Source: Catenuloplanes atrovinosus | GTDB taxonomy: Bacteria; Actinomycetota; Actinomycetes; Mycobacteriales; Micromonosporaceae | Assembly (NCBI RefSeq): GCF_031458235.1 | Contig: NZ_JAVDYB010000001.1 | Location: 4,361,001 to 4,425,000 of the forward strand | Length of the DNA stretch: 64,000 nucleotides | Direction of reading: 5' to 3' | Part shown: piece by piece, positions 1 through 64,000 of the stretch | Numbering within the stretch: the first letter of the stretch is position 1 | Layout of the letters: each line of letters begins with the position of its first letter | Made by a program: the position numbers and the translations under genes | The notes under the pieces: generated by a model | Database searches by the model: none | Told to the model about the DNA's origin: nothing | The model's input: the letters and a program-made list of their open reading frames with translations, nothing else

Positions 1-2522
1 GGCATCGGGTCGGGGCCGTGCGGTGCGCTCGCGTCGGTGTGCAGCGGAAGCCGGACGTGCATGGTGGTGCCCGGTGCCGTTCCCGGGTCGACCCGGATGA
101 CGCCGCCGTGCAGGTCCACGATGGTCCGGGCGAGGCTGAGCCCGAGACCGGCGCCGGACCTGCCCTGATGGCGCACGTTGCCGGCCCGGTAGAAGCGGTC
201 GAACAGCCGGTGGCGGTCCTCGTCGGGGACGCCGATTCCGCCGTCCGTGACGTGCAGTTCCGCGGCGGCGTGCCCGCGTGCGAGGCGCACGTGCACGCCG
301 CCGCCCGGTGCGCTGTACCGGATGGCGTTGGTCAGCAGGACGTCGACGACCTGACGCAGCCGGGCGGCGTCGCCGTCCACGGCCAGGTGCGCGGGCAGGT
401 CGGTGGTCAGCCGCAGACCGCCGTGCTCGGCCTCGGGGCCGGCGGCGCCCACCGCGCGGGCGACGATCTCGGCGAGGTCGACCTGCCGGACGGTCAGGGG
501 AAGGTGGCCGCTTTCCAGCCCGGCGAGTTCGAGGAGGGTGTCCACCATGTCGCTGAGGTCGGTGCCGTTGCGGGCGATGGTGTCCAGCATCCGCCGATGC
601 TCGTCGTCGAGGCCGGCGAGGTCTTCTCCGAGGATGCCGGCGTAGGCGACGATGGACGTCAGCGGGGTGCGCAGCTCATGACCGACCAGCGTGACGAAGT
701 CCTCCTTGGCGTGGCTGAGCTGCCGGGCCAGTTCCTCGGCCCGGCGCCGCGCCAGGTAGGCGCCGATCTGTGCGGCCACCCCGTCGAGGAGCACGGTGAG
801 CAGGTCCTCGTGATACTCCGGCGTCCCGGCGTAGCAGGTGAGCACGCCGAGCACGGTGCCCGCGTCCCGCACCGGCACCGACACCACCGTGCGCAGCCCC
901 TGCCGGATGCACGCGTCCCGTCGCGCCTGTGACTGCGGCGTGCCGAGGTATCCGGTTCTCGTCAGGTCGGGCACCCACAGCGGTGTACCGGTGGCCCAGG
1001 TCCGCCCGGTGATCCCCGCGCCCTTGACCACGACGTAGTCCCGCAATTCGCCGAGTCGCAGCCCGGCCCGGTCGAAGGAGCCGGCCGGCCGTAGCGTGTC
1101 GGTGACCTCATCCAGGATCCACAGTTCCGCGTACGGCCATCCCAGGGTACGGACCACCGCCTCCAGCACGGCCGGCGCCGCGTCGGAGATCGTCTGCGCG
1201 GCGGCGAGCGCCTTCGAGACGTCGGTGTGGCAGGCCCGGAAACGCTCGGCGCGGCGCATCTCGGTGACCTCGTGAGCGGCGACGACCGCACCCCACCGGC
1301 GCCCGTCGGCACCGACGATCGGCCGGGCGTTGGAGGCGAACGTGCGGTCCGGCCGCCCCGGAGCCCGGACCACCACGTCGACGTCGTGCACGTCCTCGCC
1401 GTGGAAGGCGCGGTGCAGCGGAGCCTGTTCCCGCGTCATCGGCGTGCCGTCCGGATGGTGCAGCATGGCCAGTGCCGCCGCGGTGTGCGCGTCCCCGAGG
1501 TCCCCGGTGGCCGGCAGCAGTTGTGCCTCCCGCAGCGCCGCGTTGACCACCACCACCTTTCCCCGCGCGTCACAGGCGATCACGCCCACGGAGAGGCTGT
1601 CGAGCAACCCGGCCAGGAAGCTGAGCTGCCAGTCAGCGTCGTGCTCCGGGTCCGCCCGCCCGGACAGGTCGGTCAGGAACACGCAAGCCAGCGCGCCGCC
1701 CGCGCCCCGGATCACCGACATCGCCGCGCGGACGGGCAGCTGATGGCCGTCCCGGTGCCGGACCTGTAACCGCCGGAACAGCCGCCGCCCGGCCGGCGCG
1801 GTGAACAACCGCGCCACCTCGGCTCCGAGTTGGTCCGGCCGCAGGGTCTCATCCAGATGCCGGCCGCACACCTCCTGCGCGGTGTATCCGAGCAGCGCCT
1901 GCGCCGCCGGGTTCCAGCCGGCCACCACACCGTCCGCGTCGATCGCCAGGAACGCCTCCTGCACTCCGTCCAGCAGAGCGCCGCTGTCCAGCGACGCGGG
2001 AACGGCGGACCGGGACTCGCCGGCGGCCGCGACCGGATGCAGCAGATGCGCGATCTCCACCAGCGCGTCCAGCTGCCGGCCGGACCACTCACGCGCCGCG
2101 ACGTCCAGCACGGTCAGCGCACCCACCGGCTGATCGGCGCCGTCACGCAGCGGCACCCCGACGAAGGCCCGGATGCCGTGATCCATCACGAGAGGATGGT
2201 CACGCAGGGGTCCGTCCACGGCGGCATGGGCGTCGTCGCATCGCACCGGGTGATCGGCACTGACGACGAACGTGCTCACCGAACACGCGATCGGTGTCCG
2301 CCGCTCCACCGTCAGCGCCGCCGGCAGTCCGTGGATGCCCGCGAGGTACTCGTCGGTCTCGGCGACCAGCGCCACCACGCCCATCGGCGCGTCGAGCAAC
2401 CGGGCGGCCAGCCCGGCGATGCCGTCCAGCGGCATCGGCAGCGCGGGAAACGCCCGCCGTGCGCGGTCCACGGCCGCGAGCCGCCGCGGATCACCGATCA
2501 ACCGCTCATCGAACGTCAGCAC
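1..2522 (-). CDS. Multi-sensor histidine kinase (GAF-PAS-PAS-GAF-HisKA-HATPase), 3' end outside the window
   Basis: The frame opens at a GTG at 2522 and runs without a stop to the window edge, so at least 840 codons are visible and only the extreme C-terminus is missing. In order I read a GAF domain (about residues 20-160, ending in GVPLRDG...GALTVLD), two PAS-like domains (about 190-420, with LAIDADGVVAGWNPAA), a second GAF domain (about 430-590), a HisKA dimerisation domain with phospho-acceptor His615 in VGHELRTPLTS, and a HATPase with the N box LLTNAIRYS and G boxes DGGIGVPDEDRHRLFDRFYR and GAGLGLSLA. No transmembrane segment is evident, so it is probably a cytosolic sensor of a small molecule, redox or light signal bound by GAF or PAS. 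No response regulator is adjacent inside the window; a partner may lie to the left. An upstream in-frame start cannot be excluded. Confidence 0.88.
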   Translation of the reverse strand, partial: MLTFDERLIGDPRRLAAVDRARRAFPALPMPLDGIAGLAARLLDAPMGVVALVAETDEYLAGIHGLPAALTVERRTPIACSVSTFVVSADHPVRCDDAHAAVDGPLRDHPLVMDHGIRAFVGVPLRDGADQPVGALTVLDVAAREWSGRQLDALVEIAHLLHPVAAAGESRSAVPASLDSGALLDGVQEAFLAIDADGVVAGWNPAAQALLGYTAQEVCGRHLDETLRPDQLGAEVARLFTAPAGRRLFRRLQVRHRDGHQLPVRAAMSVIRGAGGALACVFLTDLSGRADPEHDADWQLSFLAGLLDSLSVGVIACDARGKVVVVNAALREAQLLPATGDLGDAHTAAALAMLHHPDGTPMTREQAPLHRAFHGEDVHDVDVVVRAPGRPDRTFASNARPIVGADGRRWGAVVAAHEVTEMRRAERFRACHTDVSKALAAAQTISDAAPAVLEAVVRTLGWPYAELWILDEVTDTLRPAGSFDRAGLRLGELRDYVVVKGAGITGRTWATGTPLWVPDLTRTGYLGTPQSQARRDACIRQGLRTVVSVPVRDAGTVLGVLTCYAGTPEYHEDLLTVLLDGVAAQIGAYLARRRAEELARQLSHAKEDFVTLVGHELRTPLTSIVAYAGILGEDLAGLDDEHRRMLDTIARNGTDLSDMVDTLLELAGLESGHLPLTVRQVDLAEIVARAVGAAGPEAEHGGLRLTTDLPAHLAVDGDAARLRQVVDVLLTNAIRYSAPGGGVHVRLARGHAAAELHVTDGGIGVPDEDRHRLFDRFYRAGNVRHQGRSGAGLGLSLARTIVDLHGGVIRVDPGTAPGTTMHVRLPLHTDASAPHGPDPM

Positions 2523-2637
2523 GAGACTATCCCGATTCTGCCGCCGGGCCGCCCACGCTTGCGGGCCCCGACGATTACCCGCTCAAAAGCGAACGAAACG
2601 GGCTAATTCCGTGCGGGAGGAGCCCCGTGGGGCCGAC

Positions 2638-3759
2638 TCAGATCCGGCCGTGGTCCAGGAGCAAGCCGACGGCGGTGAGGGCGGCCGCCGCGGCGAACTG
2701 CTGCATCGTGGCCAGCGTCCCGGCCGCCCGCGACACGGCGCCGGGAGCCGATCCGGCCAGGGCCGCCGCGGTCAGCGCGGGCAGCGTCAGCCCCATCGCC
2801 GCACCGCACAGGACGAGCGGTATCCGCGGGTCCGCGCTCGCGTACAGCAGCGCCAACCCGGCGCCGGCCAAGGCCGGCCCGGCGACCCAGGAACGGCTCG
2901 GCAGCCGCGGCCCCATCAGCGAGACGAGAGCGAAGCTGACACCGTAGAAGAACAGACCCGGCGGGTCCGGACGCAACGACACCACCAGGATCAGCACCGC
3001 CTGACCGGCGTAGACCCCACCGGTCCCGGCCGCCGCGAGCAACGGCCGCCACCCCGCGAAAACCAATCGGCGACGGCGACCGGCCATCACCCGCAGCCGC
3101 CGGTGATAGCCCCACCCCAGCGGTACCACCGCGATCGCGGCCGCCAGCACCCACGCGGTGCCACCGGCCAGACGCAGCCACGCGAGCGGCCCCAGGACCG
3201 ACAGCGGCAACAGCACGCCCAGCACCACGCCGGCCGCGTCGACCCGGTTCCCGGCCACCGGACCACCGTCGGGCAGGCGGCACACGATCAGCAGGCCGAC
3301 AGCGATCTCCACCAGGAACAGCCAGCGCCAGCCGACCGGCAGACCGCCGAGCAGTTGCCCGCAGGCGGCGGCCGCCCCCAGCGTGGCCGCCATCAGCGGG
3401 TACGCCCGAGACCCGCCCCGCCAGATCAGCACGAATCCCTGCGCCACCATCGCCGCGGCACTCACGCCCTGCACCAGGCGTCCGCCGAGCAGCACGGCCG
3501 CGGTCGGCGCGCTCGCGCAGACCACGCACGCCGCGAGGTACCCGCACGCCCCGGCGGCGATCAGGCGGCGGGCGCCGAACCGGTCGCCGAGCACCCCGCC
3601 GGCCAGCAGACCGGCGGCGTACCCGAACGAGAACGACGCCGGCACCAGCTCGGCGCCCCGGCTACCGCCGGTCAGGTCGTGCTGCACCACCGGCGCCGCG
3701 ACGCCGAGCGCGAAGAAGTCGAACACCGGCAGGAACAGCACGACCAACGCCAGGAACAC
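2638..3759 (-). CDS. MFS drug/metabolite efflux transporter
   Basis: The 373-residue protein is almost wholly hydrophobic, with about eleven or twelve membrane helices. The MFS motif A region after helix 2 is visible as GGVLGDRFGARRL. An Asp sits in helix 1 (PVFDFFALGVAAPVVQHDL), a layout seen in proton-coupled DHA2/DHA1-like exporters. The GTG start at 3759 lies 5 bases after the stop of the esterase-RidA gene, so it should be co-translated as the third gene of an operon with that gene and the metallo-hydrolase. It is slightly short for an MFS protein (usually 400 residues or more). By context it probably exports the substrate or product of the two upstream hydrolases; the substrate itself is not readable. 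Confidence 0.85.
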   Translation of the reverse strand: MFLALVVLFLPVFDFFALGVAAPVVQHDLTGGSRGAELVPASFSFGYAAGLLAGGVLGDRFGARRLIAAGACGYLAACVVCASAPTAAVLLGGRLVQGVSAAAMVAQGFVLIWRGGSRAYPLMAATLGAAAACGQLLGGLPVGWRWLFLVEIAVGLLIVCRLPDGGPVAGNRVDAAGVVLGVLLPLSVLGPLAWLRLAGGTAWVLAAAIAVVPLGWGYHRRLRVMAGRRRRLVFAGWRPLLAAAGTGGVYAGQAVLILVVSLRPDPPGLFFYGVSFALVSLMGPRLPSRSWVAGPALAGAGLALLYASADPRIPLVLCGAAMGLTLPALTAAALAGSAPGAVSRAAGTLATMQQFAAAAALTAVGLLLDHGRI

Positions 3760-3764
3760 CGCGG

Positions 3765-5600
3765 TCAGCCCAGCACGGCCAGGGCGTCGACCTCCACCAG
3801 CATGCCGGGCGGCAGCGGCATGTACATCGTGGTCCGCGCCGGATACGGCTCGCCGACGATCGCGGCGTACGCCGTGTTCATCTCCGGCAGGTGGCCCGGA
3901 TCGGTGAGGTAGACACGCAGCATGACCACGTCGGCGAGGCTCGCCCCGCCCGCGTCGAGCACCGCGATCACGTTCCGCAGGGCACGGTCGGTCTGCTCGG
4001 CCACGCTCCGGCCGCTGATCGCACCGGTGGTGGGGTCGAGCGGAAGCTGCCCGGACACCTGCAGGACCGGGCCCTTGCGGACGCCCTGCGCCAGCGGCGC
4101 CGGCAGCACCGGAGCACCGGTGGTGGTGACCACGGCCCGCGAGTCCGGGTCCCGGGACCAGGCCCGCCGTTGCGGCCCGCGCGGGTCGTCCAGCCGCTCC
4201 CAGACCTCGCCGATGCGCATGGTGGTGCGGCGGACGGTGTCGTACGGCGGCCAGCCGGGGTCGCCGGTGCGGGCGAAGCGGATCCAGGCGTGATGCACGC
4301 GTGCGGCGAGGTCGGCGGGCGGGTCACCCGCGCCGAGCAGCCGGTTCTCCCCGCGTACGGCGGCATGGTCGAGGTTGTCGAAGACGAACGGCAGCTCCAC
4401 CGCGTGCGCGGCGCCGAGCGCGGGCGAGCGCCAGGTGAACTCGTACGCGAAGGTCGCGCGGTCCGCCCGCCGGGCATGAGCGTCGAGCAGGGCCCAGGTC
4501 CCGGCGCCGAACAGCGCGTCACCGAGGACCGCGGCGCGCAACCGCGGGGCGGTCACGGCCGGGTCCTGGCTTCGGTACGCGGCCAGCAGGCGCGCCGGAT
4601 CGGGATGGGCGGCCGACGCCACCGCGTCCACGTCGGCCGCGGTCGACGTGGCATATCTGCCGACCGGAATCAGGTAGAGGTTGCCCTCCTCCGCGTTGAC
4701 GCCGGCGAGCAGGTCCACGTCGGCGGCGAGCGCGTCGGCCGGCTGGGCGTCCAGCACCAGGCTGAACGGGCTGAGCCCGACCAGCGGGTCGAACGCCGTC
4801 CGGGTACGCAGATCGAGCCCGGCCAGCCGTCCCGCGGCCTCGACCAGGAGCTCGTCACCGACCTCGGCGAACGCGTCCGCGTGCGCGGGCACACCGAGGA
4901 TCTCGGCGGCGGCCGCGGTGACGCGGGCGCCCTGTTCGCGGGTGAACGCGCCGAGACCGCTGCCGCTCTGGACGATCGCGCGCCGCATCAGCCCGGCGGC
5001 CTCCGGCGTGGCCAGGACGCCGCCGACGATGGTGGCGCCGGCGGACTGGCCGAACAGCGTGACGTTGTCCGGGTCGCCGCCGAACGCCGCGATGTCGCTC
5101 CGGACCCAGCGCAGCGCGGCGATCACGTCGAGCAGGCCCCGGTTGGCGGGCGCGCCGGGCAGGTCGAGGAAGCCCGCGATGCCCAGCCGGTAGTTCACGG
5201 TGACCAGGACGACGCCGTCGCGGGCGAACGAGGAGCCGTCGTAGAGGGCGGCCCGGTTCGACCCGGCGACGAAGCCGCCGCCGTGCACGAACACCATGAC
5301 CGGCAGGCCGGTGGCTGCCGGGTCGGGCGTACGGACGGTGACGGTGAGGTAGTCCTCGCCCCGGTGCCAGCCGTCGAAGTAGGCGCTCATGTCGATGTCG
5401 CCGAGCCTGCGTTCGGCCTGCGGCGCGGTCGGGCCCGGCACCGTGGCGTCGCGGACACCGTCCCAGGGTGCGTGCGGTTCGGGGGCGGCGAACCGGCCGG
5501 CGCCGACCGGCGCCGCGGCGTAGGGGATGTCCAGGAACGCGACGTGCCCGTCCAGGCGCAGGCCGCGCACGATGCCGTTGGTCGTGCTCACCTCGGTCAC
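3765..5600 (-). CDS. Type-B carboxylesterase fused to a C-terminal RidA (YjgF/UK114) domain
   Basis: The 611-residue protein has two enzymes in one chain. Residues about 1-480 are a type-B carboxylesterase: oxyanion-hole motif HGGGF near residue 107, nucleophile serine in GQSAGA near 185, and the triad histidine region AAHAVELPFVF. Residues about 485-611 are a complete RidA domain that keeps the arginine in YPARTT which binds the imine/enamine carboxylate in RidA enzymes. The usual roles are ester hydrolysis and hydrolysis of reactive enamines or imines to ketones. The GTG start at 5600 overlaps the stop of the upstream metallo-hydrolase gene by four bases (GTGA), so translation is coupled. 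Longer open starts to 6092 run antiphase through the metallo-hydrolase gene and are rejected. I infer a stepwise detoxification or catabolic enzyme acting on an amino-acid-like ester; the substrate is unknown. Confidence 0.9.
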   Translation of the reverse strand: MTEVSTTNGIVRGLRLDGHVAFLDIPYAAAPVGAGRFAAPEPHAPWDGVRDATVPGPTAPQAERRLGDIDMSAYFDGWHRGEDYLTVTVRTPDPAATGLPVMVFVHGGGFVAGSNRAALYDGSSFARDGVVLVTVNYRLGIAGFLDLPGAPANRGLLDVIAALRWVRSDIAAFGGDPDNVTLFGQSAGATIVGGVLATPEAAGLMRRAIVQSGSGLGAFTREQGARVTAAAAEILGVPAHADAFAEVGDELLVEAAGRLAGLDLRTRTAFDPLVGLSPFSLVLDAQPADALAADVDLLAGVNAEEGNLYLIPVGRYATSTAADVDAVASAAHPDPARLLAAYRSQDPAVTAPRLRAAVLGDALFGAGTWALLDAHARRADRATFAYEFTWRSPALGAAHAVELPFVFDNLDHAAVRGENRLLGAGDPPADLAARVHHAWIRFARTGDPGWPPYDTVRRTTMRIGEVWERLDDPRGPQRRAWSRDPDSRAVVTTTGAPVLPAPLAQGVRKGPVLQVSGQLPLDPTTGAISGRSVAEQTDRALRNVIAVLDAGGASLADVVMLRVYLTDPGHLPEMNTAYAAIVGEPYPARTTMYMPLPPGMLVEVDALAVLG

Positions 5601-6493
5601 CGGAAGGCCGCCCATTCCTTGATCGCGAACCGGTCCGCGTCCCGGGTGACCTCCAGGGCGCCGTTGCCGGGGAAGTGCGCCGGCAGGACCAGGGCGTCGT
5701 TGTCGGCGGCCCAGCCCAGCAGCCGGCGGCGGGTGGCCCGGGCCTCCCGCGGGTCCTCGCAGAAGCAGCTGTTGACGTCCGGTTCGAGGATCTGGACCGG
5801 GCTGTGCATCAGGTCGCCGACGAACAGCGCCCGGTCGGTTCCGGAGGTCAGCGTCAGGACGCAGGAGCCCGGCGTGTGCCCCGGTGCCGGCTCCAGCAGC
5901 AGGTTGCCGTCGATGCGGTGGCTGCCCTCCCACAGCAGGGTCTGACCGGCCCGGTGCACGGGGGCGACGCTGTCCTCGAAGACGTTCTGGTTGCCCCGGC
6001 CGAGCACGGTCGGACGGTTGTTCGCCGGGTTCCAGAAGTCGAAGTCGGCCTTCGGCATCACGTACGTCGCGTTCGGGAAGGTCGGGACCCATTCCCGGTC
6101 ACGCAGGCGGGTGTTCCAGCCGACGTGGTCGATGTGCAGGTGGGTGTTGACGACCAGGTCGACGTCCTCGGGGGCGACGCCGGCCCGGGCGAGGTTGTCG
6201 AGGAAGTCGGTCTCGCGGCGGCTCCAGACCTGTGCGTACGGGCGCTCCTTGTGGTTTCCGACGCCGGTGTCGACCAGGATCGTGCGGCCCTCGCTGCGTA
6301 CCAGCCAGGTCTGGAGCGCCGAGTTGACGCCGTCCGTGGCCGCGTCGTGGAAGTGGGGCTGAAGCCAGCTCGCGTTGTCCCGCCAGACCTGGCGGGAGGT
6401 GTCCGGGAAGAAGACGTCGGGCGTCATCTCCACCGGCCCGAAGTACTCCCACACCCGGGTGACGGAGACGTCACCCAGCTCGATCGTTTCCAA
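5597..6493 (-). CDS. Metallo-beta-lactamase fold hydrolase (lactonase-like)
   Basis: The 298-residue protein carries the binuclear zinc motif HLHIDH (about residues 118-123), a later metal histidine in PAPGHTPGS, an aspartate in LFVGDLMHSP and a histidine in LPAHFPGN, the full ligand set of the glyoxalase II/lactonase branch. The arrangement resembles quorum-quenching lactonases and methyl-parathion-hydrolase-like enzymes more than true beta-lactamases. No signal peptide is present, so it is cytosolic. It is the first gene of a three-gene coupled operon (this enzyme, esterase-RidA, MFS) and faces an XRE regulator across 134 bases. Lactone or ester hydrolysis fits the neighbours; the exact substrate is not determined. 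Confidence 0.9.
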   Translation of the reverse strand: METIELGDVSVTRVWEYFGPVEMTPDVFFPDTSRQVWRDNASWLQPHFHDAATDGVNSALQTWLVRSEGRTILVDTGVGNHKERPYAQVWSRRETDFLDNLARAGVAPEDVDLVVNTHLHIDHVGWNTRLRDREWVPTFPNATYVMPKADFDFWNPANNRPTVLGRGNQNVFEDSVAPVHRAGQTLLWEGSHRIDGNLLLEPAPGHTPGSCVLTLTSGTDRALFVGDLMHSPVQILEPDVNSCFCEDPREARATRRRLLGWAADNDALVLPAHFPGNGALEVTRDADRFAIKEWAAFR

Positions 6494-6627
6494 TGGATCT
6501 CCCTGCGAATGGTGTCGAGGCGACGAGGGAGATCGTCCGCGGGACGGGGTACGGGCAGCCAGTCCCGGCTTTGTCTACCCCTGACAGGTACATGCTGCGG
6601 ACGTCCCGGGCACGCATACTCGAAGGT
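6494..6627. promoter_or_regulatory. Divergent promoter region between the hydrolase operon and the XRE regulator gene
   Basis: These 134 bases separate the start codons of the metallo-hydrolase (minus) and the XRE regulator (plus). A short inverted pair TGTC...GACA is visible near 6573-6587. The layout suggests that the XRE protein controls the hydrolase operon from here. No convincing -35/-10 pair was assigned. Confidence 0.4.
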
Positions 6628-7482
6628 ATGGACGTCAGATCGTCACTCGGCGAGTTCCTCCAGGCCAAGCGGGCACGGCTGCGCCCCGGCGACGTCGGGC
6701 TGCCCCGCTACGGCGACCGCCGCCGGGTGCCCGGCCTGCGCCGTGAGGAGCTCGCCATGCTCGCCGGGGTCAGTGCCGGCTACTACGCCCGGCTGGAGCA
6801 GGGCCTGTCGCTGCACGCCTCCCGCGAGGTCCTCGACGCCATCGCGGGCGCCATGCGGCTGACCGCCGCCGAACGCGAACACCTGCACGTCCTGTCGTCC
6901 CTGGCCGGTCACCGGGTCAACCCGGCGCCACCACCCACCGAACACGCCGCCGCCGGCCTGAACGCCCTGCTGGCCGCCATGCCCGGCGTACCCGCGCTGG
7001 TCACGGGCCGCCGCAACGACGTCCTCGCCTGGAACCGCGCCGGTCACGCCCTGTTCGCCGGTCACCTGCCCGTCACCGCCCCCGACCACCCGGACACCCG
7101 CCCCAACCTGTCCCGGATGGTCTTCCTGGACGCGCACACCCGCGGCCTCTACCGCGACTGGGAGCGCAAGGCCCGCGCCGTCGTCGGCAACCTGCGCGCC
7201 ATGACGGCCCGCAACCCCGGCGACACCGGCCTGGCCGCCCTGGTCGGCGAACTGGCGATCGAGAGCCCCGACTTCGCCCGCCTGTGGGCGGAACACACCG
7301 TCACACCCTGCGGCTCGGACGTGTACGAACTGGCCCACCCCCTGGTCGGCGACCTGACCGTCACCCAGAACACGCTGACCGTCACCCAGGAACCCCACCA
7401 GTCCCTGATCACGATCACCGCCGAGGCCGGCTCATCCTCCGCCGCCGCCCTCACGATGCTCCGCCAGGCCTGCGGCGGGTAA
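6628..7482 (+). CDS. XRE-family regulator with MmyB-like ligand domain
   Basis: The 284-residue protein has an N-terminal Cro/C1-type helix-turn-helix with the signature LRREELAMLAGVSAGYYARLEQG (about residues 33-55, split here by family comparison) and a C-terminal MmyB-like domain containing LAWNRAGHALF and the late HPLVGDL motif typical of this family. The MmyB-like domain is thought to bind a small hydrophobic ligand. The ATG at 6628 is chosen because the HTH begins about ten residues later in the usual position (SSLGEFLQAKRARL); earlier in-frame codons from 6493 run through the divergent promoter. It is divergent from the hydrolase operon and is its likely regulator. A second member of the same family lies at 58284. 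Confidence 0.9.
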   Translation: MDVRSSLGEFLQAKRARLRPGDVGLPRYGDRRRVPGLRREELAMLAGVSAGYYARLEQGLSLHASREVLDAIAGAMRLTAAEREHLHVLSSLAGHRVNPAPPPTEHAAAGLNALLAAMPGVPALVTGRRNDVLAWNRAGHALFAGHLPVTAPDHPDTRPNLSRMVFLDAHTRGLYRDWERKARAVVGNLRAMTARNPGDTGLAALVGELAIESPDFARLWAEHTVTPCGSDVYELAHPLVGDLTVTQNTLTVTQEPHQSLITITAEAGSSSAAALTMLRQACGG

Positions 7483-7574
7483 CCTCCCACCGCGTCGGCA
7501 TCCACGCGGCCTCCCTATTCGCGGTCCGCGCCGAGCGCGTGCGGCATCCGCGAGAGCACCGCCCGTGGCCAGGG

Positions 7575-9467
7575 TCACGGCGAGCGGGTCACCGGGAACG
7601 GTCCGCTGGAACGCGTCGACCGCGGGGCCGCGATCTCCCCGGCCGCTCCGGCGATGTCCTGGGCGAGGGCGAACGACCGCACGACGGGATGCAGGTGGTA
7701 GTGCCCGGCGGCGGCCGACTGGAGCAACGCCAGGTCGACCAGTTCCTCCAGCAGGTCTTCGCTGTCCGGCTCCGGCCGGTCCAGCATGCGCGCCGCGAGG
7801 GGCAGCGCCACGTCCGGCAGGTCGGTGGCGGCCAGCAGGACCAGTGCCCGCTGCTGCTCCGGGGTGAGCTGCCGCCAGCCGGCCAGGAAGGTCGCGCTCA
7901 CGTCGAGGTCACCGGCTCGCAGCGTGCCCAGCCCGCGCCCGCCGGTGAGCCGGTCGCGGAGCGTGCCGATCGACCAGCTCGGCCGGGCGGCCAGCCGTGC
8001 CGCCACGATGCGGACCGCCAGCGGCAGCAGTCCGCAGGCGACCACGAGTTCCCGTGCGGTGCCGCGCTCGGCGGAGACCCGGTCGTGGCCGATCACCCGG
8101 CCCAGCAGCTCGATCGCCTCGGTCTCGTCGAACGCCCCGAGGTCGACGTGCACGGCGCCGGTCAGGCCGGCCAGCCGGGATCGGGAGGTGACCAGGACGC
8201 CGCAGGTGGCGGCGCCCGGGAGCAGCGGGGTGATCTGTGCCAGGCGGTGCGCGTCGTCCAGCACCACGAGCAGCCGGCGGTCGTGCGTCACCGAGCGGAA
8301 CAGCGCCGACCTGCTGTCCATGCAGTCCGGGGCGGACTCGACCCCGAGCGCGTCGAGGAAGCTGTCCAGGATGTCCTGCGGCGATGCGGGCGTGGCGTCG
8401 CTGCCCCGCAGGTCCGCGTACAACTGACCGTCCGGGTACTGCGCGCCGAGCCGGTGGGCGACGTGCCGTACCAGCGTGCTCTTGCCGAGACCGCCCATCC
8501 CGGCCACGGCCACGACCGGCAACGAGCCGCGGTCGGGCCGGCTCAGCGCGTCGGCGACGAGGCGGGCCACCGCCTCGCGGCCGGTGAAGTCCGCCGTGGT
8601 GGCCGGGACCTGGGCCGGGCGCGGCGCCGGCTCCTCGTTTCGCGGCTGCTCCTCGCTCCGGGCCGGCGGGGCGGCGGGCCCGTCACTGGCCAGGATCCGG
8701 CGGTGAGCGTCGGCGAGTTCGGCGCTCGGTTCCAGCCCCAGCCGGTCCACGATCCGGCGGCGGGCGGCCGGGAACACCGCGGCGGCCTCCCCCGGCCGGC
8801 CGCTGGCGTGCAGCGCCCGGATCAACAGCACGGAGAGGCTCTCCCGCAGCGGGTTCTCGTCGCTGAGCGTCCGCAGTTCGGGTACGCACCAGGAGGCGCG
8901 GCCGAGGTCGATGTCCAACGCCAGACGCGCCTCGAGCAGGTCCAGGTGGAACTCGCTCAGCCTGCGACGGTGCCGTTCCGCGAACGGGCCGGGCACCCCG
9001 GCCAGCGGCTCGCCGTTGAAGAGGGCGAGCGCCTCGGCCAGCATCGCGCGGGCGCTCCTCGCGTCGCCCGCCCGGCGGGCGCGGCGGGCCAGCGCCTCGG
9101 CGCGCCGCACGTCGACGGCGTCCTCGGGCGCCTCCAGGCGGTAGCCGTCACCGACGGTCGTCAGCAGCCGGGGCTCGGTGGCGTCGCCCTCCAGCACCTT
9201 GCGCCAGCGCCAGGCGTACGTGCGGAGGATCTTCGTCGCGGTGACCGGCGGTTCGTCGCCCCACAGCGCTTCCATCAGCACGGCCGCGCTGGCCCCCTGG
9301 CCGGGCCGCAGCAGGAGGACGGTGAGCAGGGCCTGTTGCTGCGGACTCCCCATGTCGAGTTCGACGGAGCCCCGGCGGCCGCGCACGCCGCCCAGCAGAG
9401 TGAACCGAAGGGGGTCCACATCGACCGCGGACGACGCATCGGCGGCGTTTCGGGAATCGACCCTCAT
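7575..9467 (-). CDS. SARP-type transcriptional activator with NB-ARC ATPase domain (AfsR/DnrI-like)
   Basis: The 630-residue protein begins with an OmpR-like winged helix (about residues 15-110), followed by the bacterial transcriptional activation domain (about 118-265, LSEFHLDLLEARLALDIDLG and a TPR-like run) and an NB-ARC P-loop domain with Walker A GMGGLGKST near residue 322 and Walker B LLVVLDDAH. Such proteins switch on secondary-metabolite clusters in actinomycetes by binding direct repeats that overlap the -35 region. It lacks the long TPR C-terminus of full AfsR. It is transcribed away from a 44-aa peptide gene and a YcaO gene, 222 bases apart, and is the obvious pathway-specific regulator of that locus. 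Confidence 0.92.
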   Translation of the reverse strand: MRVDSRNAADASSAVDVDPLRFTLLGGVRGRRGSVELDMGSPQQQALLTVLLLRPGQGASAAVLMEALWGDEPPVTATKILRTYAWRWRKVLEGDATEPRLLTTVGDGYRLEAPEDAVDVRRAEALARRARRAGDARSARAMLAEALALFNGEPLAGVPGPFAERHRRRLSEFHLDLLEARLALDIDLGRASWCVPELRTLSDENPLRESLSVLLIRALHASGRPGEAAAVFPAARRRIVDRLGLEPSAELADAHRRILASDGPAAPPARSEEQPRNEEPAPRPAQVPATTADFTGREAVARLVADALSRPDRGSLPVVAVAGMGGLGKSTLVRHVAHRLGAQYPDGQLYADLRGSDATPASPQDILDSFLDALGVESAPDCMDSRSALFRSVTHDRRLLVVLDDAHRLAQITPLLPGAATCGVLVTSRSRLAGLTGAVHVDLGAFDETEAIELLGRVIGHDRVSAERGTARELVVACGLLPLAVRIVAARLAARPSWSIGTLRDRLTGGRGLGTLRAGDLDVSATFLAGWRQLTPEQQRALVLLAATDLPDVALPLAARMLDRPEPDSEDLLEELVDLALLQSAAAGHYHLHPVVRSFALAQDIAGAAGEIAAPRSTRSSGPFPVTRSP

Positions 9468-9564
9468 CTCGCCATTCTGGCAAACCGGAGTGGCCGGCGG
9501 CCGCTGTCTTCAGTGAGCCCGTGCGCTGGTCAGCCGTCCGCTGAGCAGCACATCGGGGGTGCGA

Positions 9565-9592
9565 ACAACGGTGCCGGGAATCGACAACGGTG
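9565..9592 (+). repeat. Nine-base direct repeat ACAACGGTG, candidate SARP binding site
   Basis: ACAACGGTG occurs exactly at 9565-9573 and 9584-9592, starts 19 bases apart, in the intergenic region between the SARP gene and the peptide gene. The second copy overlaps a possible -35 element. SARP proteins bind direct repeats in this position, although a spacing of 11 or 22 is more usual. The function is inferred. Confidence 0.4.
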
Positions 9593-9610
9593 TCTGACTG
9601 CGGATATATC
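9581..9610 (+). promoter_or_regulatory. Candidate promoter of the peptide-YcaO operon
   Basis: TCGACA at 9581-9586 and TATATC at 9605-9610 are separated by 18 bases and lie about 80 bases upstream of the peptide start codon. This local AT patch is unusual in the surrounding GC-rich sequence. The assignment rests on resemblance to sigma-70-type hexamers only. Confidence 0.3.
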
Positions 9611-9689
9611 CACCATTCATTCGGCATGGATCGGCGTGCACGAGGCTCGGTCCAATGCTCCGCTCGACGCTCGATGATGGAGGTAGCAC

Positions 9690-9824
9690 ATGGGACTGCA
9701 CGACGCGATCTACCGGGCACAGAAGGACAAGCCCGAACTCGCCGAGACCGAGCAGCGAATCCTCGACGAGCTGACCGAGCGTGACCGGGATTCCGAGGTG
9801 GAGACGGCCGAGCCCGCCGCCTGA
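9690..9824 (+). CDS. Small acidic peptide (44 aa), candidate YcaO substrate/RiPP precursor
   Basis: An ATG at 9690 follows a strong ribosome binding site (GGAGG at 9679-9683, seven bases from the ATG) and opens a 44-residue frame ending at TGA 9822-9824. The peptide has 13 Asp/Glu, 6 Arg/Lys and no cysteine. It looks helical over most of its length and ends in a Ser/Thr/Glu/Ala/Pro-rich tail (residues 35-44, SEVETAEPAA). It lies 82 bases upstream of the YcaO gene on the same strand, with a strong hairpin between them, and is divergent from a SARP regulator. This is the arrangement expected of a RiPP precursor and its modifying enzyme. I recognise no family. It could instead be a small regulatory or partner protein. 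Confidence 0.7.
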   Translation: MGLHDAIYRAQKDKPELAETEQRILDELTERDRDSEVETAEPAA

Positions 9825-9836
9825 GTCGACGTCACG

Positions 9837-9863
9837 GGGCCGGGCGGATCACCCGCCCGGCCC
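9837..9863 (+). terminator. Strong GC hairpin between the peptide and YcaO genes (attenuator or partial terminator)
   Basis: An 11-bp perfect stem (9837-9847 with 9853-9863, GGGCCGGGCGG and its complement) closes a five-base loop ATCAC, 12 bases after the peptide stop codon. No T-run follows. Hairpins in this position commonly let the precursor mRNA accumulate above the enzyme mRNA, or protect the upstream message. Confidence 0.6.
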
Positions 9864-9906
9864 ACCCGGTCCCGGAGTGTCGGTGCGTGCGGTCGGAGGT
9901 GGCGTG

Positions 9907-11226
9907 ATGTCGGGGACGAATCTTGCGGTCGGCGCCGTGGTTCAGGACGGTGAGCGGGCACTGAGCCTGCCCGAGGCCCATTCACGGGGTATGGCGGCGG
10001 TGGCCGAACTGGGTCTCCGGGTGGACTGCACGGCGGTGCTCGACGGTGACCCCGCCGTGTGGACGGCGACGTTGTGGCGTGACGACGATCCGGTGCCCAG
10101 CGGGCTTGGGCTCGGCAAGGGAGATTCGGCGGCGGCGCGGGTCGGCGCGATCTTCGAGGCGCTGGAGCACCACCTCAGTGGGCTGCGGGGCCTCGCGGGC
10201 GGCGGGACGACGCTGCGCCCCGCGAGTGAGATCGCCGGCGACGCGACGCTGCGGCGCGACGTGGCGCTCGGCCTGCTCGGGGAACTGCCCGACGGGCCGG
10301 TGGGCTGCCTTCCGTTCCGCGTGGTGACCAGCGGCGCCGAGGTCGGCGTGCCGCTGTTCCTGTCCGTGCCGGACTACCTCGACGAGGGCGCCGACCCGCT
10401 GCGGGAGAGCCTGGGCGACCACTACGACTACGCCGGCGTGAGCCGGTACTCCTGCAACAACGGCTGGGCGGCGGGCACCGACCCGGTCGAGGCGGCGGTC
10501 CACGCGCTCAACGAGACCATCGAGCGGGACGCGCTCTCCCTGCTGCTGATCGACCAGTTCCTGGGGCGGCGCAGGTCCCCGCTCGTCCTCATCGACCCGG
10601 GTACGCTGCCGGACGACCTCGCGGCCCTGATGTCGGCGGCGCAGACCATCCTCGGCCGGCGGCCGCACCTGATCGACATGACCACCGACCTGGGCGTGCC
10701 GGCGATCCTCGCCTACCTTCCCGCGCCGGACGGCGAACCGGCCCGGGTCCGCGGCTGCGGCGCCTCGCTCTCCCGTCACTATGCGATCGCGCGGGCGGTG
10801 AGCGAGCTGGTCCAGGTGCACCTGGCGTCCTCGCTCGGCGACGTCCACTCCGCGTTCGCCGCCATGACGCCGGTCCGGCACGACTGGACGGCGCCGTATC
10901 CGGCGCTGCACGCCTGCTACCTGAGCGACTTCAGCACCCGGCTGGGCGGCGCCACCCTGGTGCCGTACCGGGACACGGACGCGCCGGGCACGGCCGCCGG
11001 CCACTTCGGCGCGCTCGTCGACGCCCTGTCCCGGCGCGGCCTCACACCGTTGCGGCGTGACCACTACGTCACCGGCAACCTGGCCGTGGTCAACGTCTTC
11101 GTCCCCGGCCTGGAGCGGTTCATGCTCGTCACCGACGGGCAGGTGGTGGTGCCGGGCGAGCGAGGCATGGCGGTCAAGAACAACGGCGTACGACGCGAGC
11201 CCGGCACCGAAGGTGACCGACGCTGA
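9907..11226 (+). CDS. YcaO-domain protein (ATP-dependent peptide cyclodehydratase/thioamidation-type enzyme)
   Basis: The 439-residue protein is a full YcaO domain. YcaO enzymes use ATP to activate a peptide backbone amide, giving azol(in)es, thioamides, amidines or macroamidines. The ATP/Mg signatures are visible: AIFEALEHH (about residues 80-88), the central block NNGWAAGTDPVEAAVHAL followed by NETIERDAL (about 180-208), and a later ARAVSELVQ. The C-terminus lacks the PxPxP ending of classical heterocyclases. The ATG at 9907 has GGAGG seven bases upstream. No TfuA-like, E1-like, dehydrogenase, peptidase or transporter gene is adjacent, so it may act alone or with an unlinked partner. The 44-aa peptide encoded just upstream is the natural substrate candidate. 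Confidence 0.9.
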   Translation: MSGTNLAVGAVVQDGERALSLPEAHSRGMAAVAELGLRVDCTAVLDGDPAVWTATLWRDDDPVPSGLGLGKGDSAAARVGAIFEALEHHLSGLRGLAGGGTTLRPASEIAGDATLRRDVALGLLGELPDGPVGCLPFRVVTSGAEVGVPLFLSVPDYLDEGADPLRESLGDHYDYAGVSRYSCNNGWAAGTDPVEAAVHALNETIERDALSLLLIDQFLGRRRSPLVLIDPGTLPDDLAALMSAAQTILGRRPHLIDMTTDLGVPAILAYLPAPDGEPARVRGCGASLSRHYAIARAVSELVQVHLASSLGDVHSAFAAMTPVRHDWTAPYPALHACYLSDFSTRLGGATLVPYRDTDAPGTAAGHFGALVDALSRRGLTPLRRDHYVTGNLAVVNVFVPGLERFMLVTDGQVVVPGERGMAVKNNGVRREPGTEGDRR

Positions 11227-11296
11227 TCATCGCGCCAGCCGGCCGTCACCGAGCACTCGACGAACCATGCCCCCTGCGCGAGTGCGAACGCCGTCT

Positions 11297-11315
11297 CCGC
11301 CCGGCCGTGGGGCGG
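11297..11315. terminator. Possible bidirectional terminator between convergent genes
   Basis: CCGCCC at 11297-11302 pairs with GGGCGG at 11310-11315 around a seven-base loop. It lies between the end of the YcaO gene and the end of the convergent secreted-protein gene, with no T-run. Confidence 0.35.
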
Positions 11316-11316
11316 A

Positions 11317-11781
11317 TCAGGTGGTGTGGGTCAGGGTCGCGCCGGTCCGGAAGTCCTCCAGCTCGGCGGTCATGGAGATGTGCTCGACCACGCACGTGTA
11401 GCCGCTGACGCCCAGGCCCTGCACCCTGAGCGGCACCGTGGCCGGCCCCTCGACGGTGCCGTCGAAGCTGATCAGGTAGTCGCTCGTCCGCAGGGACGAC
11501 GCGGTCCGGTGAATGTGCAGCGTCGACTCCTCATTCGTGCACACCGCGTCCACCTCGGCGGTGACCCTGGTCGAGATCGTGGTGACGTTCGCGTCCAGCT
11601 CCACGTCCACCTCCAGGAAGGCGACGGTGGCGGTGGTGCCGTTCCACCTGATCTTGGTCGCCTCGGGCACGAAGTGCGCGTCCGCGGTCGCCGATGCGGC
11701 ACTGAAGTCGCCCAACAGCAGCGCCGCGGTGGCCACCACGGACGCCCCCACCCGGGCCGGCGCTTTCTTCATGAATAGCAT
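11317..11781 (-). CDS. Small secreted protein of unknown family
   Basis: From the ATG at 11781 (purine-rich AAAGGGGG just upstream) the protein is 154 residues: a basic start (MLFMKKAPARVG), a hydrophobic stretch ending in an alanine-rich cleavage region (SAASATADA, about residue 35), then a mature part rich in Val/Thr/Glu suggesting beta strands, with two cysteines that could form a disulphide. ATG 11772 (MKKAP) is an alternative start. I recognise no family. It is convergent with the YcaO gene and lies in the same orientation, 121 bases downstream of another secreted protein of unknown family, so the two may form a transcription unit. Confidence 0.7.
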   Translation of the reverse strand: MLFMKKAPARVGASVVATAALLLGDFSAASATADAHFVPEATKIRWNGTTATVAFLEVDVELDANVTTISTRVTAEVDAVCTNEESTLHIHRTASSLRTSDYLISFDGTVEGPATVPLRVQGLGVSGYTCVVEHISMTAELEDFRTGATLTHTT

Positions 11782-11902
11782 CTTGCCCCCTTTCGAAGAG
11801 AACGAAGAACGGCGACTGGTGTGGGTCAACCGCACCGCACCAATCGCCGCCCTCGTCAAACAATGATCGGCAGATCAGTCGAATGATCTGTCCGAGGTCC
11901 GA

Positions 11903-12526
11903 TCAGAACTCCTCGAAGTCCACCGGAATGTCGTTGTTGTTCTGGTCCTTGGCACCGCCGGATTCACCGTTGACGACCGTGAAGTCCTTGGTCGTTCCGG
12001 CGACCTGGAGTCGCAGCGTCTCGAACCCGACGCGAAGGGTCGAGACGCCGTTCAAATTGGCCGCTGAAACCTTGAACTTGATGTCGATGACGACGTCGAC
12101 GGTGTTCGACTCCTCGAACGTCTTCTTCAGGACACTCCGGCTGGCGTCCGCCTTGAACCTGGCTCCCCACACGCTGAACCCGGCCGAGTACGGCAGGTTG
12201 TAGACGTCGTAGAGGGCCCGGTAGTCGTGGGTCCTGATCGTGCCCCTGATGGTTCCCTCGAGGTCGAAGCCCTGCGACTGGATCACGATGTTCTTGAAGC
12301 TGCTGAAGCCGTGGAACGCGGTCACGTTCTCGGTGGCCACACGGCTGCCGGCCCGGTTGTCGGGCAGCAGGATGGTGAAGCCGTCGTTGGTGACATTGAT
12401 GATCGACACTTCCGCCGGGCTGGCGGCACTGGCCGGGCTGGGGGCGGTCAGTGCCCCACCCGTCAATGCCAGCACACTGGCGGAGACGACCACCGCGTTG
12501 CGGACTTTCCCTGCACGAGAGCGCAT
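11903..12526 (-). CDS. Secreted protein of unknown family (about 207 aa)
   Basis: The ATG at 12526 follows GAAGGGG and starts a protein with a clear Sec-type signal peptide (MRSRAGKVRNAVVVSASVLA, then hydrophobic to SPASA, about residue 34). The mature part is rich in Asn/Val/Thr/Lys, predicts beta structure and ends in an acidic tail (DIPVDFEEF). It contains no cysteine. Its amino-acid and base composition looks less GC-biased than its neighbours. No family is recognised. It lies upstream of the other small secreted protein and downstream of a long AT-richer intergenic region that presumably holds its promoter. Confidence 0.75.
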   Translation of the reverse strand: MRSRAGKVRNAVVVSASVLALTGGALTAPSPASAASPAEVSIINVTNDGFTILLPDNRAGSRVATENVTAFHGFSSFKNIVIQSQGFDLEGTIRGTIRTHDYRALYDVYNLPYSAGFSVWGARFKADASRSVLKKTFEESNTVDVVIDIKFKVSAANLNGVSTLRVGFETLRLQVAGTTKDFTVVNGESGGAKDQNNNDIPVDFEEF

Positions 12527-13336
12527 TTTGACCCCTTCAGGTCGAGTGGACGGCAATCATGCGGCGTAGATGATTGGGGTTCACCCGGCGACTGCCGTCA
12601 ATTGCTTTGAACGTAACGGCGGAAACGACCCGTGTCTATGCCCCTACTCGGGGTAGGTCCACAGTGGCCGTGCATTTCCCGGCGTACCGCATTCTCATTA
12701 AAGATGACCTAGGTCGCCTAGGACCGGGCTACCACTCGCCGATCCGCCGCGATCGTCCGATTGGACCCGAAATATTGCCCGGAGATAACGAGATTTGCCC
12801 TCTCGGTCGGGCCTCATCAGCCTTCGGCACGAAATCGGCGAATAAGGCGTGCGGGCGGCCCGGCCCAGTGACTCAAACATGCATTCTTGTCGATATTCAG
12901 ACAACCAAATGCGGGCACGGTGGATTCCGGAGCCCGGGCTTTTGTGCCTTCAGGGCGCGAGAACGGGCCGGCGGCCACCGCCCCGGCGGACCGTAGGCGC
13001 CGGTCAGCGCGAGGGTCGAGCGGCGGCGATGCCGATGGGGAGCAGATCGATCCCGATGACTCTCGAAGCTCCCGCACGTGCGGGACGGGACCGTGACGCG
13101 ATCGGCGCCGCGGTTCCTTCTCTGCGCGCGATGGTCGCGTACGGGACTGCCTTCTGCCTCCGGTGCGTCGCCTCGGCCTTTCGGTGGGGCGGCACCTGCT
13201 TACCTACCGACCTGACCGCGGGGTCCGGCCGTGGCGGTGTGCGAGGCGGAGCGGCGCCCGGACCTGGTCCGTCAGGAGCTGTCGTACCCGAGCGCTAGCC
13301 TCTCCGCGAATCTCGCCCCGAACTTTAGGAGAACGC
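12527..13336. other. 810-base gap without a convincing gene; AT-richer promoter zone
   Basis: This divergent gap separates the secreted protein (minus) and the beta-propeller gene (plus). The first third (about 12600-12900) is distinctly less GC-rich than the window and contains CCTAGG twice within 12706-12723. Short open frames exist on both strands (for example 12574-12996 and 12849-13298) but show no ribosome binding site or recognisable protein. Near its right end a GGAG sits just ahead of the GTG of the next gene. Confidence 0.5.
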
Positions 13337-14488
13337 GTGAAATCCTCCATCAGGGCGGTGGTCGCGCTGGCGGCAACCGTGGTCGTGGCCGTGGGGCTGA
13401 CGCCCGGCAGCGCGCTCGCGGCGGGCCAGGGCTGGTGGCCGGTTCCCGGCTTCACACCGGGTAACAGCGGCTACAACCCGGCCGAGACGACGATCACCGC
13501 CGCGACCGTCAGCGGCCTCGATCGGGATTACTCGCTGCTCCAGGACCGCTTCGTCACCGCGCCGGTGGTGGGCGGGAACCGGATCTACGTCGCCGGGTGG
13601 AGCGGGCTCCACGCGTACGAGGAGGGCACCGGTCAGCTGCTGTGGTCCACGGTCTGGGACACACGCCCGGTCGCCCGGGAGACCACCTCCCAACTGGCCA
13701 TCGCCGGCGACCGGCTGATCTCTTTACGGAACCATGCGGACGGCGGCAGCAGCCTGCTCCAGGTCTTCGACCTCGACGGCCAGCCGGTGGCCCGGACCGA
13801 GCGCATGCCCGGCACCTACACCGGGATGGCCGTGCTCGGCGACACTATTGTGATCTCTGCGCCGGATCTGTCCGTCACTACCGCGTACCGGATCGAGTGC
13901 GTCGTGGCCTGCGAGCTGACGCCGGTCTGGTCCACGGACGCCACCATGGCCCGCTCGGTCAGCGCGAACGGGCGGGTGCTGCTCGCCGGCACCCGGGACG
14001 GCCGATACCGCAGCGAGATCCGCGACATCGCCACCGGCACGGTCACCTGGAGTCTCGCCGGACGTGCCTACCAGGCGCTGGCCGCGAACGACGCGGGGAC
14101 GAGGTTCTACGTCTCCTGGTGGGACACCTTCCAGGTCCTGGACGTGGAGACCGGCACGGTGACCCTGCTGGGGTCGAACGTGTTCCCGCAGGAGGTGGCG
14201 ATCACCCCGACGCGGATCTACACCGTGTACGCCGGCCGGATCACCGCGTTCGACGCCACCGACGGCACCCAGCTGTGGCGCCGCACGTTCCAGGACGACT
14301 TCCAGAAACCGGCCGTCGCCGGCGGCGTGCTCTACCTGGCGACCGCGTTCGGCCGGACGCACGTTCTGGACGCGGAGACCGGGGACGACCTCATGTCGCC
14401 GCTGGCGTGGATCCTCGATCGGCCGGTCGTCACCGACGGCAAGGCCTACCTGACCGACACCAAGGGTTTGCACGTCTACGTGGTCTGA
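13337..14488 (+). CDS. Secreted PQQ-type beta-propeller protein
   Basis: The GTG at 13337 is preceded by AGGAGAACGC and encodes 383 residues: a signal peptide (VKSSIRAVVALAATVVVAVG to ALAA, about residue 30) and a series of about seven PQQ-like/Trp-docking repeats, seen as blades such as GNRIYVAGWSGLHAYEEGTG, TRIYTVYAGRITAFDATDGT and GVLYLATAFGRTHVLDAETG. The family forms beta-propellers that usually bind proteins or sugars rather than PQQ. A rare TTA leucine codon lies at 13724-13726, so translation may depend on the bldA tRNA, a developmental control in streptomycete relatives. It is monocistronic and converges on the GH16 gene across a strong hairpin. Its ligand is unknown. Confidence 0.85.
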   Translation: MKSSIRAVVALAATVVVAVGLTPGSALAAGQGWWPVPGFTPGNSGYNPAETTITAATVSGLDRDYSLLQDRFVTAPVVGGNRIYVAGWSGLHAYEEGTGQLLWSTVWDTRPVARETTSQLAIAGDRLISLRNHADGGSSLLQVFDLDGQPVARTERMPGTYTGMAVLGDTIVISAPDLSVTTAYRIECVVACELTPVWSTDATMARSVSANGRVLLAGTRDGRYRSEIRDIATGTVTWSLAGRAYQALAANDAGTRFYVSWWDTFQVLDVETGTVTLLGSNVFPQEVAITPTRIYTVYAGRITAFDATDGTQLWRRTFQDDFQKPAVAGGVLYLATAFGRTHVLDAETGDDLMSPLAWILDRPVVTDGKAYLTDTKGLHVYVV

Positions 14489-14502
14489 CAGCCGGTCACC
14501 AC

Positions 14503-14531
14503 GGAGTGGCGGTGGAGCTCACCGCCACTCC
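14503..14531. terminator. Terminator hairpin between convergent genes
   Basis: A 12-bp perfect stem (14503-14514 with 14520-14531, GGAGTGGCGGTG and its complement) with a five-base loop GAGCT begins 15 bases after the beta-propeller stop codon. It lies between two convergent genes and could serve both. Confidence 0.65.
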
Positions 14532-14660
14532 CCCGGATCGCCGACCGCCAACTCCTCGGTCACCTTTCGATCCGCGCGGGCACCGACGCCGGCGGGCGAC
14601 CCCGTCGGCGTGGACCGGCCGGTGCGTCCCGGCTGGGTTGCCGGCGGCGTCGTGGGCGCA

Positions 14661-16115
14661 TCAGAACGGCGTGCCGCCCTCGTGGATCGCGATGTCGCCG
14701 ACCGTCATGGTCCTCGGCAGCGTGGTCATGGCCGGGCTGGTGCCGGTCGCTACCGCCACGTTGAGGATGAGGAACTGGTCGCCGCCGAACGGCCAGGTGC
14801 GGCCGGCGGAGATCGCGTCCGCGGCCCAGACCGTCATGGTGGGCTTGCGGTCGATGTAGAAGCGGACCACGTTGCGGTCGAAGTACACGCCGTACCGGTG
14901 CGGGCGGGCGTCCAGCGACTCGCCGAGGTTCGTGGTGCCGCCGGCCTCGCCCCAGCCGTAGGGCATGTCGACCTTGGGCGCGCCGGCCTTGGCCAGGTGC
15001 ATGGCGCTGTGCGCGAGCGTGGGCGTGGCACCCCAGCCCTCGAAGATGTCCAGCTCACCGCCGGCCGGCCAGCCCACGGTGCGGCTGTTCACGCCGACGG
15101 TCCAGAACGCGGGCCACACCCCGGCGCCGACCGGGGCGACGATCTCCGCCTCGACGTACGAGCCGGCCCGGACCGTCACCTTGCCCTCCGTGGTCAGGCG
15201 GGCGCTGGTGAAGTCGCGGACGACGCCGTCCGTACCGCGTACCCGCTGATGCCGGGCGGTGATCGCGAGCTTCCCGGTGCCGGTCAGCGCCGCGTTGTCC
15301 GTGCTCCGCGTGTAGGTCTGCACCTCGTTGTTGCCCCAGCCGTGCCCGCCGGTCTCGAAGTTCCAGTCCGCGGCGGACGGCGACGTGCCGGCCCCGCCGG
15401 CGAAGGAGACCACCCGCTCCGGGACGGTATCGGTCCGCGCGGGCAGCGCCGCGGAGAAGTCCTTGACGCTCACCCCGGTCACCTCGAACGCGAACCCACC
15501 GTTCGCCGGCAGGCCCAGGTAGACCGAGGTGTCCGCCCAGCCGGGCGCGGTCGCCACGAAGGTACGGGTGATCAGGTGCCAGGCCGCGTCGGTGTACTTG
15601 CCGTAGACCGCGGCGTCGGCGGGCCGGTGACCGTAGTTGCCGTTGGCCAGCAGCATGCCGATCGAGGCGCCGGACGCACGGGTGTCCCGCACCCACGCCT
15701 CCATCCGGTAGACCTTGCCGACCGCGAAGAACGTCTGCGGGCTGCGCAGCGGCACCAGGGCGAACGCCCAACCGCCCGTGCCCGGGCCGGCCGCGGTGCG
15801 CGACAGCGCCATCGCGGTCTTGGCGGTGAACGGGCCGGAGACGCCGGTGACGCGGCGCACCGCGATCGGGCCCGCGCTGGAGGCGGCGGTCCAGCCGGGG
15901 TTCGTGGTGGCGCCGGAGCCGTCCAGCACACCCTCGGTGCTGCCCGCGACAGGGACACCGGAGGTGACGGTGAGCGCGCGGCTGCTGTACCGCTGGACCT
16001 GCGGATCCGCCGCCGCGATCGATGCCGCGGACGCGGGAAAGGCGAGTGTGACGGCGGCGAGCGCGACGACGGATATCGTGCGTCGCGCCCCGCGCCAGGA
16101 CTGGTGGGTGCGCAT
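14661..16115 (-). CDS. Secreted glycoside hydrolase family 16 enzyme
   Basis: The 484-residue protein has a long Sec signal peptide (MRTHQSWRGARRTISVVALA, cleavage after an alanine-rich region near residue 37), an N-terminal beta-sandwich resembling a CBM4/9-type carbohydrate-binding module (about 40-215, with VYRMEAWVRD and a following VSVKDF end), and a C-terminal GH16 catalytic domain carrying the ExDxxE active site as GELDIFEGWG. GH16 enzymes cleave beta-1,3/1,4-glucans and related polymers by retention. The start ATG 16115 is preceded by GAGG. The protein is monocistronic and likely used for extracellular glucan degradation. Confidence 0.92.
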   Translation of the reverse strand: MRTHQSWRGARRTISVVALAAVTLAFPASAASIAAADPQVQRYSSRALTVTSGVPVAGSTEGVLDGSGATTNPGWTAASSAGPIAVRRVTGVSGPFTAKTAMALSRTAAGPGTGGWAFALVPLRSPQTFFAVGKVYRMEAWVRDTRASGASIGMLLANGNYGHRPADAAVYGKYTDAAWHLITRTFVATAPGWADTSVYLGLPANGGFAFEVTGVSVKDFSAALPARTDTVPERVVSFAGGAGTSPSAADWNFETGGHGWGNNEVQTYTRSTDNAALTGTGKLAITARHQRVRGTDGVVRDFTSARLTTEGKVTVRAGSYVEAEIVAPVGAGVWPAFWTVGVNSRTVGWPAGGELDIFEGWGATPTLAHSAMHLAKAGAPKVDMPYGWGEAGGTTNLGESLDARPHRYGVYFDRNVVRFYIDRKPTMTVWAADAISAGRTWPFGGDQFLILNVAVATGTSPAMTTLPRTMTVGDIAIHEGGTPF

Positions 16116-16279
16116 GGGTGAATGACCTCGCGATACAGGGGTCGGTCCGAGGGGATCTCGTTCGTGGGGTGACCAGAGCGCCCTATCGGGAGAACCGGGC
16201 ACCCGTTGAGCACCGCACCGAACCGCAACCCGGAAGCACCACGCCTACCGCGGGTACGGACGTGCCCCATCGAATCGGA

Positions 16280-16594
16280 TCACCACCGTCGCTCGAGAAA
16301 CGCCTCAACCTGCGGCACACGCGCGACCACCGACTCCCCAGCATCGGCCGGCCGTGCCCGCAACCGTCCCGCCAGATCAGGACGGCCGGACCAGAACACG
16401 GCCGGCACCCGCAGAACCGCCGCCAACAGATCGCCCTCCAACAGATCACCCTCCGCCAACGGATCGTCCTCCAGCAGCCGCACCGCCAACGGCACCACGA
16501 CCCCCAACGCCACCTCCTGGCCGACCAGCAGCCGAAGATCCTCCACCGTCAGCGCGCCGACCGGCACCCGGCGCAGCCGATGTATCTCTTCCAT
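16280..16594 (-). CDS. CdiI-like contact-dependent inhibition immunity protein
   Basis: The 104-residue acidic protein matches the family annotated as contact-dependent growth inhibition immunity proteins: a short RLRRVPVGALTVEDLRLLVGQ block, a central hydrophobic stretch with pairs of acidic residues (LLEDDPLAEGD, LLEGDLLAAVLRVP) and a FW motif (PAVFWSG). Members normally neutralise a toxin domain delivered by a CdiA or polymorphic toxin. No toxin gene is adjacent, so it is an orphan immunity gene or has another role. It starts 53 bases downstream of the SCO2524-like gene and probably shares its transcript. Confidence 0.75.
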   Translation of the reverse strand: MEEIHRLRRVPVGALTVEDLRLLVGQEVALGVVVPLAVRLLEDDPLAEGDLLEGDLLAAVLRVPAVFWSGRPDLAGRLRARPADAGESVVARVPQVEAFLERRW

Positions 16595-16647
16595 CAGACT
16601 CGGCAGGCGCGTGCGTACCCCGCCGCCGGGTCTCGCCGCACGCCGAT

Positions 16648-18324
16648 CTACGTATCGGGGTTGAGGGAGACCAACTCCAGGATGACCTGGGTGAGCAGTG
16701 CGACGGCCGTGCCGGGCTGGCGGTCCGTGAGACGGCGGGCGTGGTCGAGTCGCGCCTGTAGCCGGGACCGGTGACCGGAGTCATCGGCGATCGCGGCGGC
16801 GAGTTCGTCGGCCTCGGTCATCAGCTGGTGGGCGAGGGCGAGCGGTGCCGCGAACGGGACGGTGCCGCCGTCGGACACCAGAACGGCGTGGGTGAGGCCG
16901 TCGGTCACCCGCAGCAGGTGGCGCCAGTCCGGTGCGAGGTGCGCGCCGGGTGCGACGTGCTCCCACAGCACGTCGGCGAGGTCCTCGTACTGCCGGCGGA
17001 GCGGGCCGTTGTCGGTGAGTCCGGCGGCGTGCAGGAGCACCGCGAACAGGTCGGGCAGGACGGTGCCGACGCCACGGACGAGATCGTCCCGGTGCGGGGA
17101 CGGCGCGGGCACCAGCTCCGCACCGGCCCGCGGTCGTACGGCGGGCGGGCCGTCCAGCGGGGGACGAACGACGCCATGCCGGCGGCCGATGTCCGCGCAC
17201 GCGCGCAGCAGATAGGCCAGCGGGACGTCGGGGCTGCCCCGCCGGCCACGGAGATTGTGGGCGGTGAGCCCGGCCACCGCGACGGTATGGCGGTCACCGG
17301 TCGAGCCGTCCGTCGCCGTCCATGGTCCACGTTCGAGGGGCCATCGGTGGTCACCGAACGTCGCGACGTTCGACCAGTAGTTCCGGGCGAGGTCATACCG
17401 CAGTTGCAGGGCACGGGACAGCCGGTTCTGCTCCTCGTCCAGCAGCGTCAGCAGCCGCGTTCGCTGGGAGAACAGGCCGGTGATCGCCTCGACCGCCAGA
17501 AGGGTGAGGCCGGGGTCGGGGTGGTCCCGCGCGATCCCGGCCGGCTGGCGCGCGGTGACCGGCAGCGTCTCGACCTGCGGCGCATCGCTGATCACACCCC
17601 AGGTCCAGCCCATGTCGAACATCGCGGGCGCCGATGCCAGGCTCTCCGCGGTGAAGTTGACCCCGATCAACATGTCGAACACGCCGACGCGAATCTCCTG
17701 GAGCGCGTGCGTCAGTTCGGCGAGGACGGCCGGTTCGGAGCGGCCCTGCTGGTGGACGAGTGCCCGCAACCGGTGCCCCGCCGGAGACTCCTCGTCGAAG
17801 AAGTGGACGCTGAACGACCGCAGCAGGCCCACCATCGCGGCGGTCAGTCGCATGGAGGCGAGCCGGATGATCTGCGGAAGCAGCGTGTCCGGCCGGACGG
17901 AGTGCAGCACCTTGCAGAAGCCGATCGCGGCGAGGCTGAACCGCACGGAGATCACGTAGCCGTCGAGCAGGTCGGCCCCGGGCGCGGCGGGCAGATATCG
18001 GCCGCCGCTGAAGACGGGATCGCCGCGTTCGTCACGCCACCGCAGCAGGTACTCGTGCATCGTCCGGGCCAGCCGGATCGGCACCTCGTCCGGCGCCCCG
18101 AGCAACTGGAGGGCGGCCAGGTTCGCCGGGTCGGTGGCATCGGGCCGGTCCACCAACATGCTCGGCAGTTCGGTAGCGGGCGCCAGGATGCACAGTAGTT
18201 GCTCGGCGTCGTTGACGGAGTCGCCGGTACGCGGATCGCCCCAGATGAAGCCGCCGTCGCGGAAACAGTGCCGGGTGACGGTCCGCCAGATCGCCCGTAT
18301 CTCGTCCTCAGGCCGCAGCCGCAT
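16648..18324 (-). CDS. SCO2524-like protein of unknown function
   Basis: The 558-residue protein starts with a block I recognise from the actinobacterial SCO2524 family: RPEDEIRAIWRTVTRHCFRD, then GGFIWGD and NDAEQLLCILAPATELPS. These proteins are usually encoded with the SCO2521-SCO2523 genes, of which the SCO2523 type is a P-loop protein. No catalytic motif is evident; the rest is helical and leucine/alanine-rich. Here the usual partners are absent, and the upstream gene is a STAND-WD40 NTPase whose 3' end overlaps this start by 17 bases, so the two are translationally coupled. I infer a component of an NTPase-controlled system; the family assignment is from memory and moderate. Confidence 0.6.
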   Translation of the reverse strand: MRLRPEDEIRAIWRTVTRHCFRDGGFIWGDPRTGDSVNDAEQLLCILAPATELPSMLVDRPDATDPANLAALQLLGAPDEVPIRLARTMHEYLLRWRDERGDPVFSGGRYLPAAPGADLLDGYVISVRFSLAAIGFCKVLHSVRPDTLLPQIIRLASMRLTAAMVGLLRSFSVHFFDEESPAGHRLRALVHQQGRSEPAVLAELTHALQEIRVGVFDMLIGVNFTAESLASAPAMFDMGWTWGVISDAPQVETLPVTARQPAGIARDHPDPGLTLLAVEAITGLFSQRTRLLTLLDEEQNRLSRALQLRYDLARNYWSNVATFGDHRWPLERGPWTATDGSTGDRHTVAVAGLTAHNLRGRRGSPDVPLAYLLRACADIGRRHGVVRPPLDGPPAVRPRAGAELVPAPSPHRDDLVRGVGTVLPDLFAVLLHAAGLTDNGPLRRQYEDLADVLWEHVAPGAHLAPDWRHLLRVTDGLTHAVLVSDGGTVPFAAPLALAHQLMTEADELAAAIADDSGHRSRLQARLDHARRLTDRQPGTAVALLTQVILELVSLNPDT

Positions 18325-21300
18325 CCTCGTCCCCCTGACCTGGAGCGTCGCCGGCCGGCAGTTGCGCCGTATCGCGTTCCTGCCGGGTCAGTGCGCGTCC
18401 CTCGTACCGTGCCGCGATGCCGATGAGCCGGTCCGGCCGCGTGCCGTGCGGCCAGATCCGCACCACGTCACCGGCGGCCACGGCGAGACGTCCGCCGGCG
18501 TCGAAGGCGAGCGCCCGGACCGGGCCGGACGGCTCGGCGATGATGTGCAGCCGCTGCCCGTCGGCGGTCCGCACGATCACGGTGCCCTCGTCGTCGCCGG
18601 TGGCCAGCCGCCCGTCTGCGGCGATGGCGGCGGCACGGACGCAACCGTCGTGAGCGCCAATGGTGCGTTCCTGGCCGTCCGGCTCATGCAGTTGTACGAG
18701 GCCCGTGCGGGTGCCGGCGAGGAACCGCCTGCCGTCGGTCGCCACCGCGCTCACGTGCGCCCCACGCAGCCGGTCCATCCCGTCGAGGGCGCCGGCCGGG
18801 TCGGCGGCGGGGGTGTCGATGAGCAGTCGCCCGGTCGAGTCGAACGACAGCTGCTCGGCCGGGGTGTCCGACACGTGCACGACGAGCCGGCCGCGGACGT
18901 CCCATTCCCGGATGACGCCGCCGGCGTATCCCGCCGCGAGCCGTCCGTCTTCGGCGAACGCCAGGGAGCGCACCGGCCTGCCGGCACCGTCGGTCAGCAC
19001 GTGCAGCAGAGTGCCGCCGGCCGACCAGACCCGTACGGTGCCGGTGTCGTCGCCGGCAGCGAGCGTGCCGCGCGTGTCGAACGCGACCGCGTGTACGGCC
19101 CCGCCGCACGTGTGGGCGGCGAGCAGTCCGCCCGCCGGATTCCGGACGAGGACGCGGCGATCTCGCGAGCCGCTGGCCAGCCGGCCGTCCGGCGCTACGG
19201 CGGCCGCGAGCACGCTGTCGGTATGACCGCGCACGACCATGGCCGGGGCGCCGCCGCCGGCGGACCACACGGCGAGCGCGCCGTCGGCGCAGGCCGCGGC
19301 GAGGGCACCGTCCGGTCCGGCGGCCAGGTGGTAGACCGGCCCGTGCCCGCTGGCCGACACTCCGAGGCTGCGGCCGGACTCGTCGAAGGACGCGATAGAG
19401 CCGTCGACCGCGGCGACGGCGACTCGCCCGCCGCCGGTGAACGCCACGGCCGTCAGCCGTTCGGTACCCGCCACGAACCGCCGGGCGTGGCCGTCGGGTG
19501 GTACGACGCACACCTCACCCGAGCGCCCGGCCAGTGCGATGCGGCCGTCGGAGTCGGTAGCGATCGCGGTCGCCTGGCCGTCGCCGGGCCCTGCGGTATC
19601 GGACCGCACCTCCAGCCGGCCGTCCCACCGGACGGTGGCGAGGCCGTCGGAGCCGCCGGCGACGAAGAGCCGGTCGCCGACACCGAAGGCGACCAGCGCG
19701 CCGCCGCCTGTCCTGGACACCGTGCGCAGCAGGCCGGAGGCCGTGGCCGCCTCGAGCGCGTAGGCGGCGAGGGGGGTGCAGGCGAGTTCGGTGCAGGCGG
19801 CCAGCGCGAGACCGCGGGCCAGATCCGGCGCCTCGGGCAGGGCCGCCAGGGCCTGGCGGGCGGTACGGTCGGCCCGCCGTTCGAGTTCACCCGCCTGGTT
19901 GCGCTCGGCCGCGTCCAGGAACTCCCGGAGTTCCGCCTCGACGTCCTGCTCCTCGCGGGCCCAGGACAGGGCGTCAGCCAGCCGCGAACCGGAGATGAGA
20001 TAGTCGGTGTCACGGCCGGAACGCCGCCACGCCCGGGCGAGCGGTGCCAGCTCGGTGAGCCGCCGCAGGTTGTCCTCGTGCAACTGGATGTGCTCGCGCA
20101 GCGGCGGCCACTGGCGCAGCAGCGCCTCGTGCGCGATGTCGTACATGACCGGACCGCCCTCGGTGCGATCACTGATCAGCAGCCGCGCGTCGACGAACGC
20201 CCGGACGATCTCACGCTGACGCTCCGTCAGCGCCGTGGCGGGTACACGTTTGCGGGTGGCGCCGCCGGCCGCCAGCGTCACGAACCGCAGCAGCGTGTGC
20301 AGACACTCCGCGAGCGCGTCCGCGCCGAGTTCCCGGGCCGTGGCGTCGGCCCGCCGTGCGATGGCACCGGCCACGCCGCCGCTGGCCTCGTACTCCCGCC
20401 AGGACACCCGCCGGTCACGGCCGGCGGTCTGATACAGGTCGCTGAGCAGGTAATTCAGCAACGGCAGCGCGTCGCCTCCGCCGGTGTCCCGCACGATCTC
20501 ATCGATGAGGCCGTCGTCGAACCGGGTCCCGGTCAGCCGGGCCGGCTCCTCCACCACGACCCGGATCTCGCGTGGGCCAAGGACGTTGACCATGACCGGA
20601 TCACGGAACAAGCCACAACCGGGGCCTTGCTGGAACTGGCCGACCGTGTCCGACCGCAGCGTCGCCACCACGCGCAACCGCGGATCATGCTCGAGCAACG
20701 CCTCCAGGACCGTGAGAAAGGCGTGCCGGTCGTCCTCGACGCACTGGGTGACGGCCTCTTCGAGTTGGTCGACGACGAGCAGCAGGCGGCGAGCGCCCTG
20801 CCGAAGCCGGTTCAGTGCGGCCAGCGGCGCATCGAGCCGCGGTGGCCGCTCCCCCGCTCGTGCGGCTCGCAGCGCCCTCCGGGCGTCCTCGGTGAGCTCG
20901 ACGCCGAGCGCCACGGACAACTCACCGGTCGCGTCGTTGCCGGGAGTGAACGCCGGTAACACCCGGCATCCGTCACCGAGCACCGGCACCAGCCCGGCGA
21001 GCACCAGGGACGACTTACCGGATCCGGATGGTCCGACCACGGGCACGAACCGTCCGGTCACGCCGCGGGCGTCACGCACCCGGCTGTGCAACTCGGCCGT
21101 CTCGCGGCCCCGGCCGAAGAACATCGCCGCCCAGCGCGAGGTGTAGGCGACCAGGCCCGGATAGGGGTTGCCGTCGCGCCACTCGGGACGGCGATGTCCG
21201 GTCCCCCACACATCCCACGCGGCCTTCGCCCCGACGGCGACGATGAGGGCGGCACCGATCGCGGGCGAGTACGTCGCGACCGGTTGCAGAACCCGCGGCC

Positions 21301-21394
21301 ACCGGTCGAGGTCACCGGTGATCAGGTTGGTGATCAAACCCATCCCGGTGCCGAGGACGAACACGCCGAAACCGGTGCTGCGCCACCGGCTCAT
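18308..21394 (-). CDS. Membrane-anchored STAND NTPase with WD40 repeats
   Basis: The 1028-residue protein begins with two hydrophobic segments (about residues 8-25 and 43-62). Next come the linker NPYPGLVAYTSRWAAMFFGR and an nSTAND1-type P-loop ATPase with Walker [10 protein letters not shown] (about 120-128) and Walker B RLLLVVDQLEE, then the winged-helix/helical arm (through about 480). The C-terminal half has about a dozen WD40 blades (about 520-990, units such as GRLASGSRDRRVLVRN and GRLAAGYAGGVIREWDVRG). STAND proteins are signal-activated switches in which the propeller usually senses and the ATPase oligomerises. ATG 21394 has GGAG upstream and places the membrane segments at the start. 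No effector domain is visible; the coupled SCO2524-like protein is the likely downstream partner. Defence, stress or developmental signalling are all possible. Confidence 0.88.
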   Translation of the reverse strand: MSRWRSTGFGVFVLGTGMGLITNLITGDLDRWPRVLQPVATYSPAIGAALIVAVGAKAAWDVWGTGHRRPEWRDGNPYPGLVAYTSRWAAMFFGRGRETAELHSRVRDARGVTGRFVPVVGPSGSGKSSLVLAGLVPVLGDGCRVLPAFTPGNDATGELSVALGVELTEDARRALRAARAGERPPRLDAPLAALNRLRQGARRLLLVVDQLEEAVTQCVEDDRHAFLTVLEALLEHDPRLRVVATLRSDTVGQFQQGPGCGLFRDPVMVNVLGPREIRVVVEEPARLTGTRFDDGLIDEIVRDTGGGDALPLLNYLLSDLYQTAGRDRRVSWREYEASGGVAGAIARRADATARELGADALAECLHTLLRFVTLAAGGATRKRVPATALTERQREIVRAFVDARLLISDRTEGGPVMYDIAHEALLRQWPPLREHIQLHEDNLRRLTELAPLARAWRRSGRDTDYLISGSRLADALSWAREEQDVEAELREFLDAAERNQAGELERRADRTARQALAALPEAPDLARGLALAACTELACTPLAAYALEAATASGLLRTVSRTGGGALVAFGVGDRLFVAGGSDGLATVRWDGRLEVRSDTAGPGDGQATAIATDSDGRIALAGRSGEVCVVPPDGHARRFVAGTERLTAVAFTGGGRVAVAAVDGSIASFDESGRSLGVSASGHGPVYHLAAGPDGALAAACADGALAVWSAGGGAPAMVVRGHTDSVLAAAVAPDGRLASGSRDRRVLVRNPAGGLLAAHTCGGAVHAVAFDTRGTLAAGDDTGTVRVWSAGGTLLHVLTDGAGRPVRSLAFAEDGRLAAGYAGGVIREWDVRGRLVVHVSDTPAEQLSFDSTGRLLIDTPAADPAGALDGMDRLRGAHVSAVATDGRRFLAGTRTGLVQLHEPDGQERTIGAHDGCVRAAAIAADGRLATGDDEGTVIVRTADGQRLHIIAEPSGPVRALAFDAGGRLAVAAGDVVRIWPHGTRPDRLIGIAARYEGRALTRQERDTAQLPAGDAPGQGDEDAAAA

Positions 21395-21850
21395 CGGCGA
21401 CTCCACTCCCACAGTTTCATCACTCCGCGTGGGCACAGCATAGCCATGGGCAACAACCCGTGCCCCGTACGAACGGGTGACATCGCCGCGCCGCCACGGT
21501 TCGCCTGACGGCCCGAACGCGATCACCGGCAGCGCGGACCTGCCGAGAACCCGCCGTCCGGCGACGCGGGCAGCCACCCGTACCGGACGGCACGGGCCAC
21601 CGCCGTGGTCATCGGGACGCCACCGGCCGGCCCGGCGACCGCCGCTCGGGGAGCTGTGCGGGCGTCCGGGGTCGCGGTCGGCCGCCTCGCACCCGGCCCC
21701 GCGGCACGTCCCGAGCCCCCGGCGTCCCGGGAGTCGCGACGCGGTTCCGATCGGCGGTCCGATGTGCACGTTCACCGGGGCTCGGGACGATCGCTGCCGT
21801 GAGCGAGTTCCGCGTGCGGACGGATCTCCGGACGGTGCCGCACGGCGGCG
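21395..21850. other. 456-base gap without a convincing gene
   Basis: This region separates the start of the STAND NTPase gene from the end of the GH95 gene on the same strand. Open frames here (for example 21477-22067 on the plus strand) are Arg/Pro-biased, lack a ribosome binding site and run into the fucosidase gene. It presumably carries the NTPase promoter; no clear motif was seen. Confidence 0.45.
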
Positions 21851-24256
21851 TCATCGCGTGATGCGGTACGTGTGGCCGGCCCGGACGGCGAACTCGACCA
21901 CATCGGTCTCGGGGCGGGCGGTCGCGGGCGTGCCGCCGCCGGTCAGGTCGGTGATCGTGTGGCCGCCGGTGAACAGCCGTGCCCGCAGCCGCACCGTGCC
22001 GTCCCGGTCGGCCCGGACGGCGAATTCGCCGGCCTGCCCGCCGCTCCACGCCATCGCCACGGTGTAGCCGCCGCGGGCGCGCAGGCCGGTGACCCGCCCG
22101 GTGGGCCAGGCCGCGGGCAGCGCGGGCAGCAGGTGCAGCTCGCCCAGGTGGCTGTGCAGCAACATCTCGGCGATGCCGGAGGTGGCCCCGAAGTTGCCGT
22201 CGATCTGGAACGGCGGGTGCAGGTCGAACATGTTGGGTGCGAGCCGGTCGGTGCGCACCAGGTCGCGCAGCAGCTTGTGGGCGCGGGCGGCGTCCTCCAG
22301 CCGGGCCCAGAAGTTGATTTTCCAGGCGAGTGACCAGCCGGTGCCGTCGTCGCCGCGCAGCTCCAGGGTGCGGCGCGCGGCCTCGTACAGCTGCGGGGTG
22401 CCGCGCCGGGAGATCTGGTTGCTCGGGTGCAGGCCGTACAGGTGCGACACGTGCCGGTGGGTGCGCTCGGTCTCCACCCAGTCGGCCAGCCACTCCTGGA
22501 TGTTGCCGCGCGAGCCGACCCGTGTCGGGGCCAGCCGGTCGCGGGCGGCGCGGACCCGGGCGCGCAGGTCGGCGTCGGTGGCCAGCACCTCCGCGGCCCG
22601 GTCGCAGGCGTCGAAGAGGTCGCGCAGGATCTGGTTGTCCATGGTGGGCCCGGCACAGACGCTGACGTCCGGGTGGTGCGGCAGTTCGGGCGAGTTCGAC
22701 GGGTTGGTCACCAGGTAGCCGCGGGCCGGGTCGGTGACCAGCGTGTCCAGGAAGAATTGGGCGGCGCCGCGCAGGGCCGGGTAGTGGGCGCGCAGGAACT
22801 CGGCGTCGCCGGTGAACCGGTAGTGCTCCCAGATCAGCGTGGCCAGCCACGCGCCGCCGGTCTGCCACATGCCCCACAGCGCGCCGTCGACCACCGAGGA
22901 GCCGCGCCACGCGTCGGTGTTGTGGTGGGTGACCCAGCCGCCGGCGTTGTACTGCGCCCGGGCGGTGCGGGCGCCGGTCACCGTCAGGTCTTCGATCATG
23001 GCGAAGACCGGCAGCATGCACTCGGCGAGGTTGGTGGTGCCGGCCGGCCAGTAGTTCATCGGCAGGTTCGCGTTCAGCGTGTACTTGGAGTCCCACGACG
23101 GCGCCAGCTGATCGTTCCAGATGCCCTGGAGGTTGGCCGGCTGGGTGCCCGGCCGCGACGAGCTGATCAGCAGGTACCGGCCGTACTGGAACAGCAGCGC
23201 GGCGAACTGCGGGTCGTCCTGGGTGGCGTGCCGGGCGATGCGCACGTCGGTGGTCTGGTCGGCCGCCGCGGTGCGGCCGAGGTCGATCGTGACGCGGCCG
23301 AACAGCGCCTGGTAGTCGGCCAGGTGCCGGGCGCGCAGCGCGTCGTGCCCGACGGTGCGGGCGGCGGCCAGGCGGTTGCGGGCGATGCCCTGGTAGTCAC
23401 CGGTGACGGTGCGGTAGTCGACGTAGCTGGAGCCGATCGAGATCAGCAGCGTCACGGCCGTGGCGCCGGCGACGCGCAGCGTGCCGCCGGAGCTGGTGAC
23501 GGTGCCGCCGTCGGCGATCGCGTGTGCCAGGGCGAGGAACCGGACGCTGCCGGCGATGCCCTCCATGCTGCCGGAGACACCGTCCAGCGCGATCGTCGCA
23601 CCGTCCGGGCTGGCGACCGTGGTGCGCTGCGGGCTGTCGAAGCCGGCCGTGACGGTGAGTGCGTTCGCCCGGTCCGCGGTCAGGCGGACCACGATCACCT
23701 GGTCGGGCGCGCTGGCGAAGACCTCGCGCCGGTACCGCACGCCGCCCGCGGCGTAGGTCAGGGCGGCGGTGGCCGTGGTGAGGTCGAGGGTGCGGGAGTA
23801 CTGCGTCACCGTCCCGGGCGACGGGAAGGTCAGCCGCAGGTTGCCCACCGGCTGGTAGGCCAGTTGCCCGCCCGGGCTGCCCATCATCGTCTGGTTGATC
23901 AGGTTCTGCGCCTGGCTCCACTGGTCGGCGAAGACCAGCCGCCGGATGTCGGCCAGCGCCGCCGCGCCGCGGGGGTTGCTGGAGTCGTACGGCCCGCCGG
24001 CCCAGACCGTGTCCTCGTTGAGCTGGAGCAGGTCGGCGTCGACGTTGCCGAACACCATGGCGCCGAGGCGGCCGTTGCCGATCGGCAGCGCGCGCAGCCA
24101 GTCGGTGCCGGCCGGGCCGTCGTAGCGCAGCACCAGGTCGTCGGCGGCCGCGGGCGCATCGGTGCCGTGGGCGGCGCTCCACCCGGCGGGCGTCAACGCG
24201 GCTCCGGCCCCGAGCCCGCCGGCGGCGAGCAGGTGCCGTCGTGTCACTGCGCTCAT
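21851..24256 (-). CDS. Secreted GH95 alpha-L-fucosidase
   Basis: The 801-residue protein carries a twin-arginine-like leader (TRRHLLAAGGLGAGAAL) and then the full GH95 architecture: an N-terminal beta-sandwich (LRYDGPAGTDWLRALPIGNG, GAMVFGNVDADLLQLNEDT), an (alpha/alpha)6 barrel and a C-terminal beta-domain. Family active-site blocks are visible: NANLPMNYWPA (the paired Asn that position the water), NPSNSPEL (acid Glu region) and FQIDGNFG (conserved Asp). GH95 enzymes remove alpha-1,2-linked L-fucose or L-galactose by inversion. ATG 24256 is chosen over the adjacent GTG 24259. A MarR regulator gene ends just upstream (24297), probably in the same orientation by chance. Confidence 0.92.
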   Translation of the reverse strand: MSAVTRRHLLAAGGLGAGAALTPAGWSAAHGTDAPAAADDLVLRYDGPAGTDWLRALPIGNGRLGAMVFGNVDADLLQLNEDTVWAGGPYDSSNPRGAAALADIRRLVFADQWSQAQNLINQTMMGSPGGQLAYQPVGNLRLTFPSPGTVTQYSRTLDLTTATAALTYAAGGVRYRREVFASAPDQVIVVRLTADRANALTVTAGFDSPQRTTVASPDGATIALDGVSGSMEGIAGSVRFLALAHAIADGGTVTSSGGTLRVAGATAVTLLISIGSSYVDYRTVTGDYQGIARNRLAAARTVGHDALRARHLADYQALFGRVTIDLGRTAAADQTTDVRIARHATQDDPQFAALLFQYGRYLLISSSRPGTQPANLQGIWNDQLAPSWDSKYTLNANLPMNYWPAGTTNLAECMLPVFAMIEDLTVTGARTARAQYNAGGWVTHHNTDAWRGSSVVDGALWGMWQTGGAWLATLIWEHYRFTGDAEFLRAHYPALRGAAQFFLDTLVTDPARGYLVTNPSNSPELPHHPDVSVCAGPTMDNQILRDLFDACDRAAEVLATDADLRARVRAARDRLAPTRVGSRGNIQEWLADWVETERTHRHVSHLYGLHPSNQISRRGTPQLYEAARRTLELRGDDGTGWSLAWKINFWARLEDAARAHKLLRDLVRTDRLAPNMFDLHPPFQIDGNFGATSGIAEMLLHSHLGELHLLPALPAAWPTGRVTGLRARGGYTVAMAWSGGQAGEFAVRADRDGTVRLRARLFTGGHTITDLTGGGTPATARPETDVVEFAVRAGHTYRITR

Positions 24257-24296
24257 CACACTCTCCCCACCTATCGGTTTGTATCGATGTTAGCCC

Positions 24297-24758
24297 TCAC
24301 ATTTCCGCGTCGATGCGGCCCTGGAGGGCCGCGCGGACGTCGGCGAGGAACGCGACGACGGTGGCGCGGTCGTCGGGAGACAGCGCCCGCGCGACGTCGT
24401 CCACGGCCAGGATGGTGGGCAACCACGCCGCGGTGCTGCGGTCGCGGGCCGCGTCGAGGATGCGGACCAGCACCCGGCGGCGATCGGTGGGGTGGGTCTC
24501 ACGGGCGATGTGCCCGGCGCCGGCGAGCCGGTCGATCAGTGCCGTGGTCGCGTTCGCACTGATGCCGAGCAGCCGCGACAGCTCCGCCGCGCCGAGCGGG
24601 CCACGGGTCTGCAGCAGGTAGAGGGCCTGCACGTCGGTGACGGTCAGGCCCAGGCGGCGGGCCTGCCGGGCGGCCAGGTCGTTCGAGGCGTTCACCAGCG
24701 CCTGGACGGCCGACGTCGCGGGATCGACGGATTCAAGAGTGCTGCCATGCTCAGTCAT
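24297..24758 (-). CDS. MarR-family transcriptional regulator
   Basis: The 153-residue protein shows the MarR winged helix: a helical N-terminus, LGLTVTDVQALYLLQTRGPL, the recognition region AAELSRLLGISANATTALID and the wing signature HPTDRRRVLVRI. AAGGA precedes the ATG at 24758. It is divergent from the FAD monooxygenase gene across 144 bases and is its likely repressor. The GH95 gene follows 40 bases downstream in the same direction. Confidence 0.9.
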   Translation of the reverse strand: MTEHGSTLESVDPATSAVQALVNASNDLAARQARRLGLTVTDVQALYLLQTRGPLGAAELSRLLGISANATTALIDRLAGAGHIARETHPTDRRRVLVRILDAARDRSTAAWLPTILAVDDVARALSPDDRATVVAFLADVRAALQGRIDAEM

Positions 24759-24902
24759 CGTTGTCCTTGTATAATCAAAGTGCTTGGAACGTCTTACACG
24801 GAACTATCGGCAGTGCAGTATGCCGCTTCAGCATCTCGTCCCCGCCGCCGCGCGCGGCGGCCCACCACACCGGCCACGCCCGGAGTTACCGGAGGACTCA
24901 CC
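24759..24902. promoter_or_regulatory. Divergent MarR/monooxygenase promoter region with imperfect palindrome
   Basis: The region is AT-rich next to the MarR start, with CTTGTATAATCAAAG at 24766-24780 (CTT...AAG imperfect dyad), a plausible MarR operator and -10-like element. GGAG precedes the monooxygenase ATG. Confidence 0.4.
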
Positions 24903-26099
24903 ATGACCCGACACGCTCTCATCTCGGGCGCCAGCATCGCCGGCCCGGCCCTGGCCCATCAGCTCGCCGCGCGCGGATGGCGGACCACGGTGGTGGAGCG
25001 CGCCCCCGGACTGCGCGAGGAGGGCCAGAACATCGACGTCAAGGGCGCCGGGCGCGAGGTCGCCCGCCGGATGGGCATCGAGGAGGACATCCGCGCCGCC
25101 GGGACCACGGAGCTGGGCCTGCGCTTCGTCGACGAGCACGGCGCCGCGCTGGCCGAGTTCCCGGTCGGGGACGACCGCGTGGGTACGGCGAACCGGGAGA
25201 TCCTGCGCGGCGAGCTGTCCCGCATCCTGCACGAGCACACCCGCTCCGGCACCGACTACCGCTTCGGCACGCAGATCACGGCGATCGACGACCACGGCGA
25301 CGGCGTACGGGTCCGGCTCTCCAACGGTGAGATCGTCGACGCCGACGTGGTCGTCCTCGCCGAGGGACTGCGGTCGCGCACCCGCGCGATGGCGTTCCCC
25401 GAAGCCCGCGTCCATGAGCTCGGCATGTACTGCGCCTACCTCACCGTCCCCCGGCTCGCCGACGACGATCGGTGGTGGAACTGGCACCACGCGCTGGACA
25501 CCCGCGCCGTCCACCTGCGCCCGGACAACCTCGGCACCACCCGGGCCGTGTTGTCGTTCCTGACTCCGCTGCGCGGCCTGGAGGAACTCGACCGCGCCCA
25601 GCAGGTGCTGGTGCTGCGCCGCACCTTCGCGGACGTGGGCTGGGCGGCACCGCGCATCCTCGACGTGATCCAGGAGGCGCCGTTCTACTTCGACGCCATC
25701 GGCCAGGCCCGCATGCCCCGCTGGAGCAACGGCCGGGTCGCGCTGCTCGGCGACGCCGCCTTCTGCGCGTCACCGATCGCCGGGATGAGCACCAGCCTGG
25801 CCCTGGTCGGCGCGTACGTCCTGGCCGGCGAGCTGGCGGCCGCGGACGACCCGCGTGCCGCGATGAGCCGCTACGAAACCATCGTGCGGCCGTACGTGGA
25901 ACGGGCCCAGCGGCTCATGCCGGGCCTCCCCCGCTTCGGCAACCCCGGGACCCGGCGGGAGCGGGACATGCTGATCCGCTTCTTCCGGGTGGTGAACAGC
26001 CCGGTCGCCCGCCGGATGGGCGACCTGATCGGCAAGCGGTACGGCCCGCCCGCGGACGCCATCGACCTGCCGGCCTACCCGGAGGCCGCGACGGCGTGA
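24903..26099 (+). CDS. FAD-dependent monooxygenase (TetX/PHBH-like aromatic hydroxylase)
   Basis: The 398-residue flavoprotein has the N-terminal dinucleotide site ISGASIAGPALAHQLAARG, the second FAD motif VALLGDAAFCASPIAGMS and the intervening beta-sheet substrate domain, as in group A monooxygenases acting on aromatic or polyketide substrates. An N-terminal VERAPGLREEGQNIDVKG is typical of the tetracycline-modifying subgroup. AGGA precedes the ATG 24903. It is divergently transcribed from a MarR regulator, a common arrangement for inducible detoxification. Its last 25 bases overlap the convergent Lnt-like gene. Confidence 0.9.
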   Translation: MTRHALISGASIAGPALAHQLAARGWRTTVVERAPGLREEGQNIDVKGAGREVARRMGIEEDIRAAGTTELGLRFVDEHGAALAEFPVGDDRVGTANREILRGELSRILHEHTRSGTDYRFGTQITAIDDHGDGVRVRLSNGEIVDADVVVLAEGLRSRTRAMAFPEARVHELGMYCAYLTVPRLADDDRWWNWHHALDTRAVHLRPDNLGTTRAVLSFLTPLRGLEELDRAQQVLVLRRTFADVGWAAPRILDVIQEAPFYFDAIGQARMPRWSNGRVALLGDAAFCASPIAGMSTSLALVGAYVLAGELAAADDPRAAMSRYETIVRPYVERAQRLMPGLPRFGNPGTRRERDMLIRFFRVVNSPVARRMGDLIGKRYGPPADAIDLPAYPEAATA

Positions 26100-27568
26100 G
26101 CCCGCTGCGTCGCGGAACGGCGCCGCGCCACCATCGACGTGGCCGCCAGCGTCAGCACCCCGGCCAACGCCAGCCAGGACGACACCTCGCCGGTGAACCG
26201 GTACGGCGTGCCGGGCGAGCGCACCGGCACCGTCGCGTACCAGATCCCGGAGTCCGTCGTGGTGTCCTGCGTGGACAGCACCCGGCCGGCCGCGTCGTAC
26301 GCGGTGGACTGGCCGTTGAAGTCCTGCCGGACCAGCGAGTAGCCGTTCTCGATGCCGCGCAGGCTGGCCATGTCGGTGTGGGTCCGCCCCATCTCGGGCC
26401 AATCGCCGCCGGGCACGAGCATGATGTCGGCGTCGACGTGTGTGATCGCGGGGAAGTCGACGTCGTAGCAGATCATCGACGAGATCCGCCCGTACTCCGT
26501 GTCGATCACCGGTGCGCCGTGCCCGCCGGGCCGGTAGATCTCCAGGCCGGGGATCGGCCGGGCCTTGTCATAGTCCCAGCGCAGACGGCCGTCCGGGTCG
26601 AACAGGTGGGTCTGGTCGGTGCCGAACGGCGCGGCGGGAAGGTAGGTGAGCTCCGCGACGAGCAGGTAGACATCCTCCTCGTCGGCGACGCGGGCCGCGC
26701 GGTCGAGGTAGCTCTGCTTGTCGGCCGCCACGACCCGGGCCGCGTTCTCCGACCACATCACGATCTTCGCGCCACCCCGGGCCGCGGTACGGGTCTGGCC
26801 GAACAGGTCGTCCAGCAGGGCGGGGGCGGCGGCGCGCACGTCCTCGGGCCGCACGGTGCGCGGGTCGGTGACCGCGAGCCGCGAGGCGCCGTGCACGGCG
26901 GTCTCCGCGTCGATGGCGGCCTGGCTGGGGTTGATACCCGCCACCCGTACGGTGGGTTCGCCGGTGGCCACCCCGATCAGTCGTGCCTGGCCGCCGGCGA
27001 TGACCAGGGCCAGCAGGGCCGCGTACCCGATCGCGACCCTGTCGAGCCGGCCGGTCTCCCACACCAGGTTGACGACCGTCGCGGCGGCACCGACGAGGAA
27101 CGCGATCGCGTACGGGCCGGTGACCGCGGACAGCTGCACCAGCGGCGCCCAATCCTGCAGGATCGCGGCGTGCAGCCCGTACGCGGTGCCGAACGGACCG
27201 AACGTGCCGAGCAGGAACTGCGCCGACATCAGCGCCAGGGGGAACATCAGCAGCCGCGCGACCGGCGGGCCGTGGTGCACGATCAGCCGGTCGGCGGCGT
27301 ACGGCAACCACAGCACGACGCCGAACCCGGCGATGCCGGCCAGCGTGAGCGCGGTGACCGGAACGGCGAGCTGCACCATCCACAGCAGCGCCGCCGCGAT
27401 GGTCACCGCGGCGACCGCCGGCAACGCGGTCAGCGGGCCGGTACGCACGAACCTCAACAGCAACACGGGCGCGACCCATGCGGCGATCGACACGTCCCAC
27501 CGGCCACCGGTGGACAGCAGCGCGGCGATCGCACCCAGCGCGAGACAGGCATATCGGGCCCTGGTCAT
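26075..27568 (-). CDS. Apolipoprotein N-acyltransferase-like membrane protein with nitrilase domain
   Basis: The 497-residue protein has about six N-terminal membrane helices (residues 1-200), a carbon-nitrogen hydrolase domain (about 210-455) and one C-terminal helix, the architecture of Lnt. The Glu-Lys-Cys triad can be read as MWSENAA, YDKARPIPG and MICYDVDF. Lnt transfers an acyl chain to the N-terminal cysteine of lipoproteins. Its ATG 27568 overlaps the stop of a truncated SDR gene by four bases (ATGA), so it is translated from that message and falls under the MarR operators upstream. Whether it acts on lipoproteins or on another amide is not shown by sequence. Confidence 0.85.
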   Translation of the reverse strand: MTRARYACLALGAIAALLSTGGRWDVSIAAWVAPVLLLRFVRTGPLTALPAVAAVTIAAALLWMVQLAVPVTALTLAGIAGFGVVLWLPYAADRLIVHHGPPVARLLMFPLALMSAQFLLGTFGPFGTAYGLHAAILQDWAPLVQLSAVTGPYAIAFLVGAAATVVNLVWETGRLDRVAIGYAALLALVIAGGQARLIGVATGEPTVRVAGINPSQAAIDAETAVHGASRLAVTDPRTVRPEDVRAAAPALLDDLFGQTRTAARGGAKIVMWSENAARVVAADKQSYLDRAARVADEEDVYLLVAELTYLPAAPFGTDQTHLFDPDGRLRWDYDKARPIPGLEIYRPGGHGAPVIDTEYGRISSMICYDVDFPAITHVDADIMLVPGGDWPEMGRTHTDMASLRGIENGYSLVRQDFNGQSTAYDAAGRVLSTQDTTTDSGIWYATVPVRSPGTPYRFTGEVSSWLALAGVLTLAATSMVARRRSATQRAHAVAASG

Positions 27569-27879
27569 CGCACCTCCCCGACGACCGAGGACTTGCCGGC
27601 GCGGCGGTTGATCCGGCCGGTGAGCCGGGCCACGGTCGCGCGGGTGCGCACCTCGTTCAGCGATGCGCCCATGTCGTCGGCGGATGTCAGATCCGCGGCG
27701 ATCGTGGCCATCTCGACCCGGTGCTCACGGCGGATGTCGGCGGCCAGATCCTCCAGTGCCGGCGCGGGCCGGGCGATGAGTGTCAGGTGCGAACCGCGGC
27801 GAGCGAGTTCGTGTGCATACGCCGTCCCGAGCCCTTTGGAGGCGCCGGTGACAAGCGTCGTGGTGTCAGTGAGGTCCAC
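27565..27879 (-). pseudogene. Truncated short-chain dehydrogenase (SDR)
   Basis: From GTG 27879 only 104 residues are encoded. The N-terminal Rossmann motif TGASKGLGTAYAHELARRG and the DLTSADDM region are intact, but the NAG motif, the catalytic Ser-Tyr-Lys and the rest of the usual 250-residue fold are missing. The last 25 residues (VARLTGRINRRAGKSS...) resemble an SDR C-terminus, so an internal deletion is likely. It keeps the operator sites and still couples to the Lnt-like gene by a four-base overlap, so its translation may survive as a leader for that gene. Confidence 0.65.
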
Positions 27880-27902
27880 AGCTCGTTCCACTCTGCGAGT
27901 AA

Positions 27903-27919
27903 ACTTCGAGTCTCGAAGT
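27903..27919. promoter_or_regulatory. MarR-type operator, copy 1 (17-bp perfect palindrome)
   Basis: ACTTCGAG-T-CTCGAAGT is a perfect dyad between the decayed SDR gene and the MarR gene at 27988. Its centre is 33 bases from that of copy 2, about three helical turns. Confidence 0.7.
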
Positions 27920-27937
27920 AAATGAGACCATAACACC

Positions 27938-27950
27938 TTCGAGTCTCGAA
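27938..27950. promoter_or_regulatory. MarR-type operator, copy 2
   Basis: TTCGAG-T-CTCGAA repeats the core of copy 1 exactly. The two sites bracket the likely divergent promoters of the SDR/Lnt-like unit and of the MarR gene, implying autoregulation. Confidence 0.7.
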
Positions 27951-27987
27951 ATATAGTGTGGGAAGGTGCTTACAGTAGGGTGGCGAG

Positions 27988-28413
27988 ATGCGCGAGACCG
28001 ACCTGGAGACGGTGATCCGGGCCAACCACGAGCTGTTCATGATCACCAGCGTGCGCATGGAGGCGCTGCTGGCCGGCTTCGGGCTCACCTATGCGACCGC
28101 GCAGGCCCTCTGGTCCATCGATCCGGACGAGGCGCCGCCATCGATGAAGGTGATGAGTGAGCGACTGTTCTGCAACGCGCCCAATCTCAGCTTCATCGCG
28201 AATCAACTGGCGCAACGCGGATACGTCGAGCGGGCGACGGACCCGGCCGACCGGCGATCCCGGGTGCTGGTGCTCACCCCGGAGGGCCGCCGGGTGCGCG
28301 CGGAGGTCGTCGCCGGCGCGCTGACGTTGAGCCCCTTCACCGCGTACGACGACACGAAACTCCATGCGCTCGCCGCGCTGCTCACCGAGGTGCTCGCCCT
28401 CAACCCGCGCTGA
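27988..28413 (+). CDS. MarR-family transcriptional regulator
   Basis: The 141-residue protein has a typical MarR layout: an N-terminal dimer helix (LETVIRANHELFMITSVRME), GLTYATAQALWSI, a recognition helix region MSERLFCNAPNLSFIANQL and the wing DPADRRSRVLVLTPEG. A cysteine in the recognition region (LFCNAP) could make it redox-responsive, which is speculative. Two perfect palindromes lie immediately upstream, and it is divergent from the decayed SDR/Lnt-like unit, which it probably represses together with itself. Confidence 0.9.
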   Translation: MRETDLETVIRANHELFMITSVRMEALLAGFGLTYATAQALWSIDPDEAPPSMKVMSERLFCNAPNLSFIANQLAQRGYVERATDPADRRSRVLVLTPEGRRVRAEVVAGALTLSPFTAYDDTKLHALAALLTEVLALNPR

Positions 28414-28426
28414 AGCCGGGCCCTGA

Positions 28427-28448
28427 TGCCGGCCTCCGCTCGCCGGCA
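28427..28448 (+). terminator. Hairpin downstream of the MarR gene
   Basis: TGCCGGC at 28427-28433 pairs with GCCGGCA at 28442-28448 around an eight-base loop, 14 bases after the MarR stop codon and between convergent genes. No T-run follows. Confidence 0.45.
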
Positions 28449-28599
28449 CGCACCGAGGCTCCGGCCCGGTCACCAGTTCGCAACCCTCAACTTGGCACCG
28501 GCGGGCGAGCAAACGCCCCCGGCAGCTCCGACGTTCTTGGCCCTTTTCCATCGGCACCGCCACCGCGACAGTGAGCACCCGGTCCGGATGCCGAAGCAT

Positions 28600-30156
28600 T
28601 CAGGTGATGGTCACGGTGATGGTGTGCCAGCCGGTGGCGCCGTCGGGGAACGGGGTGGCGCGCTGTTCGGTCTGCCGGGCGCCGGTGGTGTCGGTGGCGC
28701 GGACGGCGATGGAGTGCGGTCCCGCGGTGGCGGTCCAGGGATAGCGCCACTGCACCCACGTATCGGTGGACGGCACCGGCAGCAGCTCGGCCTGGCTCCA
28801 TTCGCCACCGTCCACGCTGATCTCGACGACGCCGATGCCGCGGCCCTGTGCCCACGCCACCCCGGCGATGGTCTGCGTGCCCGCGGTGAGCCGGGCGAAC
28901 GGTTTCGGCCTGTCGATGCGCGACGCCGTTTTCACGGGTGCACGGGCGGCCCAGCCGCGTTCGACCCAGTAGGCGTCGACGTCCGCGAACGTGGTGACCC
29001 GCAGCTCGGTGAGCCACTTACAGGCGCCGGCGTAGCCGTACAGGCCGGGGGTCAGCATCCGCACCGGGAAGCCGTTGACCAGCGGCAGCGGTTCGCCGTT
29101 CATGCCGACCACCAGCATCGCGTCGCGTCCGTCGAGCAGCACGTCGATGGGGGTGCCGATGGTCATCCCCTCCGCCGACCGGGCGATCAGCTGGTCGGCG
29201 CCGGCACGCGGCCCGGCTTCGCGCAGCAGCGGCGCCAGGGGTACGCCGAGCCAGCGGGCGGTGCCGATGTAAGGGCCGCCGACCTCGTTGGAGACGCAGT
29301 TCAGGGTGATGTCACGTTCGATCAGCGGCCGGTCGAGCAGGGCGTCGAAGGACAGTTCGAATTCGTTGTCGACCATGCCGTGCAGGCGTAGCCGCCAGGT
29401 GCCGAGGTCGATGCGGGGAATGGTGAGGGCGGTGTCGACCCGGTAGAACTCGGTGTTCGCGGTGACGAACCCGGGTGCGGTCCCGGCGGGCAGCGGCCGG
29501 GCCGGGCTGGCCGGCGCCGGAAGCCGCAGCGCCTCCCGGGTGCTGGCGGCCGTACCGGCCCGGGCTCGGTTCAGCCACTGCGCGCTCCCGCCGGCTGTCA
29601 CCGCGCCGCCGGCGACCAGAGCGGCGGAGCGCAGGAACACCCGGCGGTCGAATTCCCGCTGCGGTACATCCGTGGTCGCCGGACCCACCGCCGGAGCGCG
29701 GGCTGAGCCGGGATGCACGAGGGCGGGCTCCGACGCGGGCCGGCGCAGCAGCCACCAGAGGACGGCACCGGCGGTGGCGGCGCCGAACAGCGACGGAACC
29801 GGGTCGAAGACCTCGGTGGCGGGCCGTGACAGGGCCGCTGCCGCGCCGGCGGCGCCGAAGACGACGGCGCCGGCGACGACCGCGACACGGCGGCGTAGTC
29901 CCAGGATGCCGGTGACGGCGGTGAACAGCAGCAGCACCGCGACGATCGCGGCGAGCAGCACGGGTTTGTCGTACGTGCCGAGCGTGCGTACCGCGAATTC
30001 CTTGACGGCGGTGGGGGTGGCGTCGATGACCGCGCCGCCGACGGCTACCAGCGGCCCGGCCTGGGGCCGGGTCGCGGCCGCGAGTAGTTCCGCGGCCGCG
30101 ACGCCGAAGCCCGCGGCGAGGACTCCGGAGGCCGCGCCCACCATGATGCGTCGCAT
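28600..30156 (-). CDS. Membrane-anchored molybdopterin-dependent oxidoreductase (sulfite-oxidase family)
   Basis: The 518-residue protein has four N-terminal membrane helices (about residues 5-150), an Arg-Arg region before a fifth hydrophobic segment (DRRVFLRSAALVAGGAV), a sulfite-oxidase-type molybdopterin domain with the Mo-ligand cysteine in ITLNCVSNEVGG, and a C-terminal Mo-co dimerisation domain of immunoglobulin type (VEISVDGGEWSQAELLPV). Related actinobacterial proteins are usually linked to fasciclin lipoproteins, as here (55 bases between the genes). GGAGG precedes ATG 30156. The catalytic domain should be extracytoplasmic. The electron donor is unknown; sulfite or protein methionine sulfoxide are possibilities by family. 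Confidence 0.9.
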   Translation of the reverse strand: MRRIMVGAASGVLAAGFGVAAAELLAAATRPQAGPLVAVGGAVIDATPTAVKEFAVRTLGTYDKPVLLAAIVAVLLLFTAVTGILGLRRRVAVVAGAVVFGAAGAAAALSRPATEVFDPVPSLFGAATAGAVLWWLLRRPASEPALVHPGSARAPAVGPATTDVPQREFDRRVFLRSAALVAGGAVTAGGSAQWLNRARAGTAASTREALRLPAPASPARPLPAGTAPGFVTANTEFYRVDTALTIPRIDLGTWRLRLHGMVDNEFELSFDALLDRPLIERDITLNCVSNEVGGPYIGTARWLGVPLAPLLREAGPRAGADQLIARSAEGMTIGTPIDVLLDGRDAMLVVGMNGEPLPLVNGFPVRMLTPGLYGYAGACKWLTELRVTTFADVDAYWVERGWAARAPVKTASRIDRPKPFARLTAGTQTIAGVAWAQGRGIGVVEISVDGGEWSQAELLPVPSTDTWVQWRYPWTATAGPHSIAVRATDTTGARQTEQRATPFPDGATGWHTITVTIT

Positions 30157-30211
30157 CGACGACCTCCGAGTGTGGTGCGAGCTGGATCGGTACGGTGCGG
30201 GGCCGTGCGGG

Positions 30212-30853
30212 TCAGCTCTTCGGCATCAGGACGGTGTCGATGATGTAGACGTTGGCGTTGGCGGTCTGCACGTTGCCGCAGATCACCCCGGCCTTGCCGT
30301 CGACGGTGAACTGCTCGCCGCCACCGCTGACGGTCACCTCGCCGCCCTGCAACGTCTTGTGGGTCCCCGCCAGCTCGCCGGGCGTCAGCTTTCCGGAGAC
30401 CACGTGATAGGTCAGGATGCTCGACAGCGTCGTCTTGTCGGCGAGCACCTTGTTCAGATCGGCCTCGGGGATCTTGCCGAAGGCGTCGTTGGTCGGTGCG
30501 AACACGGTGATTCCGTCGGCGGTGTTCAGCGAGTCGACCAGGTCGGCCTGCTTCACCGCGGACACCAGGGTCGACAGTAGGGGGTTGCCGGACGCGGCGG
30601 TGGCAACCGGCACCTGGGCCATGGCCTCGAAGCTGCCCTTGTTCGCCGGATCGGTCGGGACAGCGGCACAGCCCGGACCGAAGTTGACCATGTCCATCGC
30701 GGCCGGTGCGCTCGCCGCCATCGTCGGGGCCGCCGTCGTCATGGTCGGCGCGGCCGATCCGGCGGTGCTGTCATCGGCGTCGCCGCCACAGGCGGCCAGC
30801 GAGACCGAGAACAGCGCGACGGCGGTCACGGCGGTGAACTTGAATACGCGCAT
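30212..30853 (-). CDS. Fasciclin (FAS1) domain lipoprotein
   Basis: The 213-residue protein starts with a lipoprotein signal (lipobox SLAAC, cysteine at about residue 22), a Thr/Ala/Met-rich linker and one FAS1 domain with the H1 block ITVFAPTNDAFGKIP and the H2 block LTYHVVSGKL, ending in VYIIDTVLMP. FAS1 domains mediate adhesion or protein contacts at the cell surface. GAGGAAG precedes the ATG at 30853. It lies directly upstream of the molybdopterin oxidoreductase in the same orientation, a recurring pair, and probably forms an operon with it. Confidence 0.93.
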   Translation of the reverse strand: MRVFKFTAVTAVALFSVSLAACGGDADDSTAGSAAPTMTTAAPTMAASAPAAMDMVNFGPGCAAVPTDPANKGSFEAMAQVPVATAASGNPLLSTLVSAVKQADLVDSLNTADGITVFAPTNDAFGKIPEADLNKVLADKTTLSSILTYHVVSGKLTPGELAGTHKTLQGGEVTVSGGGEQFTVDGKAGVICGNVQTANANVYIIDTVLMPKS

Positions 30854-31026
30854 TTGGGATCTTCCTCCATCATCGGGGCTTACATCAACGATTCGTGACA
30901 GCCCCGACGGCGGATGGGTGAGAGCTCGAAGATCTTCCGCGGACACCGCGGGCCACCGCCCCGAGCCCGGCGGCACCCGGCACGTGCGAACCCGACTCCG
31001 CGGACCAGGCCGCCGCGGGCCGGTAA

Positions 31027-33324
31027 TCAGCCGTCTTGAACTTTCGCGGTGCCCTGGTATTCCAGCGCACCGCCGACGAGGGCGTACCGGGCCACCCGGA
31101 TCTTCGCCGGGTCCGGCGAGCCTTCCTCGGCGAACCGGTACCGGGACATCAGCACGCTGTCGTGCTCGGACTCGGCCACGTGGGTCAGCAGTTGCGCGCG
31201 GGTGCGGGCGCCGACGGCGATGCCGGACAGCAGGATGTTCGCGGCGTCGTAGGCGTATGCCTCGTAGGCGGTCGGCGCCGTGCCGTACGCCTGCCGGTAC
31301 CGTTCCGGGAATCCGCCGGTCGCCTCCCCCGCCGGGATGTTGGGGCCGGTGACGATCGCCGGCGCGGCCTTGTCTCCGGCCTGCGCGCCGAACGTCGCGT
31401 CGATCAGCCCGTCCGTGCCGACGAACGTGCCGGTGAAACCGGCCGCGCGCAGCTGCCGCAGCAGTACCGAACCGTCGGGGTAGAAGCCGCCGAAGAAGAC
31501 CGAGTCGGCCCCGGACGCCACGATCGCGGCCACGTCCGCGGCCGGCACCGTGCCGTCGCCCGCGATCCACCGCTCGCCGGCCACCGCCACCCCGGCGACA
31601 TCCTTCACCGCCGTAACGGTGCTGCGGCCGTAGTCGTTGTCCTCCCCGACGAGGAACAACCGGCCCTGCGGCGATTCGCTGCGCAGGTAGACCACGGCGG
31701 CGCGGGCCTGCATCACCTCGTCCGCGGCGAGCTGGAACCGGCCGGTCCAGCCCTTCGCCCGCAGCGTGGAGTCGGAGGCCGACGGCGAGACGAACGGCAG
31801 CCCGCCGTCGTCGAGCACATCGCCGGTGCGGTGCGTGTCGGTGCTGAGGACCGGGCCGACCACGCCGAGGATCCGCGAATCCGCGACCAGCCGCTGCGCC
31901 GCCGCGGCCGCGCCGTCGCCCCGCTCACCGCCGTCGAACTCGGCCAGCTCCACCCGGCAGCCGGCACCGGACCGATTGTGCTCCTCGACGGCCAGCGCGG
32001 TGGCGTTGCGCATCGGCGCGGACAGACCAGACCCGCTGACCGTGGCGCTGCCGAAGAACGCGATCGTGGCCGTGCAGTCGGTCGGCGCGGGCGTCGAAGT
32101 GGGTGCGGGGGCGGCGCCCTCACCGCCCTCCTGCCACGGCGCGGTAGCGCCGAGCACGGCCAGCACCGACGCGACGACCACCACGACCCCGCCCAGCAGA
32201 TTACGCCGGGCTCGCCGTCCCGGCGCCCGCACCGCCGGGTCCACCGCGGACGCCACCGCGGCAGGGACCGGCCGGGGCGGATCCGGAACGGCACAGCCCT
32301 CCGCCACCACGAGTTCCGGCTGCTCGCTGACCCGCGGCGCCGACCCGAGCCGCCGGTGCAACTGCGCCGCGACCAGCGGCATCCGGCTCGCGCCACCCAC
32401 CAGGTGGACCCCGGCCAGGTCGCCCGGCCCGAGGCCGATCCCGGCGAGCAGCGCCTCCACCGCGTCGACCGTGCGCGCCACCAGCGGCGCGGCCAGTGAC
32501 TCCAGCACATCACGGCCGAGCGGGGCCTCGACATCCAGCAGCGGCAGGTGCAGATGCGTCCCCGACGCCCTCGACAGCAGTTCCTTGGCCCGCCGCGCGT
32601 CCTCCCACAGCTGCCACCGGGCGCGCCGGTCCACCGCGTCCCGCGGCGCCGTCAGCCGCCGCCATGCCGCCGGGTCCCGCACCGCGTACAGCGCGCCCAG
32701 GTGCGCGACGACAGCGGCGTCCAGGTCCGCGCCGCCCACGTCCGGCAGACCGCCACTGGCCTCCACCACGAACCCGTCCCCGGTGCGGCGCACCACGCTC
32801 GCGTCGAACGTGCCGGCTCCGAAGTCGTAGACCAGCAGCCGCGCGCCGACCGGCAGGCCCGCCCCCTCGCCCACCCGCCGGGCAGCCGCCACCGGCTCCG
32901 GGATCAGCTCCGGCTCCGGCAGACCCGCCTCCGCGGCCGCGGCGCGCAGCACCCGCTGCCGCAGCGGACCCCACGCCGCCGGATAGGCCAGCGTCACCGC
33001 GTCCGGCGCGCGCCCGGCCACCCGCGTCGCCTCCGCCCACACCCGGCGCAGCACCGCCGCGATCAGCGCCGTCACCGGCACCTCGTGCGTGCCGAGCAGC
33101 ACCGTGCCGTCGTCGACGCGCGCCTTCGGGGACGGCTCCAGAAGCTCCGGCCGTCCCCGCGCCCCGTACAGCGCGTCCGCGCCGGTCAGCGGGCCCTCGC
33201 CGGACCAGAGGACAGCGGACGGCAACGCCGGCGTGCCATCGAACATCAGCAAGGTCCGGTCGCCGCCCGCGCCCGCGAGCACAGCGACCGTGTTCGACGT
33301 GCCGAAGTCGATCCCGAGCCGCAT
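31027..33324 (-). CDS. Hsp70-like ATPase fused through one membrane helix to an extracellular LivJ-type ligand-binding domain
   Basis: The 765-residue protein joins three parts. Residues 1-345 are an actin-fold Hsp70-like ATPase with phosphate loops IDFGTSNTVAVL and VYDFGAGTFDASVV and the adenosine motif VHLVGGASRMPLV, but no Hsp70 substrate-binding domain. Residues about 375-394 form a single membrane helix after an Arg-rich stop (RRARRN). Residues about 417-765 are a branched-chain-amino-acid-type periplasmic-binding fold (GVVGPVLSTDTHRTGDVL, LFLVGEDNDYGRSTV, SVFFGGFYPDG). It looks like a receptor: outside ligand sensing coupled to an inside ATPase. It is flanked by a fasciclin gene downstream and a cytochrome P450 upstream, with no ABC permease nearby. 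Start ATG 33324 is secure from the actin-fold N-terminus. Confidence 0.9.
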   Translation of the reverse strand: MRLGIDFGTSNTVAVLAGAGGDRTLLMFDGTPALPSAVLWSGEGPLTGADALYGARGRPELLEPSPKARVDDGTVLLGTHEVPVTALIAAVLRRVWAEATRVAGRAPDAVTLAYPAAWGPLRQRVLRAAAAEAGLPEPELIPEPVAAARRVGEGAGLPVGARLLVYDFGAGTFDASVVRRTGDGFVVEASGGLPDVGGADLDAAVVAHLGALYAVRDPAAWRRLTAPRDAVDRRARWQLWEDARRAKELLSRASGTHLHLPLLDVEAPLGRDVLESLAAPLVARTVDAVEALLAGIGLGPGDLAGVHLVGGASRMPLVAAQLHRRLGSAPRVSEQPELVVAEGCAVPDPPRPVPAAVASAVDPAVRAPGRRARRNLLGGVVVVVASVLAVLGATAPWQEGGEGAAPAPTSTPAPTDCTATIAFFGSATVSGSGLSAPMRNATALAVEEHNRSGAGCRVELAEFDGGERGDGAAAAAQRLVADSRILGVVGPVLSTDTHRTGDVLDDGGLPFVSPSASDSTLRAKGWTGRFQLAADEVMQARAAVVYLRSESPQGRLFLVGEDNDYGRSTVTAVKDVAGVAVAGERWIAGDGTVPAADVAAIVASGADSVFFGGFYPDGSVLLRQLRAAGFTGTFVGTDGLIDATFGAQAGDKAAPAIVTGPNIPAGEATGGFPERYRQAYGTAPTAYEAYAYDAANILLSGIAVGARTRAQLLTHVAESEHDSVLMSRYRFAEEGSPDPAKIRVARYALVGGALEYQGTAKVQDG

Positions 33325-33463
33325 GGACCGAGTCTAGAAACCGCGCTCCAGCCCACGAGGTAACCGTCCGCCGGGCTGAGGACCCCACGGCCGCCGCGGC
33401 GGGTTTCCCCACCGTTCGATAGATGCAGATGAAGGGATGCGATCCACCCCTCGTTCTATCGGT

Positions 33464-33564
33464 ATGAGATCTCGCCTCAAGACCTTCGTGGCCGCAGCAC
33501 TGACCGCCGTCGGCCTCACGAGCCGATGTTCTTCGACCTGGAGAACGTGATCGCCCGCGCCTGA
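33464..33564 (+). pseudogene. Remnant of a secreted-protein gene
   Basis: ATG 33464 opens MRSRLKTFVAAALTAVGLTS, a signal-peptide-like start. The frame is then lost, and a C-terminal-looking tail (MFFDLENVIARA, stop 33562-33564) continues in another frame, suggesting a gene reduced by internal deletion and frameshift. Inverted heptamers CGATAGA/TCTATCG (33417-33423, 33455-33461) flank its presumed leader. The rest of this 333-base gap before the P450 gene shows nothing else. Confidence 0.3.
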
Positions 33565-33657
33565 CGGTTCCCCGGTCCGGGGTCGGCGCCATCGTCCCGG
33601 ACCCTGGTCCATCGACAGCCGTTGCGGTCTGATGGAAGGCATCAGCACATTCGGCCC

Positions 33658-34842
33658 ATGAGCGGAGCCATCGTGGACGACAGCGGCATTCTCACGAATC
33701 CACATCCGATCTACGCCGCATGGCGTGCCGAAGGACCGGTTCGGCGCGTGCGGCTTCCGTCCGGCGAGCAGGTGTGGATGGTGACCGGGTACCAGGTGGC
33801 GCGCGCGGCCCTGACCGACGGCCGGTTGTCCAAGGCGCCCCGCGACCCGGACTCGTACTCCGACGCCGACAACGCGATCAACCGGCACATGCTGTCCAGC
33901 GACCCACCCGACCACACCCGGTTGCGCCGGCTGGTGGCGGCGGCCTTCACCACCCGGCGTGTCGAGGAGCTACGACCGCGGATCGAGCGGATCGCGGACA
34001 CCCTGCTCGACGAGATGCGCGGATCCGATCGGGTGGATCTGATCAGCGCGTACGCGTTCCCGCTGCCGTTGCAGGTCATCTGCCTGCTGCTGGGCGTTCC
34101 GGTACGGGAACGCGACACCTTCCGCGCCTGGTCCACCACCATCGCCTCGGGAATCGACGCCACCGGCGGGGCCACCGGCGAGGACCTGCGGACCACCGTC
34201 GCGGAACCCACCGCGTACCTGCGGAATCTGGTCGCCCACCGCCACGATCATCCAGGCGACGACCTGCTCTCCGCCCTGGTCAGCGCGCGCGACGACGAGG
34301 ACCGCCTCTCCGGGGACGAGCTGACCTCGATGGCGTTCCTGCTGCTGGTCGCCGGCCACGAGACCACCATGAGCCTGATCGGCAACGGCACCTACCTGCT
34401 GCTGCGCGACCGGCGGCGGTGGGACCGGCTGCGCGCGGACCGTACGCTGCTGCCCGCCGCGATCGAGGAGTTCCTCCGCTACGAGAGCCCGGTCGAGCTG
34501 TCCACCGGCCGGGTCGCCACCGAGGACTTCACGCTCGGCGGTCAGCGGATCGAGGCCGGCGACATCGTCATGGTCAACCTGCTCGCCGCCAACCGGGACC
34601 CCGCGCACTTCGAGTCCCCCGACGAGCTGATCGTCGATCGTCCCCGCAACCCGCACCTCGCCTTCGGCCACGGCATTCACCACTGCCTGGGCGCACCGCT
34701 GGCGCGGGTGGAGGCGCTGGTCGCCTTCGACAAGCTGCTCACCGCCGCCCCCGACCTGACCCTGGCGGTCGACCCCGACGAGTTGTCCTGGCGCCCGACG
34801 ACTCTCATGCGCAGTCTGCGCAGCCTGCCCGTCCGTATCTGA
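33658..34842 (+). CDS. Cytochrome P450 monooxygenase
   Basis: The 394-residue soluble class I P450 has all key motifs: an HMLSSDPPDHTRLRRLVAAA block, the I-helix oxygen-activating AGHETT (about residue 237), K-helix ExxR in EEFLR, and the haem loop FGHGIHHCLG with the thiolate cysteine near residue 342. It is close in style to CYP105/CYP107-type enzymes of actinomycete secondary metabolism, and hydroxylation of an unknown small molecule is expected. No ferredoxin gene is adjacent. ATG 33658 is chosen for fit to family length; no good ribosome binding site is visible. It converges on an alpha/beta hydrolase gene. Confidence 0.92.
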   Translation: MSGAIVDDSGILTNPHPIYAAWRAEGPVRRVRLPSGEQVWMVTGYQVARAALTDGRLSKAPRDPDSYSDADNAINRHMLSSDPPDHTRLRRLVAAAFTTRRVEELRPRIERIADTLLDEMRGSDRVDLISAYAFPLPLQVICLLLGVPVRERDTFRAWSTTIASGIDATGGATGEDLRTTVAEPTAYLRNLVAHRHDHPGDDLLSALVSARDDEDRLSGDELTSMAFLLLVAGHETTMSLIGNGTYLLLRDRRRWDRLRADRTLLPAAIEEFLRYESPVELSTGRVATEDFTLGGQRIEAGDIVMVNLLAANRDPAHFESPDELIVDRPRNPHLAFGHGIHHCLGAPLARVEALVAFDKLLTAAPDLTLAVDPDELSWRPTTLMRSLRSLPVRI

Positions 34843-34861
34843 GGCGAGGTGTGCACCCCGC

Positions 34862-34894
34862 CCCCGGCAGGACCCTCGCCGGGCCCTGCCGGGG
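34862..34894. terminator. Terminator hairpin between the P450 and hydrolase genes
   Basis: CCCCGGCAGG at 34862-34871 pairs perfectly with 34885-34894 around a 13-base loop, within the 64-base convergent gap. Confidence 0.6.
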
Positions 34895-34906
34895 TTCGCC
34901 CCACGA

Positions 34907-35716
34907 TCATTCCGGGCGGTTTCGCTCAGCGCCGAGCGCGGCGACCTCGCGTACGGCCTCGGCGATGACCGGGAAGTCCTTCCTGAGCAGCGCACCGTGG
35001 TTGCTGGCGACCTTCGCGTGGATGCGGATGTTCGGGTTGCGGACGGTAACCGCATCCAGGCCGGCCCGGATCCGTTCCTGCTCGTCACCGCGGCTACCGA
35101 GCGACGTCCCCGAGGCGACCACGTAACGGGTGGGGACGGTGATGGCGTCGAGCACCGGTCCCAGCTCGCGCTCGCGGGACAGCTTGCCGAGCTCGATGTT
35201 GCTGTCGGCCTGCTCCGCGGCGGTCATCCGCGGCGCCAGCCCCGTGGGGCGCAGCAGCGGCAGCCACCAGCTCATCCGCCGGAACATCGTCCGAATCCGT
35301 TGCTCCATGGCCTCGTCGAGCCAGTCGTGCGGGAAGGCGCCGTCGACCATGACCGCGCCTATCGTGCGGTCCGGGTGCCGGTGGGCCCGGTGCGCGGCGA
35401 CCACCGCTCCGTAGGACCAGCCCACCAGCAGCGCCCGGTGCACCCCGCGGGCCGACAGGACGGCGTCGACGTCCCGCACGGCGGCCTCGAAGGAGTAGTC
35501 CGCCGAGCGCCTCGATCTGCCGCGGGCCCGCTCGTCATAGGTGATGTGCCGCCACCCGGCACCCAACTCGGCGATGACCCGCCGCCAATAGCCCTGGGTG
35601 GCGAACTGTCCATTGAGGTAGACGACGGGGACGCCGGCACCCCCGGTGTCGGTGACGGCCAGGGCCGTGTCGTCGACGGCCACCATGCCGGACCACGTCG
35701 TGCTGTTCGTCGTCAT
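34907..35716 (-). CDS. Alpha/beta-fold hydrolase
   Basis: The 269-residue cytosolic protein has the classic fold: nucleophile elbow GWSYGA, oxyanion region NGQFATQGYW, and catalytic histidine in SNHGALL near the C-terminus, with a likely acid in VMVDGAFPHDWL or the later strand. Esters, lactones, epoxides or haloalkanes are all possible substrates. AGGAG precedes ATG 35716. It is convergent with the P450 gene and separated from the NarL-type regulator by a repeat-rich gap that may control it. Confidence 0.85.
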   Translation of the reverse strand: MTTNSTTWSGMVAVDDTALAVTDTGGAGVPVVYLNGQFATQGYWRRVIAELGAGWRHITYDERARGRSRRSADYSFEAAVRDVDAVLSARGVHRALLVGWSYGAVVAAHRAHRHPDRTIGAVMVDGAFPHDWLDEAMEQRIRTMFRRMSWWLPLLRPTGLAPRMTAAEQADSNIELGKLSRERELGPVLDAITVPTRYVVASGTSLGSRGDEQERIRAGLDAVTVRNPNIRIHAKVASNHGALLRKDFPVIAEAVREVAALGAERNRPE

Positions 35717-36152
35717 GCGTACCACCTGCTCCTGTCGGATTGCGCCGGATCTCATCGCCGCTGGTGAACTCGGTTGGGTGCGGCCGGACCCTCGCCTGGC
35801 GGAGCCGGACGCGCCGAGGGTCCGGATCGCCGCCGCGAACCCCGTCGATCGAACGTTTCTGACAACGGAAAAGCTACGTTGCCTTTACCGAGTAGGCAAC
35901 TCACTCGTTGCGCACATGAGCCATTATTCCTAGTAAACGTCCGGCAATCATTGCAATGGCAATGAGTGCAATGCAACGAGGGGTGATCAAACGTTGCAAT
36001 GGAAGAAGGGTGAACGCCGCCGGTGCCAGGCGTCAGACTCCATCGATCAGGACCGCCGGCAGGTCGCGCTCGGACCGCCGACGCGGAGATCGGGGCGTGG
36101 AAGGAGGCCGGTCGTCTCGCCGTGCGAGACGGCGGCAGCCGCTGCCGTACAG
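35717..36152. promoter_or_regulatory. 436-base gap with an AT-richer cluster of CGTTGC and GCAATG repeats
   Basis: Between the hydrolase start and the response-regulator stop, about 35870-36002 is AT-rich for this window and repeat-dense. It holds a 7-bp stem GTTGCCT/AGGCAAC (35878-35884 with 35894-35900), the palindrome CATTGCAATG (35949-35958), further GCAATG copies at 35960, 35969 and 35996, and CGTTGC or its complement near 35877, 35906, 35973 and 35992. It probably holds the hydrolase promoter with several operator sites. No convincing gene is present. Confidence 0.45.
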
Positions 36153-36821
36153 CTACGGCGATTCGTGGCGGGTCAGGCCCGTTTCGTGGGCCCAGACAGC
36201 GATCTCCACCCGGTTGCGGGTCGACAGCCGGGTGTGGATGCCGGCGAGGTGACCCTTGACCGTGCCCACGGAGATGTGCAGGTCGGCGGCGATCTCGGCG
36301 TTGGATCGGCCGGTGGCGACCAGCCGGGCGACGTCGCGTTCGCGTTCGGTGAGCAGGTGCGGGCCGGGCCGGTCCGGCGTGGCGAATGTCCGGGCGCCGA
36401 GGTGTCTCAGTAGGCGCACGGTCACCTGGGGACTGATCAGGGTGTCGCCGGCCACGGCGGCCCGGATCGCCTCGACCATGAGGTTCGGGCCGGACCGCTT
36501 GAGCAGGAACCCGGACGCGCCGTGGCGCAGCGCGGCGTACACGTACTCGTCGAGGTCGAACGTGGTGACCACGACGACCCGGATCGGGTCGGCGACGCCG
36601 GGGCCGGCGAGTTCGCGGGTGAGGTGAAGGCCGTCCAGGCCGGGCATGCGCACGTCGGCGAGGACAACGTCGGGGCGCAGGTGGCGGGCGAACTCCAGCG
36701 CGGTGGTGCCGTCGGCCGCCTCGGCGATCACGGTCATGTCGGGCTGGGCGTCGAGGATCAGGCGGAACGCGACCCGAATGCTCTCCTGGTCGTCGGCGAG
36801 CAGAATCCTGATCGGCGTCAC
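36153..36821 (-). CDS. NarL/FixJ-family response regulator
   Basis: The 222-residue protein has a receiver domain (ILLADDQ acidic pocket, phospho-acceptor Asp in VVLADVRMPG, switch Thr in VVVTTFD, Lys in FLLKRSGP) and a LuxR-type HTH (LTERERDVARLVATGRSN, SVGTVKGHLAGI). It is encoded directly after a NarX/DesK-type kinase with a four-base overlap and is its cognate partner. Targets are unknown; the flanking membrane-protein gene at 38035 is a candidate. Confidence 0.94.
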   Translation of the reverse strand: MTPIRILLADDQESIRVAFRLILDAQPDMTVIAEAADGTTALEFARHLRPDVVLADVRMPGLDGLHLTRELAGPGVADPIRVVVVTTFDLDEYVYAALRHGASGFLLKRSGPNLMVEAIRAAVAGDTLISPQVTVRLLRHLGARTFATPDRPGPHLLTERERDVARLVATGRSNAEIAADLHISVGTVKGHLAGIHTRLSTRNRVEIAVWAHETGLTRHESP

Positions 36822-37903
36822 CGCGGGCCCTTTCCGTGTGCCAGGGGCAGGACGGCGCGCAACCGCCAGCGGTCGCCGTGCAAACCCGCGTCGACCCGTC
36901 CGCCCACCGCCGCCGCGGCCGCGGCGAGTCCCGGCAGCCCGCGCCCACCGGCCGCGGCGAGTCCCGGCAGCCCGCGCCCACCGGTCGTGCCGCGGGCCGG
37001 AGCGGCGGGGGCAACCGGCAGGTCGTTGCTCACGGTGACCGTGAGCGTGTCGGCCGCGGTGCGGGTCACCGCGACCCGCACCGCGGTGGCGGCGGGTGCG
37101 TGCCGGCGGACATTGGTCAGCGCCTCGGCCACGGTGCGGTAGGCGAGCGCCGAGACGTCGTCCGGAACGGACTCCGCCGGTAGCGGGTCCAGGCTCAGAC
37201 CCGCGCGCACCGGACCGGCGGCGTCGAAGCCCGCGACCAACGCGGGCAGGTCGTCCAGGCGTGGCGGCCGCTCACCGAGCATGTGGACGGTCCGGTCGAG
37301 TGCCGCCAGCGCGTGCTGGCCGGCCTGCTCGATGCGCCGGAACAGCGACGCCGCCGTGTCCGGATCGCCGCCCACGACCAGCCCGGCCTGCGCTGCGGCG
37401 AGCATCTCGCTGACATCATGGGCGACGTAGTCGTGCAGATCCCGCGCGAGCCCCTGCCGCTGCGCCCGGCGCGCTCCCGCGGCGGCTTGTTCCCGCCGCT
37501 GATCCTCACGACGCAGGTACAGCCCGACGAGGACCGCTCCCACGGCGGTCAGCCCCCACAAGCCGCACGCCCCGACCACCGCGAGCCACGACGGTGGCCC
37601 GGTGAGCCGCAGGACCAGCAGGGCGAGGGCCGACCCGGCCGCACCCGCCGCCGGCACCGCCACGCGCGGCGGAGCCCGGTGCGTCACCCGGACGACCATC
37701 ATGGTCAGCGCGGAGAACTCGGCGAGCAACGGCACCAGCGCCGGCCCCCACGTCGGAGGCGAACCGCCGGGGCTCCGCTCGACCGCGGTCACCGCGACCG
37801 ACACCGCGGCCGCGACAACCGCGGCCACGCCCACCACAGCGCCCCTGCCCCGGGCGACCACCACGGCAGCGAGGACCGTCAGCACCGCCGAGGCCATCGT
37901 CAT
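36818..37903 (-). CDS. NarL-system sensor histidine kinase (HPK7) with duplicated G box
   Basis: The 361-residue protein has five or six membrane helices (residues 1-130) and almost no extracellular loop, so it probably senses membrane state or acts with another protein. It then has a HisKA_3 domain with phospho-His in RDLHDYVAHDVSEML and a HATPase with the N box AEALTNVRRHA. In the G2 region the segment GGRGLPGLAAA occurs twice in tandem because of an exact 33-base duplication, which is unusual for an ATP-lid. ATG 37903 is preferred over GTG 37906. It is coupled to the downstream response regulator. Confidence 0.92.
   Translation of the reverse strand: MTMASAVLTVLAAVVVARGRGAVVGVAAVVAAAVSVAVTAVERSPGGSPPTWGPALVPLLAEFSALTMMVVRVTHRAPPRVAVPAAGAAGSALALLVLRLTGPPSWLAVVGACGLWGLTAVGAVLVGLYLRREDQRREQAAAGARRAQRQGLARDLHDYVAHDVSEMLAAAQAGLVVGGDPDTAASLFRRIEQAGQHALAALDRTVHMLGERPPRLDDLPALVAGFDAAGPVRAGLSLDPLPAESVPDDVSALAYRTVAEALTNVRRHAPAATAVRVAVTRTAADTLTVTVSNDLPVAPAAPARGTTGGRGLPGLAAAGGRGLPGLAAAAAAVGGRVDAGLHGDRWRLRAVLPLAHGKGPR
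36917..36982 (-). repeat. Exact 33-base tandem duplication inside the histidine kinase gene
   Basis: 36917-36949 and 36950-36982 are identical. Being a multiple of three, the duplication adds 11 codons and keeps the frame. Confidence 0.95.
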
Positions 37904-38034
37904 CACGGCTCCACCCTAATGAGCCGTCCGCCCGGGCATCCCCGCCGAACGGCCGGGCGTCACGGCGTAGGACGGCCTGGTTGCGGCCGTTCGGCAGGTG
38001 CGACGGCGACGGCGCCACGCCGACGCTGGTCCCC

Positions 38035-38913
38035 ATGGACGAACGAACTGTACGAGCCGCGACCGGCGCGTGGTCGGCCGCGACCGCGATGGCCGGCCTG
38101 ATCTGGGCGGCCGGCGGGCCCGGCTTCCCCTTCGACGACCGCGAGCGGGCCACCCGGATGGGCGCAGTCCTCGCCGGCCTCGACCCGCTGCCCACCGGCC
38201 TCGTCATCGCCGCGCTAGGCGTGGCCGGCACGGTCCTGGTGGCGCTGCTGTCGCGACGCCCTCGATTGCGGCTGGCCGGCTGGCCGGCCGCCGTCGTTCT
38301 TCTCCTGATGCTGCCGGACGGTCGCCTGCTGCTCGCGGCCGGGGAGTTGCTGATGCTGCGCGGCGACCGGGTGGAAGCGGCCGCGGTGGCGCAGGCGTGG
38401 TTCGCGGCGGGCGGCGTGTGCTGGGCGGCGATCGCACACCGTGGCAGACCCGCCACCGCACCAGCGTGGGGCCGGCCGGTGACCCTTCTCGCCGCGGCGC
38501 TTCCCCTCGGGTACGCGGTACCCCGCGCCTTGTGGGCCGCCGGCCACCCGTTCGGCCTCGACGCGGCGACCACCGCCATGGTGTCATCTCCGGCCGGACG
38601 CACGCGTGAACTGGTCTTCGCCTGCGCCGCCGCCGGCGGCGGCCTGCTCACGCTGGGACTCATCCAACGCTGGGGCGTACGGATGCTCGGCCTGCCGGTA
38701 CCGCGGCTACTGGCCGTCGTACCGGCCGCAGCCGTAGCGGTGATCCTCACGGCCGCGGGCGTCACGATGTGGCGGTCACTCGCGCAGTTCGACCCGGCCA
38801 ACTGGGCGGCCTGGGCCGGAAACCTGGTGTGGCTGCCCTGGGGCGTAACACTGGGCCTGGCCACCTGGGCCTACCACCAGCGCAGAACGGTCGCAGCGCC
38901 CGATCAGGTTTGA
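38035..38913 (+). CDS. Multi-pass membrane protein of unknown function
   Basis: The 292-residue protein has about seven hydrophobic segments (for example AATAMAGLIWAAG, GLVIAALGVAGTVLVALL, LLAVVPAAAVAVILTAAGV) and few charges, with no recognised catalytic or transport motif. A cytoplasmic RxxR-rich loop follows the second helix. ATG 38035 is chosen as the first start after the divergent promoter region. It faces the two-component system across 131 bases, so that system may regulate it. Confidence 0.75.
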   Translation: MDERTVRAATGAWSAATAMAGLIWAAGGPGFPFDDRERATRMGAVLAGLDPLPTGLVIAALGVAGTVLVALLSRRPRLRLAGWPAAVVLLLMLPDGRLLLAAGELLMLRGDRVEAAAVAQAWFAAGGVCWAAIAHRGRPATAPAWGRPVTLLAAALPLGYAVPRALWAAGHPFGLDAATTAMVSSPAGRTRELVFACAAAGGGLLTLGLIQRWGVRMLGLPVPRLLAVVPAAAVAVILTAAGVTMWRSLAQFDPANWAAWAGNLVWLPWGVTLGLATWAYHQRRTVAAPDQV

Positions 38914-39023
38914 TCATCACTCGCGCGGCCGAATCCTCCCGCGGCACCATGGATACGGCCGGTTCCCCGCACCGGCACGTGTCGCCCGCGAAACGACCGG
39001 GCGCTCCCACCGCGACGAACCCG

Positions 39024-39875
39024 TCAGTCCACCAGCGCGCCGCCGAGTTTCCAGTAGCCGAGGAAGGAGATCCGGTCCTTGGCGATGCCGTGGCCGCGGG
39101 TGAGGTGCTGCCGGATCCGGGTCACGGCGCCGGATTCGCCGGCGAGCCAGGCGTAGAAGCCGTCGCCGAGCAAGCGGGCGCCCTCCGCCTCGCGGTCCGC
39201 CCAGGCGCGGGCCGCGGACTCCAGCGCGTGGCCGTGCACTCCGGTACGTACCAGCGCGTGGATCGTGTGGTCGTCGCCGGCCACATCGGACACCAGATCG
39301 TCGGCGGGCTCGGCGGTTTCGAGGAGGACGGTGGCGTGGACGTCGCCGGGCAGGGTGGTGAGGATGTTGCGGATGGCCGGGAATGCGGTCTCGTCGCCGA
39401 TGAGGAGCGTCCGGCGGGCCTCGCCGGGCGTCCAGCGGATGCCGTAGCCGGTGTACCCGGCGCGCGCGTCCGGGCCGGTGATGACGAGTTCGTCGCCGGG
39501 CCGGGCGGTCAGCGCCCACCTGGAGGCCGGGCCGGGCGGCTGGTGGATGACGAGGTCGACGTCGATCTCACCGTCGTGCGCGCGGATCGCCGCCGGTGTG
39601 TAGGTGCGCAGCACGTTGCGTTCCGCCTCGGGCAGGGCGCGCCAGCGGGCGTACCAGTGCGAGGGGTGCGGTGTCGGCTCGTCGAGCAGGCCGAAGTCGG
39701 CGGTGCCGCCGCCGGGCAGCGGGAGCACCAGCTTGATCCGCTGGTCGACGCCCCAGGGGGCGAAGTGCCGCAGCGCGTCGCCGGTGAGCGTGACCCGGAC
39801 GAAGCCGGGACTCAGCCGCACGATCGCGCCGACGCGTACGGGGAAGGCGCTGTACGCCCAGGGCCGGTCGGTCAT
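39024..39875 (-). CDS. Siderophore-interacting flavoprotein (ferric-siderophore reductase)
   Basis: The 283-residue protein is a SIP-family FAD/NAD(P)H reductase: FAD block RTYTPAAI, a beta-barrel N-terminal half, and the NAD-binding half with LLIGDETAFPAI and the C-terminal GYWKLG. These cytosolic enzymes release iron from imported siderophores by reduction. GGAG precedes ATG 39875, ten bases after the stop of the permease gene, so it is the last gene of the iron-uptake operon. Confidence 0.94.
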   Translation of the reverse strand: MTDRPWAYSAFPVRVGAIVRLSPGFVRVTLTGDALRHFAPWGVDQRIKLVLPLPGGGTADFGLLDEPTPHPSHWYARWRALPEAERNVLRTYTPAAIRAHDGEIDVDLVIHQPPGPASRWALTARPGDELVITGPDARAGYTGYGIRWTPGEARRTLLIGDETAFPAIRNILTTLPGDVHATVLLETAEPADDLVSDVAGDDHTIHALVRTGVHGHALESAARAWADREAEGARLLGDGFYAWLAGESGAVTRIRQHLTRGHGIAKDRISFLGYWKLGGALVD

Positions 39876-39885
39876 CGAGTCTCCT

Positions 39886-40926
39886 TCAGGCATACCGGCG
39901 GATCTCCCGGATGATCATGGTGACCAGGTACGCGCCGCCGACCGACACGGTCACCACCCCGACCGGCAGGGTGACCGGCAGCACGTGCTGCGCGATCAGG
40001 TCGGAGGCCAGCAGCAGCGCGCCGCCGACGAGCGCCGACAGGCCCAGGGACAGATGGGGGGTACGGGCGGCGCGCCGGGCGATCTGCGGCGCGGCGAGCG
40101 CGATGAACGCCACCGGGCCGATCACCGCGGTCGCGACCGAGACCAGCGCGACCGCGACGGCGAGCGCGCCCCGGCGTACCCCGGCGGGTCGTGCTCCGGT
40201 CGCGGTGGCGACGTCGTCGCCGAGGTCGAGCTGGCGCAGCCGCGGACCGAGCGTGGCCAGCACGGCCAGCAGCGGGATCGCGCAGACGGCCGCGCCGCGC
40301 ACGGCGGTGGCGGTGACGCCGTTGAGCGAGCCGGCGCCCCACGCGGAGGCGAACATCGCGGTCTCCAGCTCCACCTGCAGCAGCAGCCAGGTGTTCGTGG
40401 ACGACAGCAGCGCGGAGACGCCGATCCCGACGATGATGAGGCGGAAGCCGGTGATGCCCTGCCGGTGGGCCAGCAGCCAGATCAGCGCCGCGGCCGTGGT
40501 GCCGCCGAGGACCGCGCCGAGCGTGAGCAGCGTCCAGTCGCCGGTGCCGGTGGCCACGACCAGCAGCATCCCGGTGAACGCGCCGTTGGCGAGGCCGAGC
40601 ACGTCCGGGCCGGCCAGCGGGTTGCGGGTGACGGTCTGGAACAACGCGCCGGCGACGCCGAGGACCGCGCCGAGCAGCACCGCCGCGAGCGTGCGAGGCA
40701 ACCGCCACTGCAGCACCACGGTACGGTCGAGCGCGCCGCCCTGCCCGGCCAGCGCCAGGATCACCTGCCGCGGGGACAGCGGGTACGTGCCGAGGCCGAG
40801 CGACAGCACGGCCAGCGCGGCGAGCACGGCGGCCAGCAGCGCGGCGGTGATCAGGCTCCGCCGCCGGACCGGCAGCGAGACCGCGCCGATCCGCAGCAGC
40901 AGCCGGTGGTATCCGACGTCCATCAT
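39886..40926 (-). CDS. Iron-siderophore ABC permease (FecCD family), second subunit
   Basis: The 346-residue membrane protein has the nine- or ten-helix FecCD/BtuC fold with conserved LPRTLAAVLLGAVLGVAGAL, TRNPLAGPDVLG, IVGIGVSALLSS and the C-terminal LPVGVVTVSVGGAYLV. ATG 40926 overlaps the preceding permease stop by four bases. It pairs with that permease as a heterodimer. No ATPase subunit is encoded in the operon, so a shared ATPase encoded elsewhere is required. Confidence 0.95.
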   Translation of the reverse strand: MMDVGYHRLLLRIGAVSLPVRRRSLITAALLAAVLAALAVLSLGLGTYPLSPRQVILALAGQGGALDRTVVLQWRLPRTLAAVLLGAVLGVAGALFQTVTRNPLAGPDVLGLANGAFTGMLLVVATGTGDWTLLTLGAVLGGTTAAALIWLLAHRQGITGFRLIIVGIGVSALLSSTNTWLLLQVELETAMFASAWGAGSLNGVTATAVRGAAVCAIPLLAVLATLGPRLRQLDLGDDVATATGARPAGVRRGALAVAVALVSVATAVIGPVAFIALAAPQIARRAARTPHLSLGLSALVGGALLLASDLIAQHVLPVTLPVGVVTVSVGGAYLVTMIIREIRRYA

Positions 40927-41927
40927 GGGCCCGCCGTCCTGCGGCGGCGGGCGAGCACGATCAGCAGCGGCGCGCCGACGAACGCGGTCACGATCCCGAC
41001 CGGCATCTCCGCGGGCGCGATGAGGACCCGGCCGAGGACGTCGGCGAGCAGGATCAGCGTGGGCGCCAGCAGCACCGACACGGCGAGGATCACGCGGTGG
41101 TCGACGCCGAACAGCCACCGGGCGGCGTGCGGCACCATCAGGCCGACGAACGAGATCGGCCCGGCCAGCGCGGTGGCGGTCCCGGCGAGCAGCGTCACCG
41201 CGACGATCACCCCGGCCCGGATCACCCGGACGTTCGCGCCCTGGGCGCGGGCGACGTCGTCGCCGAGCGCGAGCGCGTTGAGGCCGGGCCCGAGCAGGAA
41301 CGCGATCACGATGCCGGCCGCCAGGAACGGGGTGACCGGCAGCAGCACGTCGAGGTCGCGGCCGAGCAGCGAGCCGGCGTTCCAGCTGCGCATGGTGTCG
41401 AACGCGTCCGGGTCGCTGAGCGCCATGCCGGTGGTGACACCGGAGAAGACCGCGCCGAGCGCCACCCCGGCGAGCGTGAGCCGGATCGGGTCGGCGGCGC
41501 CGCGGCCGGACGAGCCGATCACGTAGACGGCGAGCGTGACCGCGAGCGCGCCGAGGAAGGCCAGCCACACCAGGGCGGAGATGTCCCGCAGGCCGAGGAA
41601 CGTCACCCCGGCCGCGACGGCGAACGCCGCGCCCGCGTTGACGCCGAGGATGCCGGGGTCGGCGAGCGGGTTGCGGGTGAACGCCTGGATGAGCGTGCCG
41701 GCCAGGCCGAGCGCGACACCGGCGGCGATGCCGGTGACGGTCCGCGGGACGCGCAGCTCGGTCACGACGTACCGGGACTGGTCGTCACCGCCGCCGGCCA
41801 GCACGTCGAGCACGGCCGCGGGCGAGAGCGGGTTCGCACCCACGGCGACGGAGAGCACGAGCGCGCCGGCCAGCGCGGCGAGGACGACGGCGGCGCCGGC
41901 CCCTCGCCGCGGCACCAGGTGTGTCAT
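40923..41927 (-). CDS. Iron-siderophore ABC permease (FecCD family), first subunit
   Basis: The 334-residue FecCD-type permease carries LRVPRTVTGIAAGVALGLAG, TRNPLADPGILGVNAGAA and the ending AEMPVGIVTAFVGAPLLIVL. Its ATG 41927 overlaps the stop of the binding-protein gene (ATGA) and its own stop overlaps the next permease start, so the operon is tightly coupled. Confidence 0.95.
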   Translation of the reverse strand: MTHLVPRRGAGAAVVLAALAGALVLSVAVGANPLSPAAVLDVLAGGGDDQSRYVVTELRVPRTVTGIAAGVALGLAGTLIQAFTRNPLADPGILGVNAGAAFAVAAGVTFLGLRDISALVWLAFLGALAVTLAVYVIGSSGRGAADPIRLTLAGVALGAVFSGVTTGMALSDPDAFDTMRSWNAGSLLGRDLDVLLPVTPFLAAGIVIAFLLGPGLNALALGDDVARAQGANVRVIRAGVIVAVTLLAGTATALAGPISFVGLMVPHAARWLFGVDHRVILAVSVLLAPTLILLADVLGRVLIAPAEMPVGIVTAFVGAPLLIVLARRRRTAGP

Positions 41928-42832
41928 CGGGCGGTCGTCGCGAGGAACCGCTCGATGTCGTCGAGGACCTTCTGCGCGCCCTTCGGGCCGACGCCGGACA
42001 CCCACCAGGACGTGTCGACCAGCGTCACCGACGGGAACTCCCGCTGGTTGTCGCGGATCGCGGCCGGGATCGTCGAGGTGTCGGTGACGTCCTTGGTGGT
42101 GACGAAGACGTGGTCGGCCTTGGCCTTGACGATGTTCTCCGGGGAGATGTCGGCCTGCAGCCCGTCCGCCCACTCCTGCGGCGGGATGGTGAACCCGACG
42201 CACTCCAGCGTGCTGCCGGCGAACGACACCGGCCCGTACAGGCTGAGCGTCGTCTCGTCGCGGGGCCGGACCAGCTGCGCGGTCCTGCCGCCGACCGCGT
42301 AGGTGTCCTTGATGGTGGCGCACCGTTGCCGGTAGTCGTCGAGCAGCGTGCGGACCTGGTCGGCCTTGTTGAGCGCCTCGCCGATCAGCAGCGCGTTGTC
42401 CTGCCACGGGTCGGCCTGGGTCTTGATGAAGACGGTCGGCGCGACCGAGGCGAGCTGGTCGTAGAGCTTCGCGTGCCGGGCGTCGGTGCCGAGGATCAGG
42501 TCCGGCTTGAGCGAGGCGATCGCCTCGAGGTCCGGCTCCGGCACGGTGCCGACCGGGGTGATGCCGTCGACGCCGAGGTACGACGGGATGCCGGACACGT
42601 TGCTGGCAACGGCGGCGCCGACCGGGTTGATGCCGAGCGCGACGGCGGTGTCGAGTTCCAGCGGCTCCAGCACCACCACCCGCTGTGGAGCGTCCGGGAC
42701 CTGCGTGGTGCCGCGGGCGTGCGTGATGTCGCGCGCGCCGCCCGCGTCCGCGTTCGCGTCGGGCGCGGACGCGCAGCCGGCGAGGGTGACGGCGGCGGCC
42801 AGCGCGGCTGCCGCGATTCTCGTGAGACGCAT
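41924..42832 (-). CDS. Iron-siderophore ABC substrate-binding lipoprotein
   Basis: The 302-residue protein begins with a lipoprotein signal (VTLAGCAS, lipid cysteine near residue 20) and continues with a FepB/FhuD-type helical-backbone binding fold (PQRVVVLEPLELDTAVALG, IASLKPDLILGTDARH). The first gene of the operon, it lies about 40 bases downstream of a strong iron box. No obvious GGAGG precedes ATG 42832; an earlier in-frame GTG at 42862 is possible. It captures a ferric siderophore outside the cell. Confidence 0.93.
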   Translation of the reverse strand: MRLTRIAAAALAAAVTLAGCASAPDANADAGGARDITHARGTTQVPDAPQRVVVLEPLELDTAVALGINPVGAAVASNVSGIPSYLGVDGITPVGTVPEPDLEAIASLKPDLILGTDARHAKLYDQLASVAPTVFIKTQADPWQDNALLIGEALNKADQVRTLLDDYRQRCATIKDTYAVGGRTAQLVRPRDETTLSLYGPVSFAGSTLECVGFTIPPQEWADGLQADISPENIVKAKADHVFVTTKDVTDTSTIPAAIRDNQREFPSVTLVDTSWWVSGVGPKGAQKVLDDIERFLATTAR

Positions 42833-42871
42833 GGGAGGGAGACCTTTCGGCGCGAGGACCACAAGATCATA

Positions 42872-42890
42872 TTAGGTTAGCCTAAGCTAT
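42872..42890 (-). promoter_or_regulatory. Iron box (IdeR/DmdR-type operator) for the siderophore uptake operon
   Basis: TTAGGTTAGCCTAAGCTAT closely matches the actinobacterial consensus TTAGGTTAGSCTAACCTAA. It lies about 40 bases upstream of the binding-protein start and implies repression under iron sufficiency. Confidence 0.85.
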
Positions 42891-43159
42891 TCGGCGAAGG
42901 GCTGGGGACGGTGGAACCGCCGTGGGCGCCTCGCACGGCGACCAGCGGCTGCGCCCGATGGCGGCTCACGGGTCGGTGGACATCCTCGAACGCGCACGAC
43001 CGGGCGGAGGCGACGCTGAACGCCGACCGCCACCTCTACCACCTGGAACGGGCACCCCCGGCCACCGGGAACCGGTATTGCTTTCGGCCGAGGCGGGACG
43101 GTCCACATTCTCCCAAATAGGGGATGTGATCGATTTGCGCGCAGGACACGCTGTATCGC

Positions 43160-44791
43160 ATGAAAAAGCCTCCTGACGCCACCCCGCGCAGGTCTCGACA
43201 GACGCGTAGGCGGGTAACCACCGTCGCTGCCGTGGCCGTGGCGATCGCCGGGCTGGGCACGGCCGCTCAGCCGTCGGCCGCGGCGGAGACGGGTGCCGGC
43301 GCGATGCTCGACCCGACCGTTGCGGCGCTGCCCGCACACCTTCTCGAGCAACAGCTCACCTGGGGACGATGCTCGCCCGACGATCCCCAGGAACTGCGGT
43401 GCACCACCATCACGGCGCCCCTCGACTATCGGCAGCCCCACGGCGACACCATCACGCTCGCGGTGTCGCGCATCAGGACCAGCACCCCGGACCGGCGACG
43501 CGGCATCCTGACGTTCAACCCGGGTGGCCCCGGCACGGACGGGCTTTATCAGCCGCTCTCCATGCTTGACGCGCTGGACCCCGCCGTACGCGAGCAGTAT
43601 GACCTCGTCGGCTTCGATCCCCGGGGCGTCGGCGGTTCCAGCCCCGTGCGGTGTGGCATGACGCCCGAGGACGCCGACAGTCTATTGGGGACCCCTTACA
43701 CGCCGGAGACCTTCGACGCGCACGTCGCCCGGCAACGCGGCATCGCGGACAGGTGCGCGGCGGCTGAGCCGCGGATCGCTCACATCACCACCCGCAACAC
43801 CGCGCGCGACATGGACCTGATCCGAACAGTGCTCGGGGCGCGAAAGCTGTCGTTCATCGGGGCGTCGTACGGCACGTACCTCGGTGCGGTCTACATGCAG
43901 ATGTTCGCGGCGAACGCCGACCGCATCGTCCTGGACAGCGCCGTCGATCCCGGCCAGGTGTGGCGGGGGGTCTTCCAGGCCCAGTCGGTCGGCACCAGGC
44001 CGGCGTACGAGCGGTGGACCCGCTGGGCGGCCGAGCGCGACGCGGAGTACGGCCTGGGCGCCTCCCCGGAACAGGTCGACGCCACGTTCTGGGAGATAGT
44101 CGCCGCGGCCGACCGGGCTCCGATCGAGCTGGACGGCAGACGGATCAGCGGCGACGAGATCCGGCACTGGATGCGCAAGAGGGTCTTCAAGGTTTACACC
44201 GGCAGCCGGTACGTCGCCGATCTGAAGGAGGCGTTGGCGAACTCACCCGAGCCGGCGCGGCACGAACGGCCCGCCCCACCGGCGCCTCAGGTCTCGTCCG
44301 GCGAAGAGGACCCGCCGTACGACGACAACAGCTCCTCGGCGCTGCTCGCCATCCTGTGCAACGAGGGCACCGACTGGCCGCGCGACACGACCGTCTACGC
44401 CAGAGACTCGGTTCGCGACAAGCGGCTCTACCCGTTGAGCGGGGACGTCACGTCGAACATGCTCACCTGCGCGGCCTGGACGCCACAACGCGTCGAGCCC
44501 ACGACACGCGTGCGCAACACGGTACCGGCGCTGATCGTGCAGAACGAGTGGGACTCTCAGACGCCGCTGCACGGCGCGCGAGGCATGCACCGGGTGTTGG
44601 AAGGGTCACGGCTGCTGGTGGTCAAGGACAACGAGGGCCACGGCGCCTTCAACGCGGACAACGCCTGCGCGGATGATGCGGTCAACACCTACCTGAGCAC
44701 GGGCGAGATGCCGCAGCGGAACGTCACCTGCCAGGGTGCGCCGAAACCACCGCTTCCGCCGGTCGACAACCCCGAGCTCCCGGAGGTCTGA
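43160..44791 (+). CDS. Secreted TAP-like alpha/beta hydrolase (tripeptidyl aminopeptidase, S33)
   Basis: The 543-residue protein has a basic signal peptide (RRSRQTRRRVTTVAAVAVAI to AAQPSAAA), the S33 core with oxyanion motif FNPGGPGTDG and nucleophile GASYGTYLG, and the C-terminal TAP-like domain containing the catalytic Asp in NEWDSQTPL and His in NEGHGAF. Such enzymes trim tri- or dipeptides from extracellular proteins. Six cysteines suggest disulphides. A paralogue lies at 45522; both are oriented the same way around a small secreted protein encoded on the other strand. Confidence 0.92.
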   Translation: MKKPPDATPRRSRQTRRRVTTVAAVAVAIAGLGTAAQPSAAAETGAGAMLDPTVAALPAHLLEQQLTWGRCSPDDPQELRCTTITAPLDYRQPHGDTITLAVSRIRTSTPDRRRGILTFNPGGPGTDGLYQPLSMLDALDPAVREQYDLVGFDPRGVGGSSPVRCGMTPEDADSLLGTPYTPETFDAHVARQRGIADRCAAAEPRIAHITTRNTARDMDLIRTVLGARKLSFIGASYGTYLGAVYMQMFAANADRIVLDSAVDPGQVWRGVFQAQSVGTRPAYERWTRWAAERDAEYGLGASPEQVDATFWEIVAAADRAPIELDGRRISGDEIRHWMRKRVFKVYTGSRYVADLKEALANSPEPARHERPAPPAPQVSSGEEDPPYDDNSSSALLAILCNEGTDWPRDTTVYARDSVRDKRLYPLSGDVTSNMLTCAAWTPQRVEPTTRVRNTVPALIVQNEWDSQTPLHGARGMHRVLEGSRLLVVKDNEGHGAFNADNACADDAVNTYLSTGEMPQRNVTCQGAPKPPLPPVDNPELPEV

Positions 44792-44886
44792 GAGCTCACG
44801 CCGATCGGCGGCGGCCCGGCCGATGGTGCGCCGGGCCGCCCTCCGCGACGCGCACGGAGCCGCGACACGGCCCTACGGGCATCGAC

Positions 44887-45354
44887 TCATGACGGGACAC
44901 GAACGAAGTGGGCTTCCAGATCATCGGCTCGGAATCGCAGCTCCGAGTCGCTGACCAGCACATTCGGCTCGGAGAGCATCACGTACATGAGCCAGCCTTC
45001 GGAACGGATCGGAGACGGGCATCGTACGGGATTGAAGCCCCCGCCCGAGAGGAACGTGAGCATCAGCCGATGATCGGCCGTCAATTCGCCTCTGATCTCG
45101 GAGGAAGCGCATCCGGCGGTCCATTGGATCGTGCCGTCCTCCTCGGCGGTCAACGTGAGCGGGTGGAGGGGTGAATTCGCCGACGGGTCGCTGAGCACGG
45201 TGGAAACGTACTGGCCGACCGCCGGTGGCCACGTCGAGGTGGCCACCGACTCGGGTGCCGCGTGAGCGGCCGCCGACGTCAGCATGACCGATCCGGCCAC
45301 GGCCACAATCGCGACCAGGGCCACGGTGGCGATCTTGCGTACTGGGTTCCGCAT
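44887..45354 (-). CDS. Small secreted protein of unknown family
   Basis: The 155-residue protein has a signal peptide (RNPVRKIATVALVAIVAVAG to AAAHA, about residue 33). A mature part of roughly 120 residues has short beta strands and two cysteines (AGCASSEIRGE and PVRCPSP), which could form a disulphide. A GxIxW-type strand (DGTIQWTAG) recalls small lipocalin or inhibitor folds, but I do not recognise the family. It sits on the opposite strand between two TAP-like peptidases, so an inhibitor or partner role is a guess. Confidence 0.7.
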   Translation of the reverse strand: MRNPVRKIATVALVAIVAVAGSVMLTSAAAHAAPESVATSTWPPAVGQYVSTVLSDPSANSPLHPLTLTAEEDGTIQWTAGCASSEIRGELTADHRLMLTFLSGGGFNPVRCPSPIRSEGWLMYVMLSEPNVLVSDSELRFRADDLEAHFVRVPS

Positions 45355-45521
45355 GGATGCGGGCTCCGTCCTGTCGATGATCGCGCGTCGGATCGCGCGG
45401 CGTACCCAGGTGACGGAGACACGCGTCCCCAGGTTTCAGAATTTCGCATTTTCTGTCGCAGGCATCCGGCCCTGTGACGGACATCCGTACCAACGAAGTC
45501 CGATATGGAGGAACCGTTCCT

Positions 45522-47192
45522 GTGTGGACACGGGCAATCAAACTCGCATTATCCGGGATCGTCGTCACCGCGTCGCTGCCGCTCCTCGGCGCGACCGCCG
45601 CTGCCGCACCGGCCCACGACCGGACCAGCGCCGTCGAGTCGAGACGGGTCGATCGGGTGCCGACTCCCCGCCTCGACTGGCGTTCCTGCTGGGAGGTCGC
45701 GGAATGCGCGACCGTCCAGTTGCCGCTCGACTACGACGAGCCGGACGGTGCGGTCACCACGGTCGGCGTTCTGCGGATCAAGGCCAAGGACCAGGCGAAC
45801 AAGATCGGTAGCCTGTTCGTGAACCCGGGCGGTCCCGGTGGATCGGCCATGAGTTTCGCGCGGAGGGCGCCGTCGGTACTGAGCGAGGCACTGCTGCAGC
45901 GTTTCGACATCGTCGGCGTCGAACCGCGAGGGCTGGGCTGGAGCACGCAGGTCAGATGCTTCACGTCGAGCGAGGAAGTGGCGACTGTGCTGGACCCGAT
46001 GTATGAGCACCACGCCCCGTTCGGTGAAGACCAGGAACAGGAGTACGTGCAGGCGTCGAAATCGTTCGGCGAGGCGTGTTCGACGACGGGTCTGCCGCTG
46101 TCGGCGAGCATGTCCACGGCCGAGGTCGCCCGGGACATGGACGTCATCCGGCGCGCCCTGGGCGAGGAGAAACTCAACTTCTTCGGCCAGAGCTACGGCA
46201 CGCTGCTCGGGCAGTACTACGCGAACATGTTCCCGGACCGGTTCCGCGCGATGGTCGTGGACGGAGTGGTCGACCCGCGGGCGTGGGTCGGCGACACCCA
46301 TCAGATCCTCGACGCGCGCATGCGGTCGGCCGAGGCCGCTCAGCGGGCGCTGTACGAACTTCTCGGCCGCTGCCGCGAGGCCGGCCCGCAGCGCTGTGCG
46401 TTCGCGGACGGCGACCCGGTGCGGAAGTTCGAGGAGATCGCCGAGACCCTCAAGAACGAGCCGGTCGTCCTCGACCGCCCCGGCGGCCCGGTGACGGCGA
46501 CCTACGACGACATCCTCGCCACCGTCGCCGGCTCTCTCGGCGCACGGCATCCGGCCGATCTCATCGTCCCCCTGCTACAGGAGGTATGGGCGGCGCTGCA
46601 CGGCACGCCACCCCCGCCCGTCTCCCCCACCGGCACGAAAGCCCTGGCAGGCCAGGGCGTCGAGCCCGGCACACCGGACGCCGACTGGGACAACAACTGG
46701 GAGATGAGGTACTCGGTCAGATGCTCGGAGATCCTCCAGCCCGCGGACGTATCGCTGTGGCCGGCCGCCGTCGCACAGCGTGAACGCGACGTGCCGCACT
46801 TCGGCCGGCTCTACGGCTGGCTGGCCAGCCCGTGTGCCAGCAACACCTGGACGGCCCGCGACGAGGACGCGTACCTGGGCCCGTTCGGCAAACGCACCGC
46901 GGCGCCGCTGCTCTACGTGGGCAGCCGCTGGGACTCGATCACCAGTTACGACGCCGCGGTCGCGGCGAGCCGGACGCACCCGGGCGCCCGGCTGGTGACC
47001 AGCAACAACTGGGGCCACACCGGATACGGCTGGAGCGCCTGCACGACCGCCGCGGTCGATGACTACCTGCTGTCCCTGACGCTGCCCTCGACGGCGGCGG
47101 AATGCCTCGACGGCGACCAGCCGTTCGAGGAACCGGCCGGCGGGCCCCAGCGTCAACCGGAGCCGCGGACGCTCCTGACCCCGGGCAGCTGA
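45522..47192 (+). CDS. Secreted TAP-like alpha/beta hydrolase (tripeptidyl aminopeptidase, S33)
   Basis: The 556-residue paralogue of the peptidase at 43160 has a signal peptide (IKLALSGIVVTASLPLLG to AAAAP), oxyanion motif VNPGGPGGSA, nucleophile GQSYGTLLG, catalytic Asp in SRWDSITSY and His in NWGHTGYG. GTG 45522 is preferred because GGAGG lies about ten bases upstream and it places the signal peptide at the start; GTG 45474 is an in-frame alternative. Family role: removal of short N-terminal peptides from secreted or environmental proteins. Confidence 0.92.
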   Translation: MWTRAIKLALSGIVVTASLPLLGATAAAAPAHDRTSAVESRRVDRVPTPRLDWRSCWEVAECATVQLPLDYDEPDGAVTTVGVLRIKAKDQANKIGSLFVNPGGPGGSAMSFARRAPSVLSEALLQRFDIVGVEPRGLGWSTQVRCFTSSEEVATVLDPMYEHHAPFGEDQEQEYVQASKSFGEACSTTGLPLSASMSTAEVARDMDVIRRALGEEKLNFFGQSYGTLLGQYYANMFPDRFRAMVVDGVVDPRAWVGDTHQILDARMRSAEAAQRALYELLGRCREAGPQRCAFADGDPVRKFEEIAETLKNEPVVLDRPGGPVTATYDDILATVAGSLGARHPADLIVPLLQEVWAALHGTPPPPVSPTGTKALAGQGVEPGTPDADWDNNWEMRYSVRCSEILQPADVSLWPAAVAQRERDVPHFGRLYGWLASPCASNTWTARDEDAYLGPFGKRTAAPLLYVGSRWDSITSYDAAVAASRTHPGARLVTSNNWGHTGYGWSACTTAAVDDYLLSLTLPSTAAECLDGDQPFEEPAGGPQRQPEPRTLLTPGS

Positions 47193-47207
47193 CGCCACTC
47201 CACTGGC

Positions 47208-47239
47208 CCCCTCCCGCACCACCTGCCGGGCGGGAGGGG
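47208..47239 (+). terminator. Terminator hairpin downstream of the second TAP-like peptidase
   Basis: A ten-base perfect stem (47208-47217, CCCCTCCCGC, with 47230-47239) and a 12-base loop begin 15 bases after the stop codon. The rest of the convergent gap to 47439 shows no gene. Confidence 0.6.
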
Positions 47240-47439
47240 ACCGGATGGCGTCTCGCGATGTACTCGCGCCCGGGATGCCGATCGGCGAGCGCGGCCGGGC
47301 CGGCGGACCGCCGTCGAGGACGCGACCGGTTCCCGCATGACGTTGCGACGCGACCGCGAATCACCTCGTACCTGCCAGCCGCACGGCCGCGGCGCGGTAG
47401 GACGGCTCGCGCAGGAACGGAATCTCCAGGACGGCCCGG

Positions 47440-48324
47440 TCAGGCGCCCGGCACGGCGACACGGATGGCGATCAGCCGGCCCTCGGTGGCGGCCTTGCGG
47501 GCGCCGTCGTGGAAGTCCGGCGCGGCGCAGGCGAAGAGCGTGCGGCCGTCGGCGCCGCCGAGCGCGCAGGCGTACACCGGCGTTCCCGGCCGGATCTCGT
47601 CGGTGATCGCGCCGCCCTCGACCACCCGGATCAGCCGGTCGCCGGTGGCGTCGGCGATCCAGAAGCCGCCCTCCGCGTCCAGGCAGGCGCCGTCCGGTGC
47701 GACGGCGAGCGCCGGCAACGCCTTGTCCAGTGAGCGGTCGTCGGGCAGCGGCCCGAACTCGGCCCACACCCGGTGGTTGGTGAGCCGTCCGTCGTCGGTC
47801 AGGTCGAAGGCGCTGACCCGGTTGCCGAACGTCTCCGCCACCAGGAACACGTTGTCCGGCGTGATCGCGCTGCCGTTGGGGAACCAGAGCCCGTCGGCGA
47901 CCTCGGTGACCGTGCCGTCCGGGTCGACACGGTGCAACGCGGTCGGCGCGATCGGGGCACCGCCCATCAGGTCGAAACCGAAATTGCCGACGTAGGCCCG
48001 GCCGTGCGCGTCCACGCTCATGTCGTTGGCGAGCCCGGCGGCGTGCCCGGACAGGTCGCCGTGAGTGACCAGCGTCCCGTCCCTCTCGCGGCGCAGCACC
48101 GCGCGCTCGGTCATCGACACCACCAGCAGGCGACCGTCCGGCAGCCAGCCCAGCCCGGACGGCTGGCCCGGCACCTCCGCCTCGACCCGCAGATCGGAGC
48201 CGTCCTCGTTCGCCGACGAGACGCGGTAACCGTAGAAGTCGGAGAACCAGATCCGGCCGTCGTGCCAGCGCGGCGCCTCCAGGAAGTGCGCGTCCGACAC
48301 GACGGTGACCGGCGTTTCACGCAT
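47440..48324 (-). CDS. SMP-30/gluconolactonase-family lactonase
   Basis: The 294-residue protein is a six-bladed propeller of the SGL family: metal Glu near the start (FLEAPRWHDGRIWFSD), the central LANDMSVDAHGRAYVG with the conserved Asn-Asp, FPNGSAITPDN with the conserved Asn, and PDGACLDAEGGFWIAD with the catalytic Asp. Members hydrolyse sugar lactones using Ca or Zn. AAGGAG precedes ATG 48324; a longer upstream extension to 48441 is open but Arg/Pro-biased. It is monocistronic and cytosolic. Confidence 0.92.
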   Translation of the reverse strand: MRETPVTVVSDAHFLEAPRWHDGRIWFSDFYGYRVSSANEDGSDLRVEAEVPGQPSGLGWLPDGRLLVVSMTERAVLRRERDGTLVTHGDLSGHAAGLANDMSVDAHGRAYVGNFGFDLMGGAPIAPTALHRVDPDGTVTEVADGLWFPNGSAITPDNVFLVAETFGNRVSAFDLTDDGRLTNHRVWAEFGPLPDDRSLDKALPALAVAPDGACLDAEGGFWIADATGDRLIRVVEGGAITDEIRPGTPVYACALGGADGRTLFACAAPDFHDGARKAATEGRLIAIRVAVPGA

Positions 48325-48494
48325 GTCGTACTCCTTCACGGTGCGAGTCGCCGTCGACCGGGCGGCGGCCCCGGGCGATGACACCGGACCTCGACTCCGC
48401 CACGGCACGGACGCGCGGGGCTCCATTGTGGCACGTGGCACGGCCGGCGGCGCTCAGCGCCACACATCGATACCTCGGAGGTACGGCGTGCTGG

Positions 48495-49676
48495 TCAGGA
48501 CCCGGCCAGGGCCGCCGTCGGTGCCATCCGGGCGGCGCGGACCGACGGATAGAGGCCGGCGAGCACGCCGATGACCAGGGCGCCGCCGAGGCCGGCGGCC
48601 ACGGACGAGGCCGGGATGACGATCGGCCAGGCCTGATAGGTGGCGTACCCGATGGTGGCCAGCACGCCGAAGAGCACACCGGCGAGGCCACCGAGTCCGG
48701 CCAGGACGGTGGACTCGGTGATGAACTGGCCGCGGATCTGGCCACGGCTGGCGCCGAGCGCACGGCGCAGGCCGATCTCGGCGCGGCGCTCCAGCACGGA
48801 GACGACCATCGTGTTGGCCACGCCGATCCCGCCGACCAGCAGCGCGACCGCGGCCAGGCCGAGGAACAGCGACGAGAACGTGGAGTCGGCCGCGCGTTTG
48901 GCCGTCAGCGCGTCGGACGGGCGGGTGACCTGCACCTCGCCCGGCGCTTCCGGGTTGATAGTGGCGGGCAGTACGCCCCGGACCGCCTCGACGGCGTCCT
49001 CGCGCACCTCGACGTAGAGGACGGTGGGGTGGCCGTCGAAGTCCAGGTAGGTGCGGGCGGCGGGCCAGCCGACCAGCACGGACCGGTCGAGATCGGGTGA
49101 GTTGCGGATCGGGGCCAGGATGCCGACGACCGTGAAGAACCGATCGCCGATCATGATCTGGGGTGCCCGGCCGCCGATGGTGATGCCGGTGATGCCGAGC
49201 CGGGTAGCGGCGACCGCACCGAGCACGACCGTGGGGAACGGCTCGGTGGCGGGCGTCAGCCAGGCCCCGTGCGCGACGGTCGCGTCGAGCACCGGCAGCA
49301 GGTCCGGCCGGCCGGCGAGCACGGTCAGACCGGATCCGTCGGTCTCGTCGACGGCGTCGGAGCGACGGGCCGTGATGTGCAGGTTCGCGACCGCGCTGAC
49401 CTGGGTGACCGGCCCGATCCGGGCGACCATGGCCACCGACTCCTCGGGCAGCGCGTGCTGGTCCGGGTCGCGGGGCGCGGCCTGCAGCATGTTCGTGCCG
49501 AGCTTGGCCAGCTCGTCGGCGAGCGCGCGCTGGCTGGACGCGGGGATGCCGGTGACCACGATGACGGTCGCGATGCCGATCGAGATGCCGAGCGCGGAGA
49601 GGGCGGCCCGCATCGCACGCGTGCGGATGCCGACCAGCCCGAGGCTGAGCACGTCCAGCGGGGACAGCCGGGTCAC
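48495..49676 (-). CDS. MacB/FtsX-type ABC transporter permease
   Basis: The 393-residue protein has the MacB layout: one N-terminal helix ([21 protein letters not shown]), a large extracytoplasmic domain (about residues 45-270) and three C-terminal helices in an FtsX domain ([49 protein letters not shown]). It is a mechanotransmission-type exporter subunit. GTG 49676 overlaps the ATPase stop by four bases. It forms a coupled set with the ATPase and adaptor upstream. Confidence 0.93.
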
Positions 49677-50374
49677 CGAATCCGCTCCAGTACGACGGTG
49701 GACGCGGACGTGTCGGCGACCAGGCGGCCGTCGAGGATCTCGACGCGGCGCGGCAGGCGGGCCGCGATGTCCCGGTCGTGGGTGATGACGGCGATGGTGG
49801 TCCCCTCCGCGTTGAGGCGGTAGAGCAGCTCGAGCACGGCCTGCCCGTTGCGGGTGTCGAGCGCACCGGTCGGCTCGTCGGCCAGCACCAGCGCCGGACC
49901 GTTGACCAGCGCGCGGGCGATAGCGACGCGCTGTTTCTCGCCACCGGACAGCTCGTGGGCGCGGTGCCCGGTGCGGTGGCCGAGCCCGACGCGTTCCAGC
50001 GCCTCGATCGCGAGCCGGCGGCGGTCGCGCCGCGGCACGCCCGCGTAGAGCAGACCGGTGGCGACGTTCTCGGCCGCGGTCAGGCCGCCGGTGAGATGGC
50101 ACTGCTGAAAGACGAAGCCGAGGGTACGTCCGCGCAGCGCGGACAGCCGCCGGTCGTTGAGCGACGCGACGTCCTGCCCGTTGATGTGGACGCTGCCGGA
50201 CGAGGGGCGATCGAGCGTACCTATGATGTTGAGCAGTGTGGATTTGCCGGATCCGGAGGGTCCGACGATCGCGACCAGTTCGCCGGCGCGGATGGTGAGT
50301 GACACGCCGGCGAGCGCGGTGACGCCGCCGGGGTAGGACCGGCCCGCGTCGCGGACCTCGATCACCGGGGTCAT
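49673..50374 (-). CDS. MacB/LolD-type ABC transporter ATP-binding protein
   Basis: The 233-residue ATPase has Walker [10 protein letters not shown], the Q loop FVFQQCHL, signature [15 protein letters not shown], Walker [14 protein letters not shown] and the H loop VITHD. It overlaps the genes on either side by four bases (adaptor upstream, permease downstream). Confidence 0.96.
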
Positions 50375-51423
50375 GAGGTGGTTACCACGACCTGGCCCTC
50401 GGCCAGTCCCTCGCCGGTGACCTCGACCAGGCCCTTGGCGAACATGCCGGTGGTGACCGCGACGAGCGTGCCGTCCGGAAGCTGCACCGCGTACCCACCC
50501 TCGGACAGGGCCAACAGCGATCCCACGGGTACGGCGAGCACGCCCTGCCTGGTGGCGGTCGTGATCACCACGCTGACCTCGGCGGTGTCGAACGCGGTCA
50601 GCTTCTGCGGGTCGTCGGCGGTGACGGTGACCGTGAACGTCCGCGGTCCCTCCTGGTCGTTCGCGTCCGTGCGCAGGGCGGTCCCGACCGTGCCGACCCG
50701 GCCCGCGATCGCGCTGCCGTCCGGCATGGTGATCGTGACCGCGGTGCCGGTCTTCGTGGCGGAGACGTCACCGAGCTCGACCTCAGCGGTGATCACCTTC
50801 CGGGTCGGGGTCACCGTCATCAGCGGCGCGGCGGCGTCGTCGCCGGTCTGCGCGGTGAGGGAGTCGACGCGCACCTCGCCGGCCAGCACGATCACGTCGT
50901 TCATGGTGACCGCGCCGCTGTCGGCCCGGCCGGTGTCCTTCTGCCACCTCTTCACCGCCCCGATCAGTGTCTCGGTGTACCGGGGCGCGTCCCGGTTCCC
51001 GCCGAGGCTGCCGACCTCGTATCCGAGCGCCCGCAGGTTGTCCGCGACGACCGCGACGTCCCTGCCGGTGGCGCGCGGGTGGTTGAGGTCCCGGTAGAGC
51101 GGCAGATCGCCGTAGAACAGCGTCACCGGGCGGTCGTCGACGCGGAGGAGTTGCTCGCCCCGCTTGATCGTGGCACCGGTGGCGGGCAGCCAGGTGACGG
51201 TCCCGCCGTGGCCCTTGACCTGCCGCGCGGCGCCGTACCCGAGCGAACCGCGCAATGTCCTGGTGTCGCTCAGGTCCGTGCGGACGACCTCGGCGGTGGC
51301 GACCGCGGCACTGTTCGCCGCGGCCGGCCCAGGCGTCCCTTCCCGCCCGCTGACCAGCCAGAACGACGCGGCGGCCACGACCACGGCCACGACGGAGGCA
51401 GTGATTACGATACGAGCTTTCAT
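50371..51423 (-). CDS. Membrane-fusion/adaptor protein of the MacAB-like exporter, with peptidoglycan-binding region
   Basis: The 350-residue protein has one N-terminal helix or signal anchor ([20 protein letters not shown]) and a RND/HlyD-type barrel with lipoyl-like hairpin ([21 protein letters not shown]). A peptidoglycan-binding-like insert ([30 protein letters not shown]) and a C-terminal beta domain ([19 protein letters not shown]) follow. In Gram-positives such adaptors link the permease to the cell wall. It starts the exporter operon; a 16-base motif shared with the lipoprotein gene at 54505 lies 23 bases upstream. Confidence 0.9.
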
Positions 51424-51446
51424 CGGCTCGATCGTCGGTCCGAGTC

Positions 51447-51462
51447 GTCAGGAACCTGTTAG
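51447..51462 (-). promoter_or_regulatory. Shared regulatory motif, copy 1 (exporter operon)
   Basis: Reading with the adaptor gene, CTAACAGGTTCCTGAC lies 23 bases before its ATG. Fourteen of 16 bases match a motif at nearly the same distance before the lipoprotein gene. It is the likely target of the response regulator encoded next door. Confidence 0.6.
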
Positions 51463-51520
51463 GCCGCGGCAACGATCCGCACGGCGAAATCGGCGGCCCG
51501 CTCTGCCTATAGTGCGCCGC

Positions 51521-52207
51521 GTGGGTTCATACGTGCTGGTCGCCGAGGACGACGAACGCCAGGCCGAGGTGCTCCGGCAGTACCTGGAGGCCGACGGGCA
51601 CCGCGCGGTCGTGGTGCACGACGGGCAGGCCGCGCTCGACCACGCGCTGCGCCACCCGCCCGACCTGATCGTGCTGGACGTGATGCTGCCGCTGGTCAGC
51701 GGGCTGCAGGTGTGCCGGCGGCTACGGCAGGAGTCGTCGGTGCCGGTGCTGATGCTCACCGCCCGCACCGAGGAGGAGGACCAGCTCGTCGGCTTGGAGC
51801 TGGGCGCGGACGACTACCTGACGAAGCCGTACAGCCCGCGGGTGCTGATGGCCCGCATCCGGGGCCTGCTGCGGCGCGCCGCGACCGGCCCGGACACCAC
51901 CGGGGTCCGGCGGATCGGGCCGCTGACCGTGGACCCGGGGCGGCACGAGGTGAGCGTGGGCGGGCGACGGGTGGAGTGCACCCGCGCCGAGTTCGCGATC
52001 CTCGAGGCGATGAGCGCGCAGCCGGACCGGGTGTTCACCCGGAACCAGCTGCTGGACGTGGCGAGCGGGCTGGACCGGGCCGCCACCCGCCGCGCGATCG
52101 ACGTGCACGTGCTCAACCTGCGCCGCAAGATCGAGGGCGATCCGCGGCGGCCGGTACTGCTGGTCACCGTCTACGGCATCGGCTACAAGCTCACCGCGGG
52201 TGCCTGA
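51521..52207 (+). CDS. OmpR/PhoB-family response regulator
   Basis: The 228-residue protein has a receiver (VAEDDERQ acidic residues, phospho-Asp in LIVLDVMLP, Lys in LTKPYSPR) and a winged-helix DNA-binding domain (LTVDPGRHEVSVGGRRVECT, AIDVHVLNLRRKIEGD, GIGYKL). The GTG 51521 gives a normal N-terminus. Its stop overlaps the kinase start by one base (TGATG). It is divergent from the exporter operon, a layout typical of local control. Confidence 0.95.
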   Translation: MGSYVLVAEDDERQAEVLRQYLEADGHRAVVVHDGQAALDHALRHPPDLIVLDVMLPLVSGLQVCRRLRQESSVPVLMLTARTEEEDQLVGLELGADDYLTKPYSPRVLMARIRGLLRRAATGPDTTGVRRIGPLTVDPGRHEVSVGGRRVECTRAEFAILEAMSAQPDRVFTRNQLLDVASGLDRAATRRAIDVHVLNLRRKIEGDPRRPVLLVTVYGIGYKLTAGA

Positions 52208-53946
52208 TGGTGCCGGTGCGCCGCAGCATCCTGGTCCGGCTGCTGACCACGTCGATCCTGGTGGTGATCTGCGCGATCACCGGCACCGCCTGGCTGGCCG
52301 TGACCACCACCACCGCGGCGGTACGCCAGGCGCAGAACCGGACGATCGCCGACGACCGGGCCGTCTACGACGCGGTCCTCGAGTACGCCGCCACCCACCG
52401 GGACTGGTCCGGCGTCGGCGGGCTGCTCGGCGAGCTGTCCCGCCGCACCGGGCACCGGGTCACGCTGCTCGGCGAGGATCGGCGGCCGATCGCCGACTCG
52501 GGGCCGGGGCCCGCCCTGGACCGGACGCGTCCGATCGCGACCGTGGACGCGCTGCGGGTCGACGGCGAACAGCGGATCGATCCGCGGGTGACCGGGCCGT
52601 ACCTGCTGCCGGAGAGCGAGCGCGCCGCCCTGCGCGAGAAGGCTGAGGCGATGGCGCAGTGCATGTCCGCCTACGGCGTGGCCGGCGAGATCGTGGAGGG
52701 ACCGACCGGGCGACCGGCGATCCGGCTGGACACCCCCGACTACGGGGGCGCGACCATCGTGTGCCGGGCCTTCCTCGAGGAGCCCACCGCCACCGAACGG
52801 GCCCCGCTGCGCGAGCTGGCCGTGCGGGTGCGGGAGTGCCTCGGCCTCGATCCGGACGCGGCGGAGCTGACCCTCCGCCCGGACTTCACGATTCAGCTGG
52901 GAAAACGGTATGCGCTCACCCACGACGAGGCCACCTGCCTGGCGAACGCCCGGGAGGCGCAACTGCGGCCCTGGGCGGCGCCACCCGCCCTGCTGTTCAT
53001 CACCGACCCGGCCGCCGGTGCCCGGCCGGAGGTCTTCAGCCTGTCCCGGGACAATCTCGTGCGGATCGCGCTGGTCACCACCGCCGTGCTGGCCGTGACC
53101 GTGGCGTTCACGGTCGTCGCCGGGCTGCGACTGGTCCGGCCGCTGCGCGCGCTGACGGTCGCGGCCGGCGCGCCCGCCGGCGCGCGGATGCCGATCGCCG
53201 GCCGGGACGAGATCGGCCACCTGGCCCGCGTGCTCAACGACCTGTCCGCGCGCCGGGAGCGCGCGGAGTCGCAGCGCAAGGAGATGATCAGCGACATCGC
53301 GCACGAGTTGCGCAACCCGATGACGAACATCCGCAGCTGGCTGGAGGCGGCCGAGGACGGCGTCACCGCCACCGACGCACGGCTGCTGGCTCTGCTGCTC
53401 GACGAGACGTCGCAGCTGTCCCGGATTCTCGACGATCTACGGGATCTGGCCGCCGCGGACGCGGGCACGCTGCGCATCCACCCGGAACCGATCCGGCTCG
53501 GCGACGCCCTCGGCCCGGCCGCGGACGCCCATCGCGGCGCGGCGGAGACCGGCGGCGTACGGCTGCGCACGTCCTTCGACCCGCGGCTGCCGATCGTCGC
53601 GGACCCGGTGCGGCTGCGGCAGATCGTCGGTAATCTGCTGTCGAACGCGGTCCGGCACACCCCGCCCGGCGGCACGGTCGCGCTGGCCGCGGATCTGGTG
53701 CGGGACGAGTTGGTCGTCACGGTGACCGACACCGGCACCGGCATCGCGCCGGAGGATCTGCCGCACGTGTTCGACCGGTTCTGGCGGGCCGACGACTCCC
53801 GCCGGCGCAGCACCGGCGGGAGTGGTCTGGGACTGGCGATCGTGCGGGACCTCGCGGCCGCGCACGGCGGCGGCGTGGAGGCCGTCAGCGCGCTCGGCGC
53901 CGGCACCACCGTCACCGTGCGTCTGCCGGCTAACGGTAGGTCTTGA
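52207..53946 (+). CDS. OmpR-system sensor histidine kinase with a cysteine-patterned extracellular sensor
   Basis: The 579-residue kinase has membrane helices at about 10-32 and 285-308 flanking a 250-residue outer domain, a short HAMP, HisKA with phospho-His366 in DIAHELRNPMTNIRSWL, and HATPase boxes LLSNAVRHTPPGG, DTGTGIAPEDLPHVFDRFWR and GGSGLGLAIV. The outer domain holds four cysteines (152, 186, 211, 244), two pairs spaced 34 and 33, with AQCMSAYGV around the first. The lipoprotein encoded just downstream on the other strand has two cysteine pairs spaced 38 and 36 and FPACMEQNGV around its first. A related fold, or sensing of such a lipoprotein, is inferred. Confidence 0.93.
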   Translation: MVPVRRSILVRLLTTSILVVICAITGTAWLAVTTTTAAVRQAQNRTIADDRAVYDAVLEYAATHRDWSGVGGLLGELSRRTGHRVTLLGEDRRPIADSGPGPALDRTRPIATVDALRVDGEQRIDPRVTGPYLLPESERAALREKAEAMAQCMSAYGVAGEIVEGPTGRPAIRLDTPDYGGATIVCRAFLEEPTATERAPLRELAVRVRECLGLDPDAAELTLRPDFTIQLGKRYALTHDEATCLANAREAQLRPWAAPPALLFITDPAAGARPEVFSLSRDNLVRIALVTTAVLAVTVAFTVVAGLRLVRPLRALTVAAGAPAGARMPIAGRDEIGHLARVLNDLSARRERAESQRKEMISDIAHELRNPMTNIRSWLEAAEDGVTATDARLLALLLDETSQLSRILDDLRDLAAADAGTLRIHPEPIRLGDALGPAADAHRGAAETGGVRLRTSFDPRLPIVADPVRLRQIVGNLLSNAVRHTPPGGTVALAADLVRDELVVTVTDTGTGIAPEDLPHVFDRFWRADDSRRRSTGGSGLGLAIVRDLAAAHGGGVEAVSALGAGTTVTVRLPANGRS

Positions 53947-54505
53947 TCCGCTCGGCGAACGCCTCGTTGGTGCACACAATCTCGTCGTCGCCGGCGGCCA
54001 TGAACTCCTCCGTGCTGTCGTAGCTGATCCGCCAGTCCGGATCCTGCACGACGCGGGCGTTGTAGCCCTTCCCCTTCAGGCATTCGGCCGCGTCCCGCAG
54101 CAGATCGGCGAACTCCGGGTTGGTGCGCCGCTCCACGTCGAGCCAGCTCTCCGGGATGGTGTTCCGGCACGCCTCCTCGGCGGCCTTCCGCACCGCCTCG
54201 TCGACCGGCGGACCGCCGCCCTGCTTGACGGCATACCTACCGTCGGGCTGTCTGACCTGCGGCACACCGTTCTGCTCCATGCAGGCCGGGAATGCCTGCT
54301 CGAGTTCCTCGATGTCCTCGGAGGTGGCGTCCGGGCGGATGATCGGACGCCCGGCCGGGGTCGGCGACGCGGACGCCACCGGCGTGCCGGTCCGCAGCGT
54401 CACGACATCCGGCGCCGTCGAGCCCGACTCCGGCTGCGACGCGGTGCCGCACGCCGCGACGGACATCACCACGGCCAGGGCCACCACGATTCTCTTGACT
54501 GACAT
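53930..54505 (-). CDS. Lipoprotein with paired-cysteine modules, linked to a MacAB-like exporter
   Basis: The 191-residue protein has a lipoprotein signal (MSVKRIVVALAVVMSVAACG, lipid Cys19), a Pro/Thr/Ser-rich tether (about 20-55) and two cysteine-pair modules (Cys75-Cys113 and Cys142-Cys178) starting with CMEQNGV and CLKGKGY. Proteins of this look recur beside ABC exporters and two-component systems in actinobacteria, but their function is unknown. Its 3' end overlaps the kinase gene by 17 bases (convergent). A 16-base motif shared with the exporter operon lies 22 bases before its ATG, implying co-regulation. Confidence 0.8.
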   Translation of the reverse strand: MSVKRIVVALAVVMSVAACGTASQPESGSTAPDVVTLRTGTPVASASPTPAGRPIIRPDATSEDIEELEQAFPACMEQNGVPQVRQPDGRYAVKQGGGPPVDEAVRKAAEEACRNTIPESWLDVERRTNPEFADLLRDAAECLKGKGYNARVVQDPDWRISYDSTEEFMAAGDDEIVCTNEAFAERIKTYR

Positions 54506-54527
54506 GCGACCACGCTCGCAACGACAT

Positions 54528-54543
54528 GTCAGCAACCGGTTAG
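54528..54543 (-). promoter_or_regulatory. Shared regulatory motif, copy 2 (lipoprotein gene)
   Basis: Reading with the lipoprotein gene, CTAACCGGTTGCTGAC lies 22 bases before its ATG. It contains the palindrome AACCGGTT and matches copy 1 at 14 of 16 positions. Confidence 0.6.
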
Positions 54544-54735
54544 CGTTGCATCCCGACCACGACGTTCCGGGAGAGTCCGCACCGGCCGCCCGTCGAGCCG
54601 GCGGCCTCATATCGCGGTCAGTCGATCAGGGGCGGCGCGGGTGGTACCGCCGACGGTGCGCGCTGCGTACCGGATGACCGGTCACCCGGCTGATAACATC
54701 CCCGGCGCATATCAGCATGATCGACGGGACCTGTT

Positions 54736-56547
54736 GTGGAGCGAGACGTGAGCCGGTCAGGGCCGCTGCTGGAGGGGGACCCGGCTCGCGTCGGCGGCTA
54801 CGAGATCGTCGGGCGGCTCGGTGCCGGCGGCATGGGCGTGGTCTACCTGGCGCGCGACGCCTCCGGGCAGCCGGTCGCGGTGAAGCTGGTGCACGCGGAG
54901 GTGGCCGGTGACCCGGAGTTCCGGCGCCGGTTCCGGGACGAGGTGGCCCGCGCCCGGCAGGTGCCGCCGTTCTGCACCGCCGAGGTCCTGGACGCCGACC
55001 CGGACGCGGCCCGGCCGTACCTGGTCGTCGAGTACGTCGAGGGACCGACGCTGGACGAGGAGGTCCGGCAGCGCGGGCCGCTGAATCCGTCCCACCTGCA
55101 CGGGCTGGCGATCGGCGTGGCGACGGCGCTGACCGCGATCCACGGCGCCGGGGTGATCCACCGCGACCTGAAGCCGGGCAACGTGCTGCTCGCGCCGGGC
55201 AGCCCCAAAGTGATCGACTTCGGTATCGCGCACGCGCTGGAGGCGGCGCAGGAGCGGCTCACCGCGACCGGCGTCTACCTGGGCACCGTCAACTACATGG
55301 CGCCGGAACGCTTCGCGGACGAGCCCGGCCCGCTCACGGCCGCGGCGGACGTGTTCGCCTGGGGGTGCGTGGTGGTGTTCGCCGGGACCGGGCGGGCGCC
55401 GTTCGACGGGGGCACGGCCATCGCCACCATCGCGCGGATCATCAGCCGGCCGCCGCGACTGGACGGGCTGCCGGAGGGACCGCTGCGCCGGCTCGCCGAG
55501 CGCGCGCTGGCCCCCGATCCGGCGAGCCGGCCGACCGCGCGCGAACTGCTCGACCTGCTGCTCGGCAACGCACCGGCCGGTGCGCTCGACGACCGGCCGG
55601 AGCTGCGCTCGGCCTCGGCGGAAGCGTCGGTCGCGGCACGGACCACGACCGGCGCGCCCGCCGAGACCGTAGCCGTGGCCGCAGCCGGGAGCCCGGCCGC
55701 AGAGCCGGTCACCTTGCCGCACCGGGCGGGGCCGGCACCGCGCCGGCGTACCGTGGTGGTTCTCGCGGCGGCCGTCGCCGTCCTGGCCCTGGCCCTGCTC
55801 GGCGGCACCGGTTTCGTCCTCCAGCAGAGCAGCCTCGCCGGTGAGCGGCCGCTCGGCCCGGCTCCCGCGGCGCAGCCGTCGACGGCGCCGCCGCCGGCCG
55901 CGCCCTCCGCCGGCGAGTCCGCGGCGCCGTCGCCCTCCCCGTCCGCCACACCGTCACCCGTGCCCGAGGCCACCCGTCCCACCCAGGCCCCGGCGTCGCC
56001 GAAACCCTCGGCGGCCGTGCCGACGAACGACGTGCAGCCTCCGGTCGCGGCCGCACCCGGCACCCGGTCGGGGTACGGCCCGTACCTCATCCACAACCTG
56101 CGCACCGGGCTGTGCGCCGACCTGGACGGCACCGCCGGCGGCGGGCCCAAGCAGCCGGCCCTGCAGGACGTCTGCCGGCCGACCACCGAGGACAACCAGG
56201 AGTTCGCGTTCGTGCCACGCGGCACCGACGGCTCCGGACGCCAGCTCTACTGGATCCGCAACACCGACGACGACCTCTGCCTGGACGTCGAGGGCACCGG
56301 CTCGGTCCCGCGCGCCACGCCGGTCGTCGAGCTGGAGTGCTACGGCCAGGACAACCAGGACTACCGGCTGGAGCCGAGGCTCACCTCCGGCGGCCGCCAG
56401 TACTACTGGCTCGTCAATGCCGCCTCCGGCCTGTGCCTGGACGTCTACGGCAAGGGCGACGGCGGCAGCGCCACCCCCCTCACCCTGGTCACCCGCGTGT
56501 CCGGCGACGACCACGAATGGGCCCTGGTCCGCCGCGCGGACTGGTGA
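54736..56547 (+). CDS. Membrane Ser/Thr protein kinase with an extracellular ricin-type lectin domain
   Basis: The 603-residue protein has a cytosolic Hanks-type kinase (about 20-280): glycine loop GRLGAGGMGVVY, Lys50 in VAVK, HRDLKPGN with catalytic Asp144, DFGIAH and APER. A single helix (339-360) leads to a Pro/Ala/Ser-rich wall-spanning stretch (370-440) and a C-terminal RICIN beta-trefoil (448-603) with three repeats (LCADLDGT, LCLDVEGT, LCLDVYGK) and QxW-like DNQEF/DNQDY ends. The layout suggests sensing of cell-wall or environmental glycans by the lectin. GTG 54736 is the likely start; GTG 54748 is possible. The kinase motifs are intact. Confidence 0.92.
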   Translation: MERDVSRSGPLLEGDPARVGGYEIVGRLGAGGMGVVYLARDASGQPVAVKLVHAEVAGDPEFRRRFRDEVARARQVPPFCTAEVLDADPDAARPYLVVEYVEGPTLDEEVRQRGPLNPSHLHGLAIGVATALTAIHGAGVIHRDLKPGNVLLAPGSPKVIDFGIAHALEAAQERLTATGVYLGTVNYMAPERFADEPGPLTAAADVFAWGCVVVFAGTGRAPFDGGTAIATIARIISRPPRLDGLPEGPLRRLAERALAPDPASRPTARELLDLLLGNAPAGALDDRPELRSASAEASVAARTTTGAPAETVAVAAAGSPAAEPVTLPHRAGPAPRRRTVVVLAAAVAVLALALLGGTGFVLQQSSLAGERPLGPAPAAQPSTAPPPAAPSAGESAAPSPSPSATPSPVPEATRPTQAPASPKPSAAVPTNDVQPPVAAAPGTRSGYGPYLIHNLRTGLCADLDGTAGGGPKQPALQDVCRPTTEDNQEFAFVPRGTDGSGRQLYWIRNTDDDLCLDVEGTGSVPRATPVVELECYGQDNQDYRLEPRLTSGGRQYYWLVNAASGLCLDVYGKGDGGSATPLTLVTRVSGDDHEWALVRRADW

Positions 56548-56644
56548 CAGGTCCCAGCGGCGGGTAGGGTCCGTCGGTCCGGATATGCCGCCTGCCCGAA
56601 CCGTGGCTGAGAGCAGCCTCTGAACTCTGACCTAGCCGGGTCCG

Positions 56645-57910
56645 GTGCGTGACCGGCGCGCGACATCCGGCCGGCCCCGGCCGGGATGGCCGCACCGGCG
56701 ACTCCGCGATCACCCGGAGATGTTCCGCGCTGTGTACGCGGACGTGTTCACCGGCGACCCGCGCTGGCAGGCGATGGATGCGCCGGCCGCGAGGGCGGCG
56801 TCACCCGCCACCGGAGGGCGCTCATGCTGCCCGCCGCCCAATTCTCCCCCGCCCCGCCGCCGACGCCGGGCGGGTTCGCTGCGGCATCTGGCCGAAGTGA
56901 TCCGTACTCACCGGATGGCACCCGGCATGGCGGTCGATAAGGACGTTGTCGCGGGCGTGCTCGCCGGCGACCTGCGGTATCTGACCGATCCCGTGCCGGT
57001 TGTCGCGGTCGCACGGGCCTCGCATCACATCGTCAACCTGCCGTTCGGCGACGACGATGTCCAGCGCCTCACCGTCGCCGTCGCGCACCTCAAGGCCCTC
57101 CTCGCGGCCGCGCACGAATCGGATCGTCGAGCCCCGTACCTGCTACCCGTACCGCGCCCGGCGTCCGCGCTCGTCGAGCGGGACGCCGGCCTCTCGCACG
57201 CCGCGCCGGCCGACCAGATCCAGCTCGCCTGGACCCCGATCGTGCCAACCGCGGACACGCCGCCGCGGCGCGCCTCGACGTGGCTTCGCCCGGCGGCCTG
57301 GGTCGCACTGCTGGCGATCTTCGCCGTCGGCGTGCTGGTCGGCGCGGCCGGGTCCCGGCTCGCCAGCTCCCGGCCCATCGCCGACCCGACCCGGCCCGTC
57401 GCCGAGGCACCGGCACGTAACGCCCGCTCGGCGTGTCAGTCGCCCGGTCCCTCCCGGCCAGCCGGCCCAGTCATCATGGGAGCACCCGGCACGCCGTCGG
57501 GCGAGTCGATCAAGCCCAACTGGTGGGCCAACGTCCTGCCGGTAGAGCTACGCCACACACCCACCGGATTCTCGGCCACCGTGCCCACCGGATCCACCCT
57601 GCCACAGGAGTTCCTCGTGGCCCGCAGCGGCATCACGATGATCACCGGTCATCGGTACCGGTTCGACTTCACCGTCACCAGCGACCGGCCGCTGGACATC
57701 CTGCTCCGCATCCAGGACAAGACCCCGCCGCATTACCGTCCCTCGCTCGTCGAAAGCGTACCCATCGGCCGTACGGCCTGCCGGTACAGCTTCACGTTCA
57801 CGGCCGCCGTGACCAGCCACACGACCGGCGAGGTCACCTTCCAGCTCGGCGGGCAGGGTGCCTACACCGTCAGGGTCGACGACGCCGTCCTCGTCGAGAT
57901 CGACTCCTGA
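56645..57910 (+). CDS. Single-pass membrane protein with an extracellular beta domain; N-terminus uncertain, possible frameshift
   Basis: The frame is open from 56645. Supported coding begins near 56870, with a helix-rich cytosolic part (LRHLAEVIRTHRMAPGMAVD, then HIVNLPFGDDDVQRLTVAVA). A membrane helix (AAWVALLAIFAVGVLVGAAG) and an outer domain with a cysteine pair (SACQSPG, RTACRYSF) follow; its strands (GHRYRFDFTVTSD, FQLGGQGAYTVRVDD) resemble a carbohydrate-binding beta-sandwich. The first 80 codons include an aconitase-like fragment and are probably not part of the protein. ATG 56824 has an excellent GGAGG but is in another frame that stops at 56938-56940, so the true gene may start there and be frameshifted near 56865-56880. 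ATG 56915 is the first safe in-frame start. Confidence 0.6.
   Translation: MRDRRATSGRPRPGWPHRRLRDHPEMFRAVYADVFTGDPRWQAMDAPAARAASPATGGRSCCPPPNSPPPRRRRRAGSLRHLAEVIRTHRMAPGMAVDKDVVAGVLAGDLRYLTDPVPVVAVARASHHIVNLPFGDDDVQRLTVAVAHLKALLAAAHESDRRAPYLLPVPRPASALVERDAGLSHAAPADQIQLAWTPIVPTADTPPRRASTWLRPAAWVALLAIFAVGVLVGAAGSRLASSRPIADPTRPVAEAPARNARSACQSPGPSRPAGPVIMGAPGTPSGESIKPNWWANVLPVELRHTPTGFSATVPTGSTLPQEFLVARSGITMITGHRYRFDFTVTSDRPLDILLRIQDKTPPHYRPSLVESVPIGRTACRYSFTFTAAVTSHTTGEVTFQLGGQGAYTVRVDDAVLVEIDS
56711..56785 (+). pseudogene. Aconitate hydratase fragment
   Basis: Twenty-five codons read HPEMFRAVYADVFTGDPRWQ followed by AMDAP, which I recognise as the conserved PEMFR.xYADVF.GD.RW block of aconitase A. 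No other part of aconitase is visible on either side, so this is an isolated remnant upstream of the membrane-protein gene. Confidence 0.55.
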
Positions 57911-58283
57911 GCGGCGACGCCGAGGCCGGCCACTTCTCCCGGCTACCCGAGTTCCGGCCGGGCGAGGGTGTGTGCACGCATCGCGAACGCGAGCTCTTGA
58001 GTTCGCCCGAAGCCCCGCACTCGCCACGATTCCCCCTGGCCACCACGTCCCGCGTGGTGTCGCGGCAGTGCGCGGAGCTGACGCACCCGCCGATCGATCA
58101 CCGCACGGCGGCACCGGCGCCCGCTCGCACGAGATCAATCACGGTGTCCGCGCCAGGGCCTATGACCGACGTCGGTGCTGCGGGCGACGGTAGCCACGGT
58201 GTGCGACACCTAGGCTAAAGGTGGCCTTCATATCCCGGAACTGCGCTGCGAAGCTGTATGCGGACAGCAGGAAGGGAGGTCGA
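57911..58283. other. 373-base gap without a convincing gene
   Basis: Lies between the membrane protein and the XRE regulator. Open frames here lack a ribosome binding site and family resemblance. An AT-richer stretch (about 58208-58262) just upstream of the XRE gene probably contains its promoter; GGGAGG lies before that gene's ATG. Confidence 0.45.
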
Positions 58284-59123
58284 ATGGACGACAGAGCACT
58301 CGGCGAGTTCCTCCGCCACCGGCGGGAACAGTTGCGGCCCGAAGACGTGGGCCTGCCCGGTGGCGGGCGGCGCCGCACCCCCGGTCTGCGCCGTGAGGAA
58401 GTGGCGGGCCTGGCGGCGCTGTCGCCGGACTACTACTCGCGGCTCGAGCAGGGCCGGGTGCGTACTCCGTCGGCCGCGGCACTGGCCAGCCTGGCCCGGG
58501 CGATCCGGCTGACCGGTGACGAGCAGGACTACCTGTTCCGGCTGGCCGGGCAGCAGCCGCCGGAGCCGCGCTCGCCCCTCGCGCACGTCGACCCGGCGAT
58601 GATCTATCTGCTGGACGCGCTGGGGCACACGCCGGCCCAGGTGACCGACGGCCTGCTCACCGTCGTGGCGCAGAACCCGGCGGCGGAAAACCTGCTGGGC
58701 GTGTGGACCGGGCTGCCCGGGTACGAGTCCAACGTCACGTGGCGCTGGTTCGCCGACCCGGCGTCGCGCGACAGTAACGATCCGGCCGAGTACGAGCGCA
58801 TCGGCCGAGCGTACGCGTCGGATCTGCGCGCCGGGATCGCCCAGCGCCCCTCCGGCGACCGGTTCGCCCACGGGCTGGTGACCGATCTGCTCGAGCGCAG
58901 CACCGAGTTCGCCGAGCTGTGGGCGCAGCAGCACGTCGCCGCGCTCACCTCGGCACCGAAACTGATCCGGCATCCGCTGGTCGGCGAACTCGACCTGCAA
59001 TGCGACGTCGTCCTGAGCCCCGCCACGGGCCATCGGCTGATTCTTTTCCGGCCCCGGCCCGGGTCGAATTCCCGCGAGCAACTCGAGTTCCTCGACGTAC
59101 TCGGCAATCAGAAGTTCGCCTGA
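58284..59123 (+). CDS. XRE-family regulator with MmyB-like ligand domain
   Basis: The 279-residue protein has the N-terminal HTH (ALGEFLRHRREQLRPEDVGL, LRREEVAGLAALSPDYYSRL) and a C-terminal MmyB-like domain (LLTVVAQNPAAENLLGVW, then the IRHPLVGELDLQCDV motif). GGGAGG precedes ATG 58284. It is followed 73 bases later by an SDR gene in the same direction, which it probably regulates; in related loci this family commonly controls an adjacent SDR. It is a paralogue of the regulator at 6628. Confidence 0.93.
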   Translation: MDDRALGEFLRHRREQLRPEDVGLPGGGRRRTPGLRREEVAGLAALSPDYYSRLEQGRVRTPSAAALASLARAIRLTGDEQDYLFRLAGQQPPEPRSPLAHVDPAMIYLLDALGHTPAQVTDGLLTVVAQNPAAENLLGVWTGLPGYESNVTWRWFADPASRDSNDPAEYERIGRAYASDLRAGIAQRPSGDRFAHGLVTDLLERSTEFAELWAQQHVAALTSAPKLIRHPLVGELDLQCDVVLSPATGHRLILFRPRPGSNSREQLEFLDVLGNQKFA

Positions 59124-59196
59124 CCCTCTTCTTACGTCTTTCCGCACAAGCGGGCGCGCTTCCGTGCGCCCTAAAATCGTTCGGCGAAGGAATCCC

Positions 59197-59949
59197 GTGA
59201 AGATCACCGGTAACACTGTTTTCATTCCCGGCGCGACGTCCGGCATCGGTCTCGGGTTGGCCCTGCGCCTGCAGGCCAAGGGCAACACCGTTATCGTCGG
59301 CGGGCGGCGCACCGAACTGCTGGAGCGGATCGCGGCGGAGCGCCCCGGCATCGGCACCGTCACCGTCGACACCACCGACCCGGCGTCGATCACCGCGGCC
59401 CGCGACGAACTCGCCGGCCGCTACCCGGCCCTCGACACGCTGATCACCATGGCCGGCATCATGGAGCCCGAGGACCTGCGCGTCCCGGCGTCCCTCGACG
59501 TCGCCGAGCGTACCGTCGAGGTGAACCTGCTCGGCCCGATCCGGCTGATCAACGCCTTCCTGCCCGGCCTGCTCGGCCGGCCGGCCGCCACGATCATGAC
59601 GGTCACCTCCGGCCTGGCGTACGTGCCCCTGGCCGCTACGCCGACCTACAACGCCACCAAGGCCGCCATCCACTCGTACACCGAGAGCCTGCGGGTGCAG
59701 TTGACCGGCAGCGACGTACAGGTGATCGAGCTCGTTCCGCCGGCCACCCGCACCACGCTGATGAACCAGCAGAACTCCGACGTGGCGATGCCGCTGGAGG
59801 ACTTCCTCGACGAGGTGATGAGCCTGCTCGAGGCCGACCCCGAGGCCGAGCAGATCCTCGTCGAGCGGGTGAAGTGGCAGCGCAACGCCGAGGCCGAGGG
59901 CCGCTACGCCGACGTGCTCGGCGTGCTCAGCGGCCGCTACCGCTCGTGA
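59197..59949 (+). CDS. Short-chain dehydrogenase/reductase (DltE-like)
   Basis: The 250-residue SDR has the cofactor motif PGATSGIGLGLALRLQAKG, a conserved GIM variant of the NAG motif (TMAGIM), catalytic Ser in TVTSGLAYVP and YxxxK as YNATKAA. The start is GTG 59197 with GAAGGA upstream. It is complete, unlike the truncated SDR at 27565. The substrate is unknown. The gene lies between an XRE regulator and a broken sugar dehydrogenase gene, 24 bases before the latter, so the three probably share a transcript. Confidence 0.93.
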   Translation: MKITGNTVFIPGATSGIGLGLALRLQAKGNTVIVGGRRTELLERIAAERPGIGTVTVDTTDPASITAARDELAGRYPALDTLITMAGIMEPEDLRVPASLDVAERTVEVNLLGPIRLINAFLPGLLGRPAATIMTVTSGLAYVPLAATPTYNATKAAIHSYTESLRVQLTGSDVQVIELVPPATRTTLMNQQNSDVAMPLEDFLDEVMSLLEADPEAEQILVERVKWQRNAEAEGRYADVLGVLSGRYRS

Positions 59950-59973
59950 CCCTCTGACCCTGAAGGAACTCCT

Positions 59974-61059
59974 ATGCGTCGTTCCCTCCGACGATCGGTG
60001 CTCGGCACCGGCCTCACCGCGATGCTGACCCTGTCCGCGTGCACCTCCTCCGCTGATGAACCCGTGCGGGGCGGCCCCATCGCCACCCTGGGCGAGCCCA
60101 CCGAGATCACCACCGGTCTGTCCTTCCCGTGAGGGCTCGCCTTCCTGCCGGACGGCTCCGCGCTGGTCAGCGAGCGCGACTCGGCCCTGATCAAGCGGGT
60201 GCCCGCTGAGGGCGGCGCCGCCCAGACGGTCGGCGAGGTGCCCGGGGTGGTGCCGAAGGCCGAGGGTGGCCTGATGGGCATCGTCGCCTCACCCGACTTC
60301 ACCACCGACCGTACGGTCTACGCGTCGGTCACCGGCGCCGACGAGAACTCGATCGTCGCGCTGCACATCGCCGAGGACTACCGGTCACTGCGCCGGGATC
60401 GGGTGCTGCTCGACGGCATCCGGACCGCCGATCGCCACCACGGCGGCCGGCTCGCCATCGGCCCGGACGGATACCTGTGGATCACCACGGGCGACGCCTT
60501 CGAGCCGGCCAACGCGGCCGACGACACCTCGCTCAACGGCAAGATCCTGCGCATCCGTACGGACGGCACGTCACCTGACGACGACCCCATCTACTCGTCG
60601 GGCCACCGCAACGTCCAGGGCATCGCGTTCGGCCCGGACGGCACCGCGTACGTCTCCGAGCTCGGCCACCGCACCTGGGACGAGGTCAACGTCCTGCGCG
60701 AAGGCGCCGACTACGGCTGGCCCGAGACCGAGGGCGTGGAAGGCGGCACCGGCACGGCTCCGATATGGACCGTGCACCCGGACGACGCGTCTCCGTCGGG
60801 GATGGCGTACGCGCGAGGGTCTTTGTGGATCGGCGCCCTGGGCGGGCAGCGGCTGTGGCAGCTTCCCGTCGAGGCGGGCCGGGTGACCGGCGAGGCGATC
60901 GAGCACTACCCCGGCGAGTACGGCCGCATCCGCACCGTCGAGCTCGCCCCGGACGGCGCCCTTTGGCTGGTCACCTCCAACACCGACCAGTCCACCTGGG
61001 GAGGCGTCGCCCCGAGACCCGGCGACGACCGCATCCTCCGCGTCGACGTCAATCAGTAG
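59974..61059 (+). pseudogene. PQQ-type glucose/sorbosone dehydrogenase lipoprotein gene interrupted by one in-frame TGA
   Basis: ATG 59974 opens a lipoprotein signal (TAMLTLSACTSS, cysteine at residue 23). At codon 53 (60130-60132) the sequence reads TGA exactly where the family has Trp in the conserved [11 protein letters not shown] block. The same frame then continues without a stop to 61059 through all family blocks: [44 protein letters not shown] and GADYGWPE. A single TGG-to-TGA change explains it. Without the stop the product would be 361 residues, an extracellular soluble aldose dehydrogenase-type propeller. Recent inactivation, sequence error or readthrough are the options. Confidence 0.85.
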
Positions 61060-61212
61060 AACAGGACTCCCTCGCGTCCGTCGTCCTCACCATCGGCATC
61101 GGCGACCTCACTGCCCGGCACCTGGCCGACGCGGGACCCCGCGGGCCGCAACGCCGAATCGGCCGCCCCCTCGGCCACGCAGCCGCACGTTTGACGTCTC
61201 GCCCGGCACTAC

Positions 61213-61231
61213 TTAGGCTAGCCTAACTCGA
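61213..61231 (+). promoter_or_regulatory. Iron box upstream of the ABC exporter genes
   Basis: TTAGGCTAGCCTAA (61213-61226), continuing CTCGA, is a perfect 14-base palindrome matching the core of the IdeR/DmdR consensus. It lies about 70 bases before the ABC gene at 61301, so that transporter is probably iron-repressed. Confidence 0.8.
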
Positions 61232-61300
61232 CGGTCGTCGACGTCGTGCGGGGCTTCCCACGGTGGCACGTGCCGGTGCCGGAGACATTCAGGAGGCGGC

Positions 61301-62995
61301 GTGCGCCGGGGTCGGTCGTCAGGTGTCGCGCTGCTGCGCCGGGTCGTCCGCGATCAGGCTCGCCGGGTCGGCCTCAGCGCGGTCCTGAGCGCCGCTCATC
61401 AGAGCGGCGAGGCACTCGTGCCGATCCTCATCGGAGTCGTCCTCGATCAGGCGGTCGGCGGCGGAACGCTCACCGGCCTGATCGTCTGGATCACGGTGCT
61501 GGGCGCGGCCTTCGCGGTGCTCTCGGCCAGCTTCACGGCCGGCACCCGCACCGGGGAGTACGCGGTCGAACGCGCCGCGCACGCCCTGCGGCTCGAGGTG
61601 ACGGCCCGCATCCTGCACCCGCGCGGCGCGGCCGGCGCCGGTCAGCTCCCCGGCGCCCTGGTGAACGTGGCGACCGGAGACGCACAGCGCGTCGGCATGA
61701 TCAATCTCGCGCTCCCGCTGGGCGTCGCGGCCTGCTTCGGCATCGTGACCGGGGCCGTCGCCCTGCTGCGGATGTCCGTACCGCTGGGCCTGGTGGTGTT
61801 GATCGGCGCACCGATCCTGCTGTTCGCCGCGCATCGGCTCGGCAAGCCCCTGCAACGGCGCAGCGAGCGCCAGCAGGACCGGGCGGCGCGCGCGGCCGGA
61901 GTGGCCGCCGACCTGGTGGCGGGGGTGCGGGTGCTCAAGGGCATCGGCGCCGACCGGTCCGCGGCCGACCGGTACCGCGCGATCAGCCACGAATCGCTCG
62001 ACGCCACGCTGCGCGCCGCCGAGGCGCGCAGCTGGCACGACAGTGCACTGCTCGGGCTGACCGGCGTGTTCCTCGCCGCCGTGGCACTCATCGGCGGCAG
62101 GCTGGCCGCCGCACACCAGATCACGGTCGGCGAGTTGGTCGCGGCGGTGGGCCTGGCACAGTTCCTGCTCGGCCCGCTCGCCCTGATCGCCTGGGCGAAC
62201 GGCGAGTTCGCGCAGGCGCGCGCGTCCGCCACCCGGATCGCCGACGTGCTGGCCACCCCGCCGCGCACCGCGGGCGGTGACGAGACCCTGCCCGATCGGG
62301 TCACCGGGCACCTGAGCCTCACCGCGGTGGACGCCGGCCCGTTGCGCGGCCTCGACCTGGACGTGGCCCCCGGTGAGCTGGTCGGCATCGTCACCGCGGA
62401 CCAGGTGGCGGCGAGCACCCTCACCGCGCTGCTCGGCAGGTTCCAGGACCCGGAGGCCGGTGTCGTCGCGCTGGACCACCGCCCGCTGCACACCCTCGAT
62501 CCGGAGTCGGTGCGCGCCGCCGTCCTGGTCGCCGACCACGACGCCGACCTCTTCGAGGGAACCCTGATCGGCAACGTCGCCCTGGACCGCGCGACGGACG
62601 GAGCCGTCGAGGCCGCGTTGGCGGCGTCGACCGTGGACGAGGTCGCCGGCACGATGCCGGACGGCACGAACGGCGCGGTCGCCGAGCGCGGCCGCTCCCT
62701 CTCCGGCGGTCAACGGCAACGGGTGGCGCTGGCCCGGGCGCTGGCCGCGGACGCGCCGGTGCTGGTGCTGCACGATCCGACCACGGCCGTCGACGCCGTC
62801 ACCGAGCAGCGGATCGCCGCCGGCATCCGGCACCTGCGCCGCGGGCGGACCACCGTCCTGGTGACGACCAGCCCGGGCCTGCTCGCGGTGACCGACCGCG
62901 TCGTCTTCCTGGCCGACGGCACGGTGCGGGCCACCGGTACCCATGCCGTCCTGGCCCGCACCGACGACCGGTACCGGTCGGCCGTACTCGCCTGA
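61301..62995 (+). CDS. ABC exporter half-transporter with degenerate nucleotide-binding site
   Basis: The 564-residue protein has six membrane helices (about 20-300) and an ABC domain. The signature SLSGGQRQRVALARAL is intact. Walker A (about 362-372) reads VTADQVAASTL without the GKS/T lysine, Walker B is VLVLHDPTTAVD with His in place of the Asp, and the H-loop histidine is missing (LVTTSPGL). It therefore cannot hydrolyse ATP at its own site and must pair with the half-transporter encoded downstream. AGGAGG lies just before GTG 61301. With the iron box, an IrtAB-like role in siderophore traffic is a reasonable inference. Confidence 0.9.
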   Translation: MRRGRSSGVALLRRVVRDQARRVGLSAVLSAAHQSGEALVPILIGVVLDQAVGGGTLTGLIVWITVLGAAFAVLSASFTAGTRTGEYAVERAAHALRLEVTARILHPRGAAGAGQLPGALVNVATGDAQRVGMINLALPLGVAACFGIVTGAVALLRMSVPLGLVVLIGAPILLFAAHRLGKPLQRRSERQQDRAARAAGVAADLVAGVRVLKGIGADRSAADRYRAISHESLDATLRAAEARSWHDSALLGLTGVFLAAVALIGGRLAAAHQITVGELVAAVGLAQFLLGPLALIAWANGEFAQARASATRIADVLATPPRTAGGDETLPDRVTGHLSLTAVDAGPLRGLDLDVAPGELVGIVTADQVAASTLTALLGRFQDPEAGVVALDHRPLHTLDPESVRAAVLVADHDADLFEGTLIGNVALDRATDGAVEAALAASTVDEVAGTMPDGTNGAVAERGRSLSGGQRQRVALARALAADAPVLVLHDPTTAVDAVTEQRIAAGIRHLRRGRTTVLVTTSPGLLAVTDRVVFLADGTVRATGTHAVLARTDDRYRSAVLA

Positions 62996-63024
62996 CCGAC
63001 CGCGACGAGATTGAGGTACCGACG

Positions 63025-64000
63025 TTGAGCGACATGACCGCCGGGCGTGCGCTGCTGCCCACCGCGACCGGCGCGCAGGCGTGGACGGCGGTGCGCCGGC
63101 TGCTGCGGCCCCGGTGGCGGTCCGCGGCCCTGGCCGTGGCCACGCTCGCCGCGGGAACCGCGATCGGGCTGGTCACCGTCCGGCTGCTCGGTCACATCGT
63201 CGACCTGGTCGCCGCCGGCCGGCCGGCCGGCGCGATCACCGCGCCGGTCGCCGCGCTCGTACTGATCGCCGCCGGCCAGACCCTGGCCGCCGGCTGGGGC
63301 CTGACCATGGTCGCCCGGCTCGGCGAGGGCATGCTCGCCGAGCTGCGGGAACAGTTCATGGACCGAGTGCTCGCGCTGCCGCAGGACCGCATCGAGCAGG
63401 CCGGAACCGGCGATCTGACCTCCCGGGTCACCAACGACGTCACCGCGATCGCCGACGCGGTCCGCACCGCGCTGCCCGAGCTGGTCCGCTCGGTGCTCGC
63501 CATCGCGCTCACCGCGCTCGGCCTGGCGGTCCTCGACTGGCGGTTCCTCGCCGCCGCGCTGCTGGCCGTGCCGATCCAGGCCTGGACCGTGCGGTGGTAC
63601 GCGGGCCGGGCCCTGCCGATCTACGCCGCGCAGCGGGTGTCGGTCGGCGCGTTGCAGCACCAGTTGCAGGAGACCGTCGCCGGGGCCGATACGGTCCGGG
63701 CGCTGCGGTTGCAGGACCGGCACCGGGAACTGGTCCGCGGCCGCTCACGCGACTCCGTCGACGCGACGATGCGCGGGGTGCGGGTGCTGACCCGGTTCTA
63801 CGCCCGCCTGAACCTGGCCGAGTTCGTCGGGCTGGGCGCGATCCTGGTCACCGGCTTCCTGTCGGTCCGCGCCGGAACCGCGACGATCGGCACGGCCACC
63901 GCCGCGGCACTGTACTTCCACAGCCTCTTCGTGCCGATCAACACCGCGCTCGGCCTGGTCGACGACGCGCAGGCCGCGGCGGCCAGTCTGGTGCGGCTGG
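63025..64000 (+). CDS. ABC exporter half-transporter, second subunit (3' end outside the window)
   Basis: A frame starting at TTG 63025 (GAGGT seven bases upstream) or ATG 63034 runs open to the window edge, giving at least 325 codons. It encodes an ABC exporter membrane domain: helices such as ALAVATLAAGTAIGLVTVRLL and a coupling region (EQAGTGDLTSRVTNDVTAIA) typical of type IV exporters. The ATPase domain is beyond the window. It follows the degenerate subunit after 29 bases and should carry the competent catalytic site. Confidence 0.88.
   Translation, partial: MSDMTAGRALLPTATGAQAWTAVRRLLRPRWRSAALAVATLAAGTAIGLVTVRLLGHIVDLVAAGRPAGAITAPVAALVLIAAGQTLAAGWGLTMVARLGEGMLAELREQFMDRVLALPQDRIEQAGTGDLTSRVTNDVTAIADAVRTALPELVRSVLAIALTALGLAVLDWRFLAAALLAVPIQAWTVRWYAGRALPIYAAQRVSVGALQHQLQETVAGADTVRALRLQDRHRELVRGRSRDSVDATMRGVRVLTRFYARLNLAEFVGLGAILVTGFLSVRAGTATIGTATAAALYFHSLFVPINTALGLVDDAQAAAASLVRL

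Follow-up and report, generated by a model that had tools for sequence, protein, structure and literature searches.

Organization of the locus

The window, a stretch of 64,000 nucleotides from Catenuloplanes atrovinosus, contained a compact locus in which a gene for a 44-aa peptide was followed by a hairpin and a gene encoding a stand-alone YcaO enzyme, and was preceded by a divergent SARP gene (Table 1). Both the arrangement and its coordinates were as given in the original prediction, and the sequence also bore out an acidic, Cys-free peptide with a ribosome binding site (GGAGG at 9679-9683) and a YcaO whose C-terminal end contained no PxPxP and was not proline-rich. The codon-position GC of the peptide gene (0.77/0.39/0.86) followed the pattern expected for a high-GC gene. 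The peptide was 91-95% identical in two congeners, and a profile search placed its relatives beside YcaO genes in other families too; therefore, the gene is more than a chance ORF. A Pfam HTH_SUN2 match in the peptide (E 0.088) was below the cut-off and was set aside, and PADLOC returned nothing for YcaO, SARP, or the peptide.

Table 1. Features of the peptide-YcaO locus (positions in the window).
Feature	Position	Strand	Evidence
SARP regulator with NB-ARC domain, divergent	7575..9467	-	BTAD 4.5e-31, Trans_reg_C 2.5e-09, NB-ARC 1.9e-13
CTGCGGATATATC block in the SARP-peptide intergenic region	9598..9610		identical in three congeners (alignment A4)
44-aa precursor-like peptide gene, stop included	9690..9824	+	RBS, codon-position GC, two congeners, profile family
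Codons 2-16 (GLHDAIYRAQKDKPE), putative core at the N-terminus once Met is removed	9693..9737	+	G2 invariant, sequence differing among clades
Codons 17-32 (LAETEQRILDELTERD), putative follower helix	9738..9785	+	conserved columns, predicted helix
Codons 38-44, unconstrained tail	9801..9821	+	three congener sequences
11-bp perfect hairpin between peptide gene and ycaO	9837..9863	+	conserved in L151 and L152
Stand-alone YcaO, 439 aa	9907..11226	+	Pfam YcaO 4.1e-37; pLDDT 88.5 model

Among five genomes of the genus, the locus was intact in three and fragmentary in G002, and G004 yielded no match. Homologues of the SARP (blastp) adjoined the pair in L151, L152, and the fragmentary copy L153. A SARP, which may control the pair, was seen beside it only in this genus, a result that narrows the original prediction. 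The CTGCGGATATATC block is a possible promoter or SARP-site element. The hairpin (stems GGGCCGGGCGG and CCGCCCGGCCC, 5 nt loop, no T-run) was kept in both congeners with an intact locus, with a folding z-score in the window of just -1.78, and is a possible attenuator or transcript stabiliser. In relatives, it was strong in some and absent in others, and is no family trait because z was below -2 in only 13 of 43.

Conservation and layout of the peptide

Outside two sister clades, a related short ORF lay upstream of ycaO in 48 of 52 rows (46/50 without duplicates). This count combines 43 rows recovered by one iterated profile (43/84 oriented loci) with L079, L081, L082, L083, and L086, which were recognized by eye, and the 52 rows include L007, L153, and L141 solely because these lie outside the two sister clades. 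Three of the four rows without the ORF carried merely fragmentary YcaO. The sister clades harbored their own clade-specific peptides in 22/22 and 9/10 rows. In the Saccharopolyspora family, an M[G/A] short ORF was present in 15 of 22 loci and such an ORF was missing from seven, counts that relied on the M[G/A] filter and thus lend no independent support to Gly2. The search for homologues of the peptide beside YcaO genes that had been proposed for this locus was therefore positive, and peptide and lone YcaO make up a small unit of two genes found repeatedly among actinobacteria. A limited literature search returned no published record of the pair, and these families may be present in the peptide networks that supplement PMC8442711.

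The peptides shared a general layout that began with M-G and continued with a variable stretch, an acidic helix bearing the motif LTxAExxxLxEL, and a free tail. Gly2 was invariant in alignments A5 (26 peptides) and A6 (19 peptides); when starts were picked by Shine-Dalgarno alone, it was present in 38 of 41, compared with 11 of 152 background starts called by a rough method. In alignment A6, E21 was invariant and L17 was present in 90%. The tandem precursors of L210 were identical at only 4 of 14 positions across residues 3-16 and at 10 of 11 across residues 17-27. Within the genus, residues 1-37 were unchanged in the three congener sequences, and all replacements fell in residues 38-44. A helix was predicted with modest confidence for residues 19-38, and residues 3-12 were helical too in the peptide model; the presumed core may thus be structured. 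An Asp/Glu-hydrophobic positional pattern was noted post hoc in the core (18/28 compared with 11.2 in shuffles, p 0.0038).

Residues 2-16 of the window peptide contained no Cys, Ser, or Thr, and none occurred between Gly2 and the helix in its two congeners, L003, L004, L167, L211, L214, or L219 either. Of the 22 peptides of the methyltransferase clade, 13 were 31 aa long and ended at the acidic motif, which leaves no room for a C-terminal core. A C-terminal core was also rejected on account of the tails, which are short, unconserved, and sometimes absent. The sequence pattern fits an N-terminal core and a C-terminal follower, and this bottromycin-like order is the more likely one.

The YcaO enzyme and its neighborhood

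The gene at 9907-11226 was the sole match to the Pfam YcaO model in the 8.9-Mb genome. Its best start was ATG 9907, and the GTG at 9781 of the ORF list made the frame overlong. Among 39 YcaOs, E195, E203, E206, R296, E300, and Q303 were invariant and E84 and E87 nearly so, a Glu/Arg/Gln set that we take to be ATP-site residues. The best solved structural match of the YcaO model was archaeal MJ1094 (PDB 6peu, 6pe3; Z 35.1, E 3.8e-16). Both are single-domain proteins, although they share only 18-19% identity. MJ1094 is presumably a Gly thioamidation enzyme, the substrate being a Gly in a large enzyme.

The enzyme scored 68 bits against TIGR03604 (cut-off 219) and 38 bits against the NCBIfam thioamidation model (cut-off 365), whereas L199, L203, L206, and L207 scored 163-259 bits against the latter, themselves below the cut-off. 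A quick tree split the window YcaO family from these thioamidation-like YcaOs by a branch with SH-aLRT 100. The duplicates L077 and L078, the fragments L007 and L153, and L141 at <280 aa were left out of another tree. A family of known substrate, which could have undermined the original prediction, was not encountered: the window YcaO family stood apart from SagD-type and thioamidation-like YcaOs among 36 other YcaOs, a set that does not include the characterised bottromycin and streptamidine enzymes. P.P.P occurred near the end in 2 of 79 YcaO rows, namely L082, whose frame is broken, and L151, where it lies in a tail, compared with 5 of 10 other YcaOs (L204, L205, L208, L209, and L018).

Around the pair in the window clade, no further gene family recurred in more than three of 33 loci by crude codon-position gene calls (at least 60 aa), which missed some genes such as the YcaO of L163. 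Pfam identified no E1-like or leader-binding partner in the nine neighboring ORFs (1830-16202), and AmiB, AmiC, AmiE, and FecBCDE-like genes were absent from them by Pfam name; the search for E1-like, dehydrogenase, protease, and transporter genes covered these ORFs and the neighbor comparison. The absence of TfuA extended to the whole genome in a search whose control matched in 1/14. A SagB-type dehydrogenase or nitroreductase followed YcaO in L163 and L084, with a homologue in L125, and points to azole chemistry in those relatives. In the NACHT clade, the Ser in 'ESLD/ASLD' was nearly constant, except in L115. The NACHT protein weakly matched PADLOC mad8 (2.1e-4) and the trypsin protein matched RT-Protease_XI (1.2e-8); weaker NACHT homologues were widespread (162/341 genomes), which bears on the specificity of the NACHT link.

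Proposed chemistry and its alternatives

Most stand-alone YcaOs of actinobacteria have no known function (PMC8442711). In bottromycin biosynthesis, the product derives from the precursor N-terminus, an attack of Gly1 on the Val4-Val5 amide has been proposed, the YcaO BtmF is needed together with, probably, the follower, and BtmF works with the amidohydrolase BtmI (PMC5103208). Bottromycin (precursor BtmD, YcaOs BtmE/BtmF) resembles the unit proposed here in its N-terminal product, follower, and stand-alone YcaO without an E1-like partner, as far as described in PMC5103208 and PMC6511847. Its core likewise starts with Gly after Met. However, it has two YcaOs, BtmI, radical SAM methyltransferases, and a P450, whereas the window has one YcaO and no recurring partner. 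NCBIfam, including the bottromycin precursor model NF033414, matched neither the window peptide (E up to 1) nor ten family peptides (E up to 10) with HMMER filters that drop weak matches; as a finder of bottromycin references, NF033414 was uninformative (0/394 genomes, 0/14 controls). Streptamidine (AmiA/AmiD), an N-terminal amidine, also pairs an actinobacterial stand-alone YcaO with a small C/S/T-poor precursor; in contrast to the window, where no such set was seen near the pair, ami needs AmiB (predicted E1-like), the hydrolase AmiC, the dehydrogenase AmiE, and FecBCDE-like genes; moreover, its AmiD ends in a proline-rich stretch and its core is preceded by a leader, as outlined in PMC8442711. 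A six-frame search of 13 loci for HLSATH, HLSAT, or LSATH gave no sign of streptamidine kinship.

The peptide-YcaO pair is real and conserved. Its conservation also makes the peptide, as originally predicted, the best candidate substrate. It is about an even chance that the pair is a minimal RiPP unit in which the peptide is the precursor and YcaO forms an N-terminal cyclic amidine. This reading draws directly on the conserved gene pair, the invariant Gly, the variable core with its conserved helix, and the Glu/Arg/Gln set. Removal of Met1 by methionine aminopeptidase, feasible given Gly at position 2, would free the Gly1 amine. The acidic C-terminal helix (LAETEQRILDEL...) would dock as a follower on YcaO, an enzyme devoid of any extra recognition domain, and YcaO with ATP would activate a backbone carbonyl a few residues from the N-terminus. 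Attack by the Gly1 amine would then give a cyclic amidine (-18 Da), like bottromycin, while follower removal and export would depend on genes elsewhere. An amidine on Gly1 is the best guess because the presumed core lacks Cys, Ser, and Thr and TfuA was not found. Of the products originally listed, the amidine is thus retained and is more plausible than a thiazole, (methyl)oxazoline is unlikely with no Ser or Thr in residues 2-16, and a thioamide is weakened by the missing TfuA match. On the other hand, no BtmI-like amidohydrolase gene was found beside the pair, and MJ1094, the SagB/nitroreductase genes of some relatives, the lack of NCBIfam matches, the helical residues 3-12, and the seven Saccharopolyspora-family loci without the ORF also count against this explanation.

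The same pair might instead introduce a backbone thioamide near the N-terminus without TfuA, as on the Gly of methyl-coenzyme M reductase, an unlikely reading to which the invariant Gly and the structure of MJ1094 in complex with a peptide point. TfuA-YcaO thioamidated RiPPs likewise combine YcaO and a small peptide in actinobacteria, but they have TfuA, and both the low thioamidation score and the tree separate the window enzyme from thioamidation-like YcaOs. There is a smaller chance that YcaO forms azolines and that the window genus is exceptional or uses a follower residue. The SagB-type genes and the NACHT-clade Ser would suit this, and SagD-type azoline-forming YcaOs share the fold and the Glu/Arg/Gln set; however, the window enzyme falls below the TIGR03604 cut-off and no E1-like gene was seen near it, the P.P.P end is rare in its family, and the stretch before the helix offers no Cys, Ser, or Thr in the nine peptides named above.

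Slighter still is the chance that the peptide is a small regulatory or scaffold subunit and YcaO acts on another cell protein. Transporter, protease, and other tailoring genes were not recurrent beside the pair (33 loci), and the full conservation of residues 1-37 in the genus would be compatible with such a subunit, but clade-specific N-termini with a retained helix and the diverged N-termini of the L210 copies resemble cores rather than a subunit interface. Moreover, stand-alone YcaOs have known C/S/T-poor precursors of 31-89 residues, among those described in PMC8442711. A conventional order, with residues 1-36 as leader and the tail as core, is highly improbable: the tail is the variable part in the genus, yet it contains no conserved modifiable residue, is very short in L005 and L006, and is missing where peptides end at the acidic motif.

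There is a probability somewhat short of even that the pair represents a large superfamily of minimal RiPPs of the follower type that has not been described before. In it, one YcaO would act on a freed N-terminal Gly (or Ala) of precursors of ~31-60 residues without the help of further dedicated enzymes, lineage-specific additions (NACHT NTPase, methyltransferase, SagB, MFS) would have been recruited on top, and the product would possibly be an intracellular modified peptide as opposed to an exported antibiotic. M-G, ~13-19 variable residues, and LTxAExxxLxEL, followed by a YcaO after a few hundred bp, can serve as a search rule, which to date covers Catenuloplanes, Streptomyces, Saccharopolyspora, Actinomadura, and Nonomuraea. 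The branch linked to NACHT suggests that a modified peptide might be connected with a STAND-type sensor. If the proposal is true, the pair would rank with the smallest RiPP systems, and it could show whether YcaO alone suffices for N-terminal amidines.

Locus Layout and the YcaO Enzyme

The locus in the 8.9 Mb, single-contig Catenuloplanes atrovinosus genome is summarized in the table together with features of related loci. A Pfam scan of nine adjoining ORFs matched five (a metallo-beta-lactamase-fold hydrolase, an MmyB-type regulator, a carboxylesterase/RidA frame, a PQQ-repeat protein, and a GH16 glycosidase) and left four without a match. As the original prediction had stated, no E1-like, TfuA, transporter, or dehydrogenase gene was detected by Pfam among these nine, and TfuA had no match across the entire genome. 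Two secreted-looking proteins adjoining the locus had neither Pfam matches nor relatives in the compared loci.

Coordinates of the locus and of features in related loci (bare positions refer to the window)
Feature	Location	Strand	Remarks
SARP	7575-9467	-	BTAD and NB-ARC domains
CTGCGGATATATC	9598-9610		upstream of peptide gene; same in three congeners; possible promoter or SARP site
44-aa peptide gene	9690-9824	+	GGAGG upstream
Hairpin, 11 bp	9837-9863		between peptide gene and YcaO
YcaO, 439 aa	9907-11226	+	sole Pfam YcaO match in genome
Secreted-looking protein	11317-11859	-	
Secreted-looking protein	11903-12556	-	
NACHT NTPase, ~715 aa	L118:3159-5300	-	Pfam 1.1e-10; apparent membrane stretches by eye
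Trypsin-like peptidase, ~670 aa	L095:6623-8632	+	Pfam
Peptide, YcaO, and SagB dehydrogenase	L163:7734-10923		Streptomyces sp. NBC_01707 linear plasmid
Two YcaO matches head to tail	L240 (G997:C4:1139381-1141717)		reported open frame, 881 codons; possible double YcaO protein

Inspection of the window YcaO confirmed the lack of a PxPxP terminus noted originally. Its conserved Glu/Arg/Gln set, which we take to be the YcaO ATP site, showed no or almost no variation across 39 sequences. The structure prediction gave a plain single-domain YcaO fold (pLDDT 88.5), whose best solved-structure match was PDB 6peu (MJ1094; Z 35.1, rmsd 3.3 over 353 residues). Against NCBIfam models, the enzyme scored only 68 bits for SagD and 38 bits for thioamidation. 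Among ten other YcaOs, three (L199, L203, and L206) were best matched by the thioamidation model, with scores under its cut-off, and L207 by the YcaO-kinase domain, while six (L204, L205, L208, L209, L018, and L174) passed the SagD cut-off. A quick tree, built without bootstrap and with 36 other actinobacterial YcaOs that included these ten but not the characterized bottromycin and streptamidine enzymes, placed 47 family rows behind a single branch (SH-aLRT 100, length 0.69). A survey of stand-alone actinobacterial YcaOs describes a series of peptide families, only some of which are named in its text (PMC8442711), and the present families may be among them. Five diagnostic peptide strings did not occur in the literature searched.

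Pairing of Peptide and YcaO Across Genomes

In the two congeners with an intact locus (L151 and L152), the peptide was 91-95% identical to that of the window. Synonymous and replacement codon differences in the three congener pairs were 4/4, 6/2, and 5/4, and all replacements in the three sequences read were confined to residues 38-44. YcaO relatives, counted with the centre genomes included, were found in 9 of 394 genomes of a class sample, 73 of 341 of one family, 2 of 70 from the genus of L003, and 21 of 297 from the family of L004; kin genomes gave any match at E 1e-3 in 23 of 61, mainly to distant YcaOs, and a contig scan added 7 loci.

The YcaO match oriented 84 of 85 flanked loci, the exception being the remnant L008, where a peptide was seen by eye. 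Iterated from a seed of the window peptide plus the first relatives found, a profile detected a short ORF immediately before ycaO in 43 of these 84 loci, and five further peptides (L079, L081, L082, L083, and L086) were spotted by eye. Two sister clades, methyltransferase-linked (22 rows) and MFS-linked (10 rows), split off in a tree of 79 rows. Among the remaining 52 rows are L077 and L078, duplicates of the contigs L005 and L006, as well as L007, L141, and L153, all outside the tree. Peptide homologues beside YcaO genes elsewhere, for which the original prediction proposed a search, were present in 48 of these 52 rows by profile and by eye; those without were L092 and the fragmentary YcaO matches L007, L141, and L153. 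The sister clades carried their own peptide types in 22/22 (e.g., MACAGYEWTVPLENADDIAPAVEELDEETAE) and 9/10 rows. With an M[G/A] filter, 15 of 22 loci in the family of L004 had a peptide ORF. The YcaO genes of L153 (G002), L007, and L008 have decayed to fragments, and the small peptide ORF is intact in L008.

Peptide Anatomy and Proposed Chemistry

In two alignments of 26 and 19 peptides, what stayed constant was an initial Met-Gly and, within the motif LTxAExxxLxEL, one invariant Glu and one Leu at 90%; the stretch separating start and motif varied by clade, and the tail was free. The glycine is not an artefact of start choice, because starts chosen by Shine-Dalgarno alone gave Gly in 38 of 41 peptides (Met 2, Pro 1). 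The same procedure gave Ala 19, Gly 2, and Pro 1 in the methyltransferase clade (n = 22) and Gly 6, Ala 1, Ser 1, and Ile 1 in the MFS clade (n = 9); Gly followed the roughly called start in 11 of 152 neighboring genes. Either Gly or Ala at residue 2 permits Met removal. Two tandem precursors in L210 were identical at 4 of 14 positions in residues 3-16 and at 10 of 11 in residues 17-27, as expected for a diversifying N-terminal core joined to a conserved follower. The peptide model, of modest confidence (mean pLDDT 70.3), contained helices at 3-12 and 19-38.

The peptide is very probably the substrate of the YcaO, and its core is likely N-terminal. No Cys, Ser, or Thr occurs in the first fifteen residues after Met of the window peptide, nor in the matching stretches of L003, L004, L167, L211, L214, and L219. 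Azolines therefore cannot form there, which makes the (methyl)oxazoline considered originally unlikely and agrees with the expectation that classical thiazoles are unlikely. Because TfuA had no match in the genome, a thioamide, though possible, is the less likely product; an N-terminal amidine on Gly1 is favored for these two reasons. Bottromycin, by analogy, offers a precedent for the window pair: as described in PMC5103208, it is the N-terminus of its precursor, its amidine is proposed to arise by Gly1 attack on the Val4-Val5 amide, and it requires the YcaO BtmF, the amidohydrolase BtmI, and probably also the follower. In the proposed route, Met would be removed, the peptide would dock on the YcaO, a Gly1 amidine ring would form, and the follower would be cleaved off, with possible control of the pair by the SARP. 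However, MJ1094 as the best structural match and the SagB-type dehydrogenases adjoining some relatives count against a Gly1 amidine, and we favor the whole chain ending in this product at about even confidence.

Lineage-Specific Partners

Outside the clade of the window, partner genes were added systematically. In one subclade, a NACHT protein was near 29 of 30 YcaO rows, the NTPase lying downstream of peptide-YcaO; a search of 341 genomes with one of these proteins placed 28 of its 31 closest homologues (E up to 5.5e-205) at peptide-YcaO loci, although weaker homologues occurred in 162 of the 341. The blastp group of the L095 peptidase comprised 13 loci, mainly divergent and upstream at NACHT-type loci. 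A divergent methyltransferase mostly adjoined the YcaO of one sister clade (L109, L122, L134, and 19 further rows), and the other (L142-L150) had MGNSNSNG-type peptides, with an MFS-type group in five loci. The blastp group of the SARP also took in a dissimilar NB-ARC protein, encoded 4.5 kb away from the L083 YcaO.

The heritable unit, judged from gene neighborhoods, is two genes, with regulators and partners added locally, because no gene family besides YcaO was found in more than 3 of 33 loci around the clade of the window (window excluded; genes were called crudely, with YcaO recognized in 31), and blastp homologues of the SARP adjoined the pair in L151 and L152 alone, as well as the fragmentary copy in L153.
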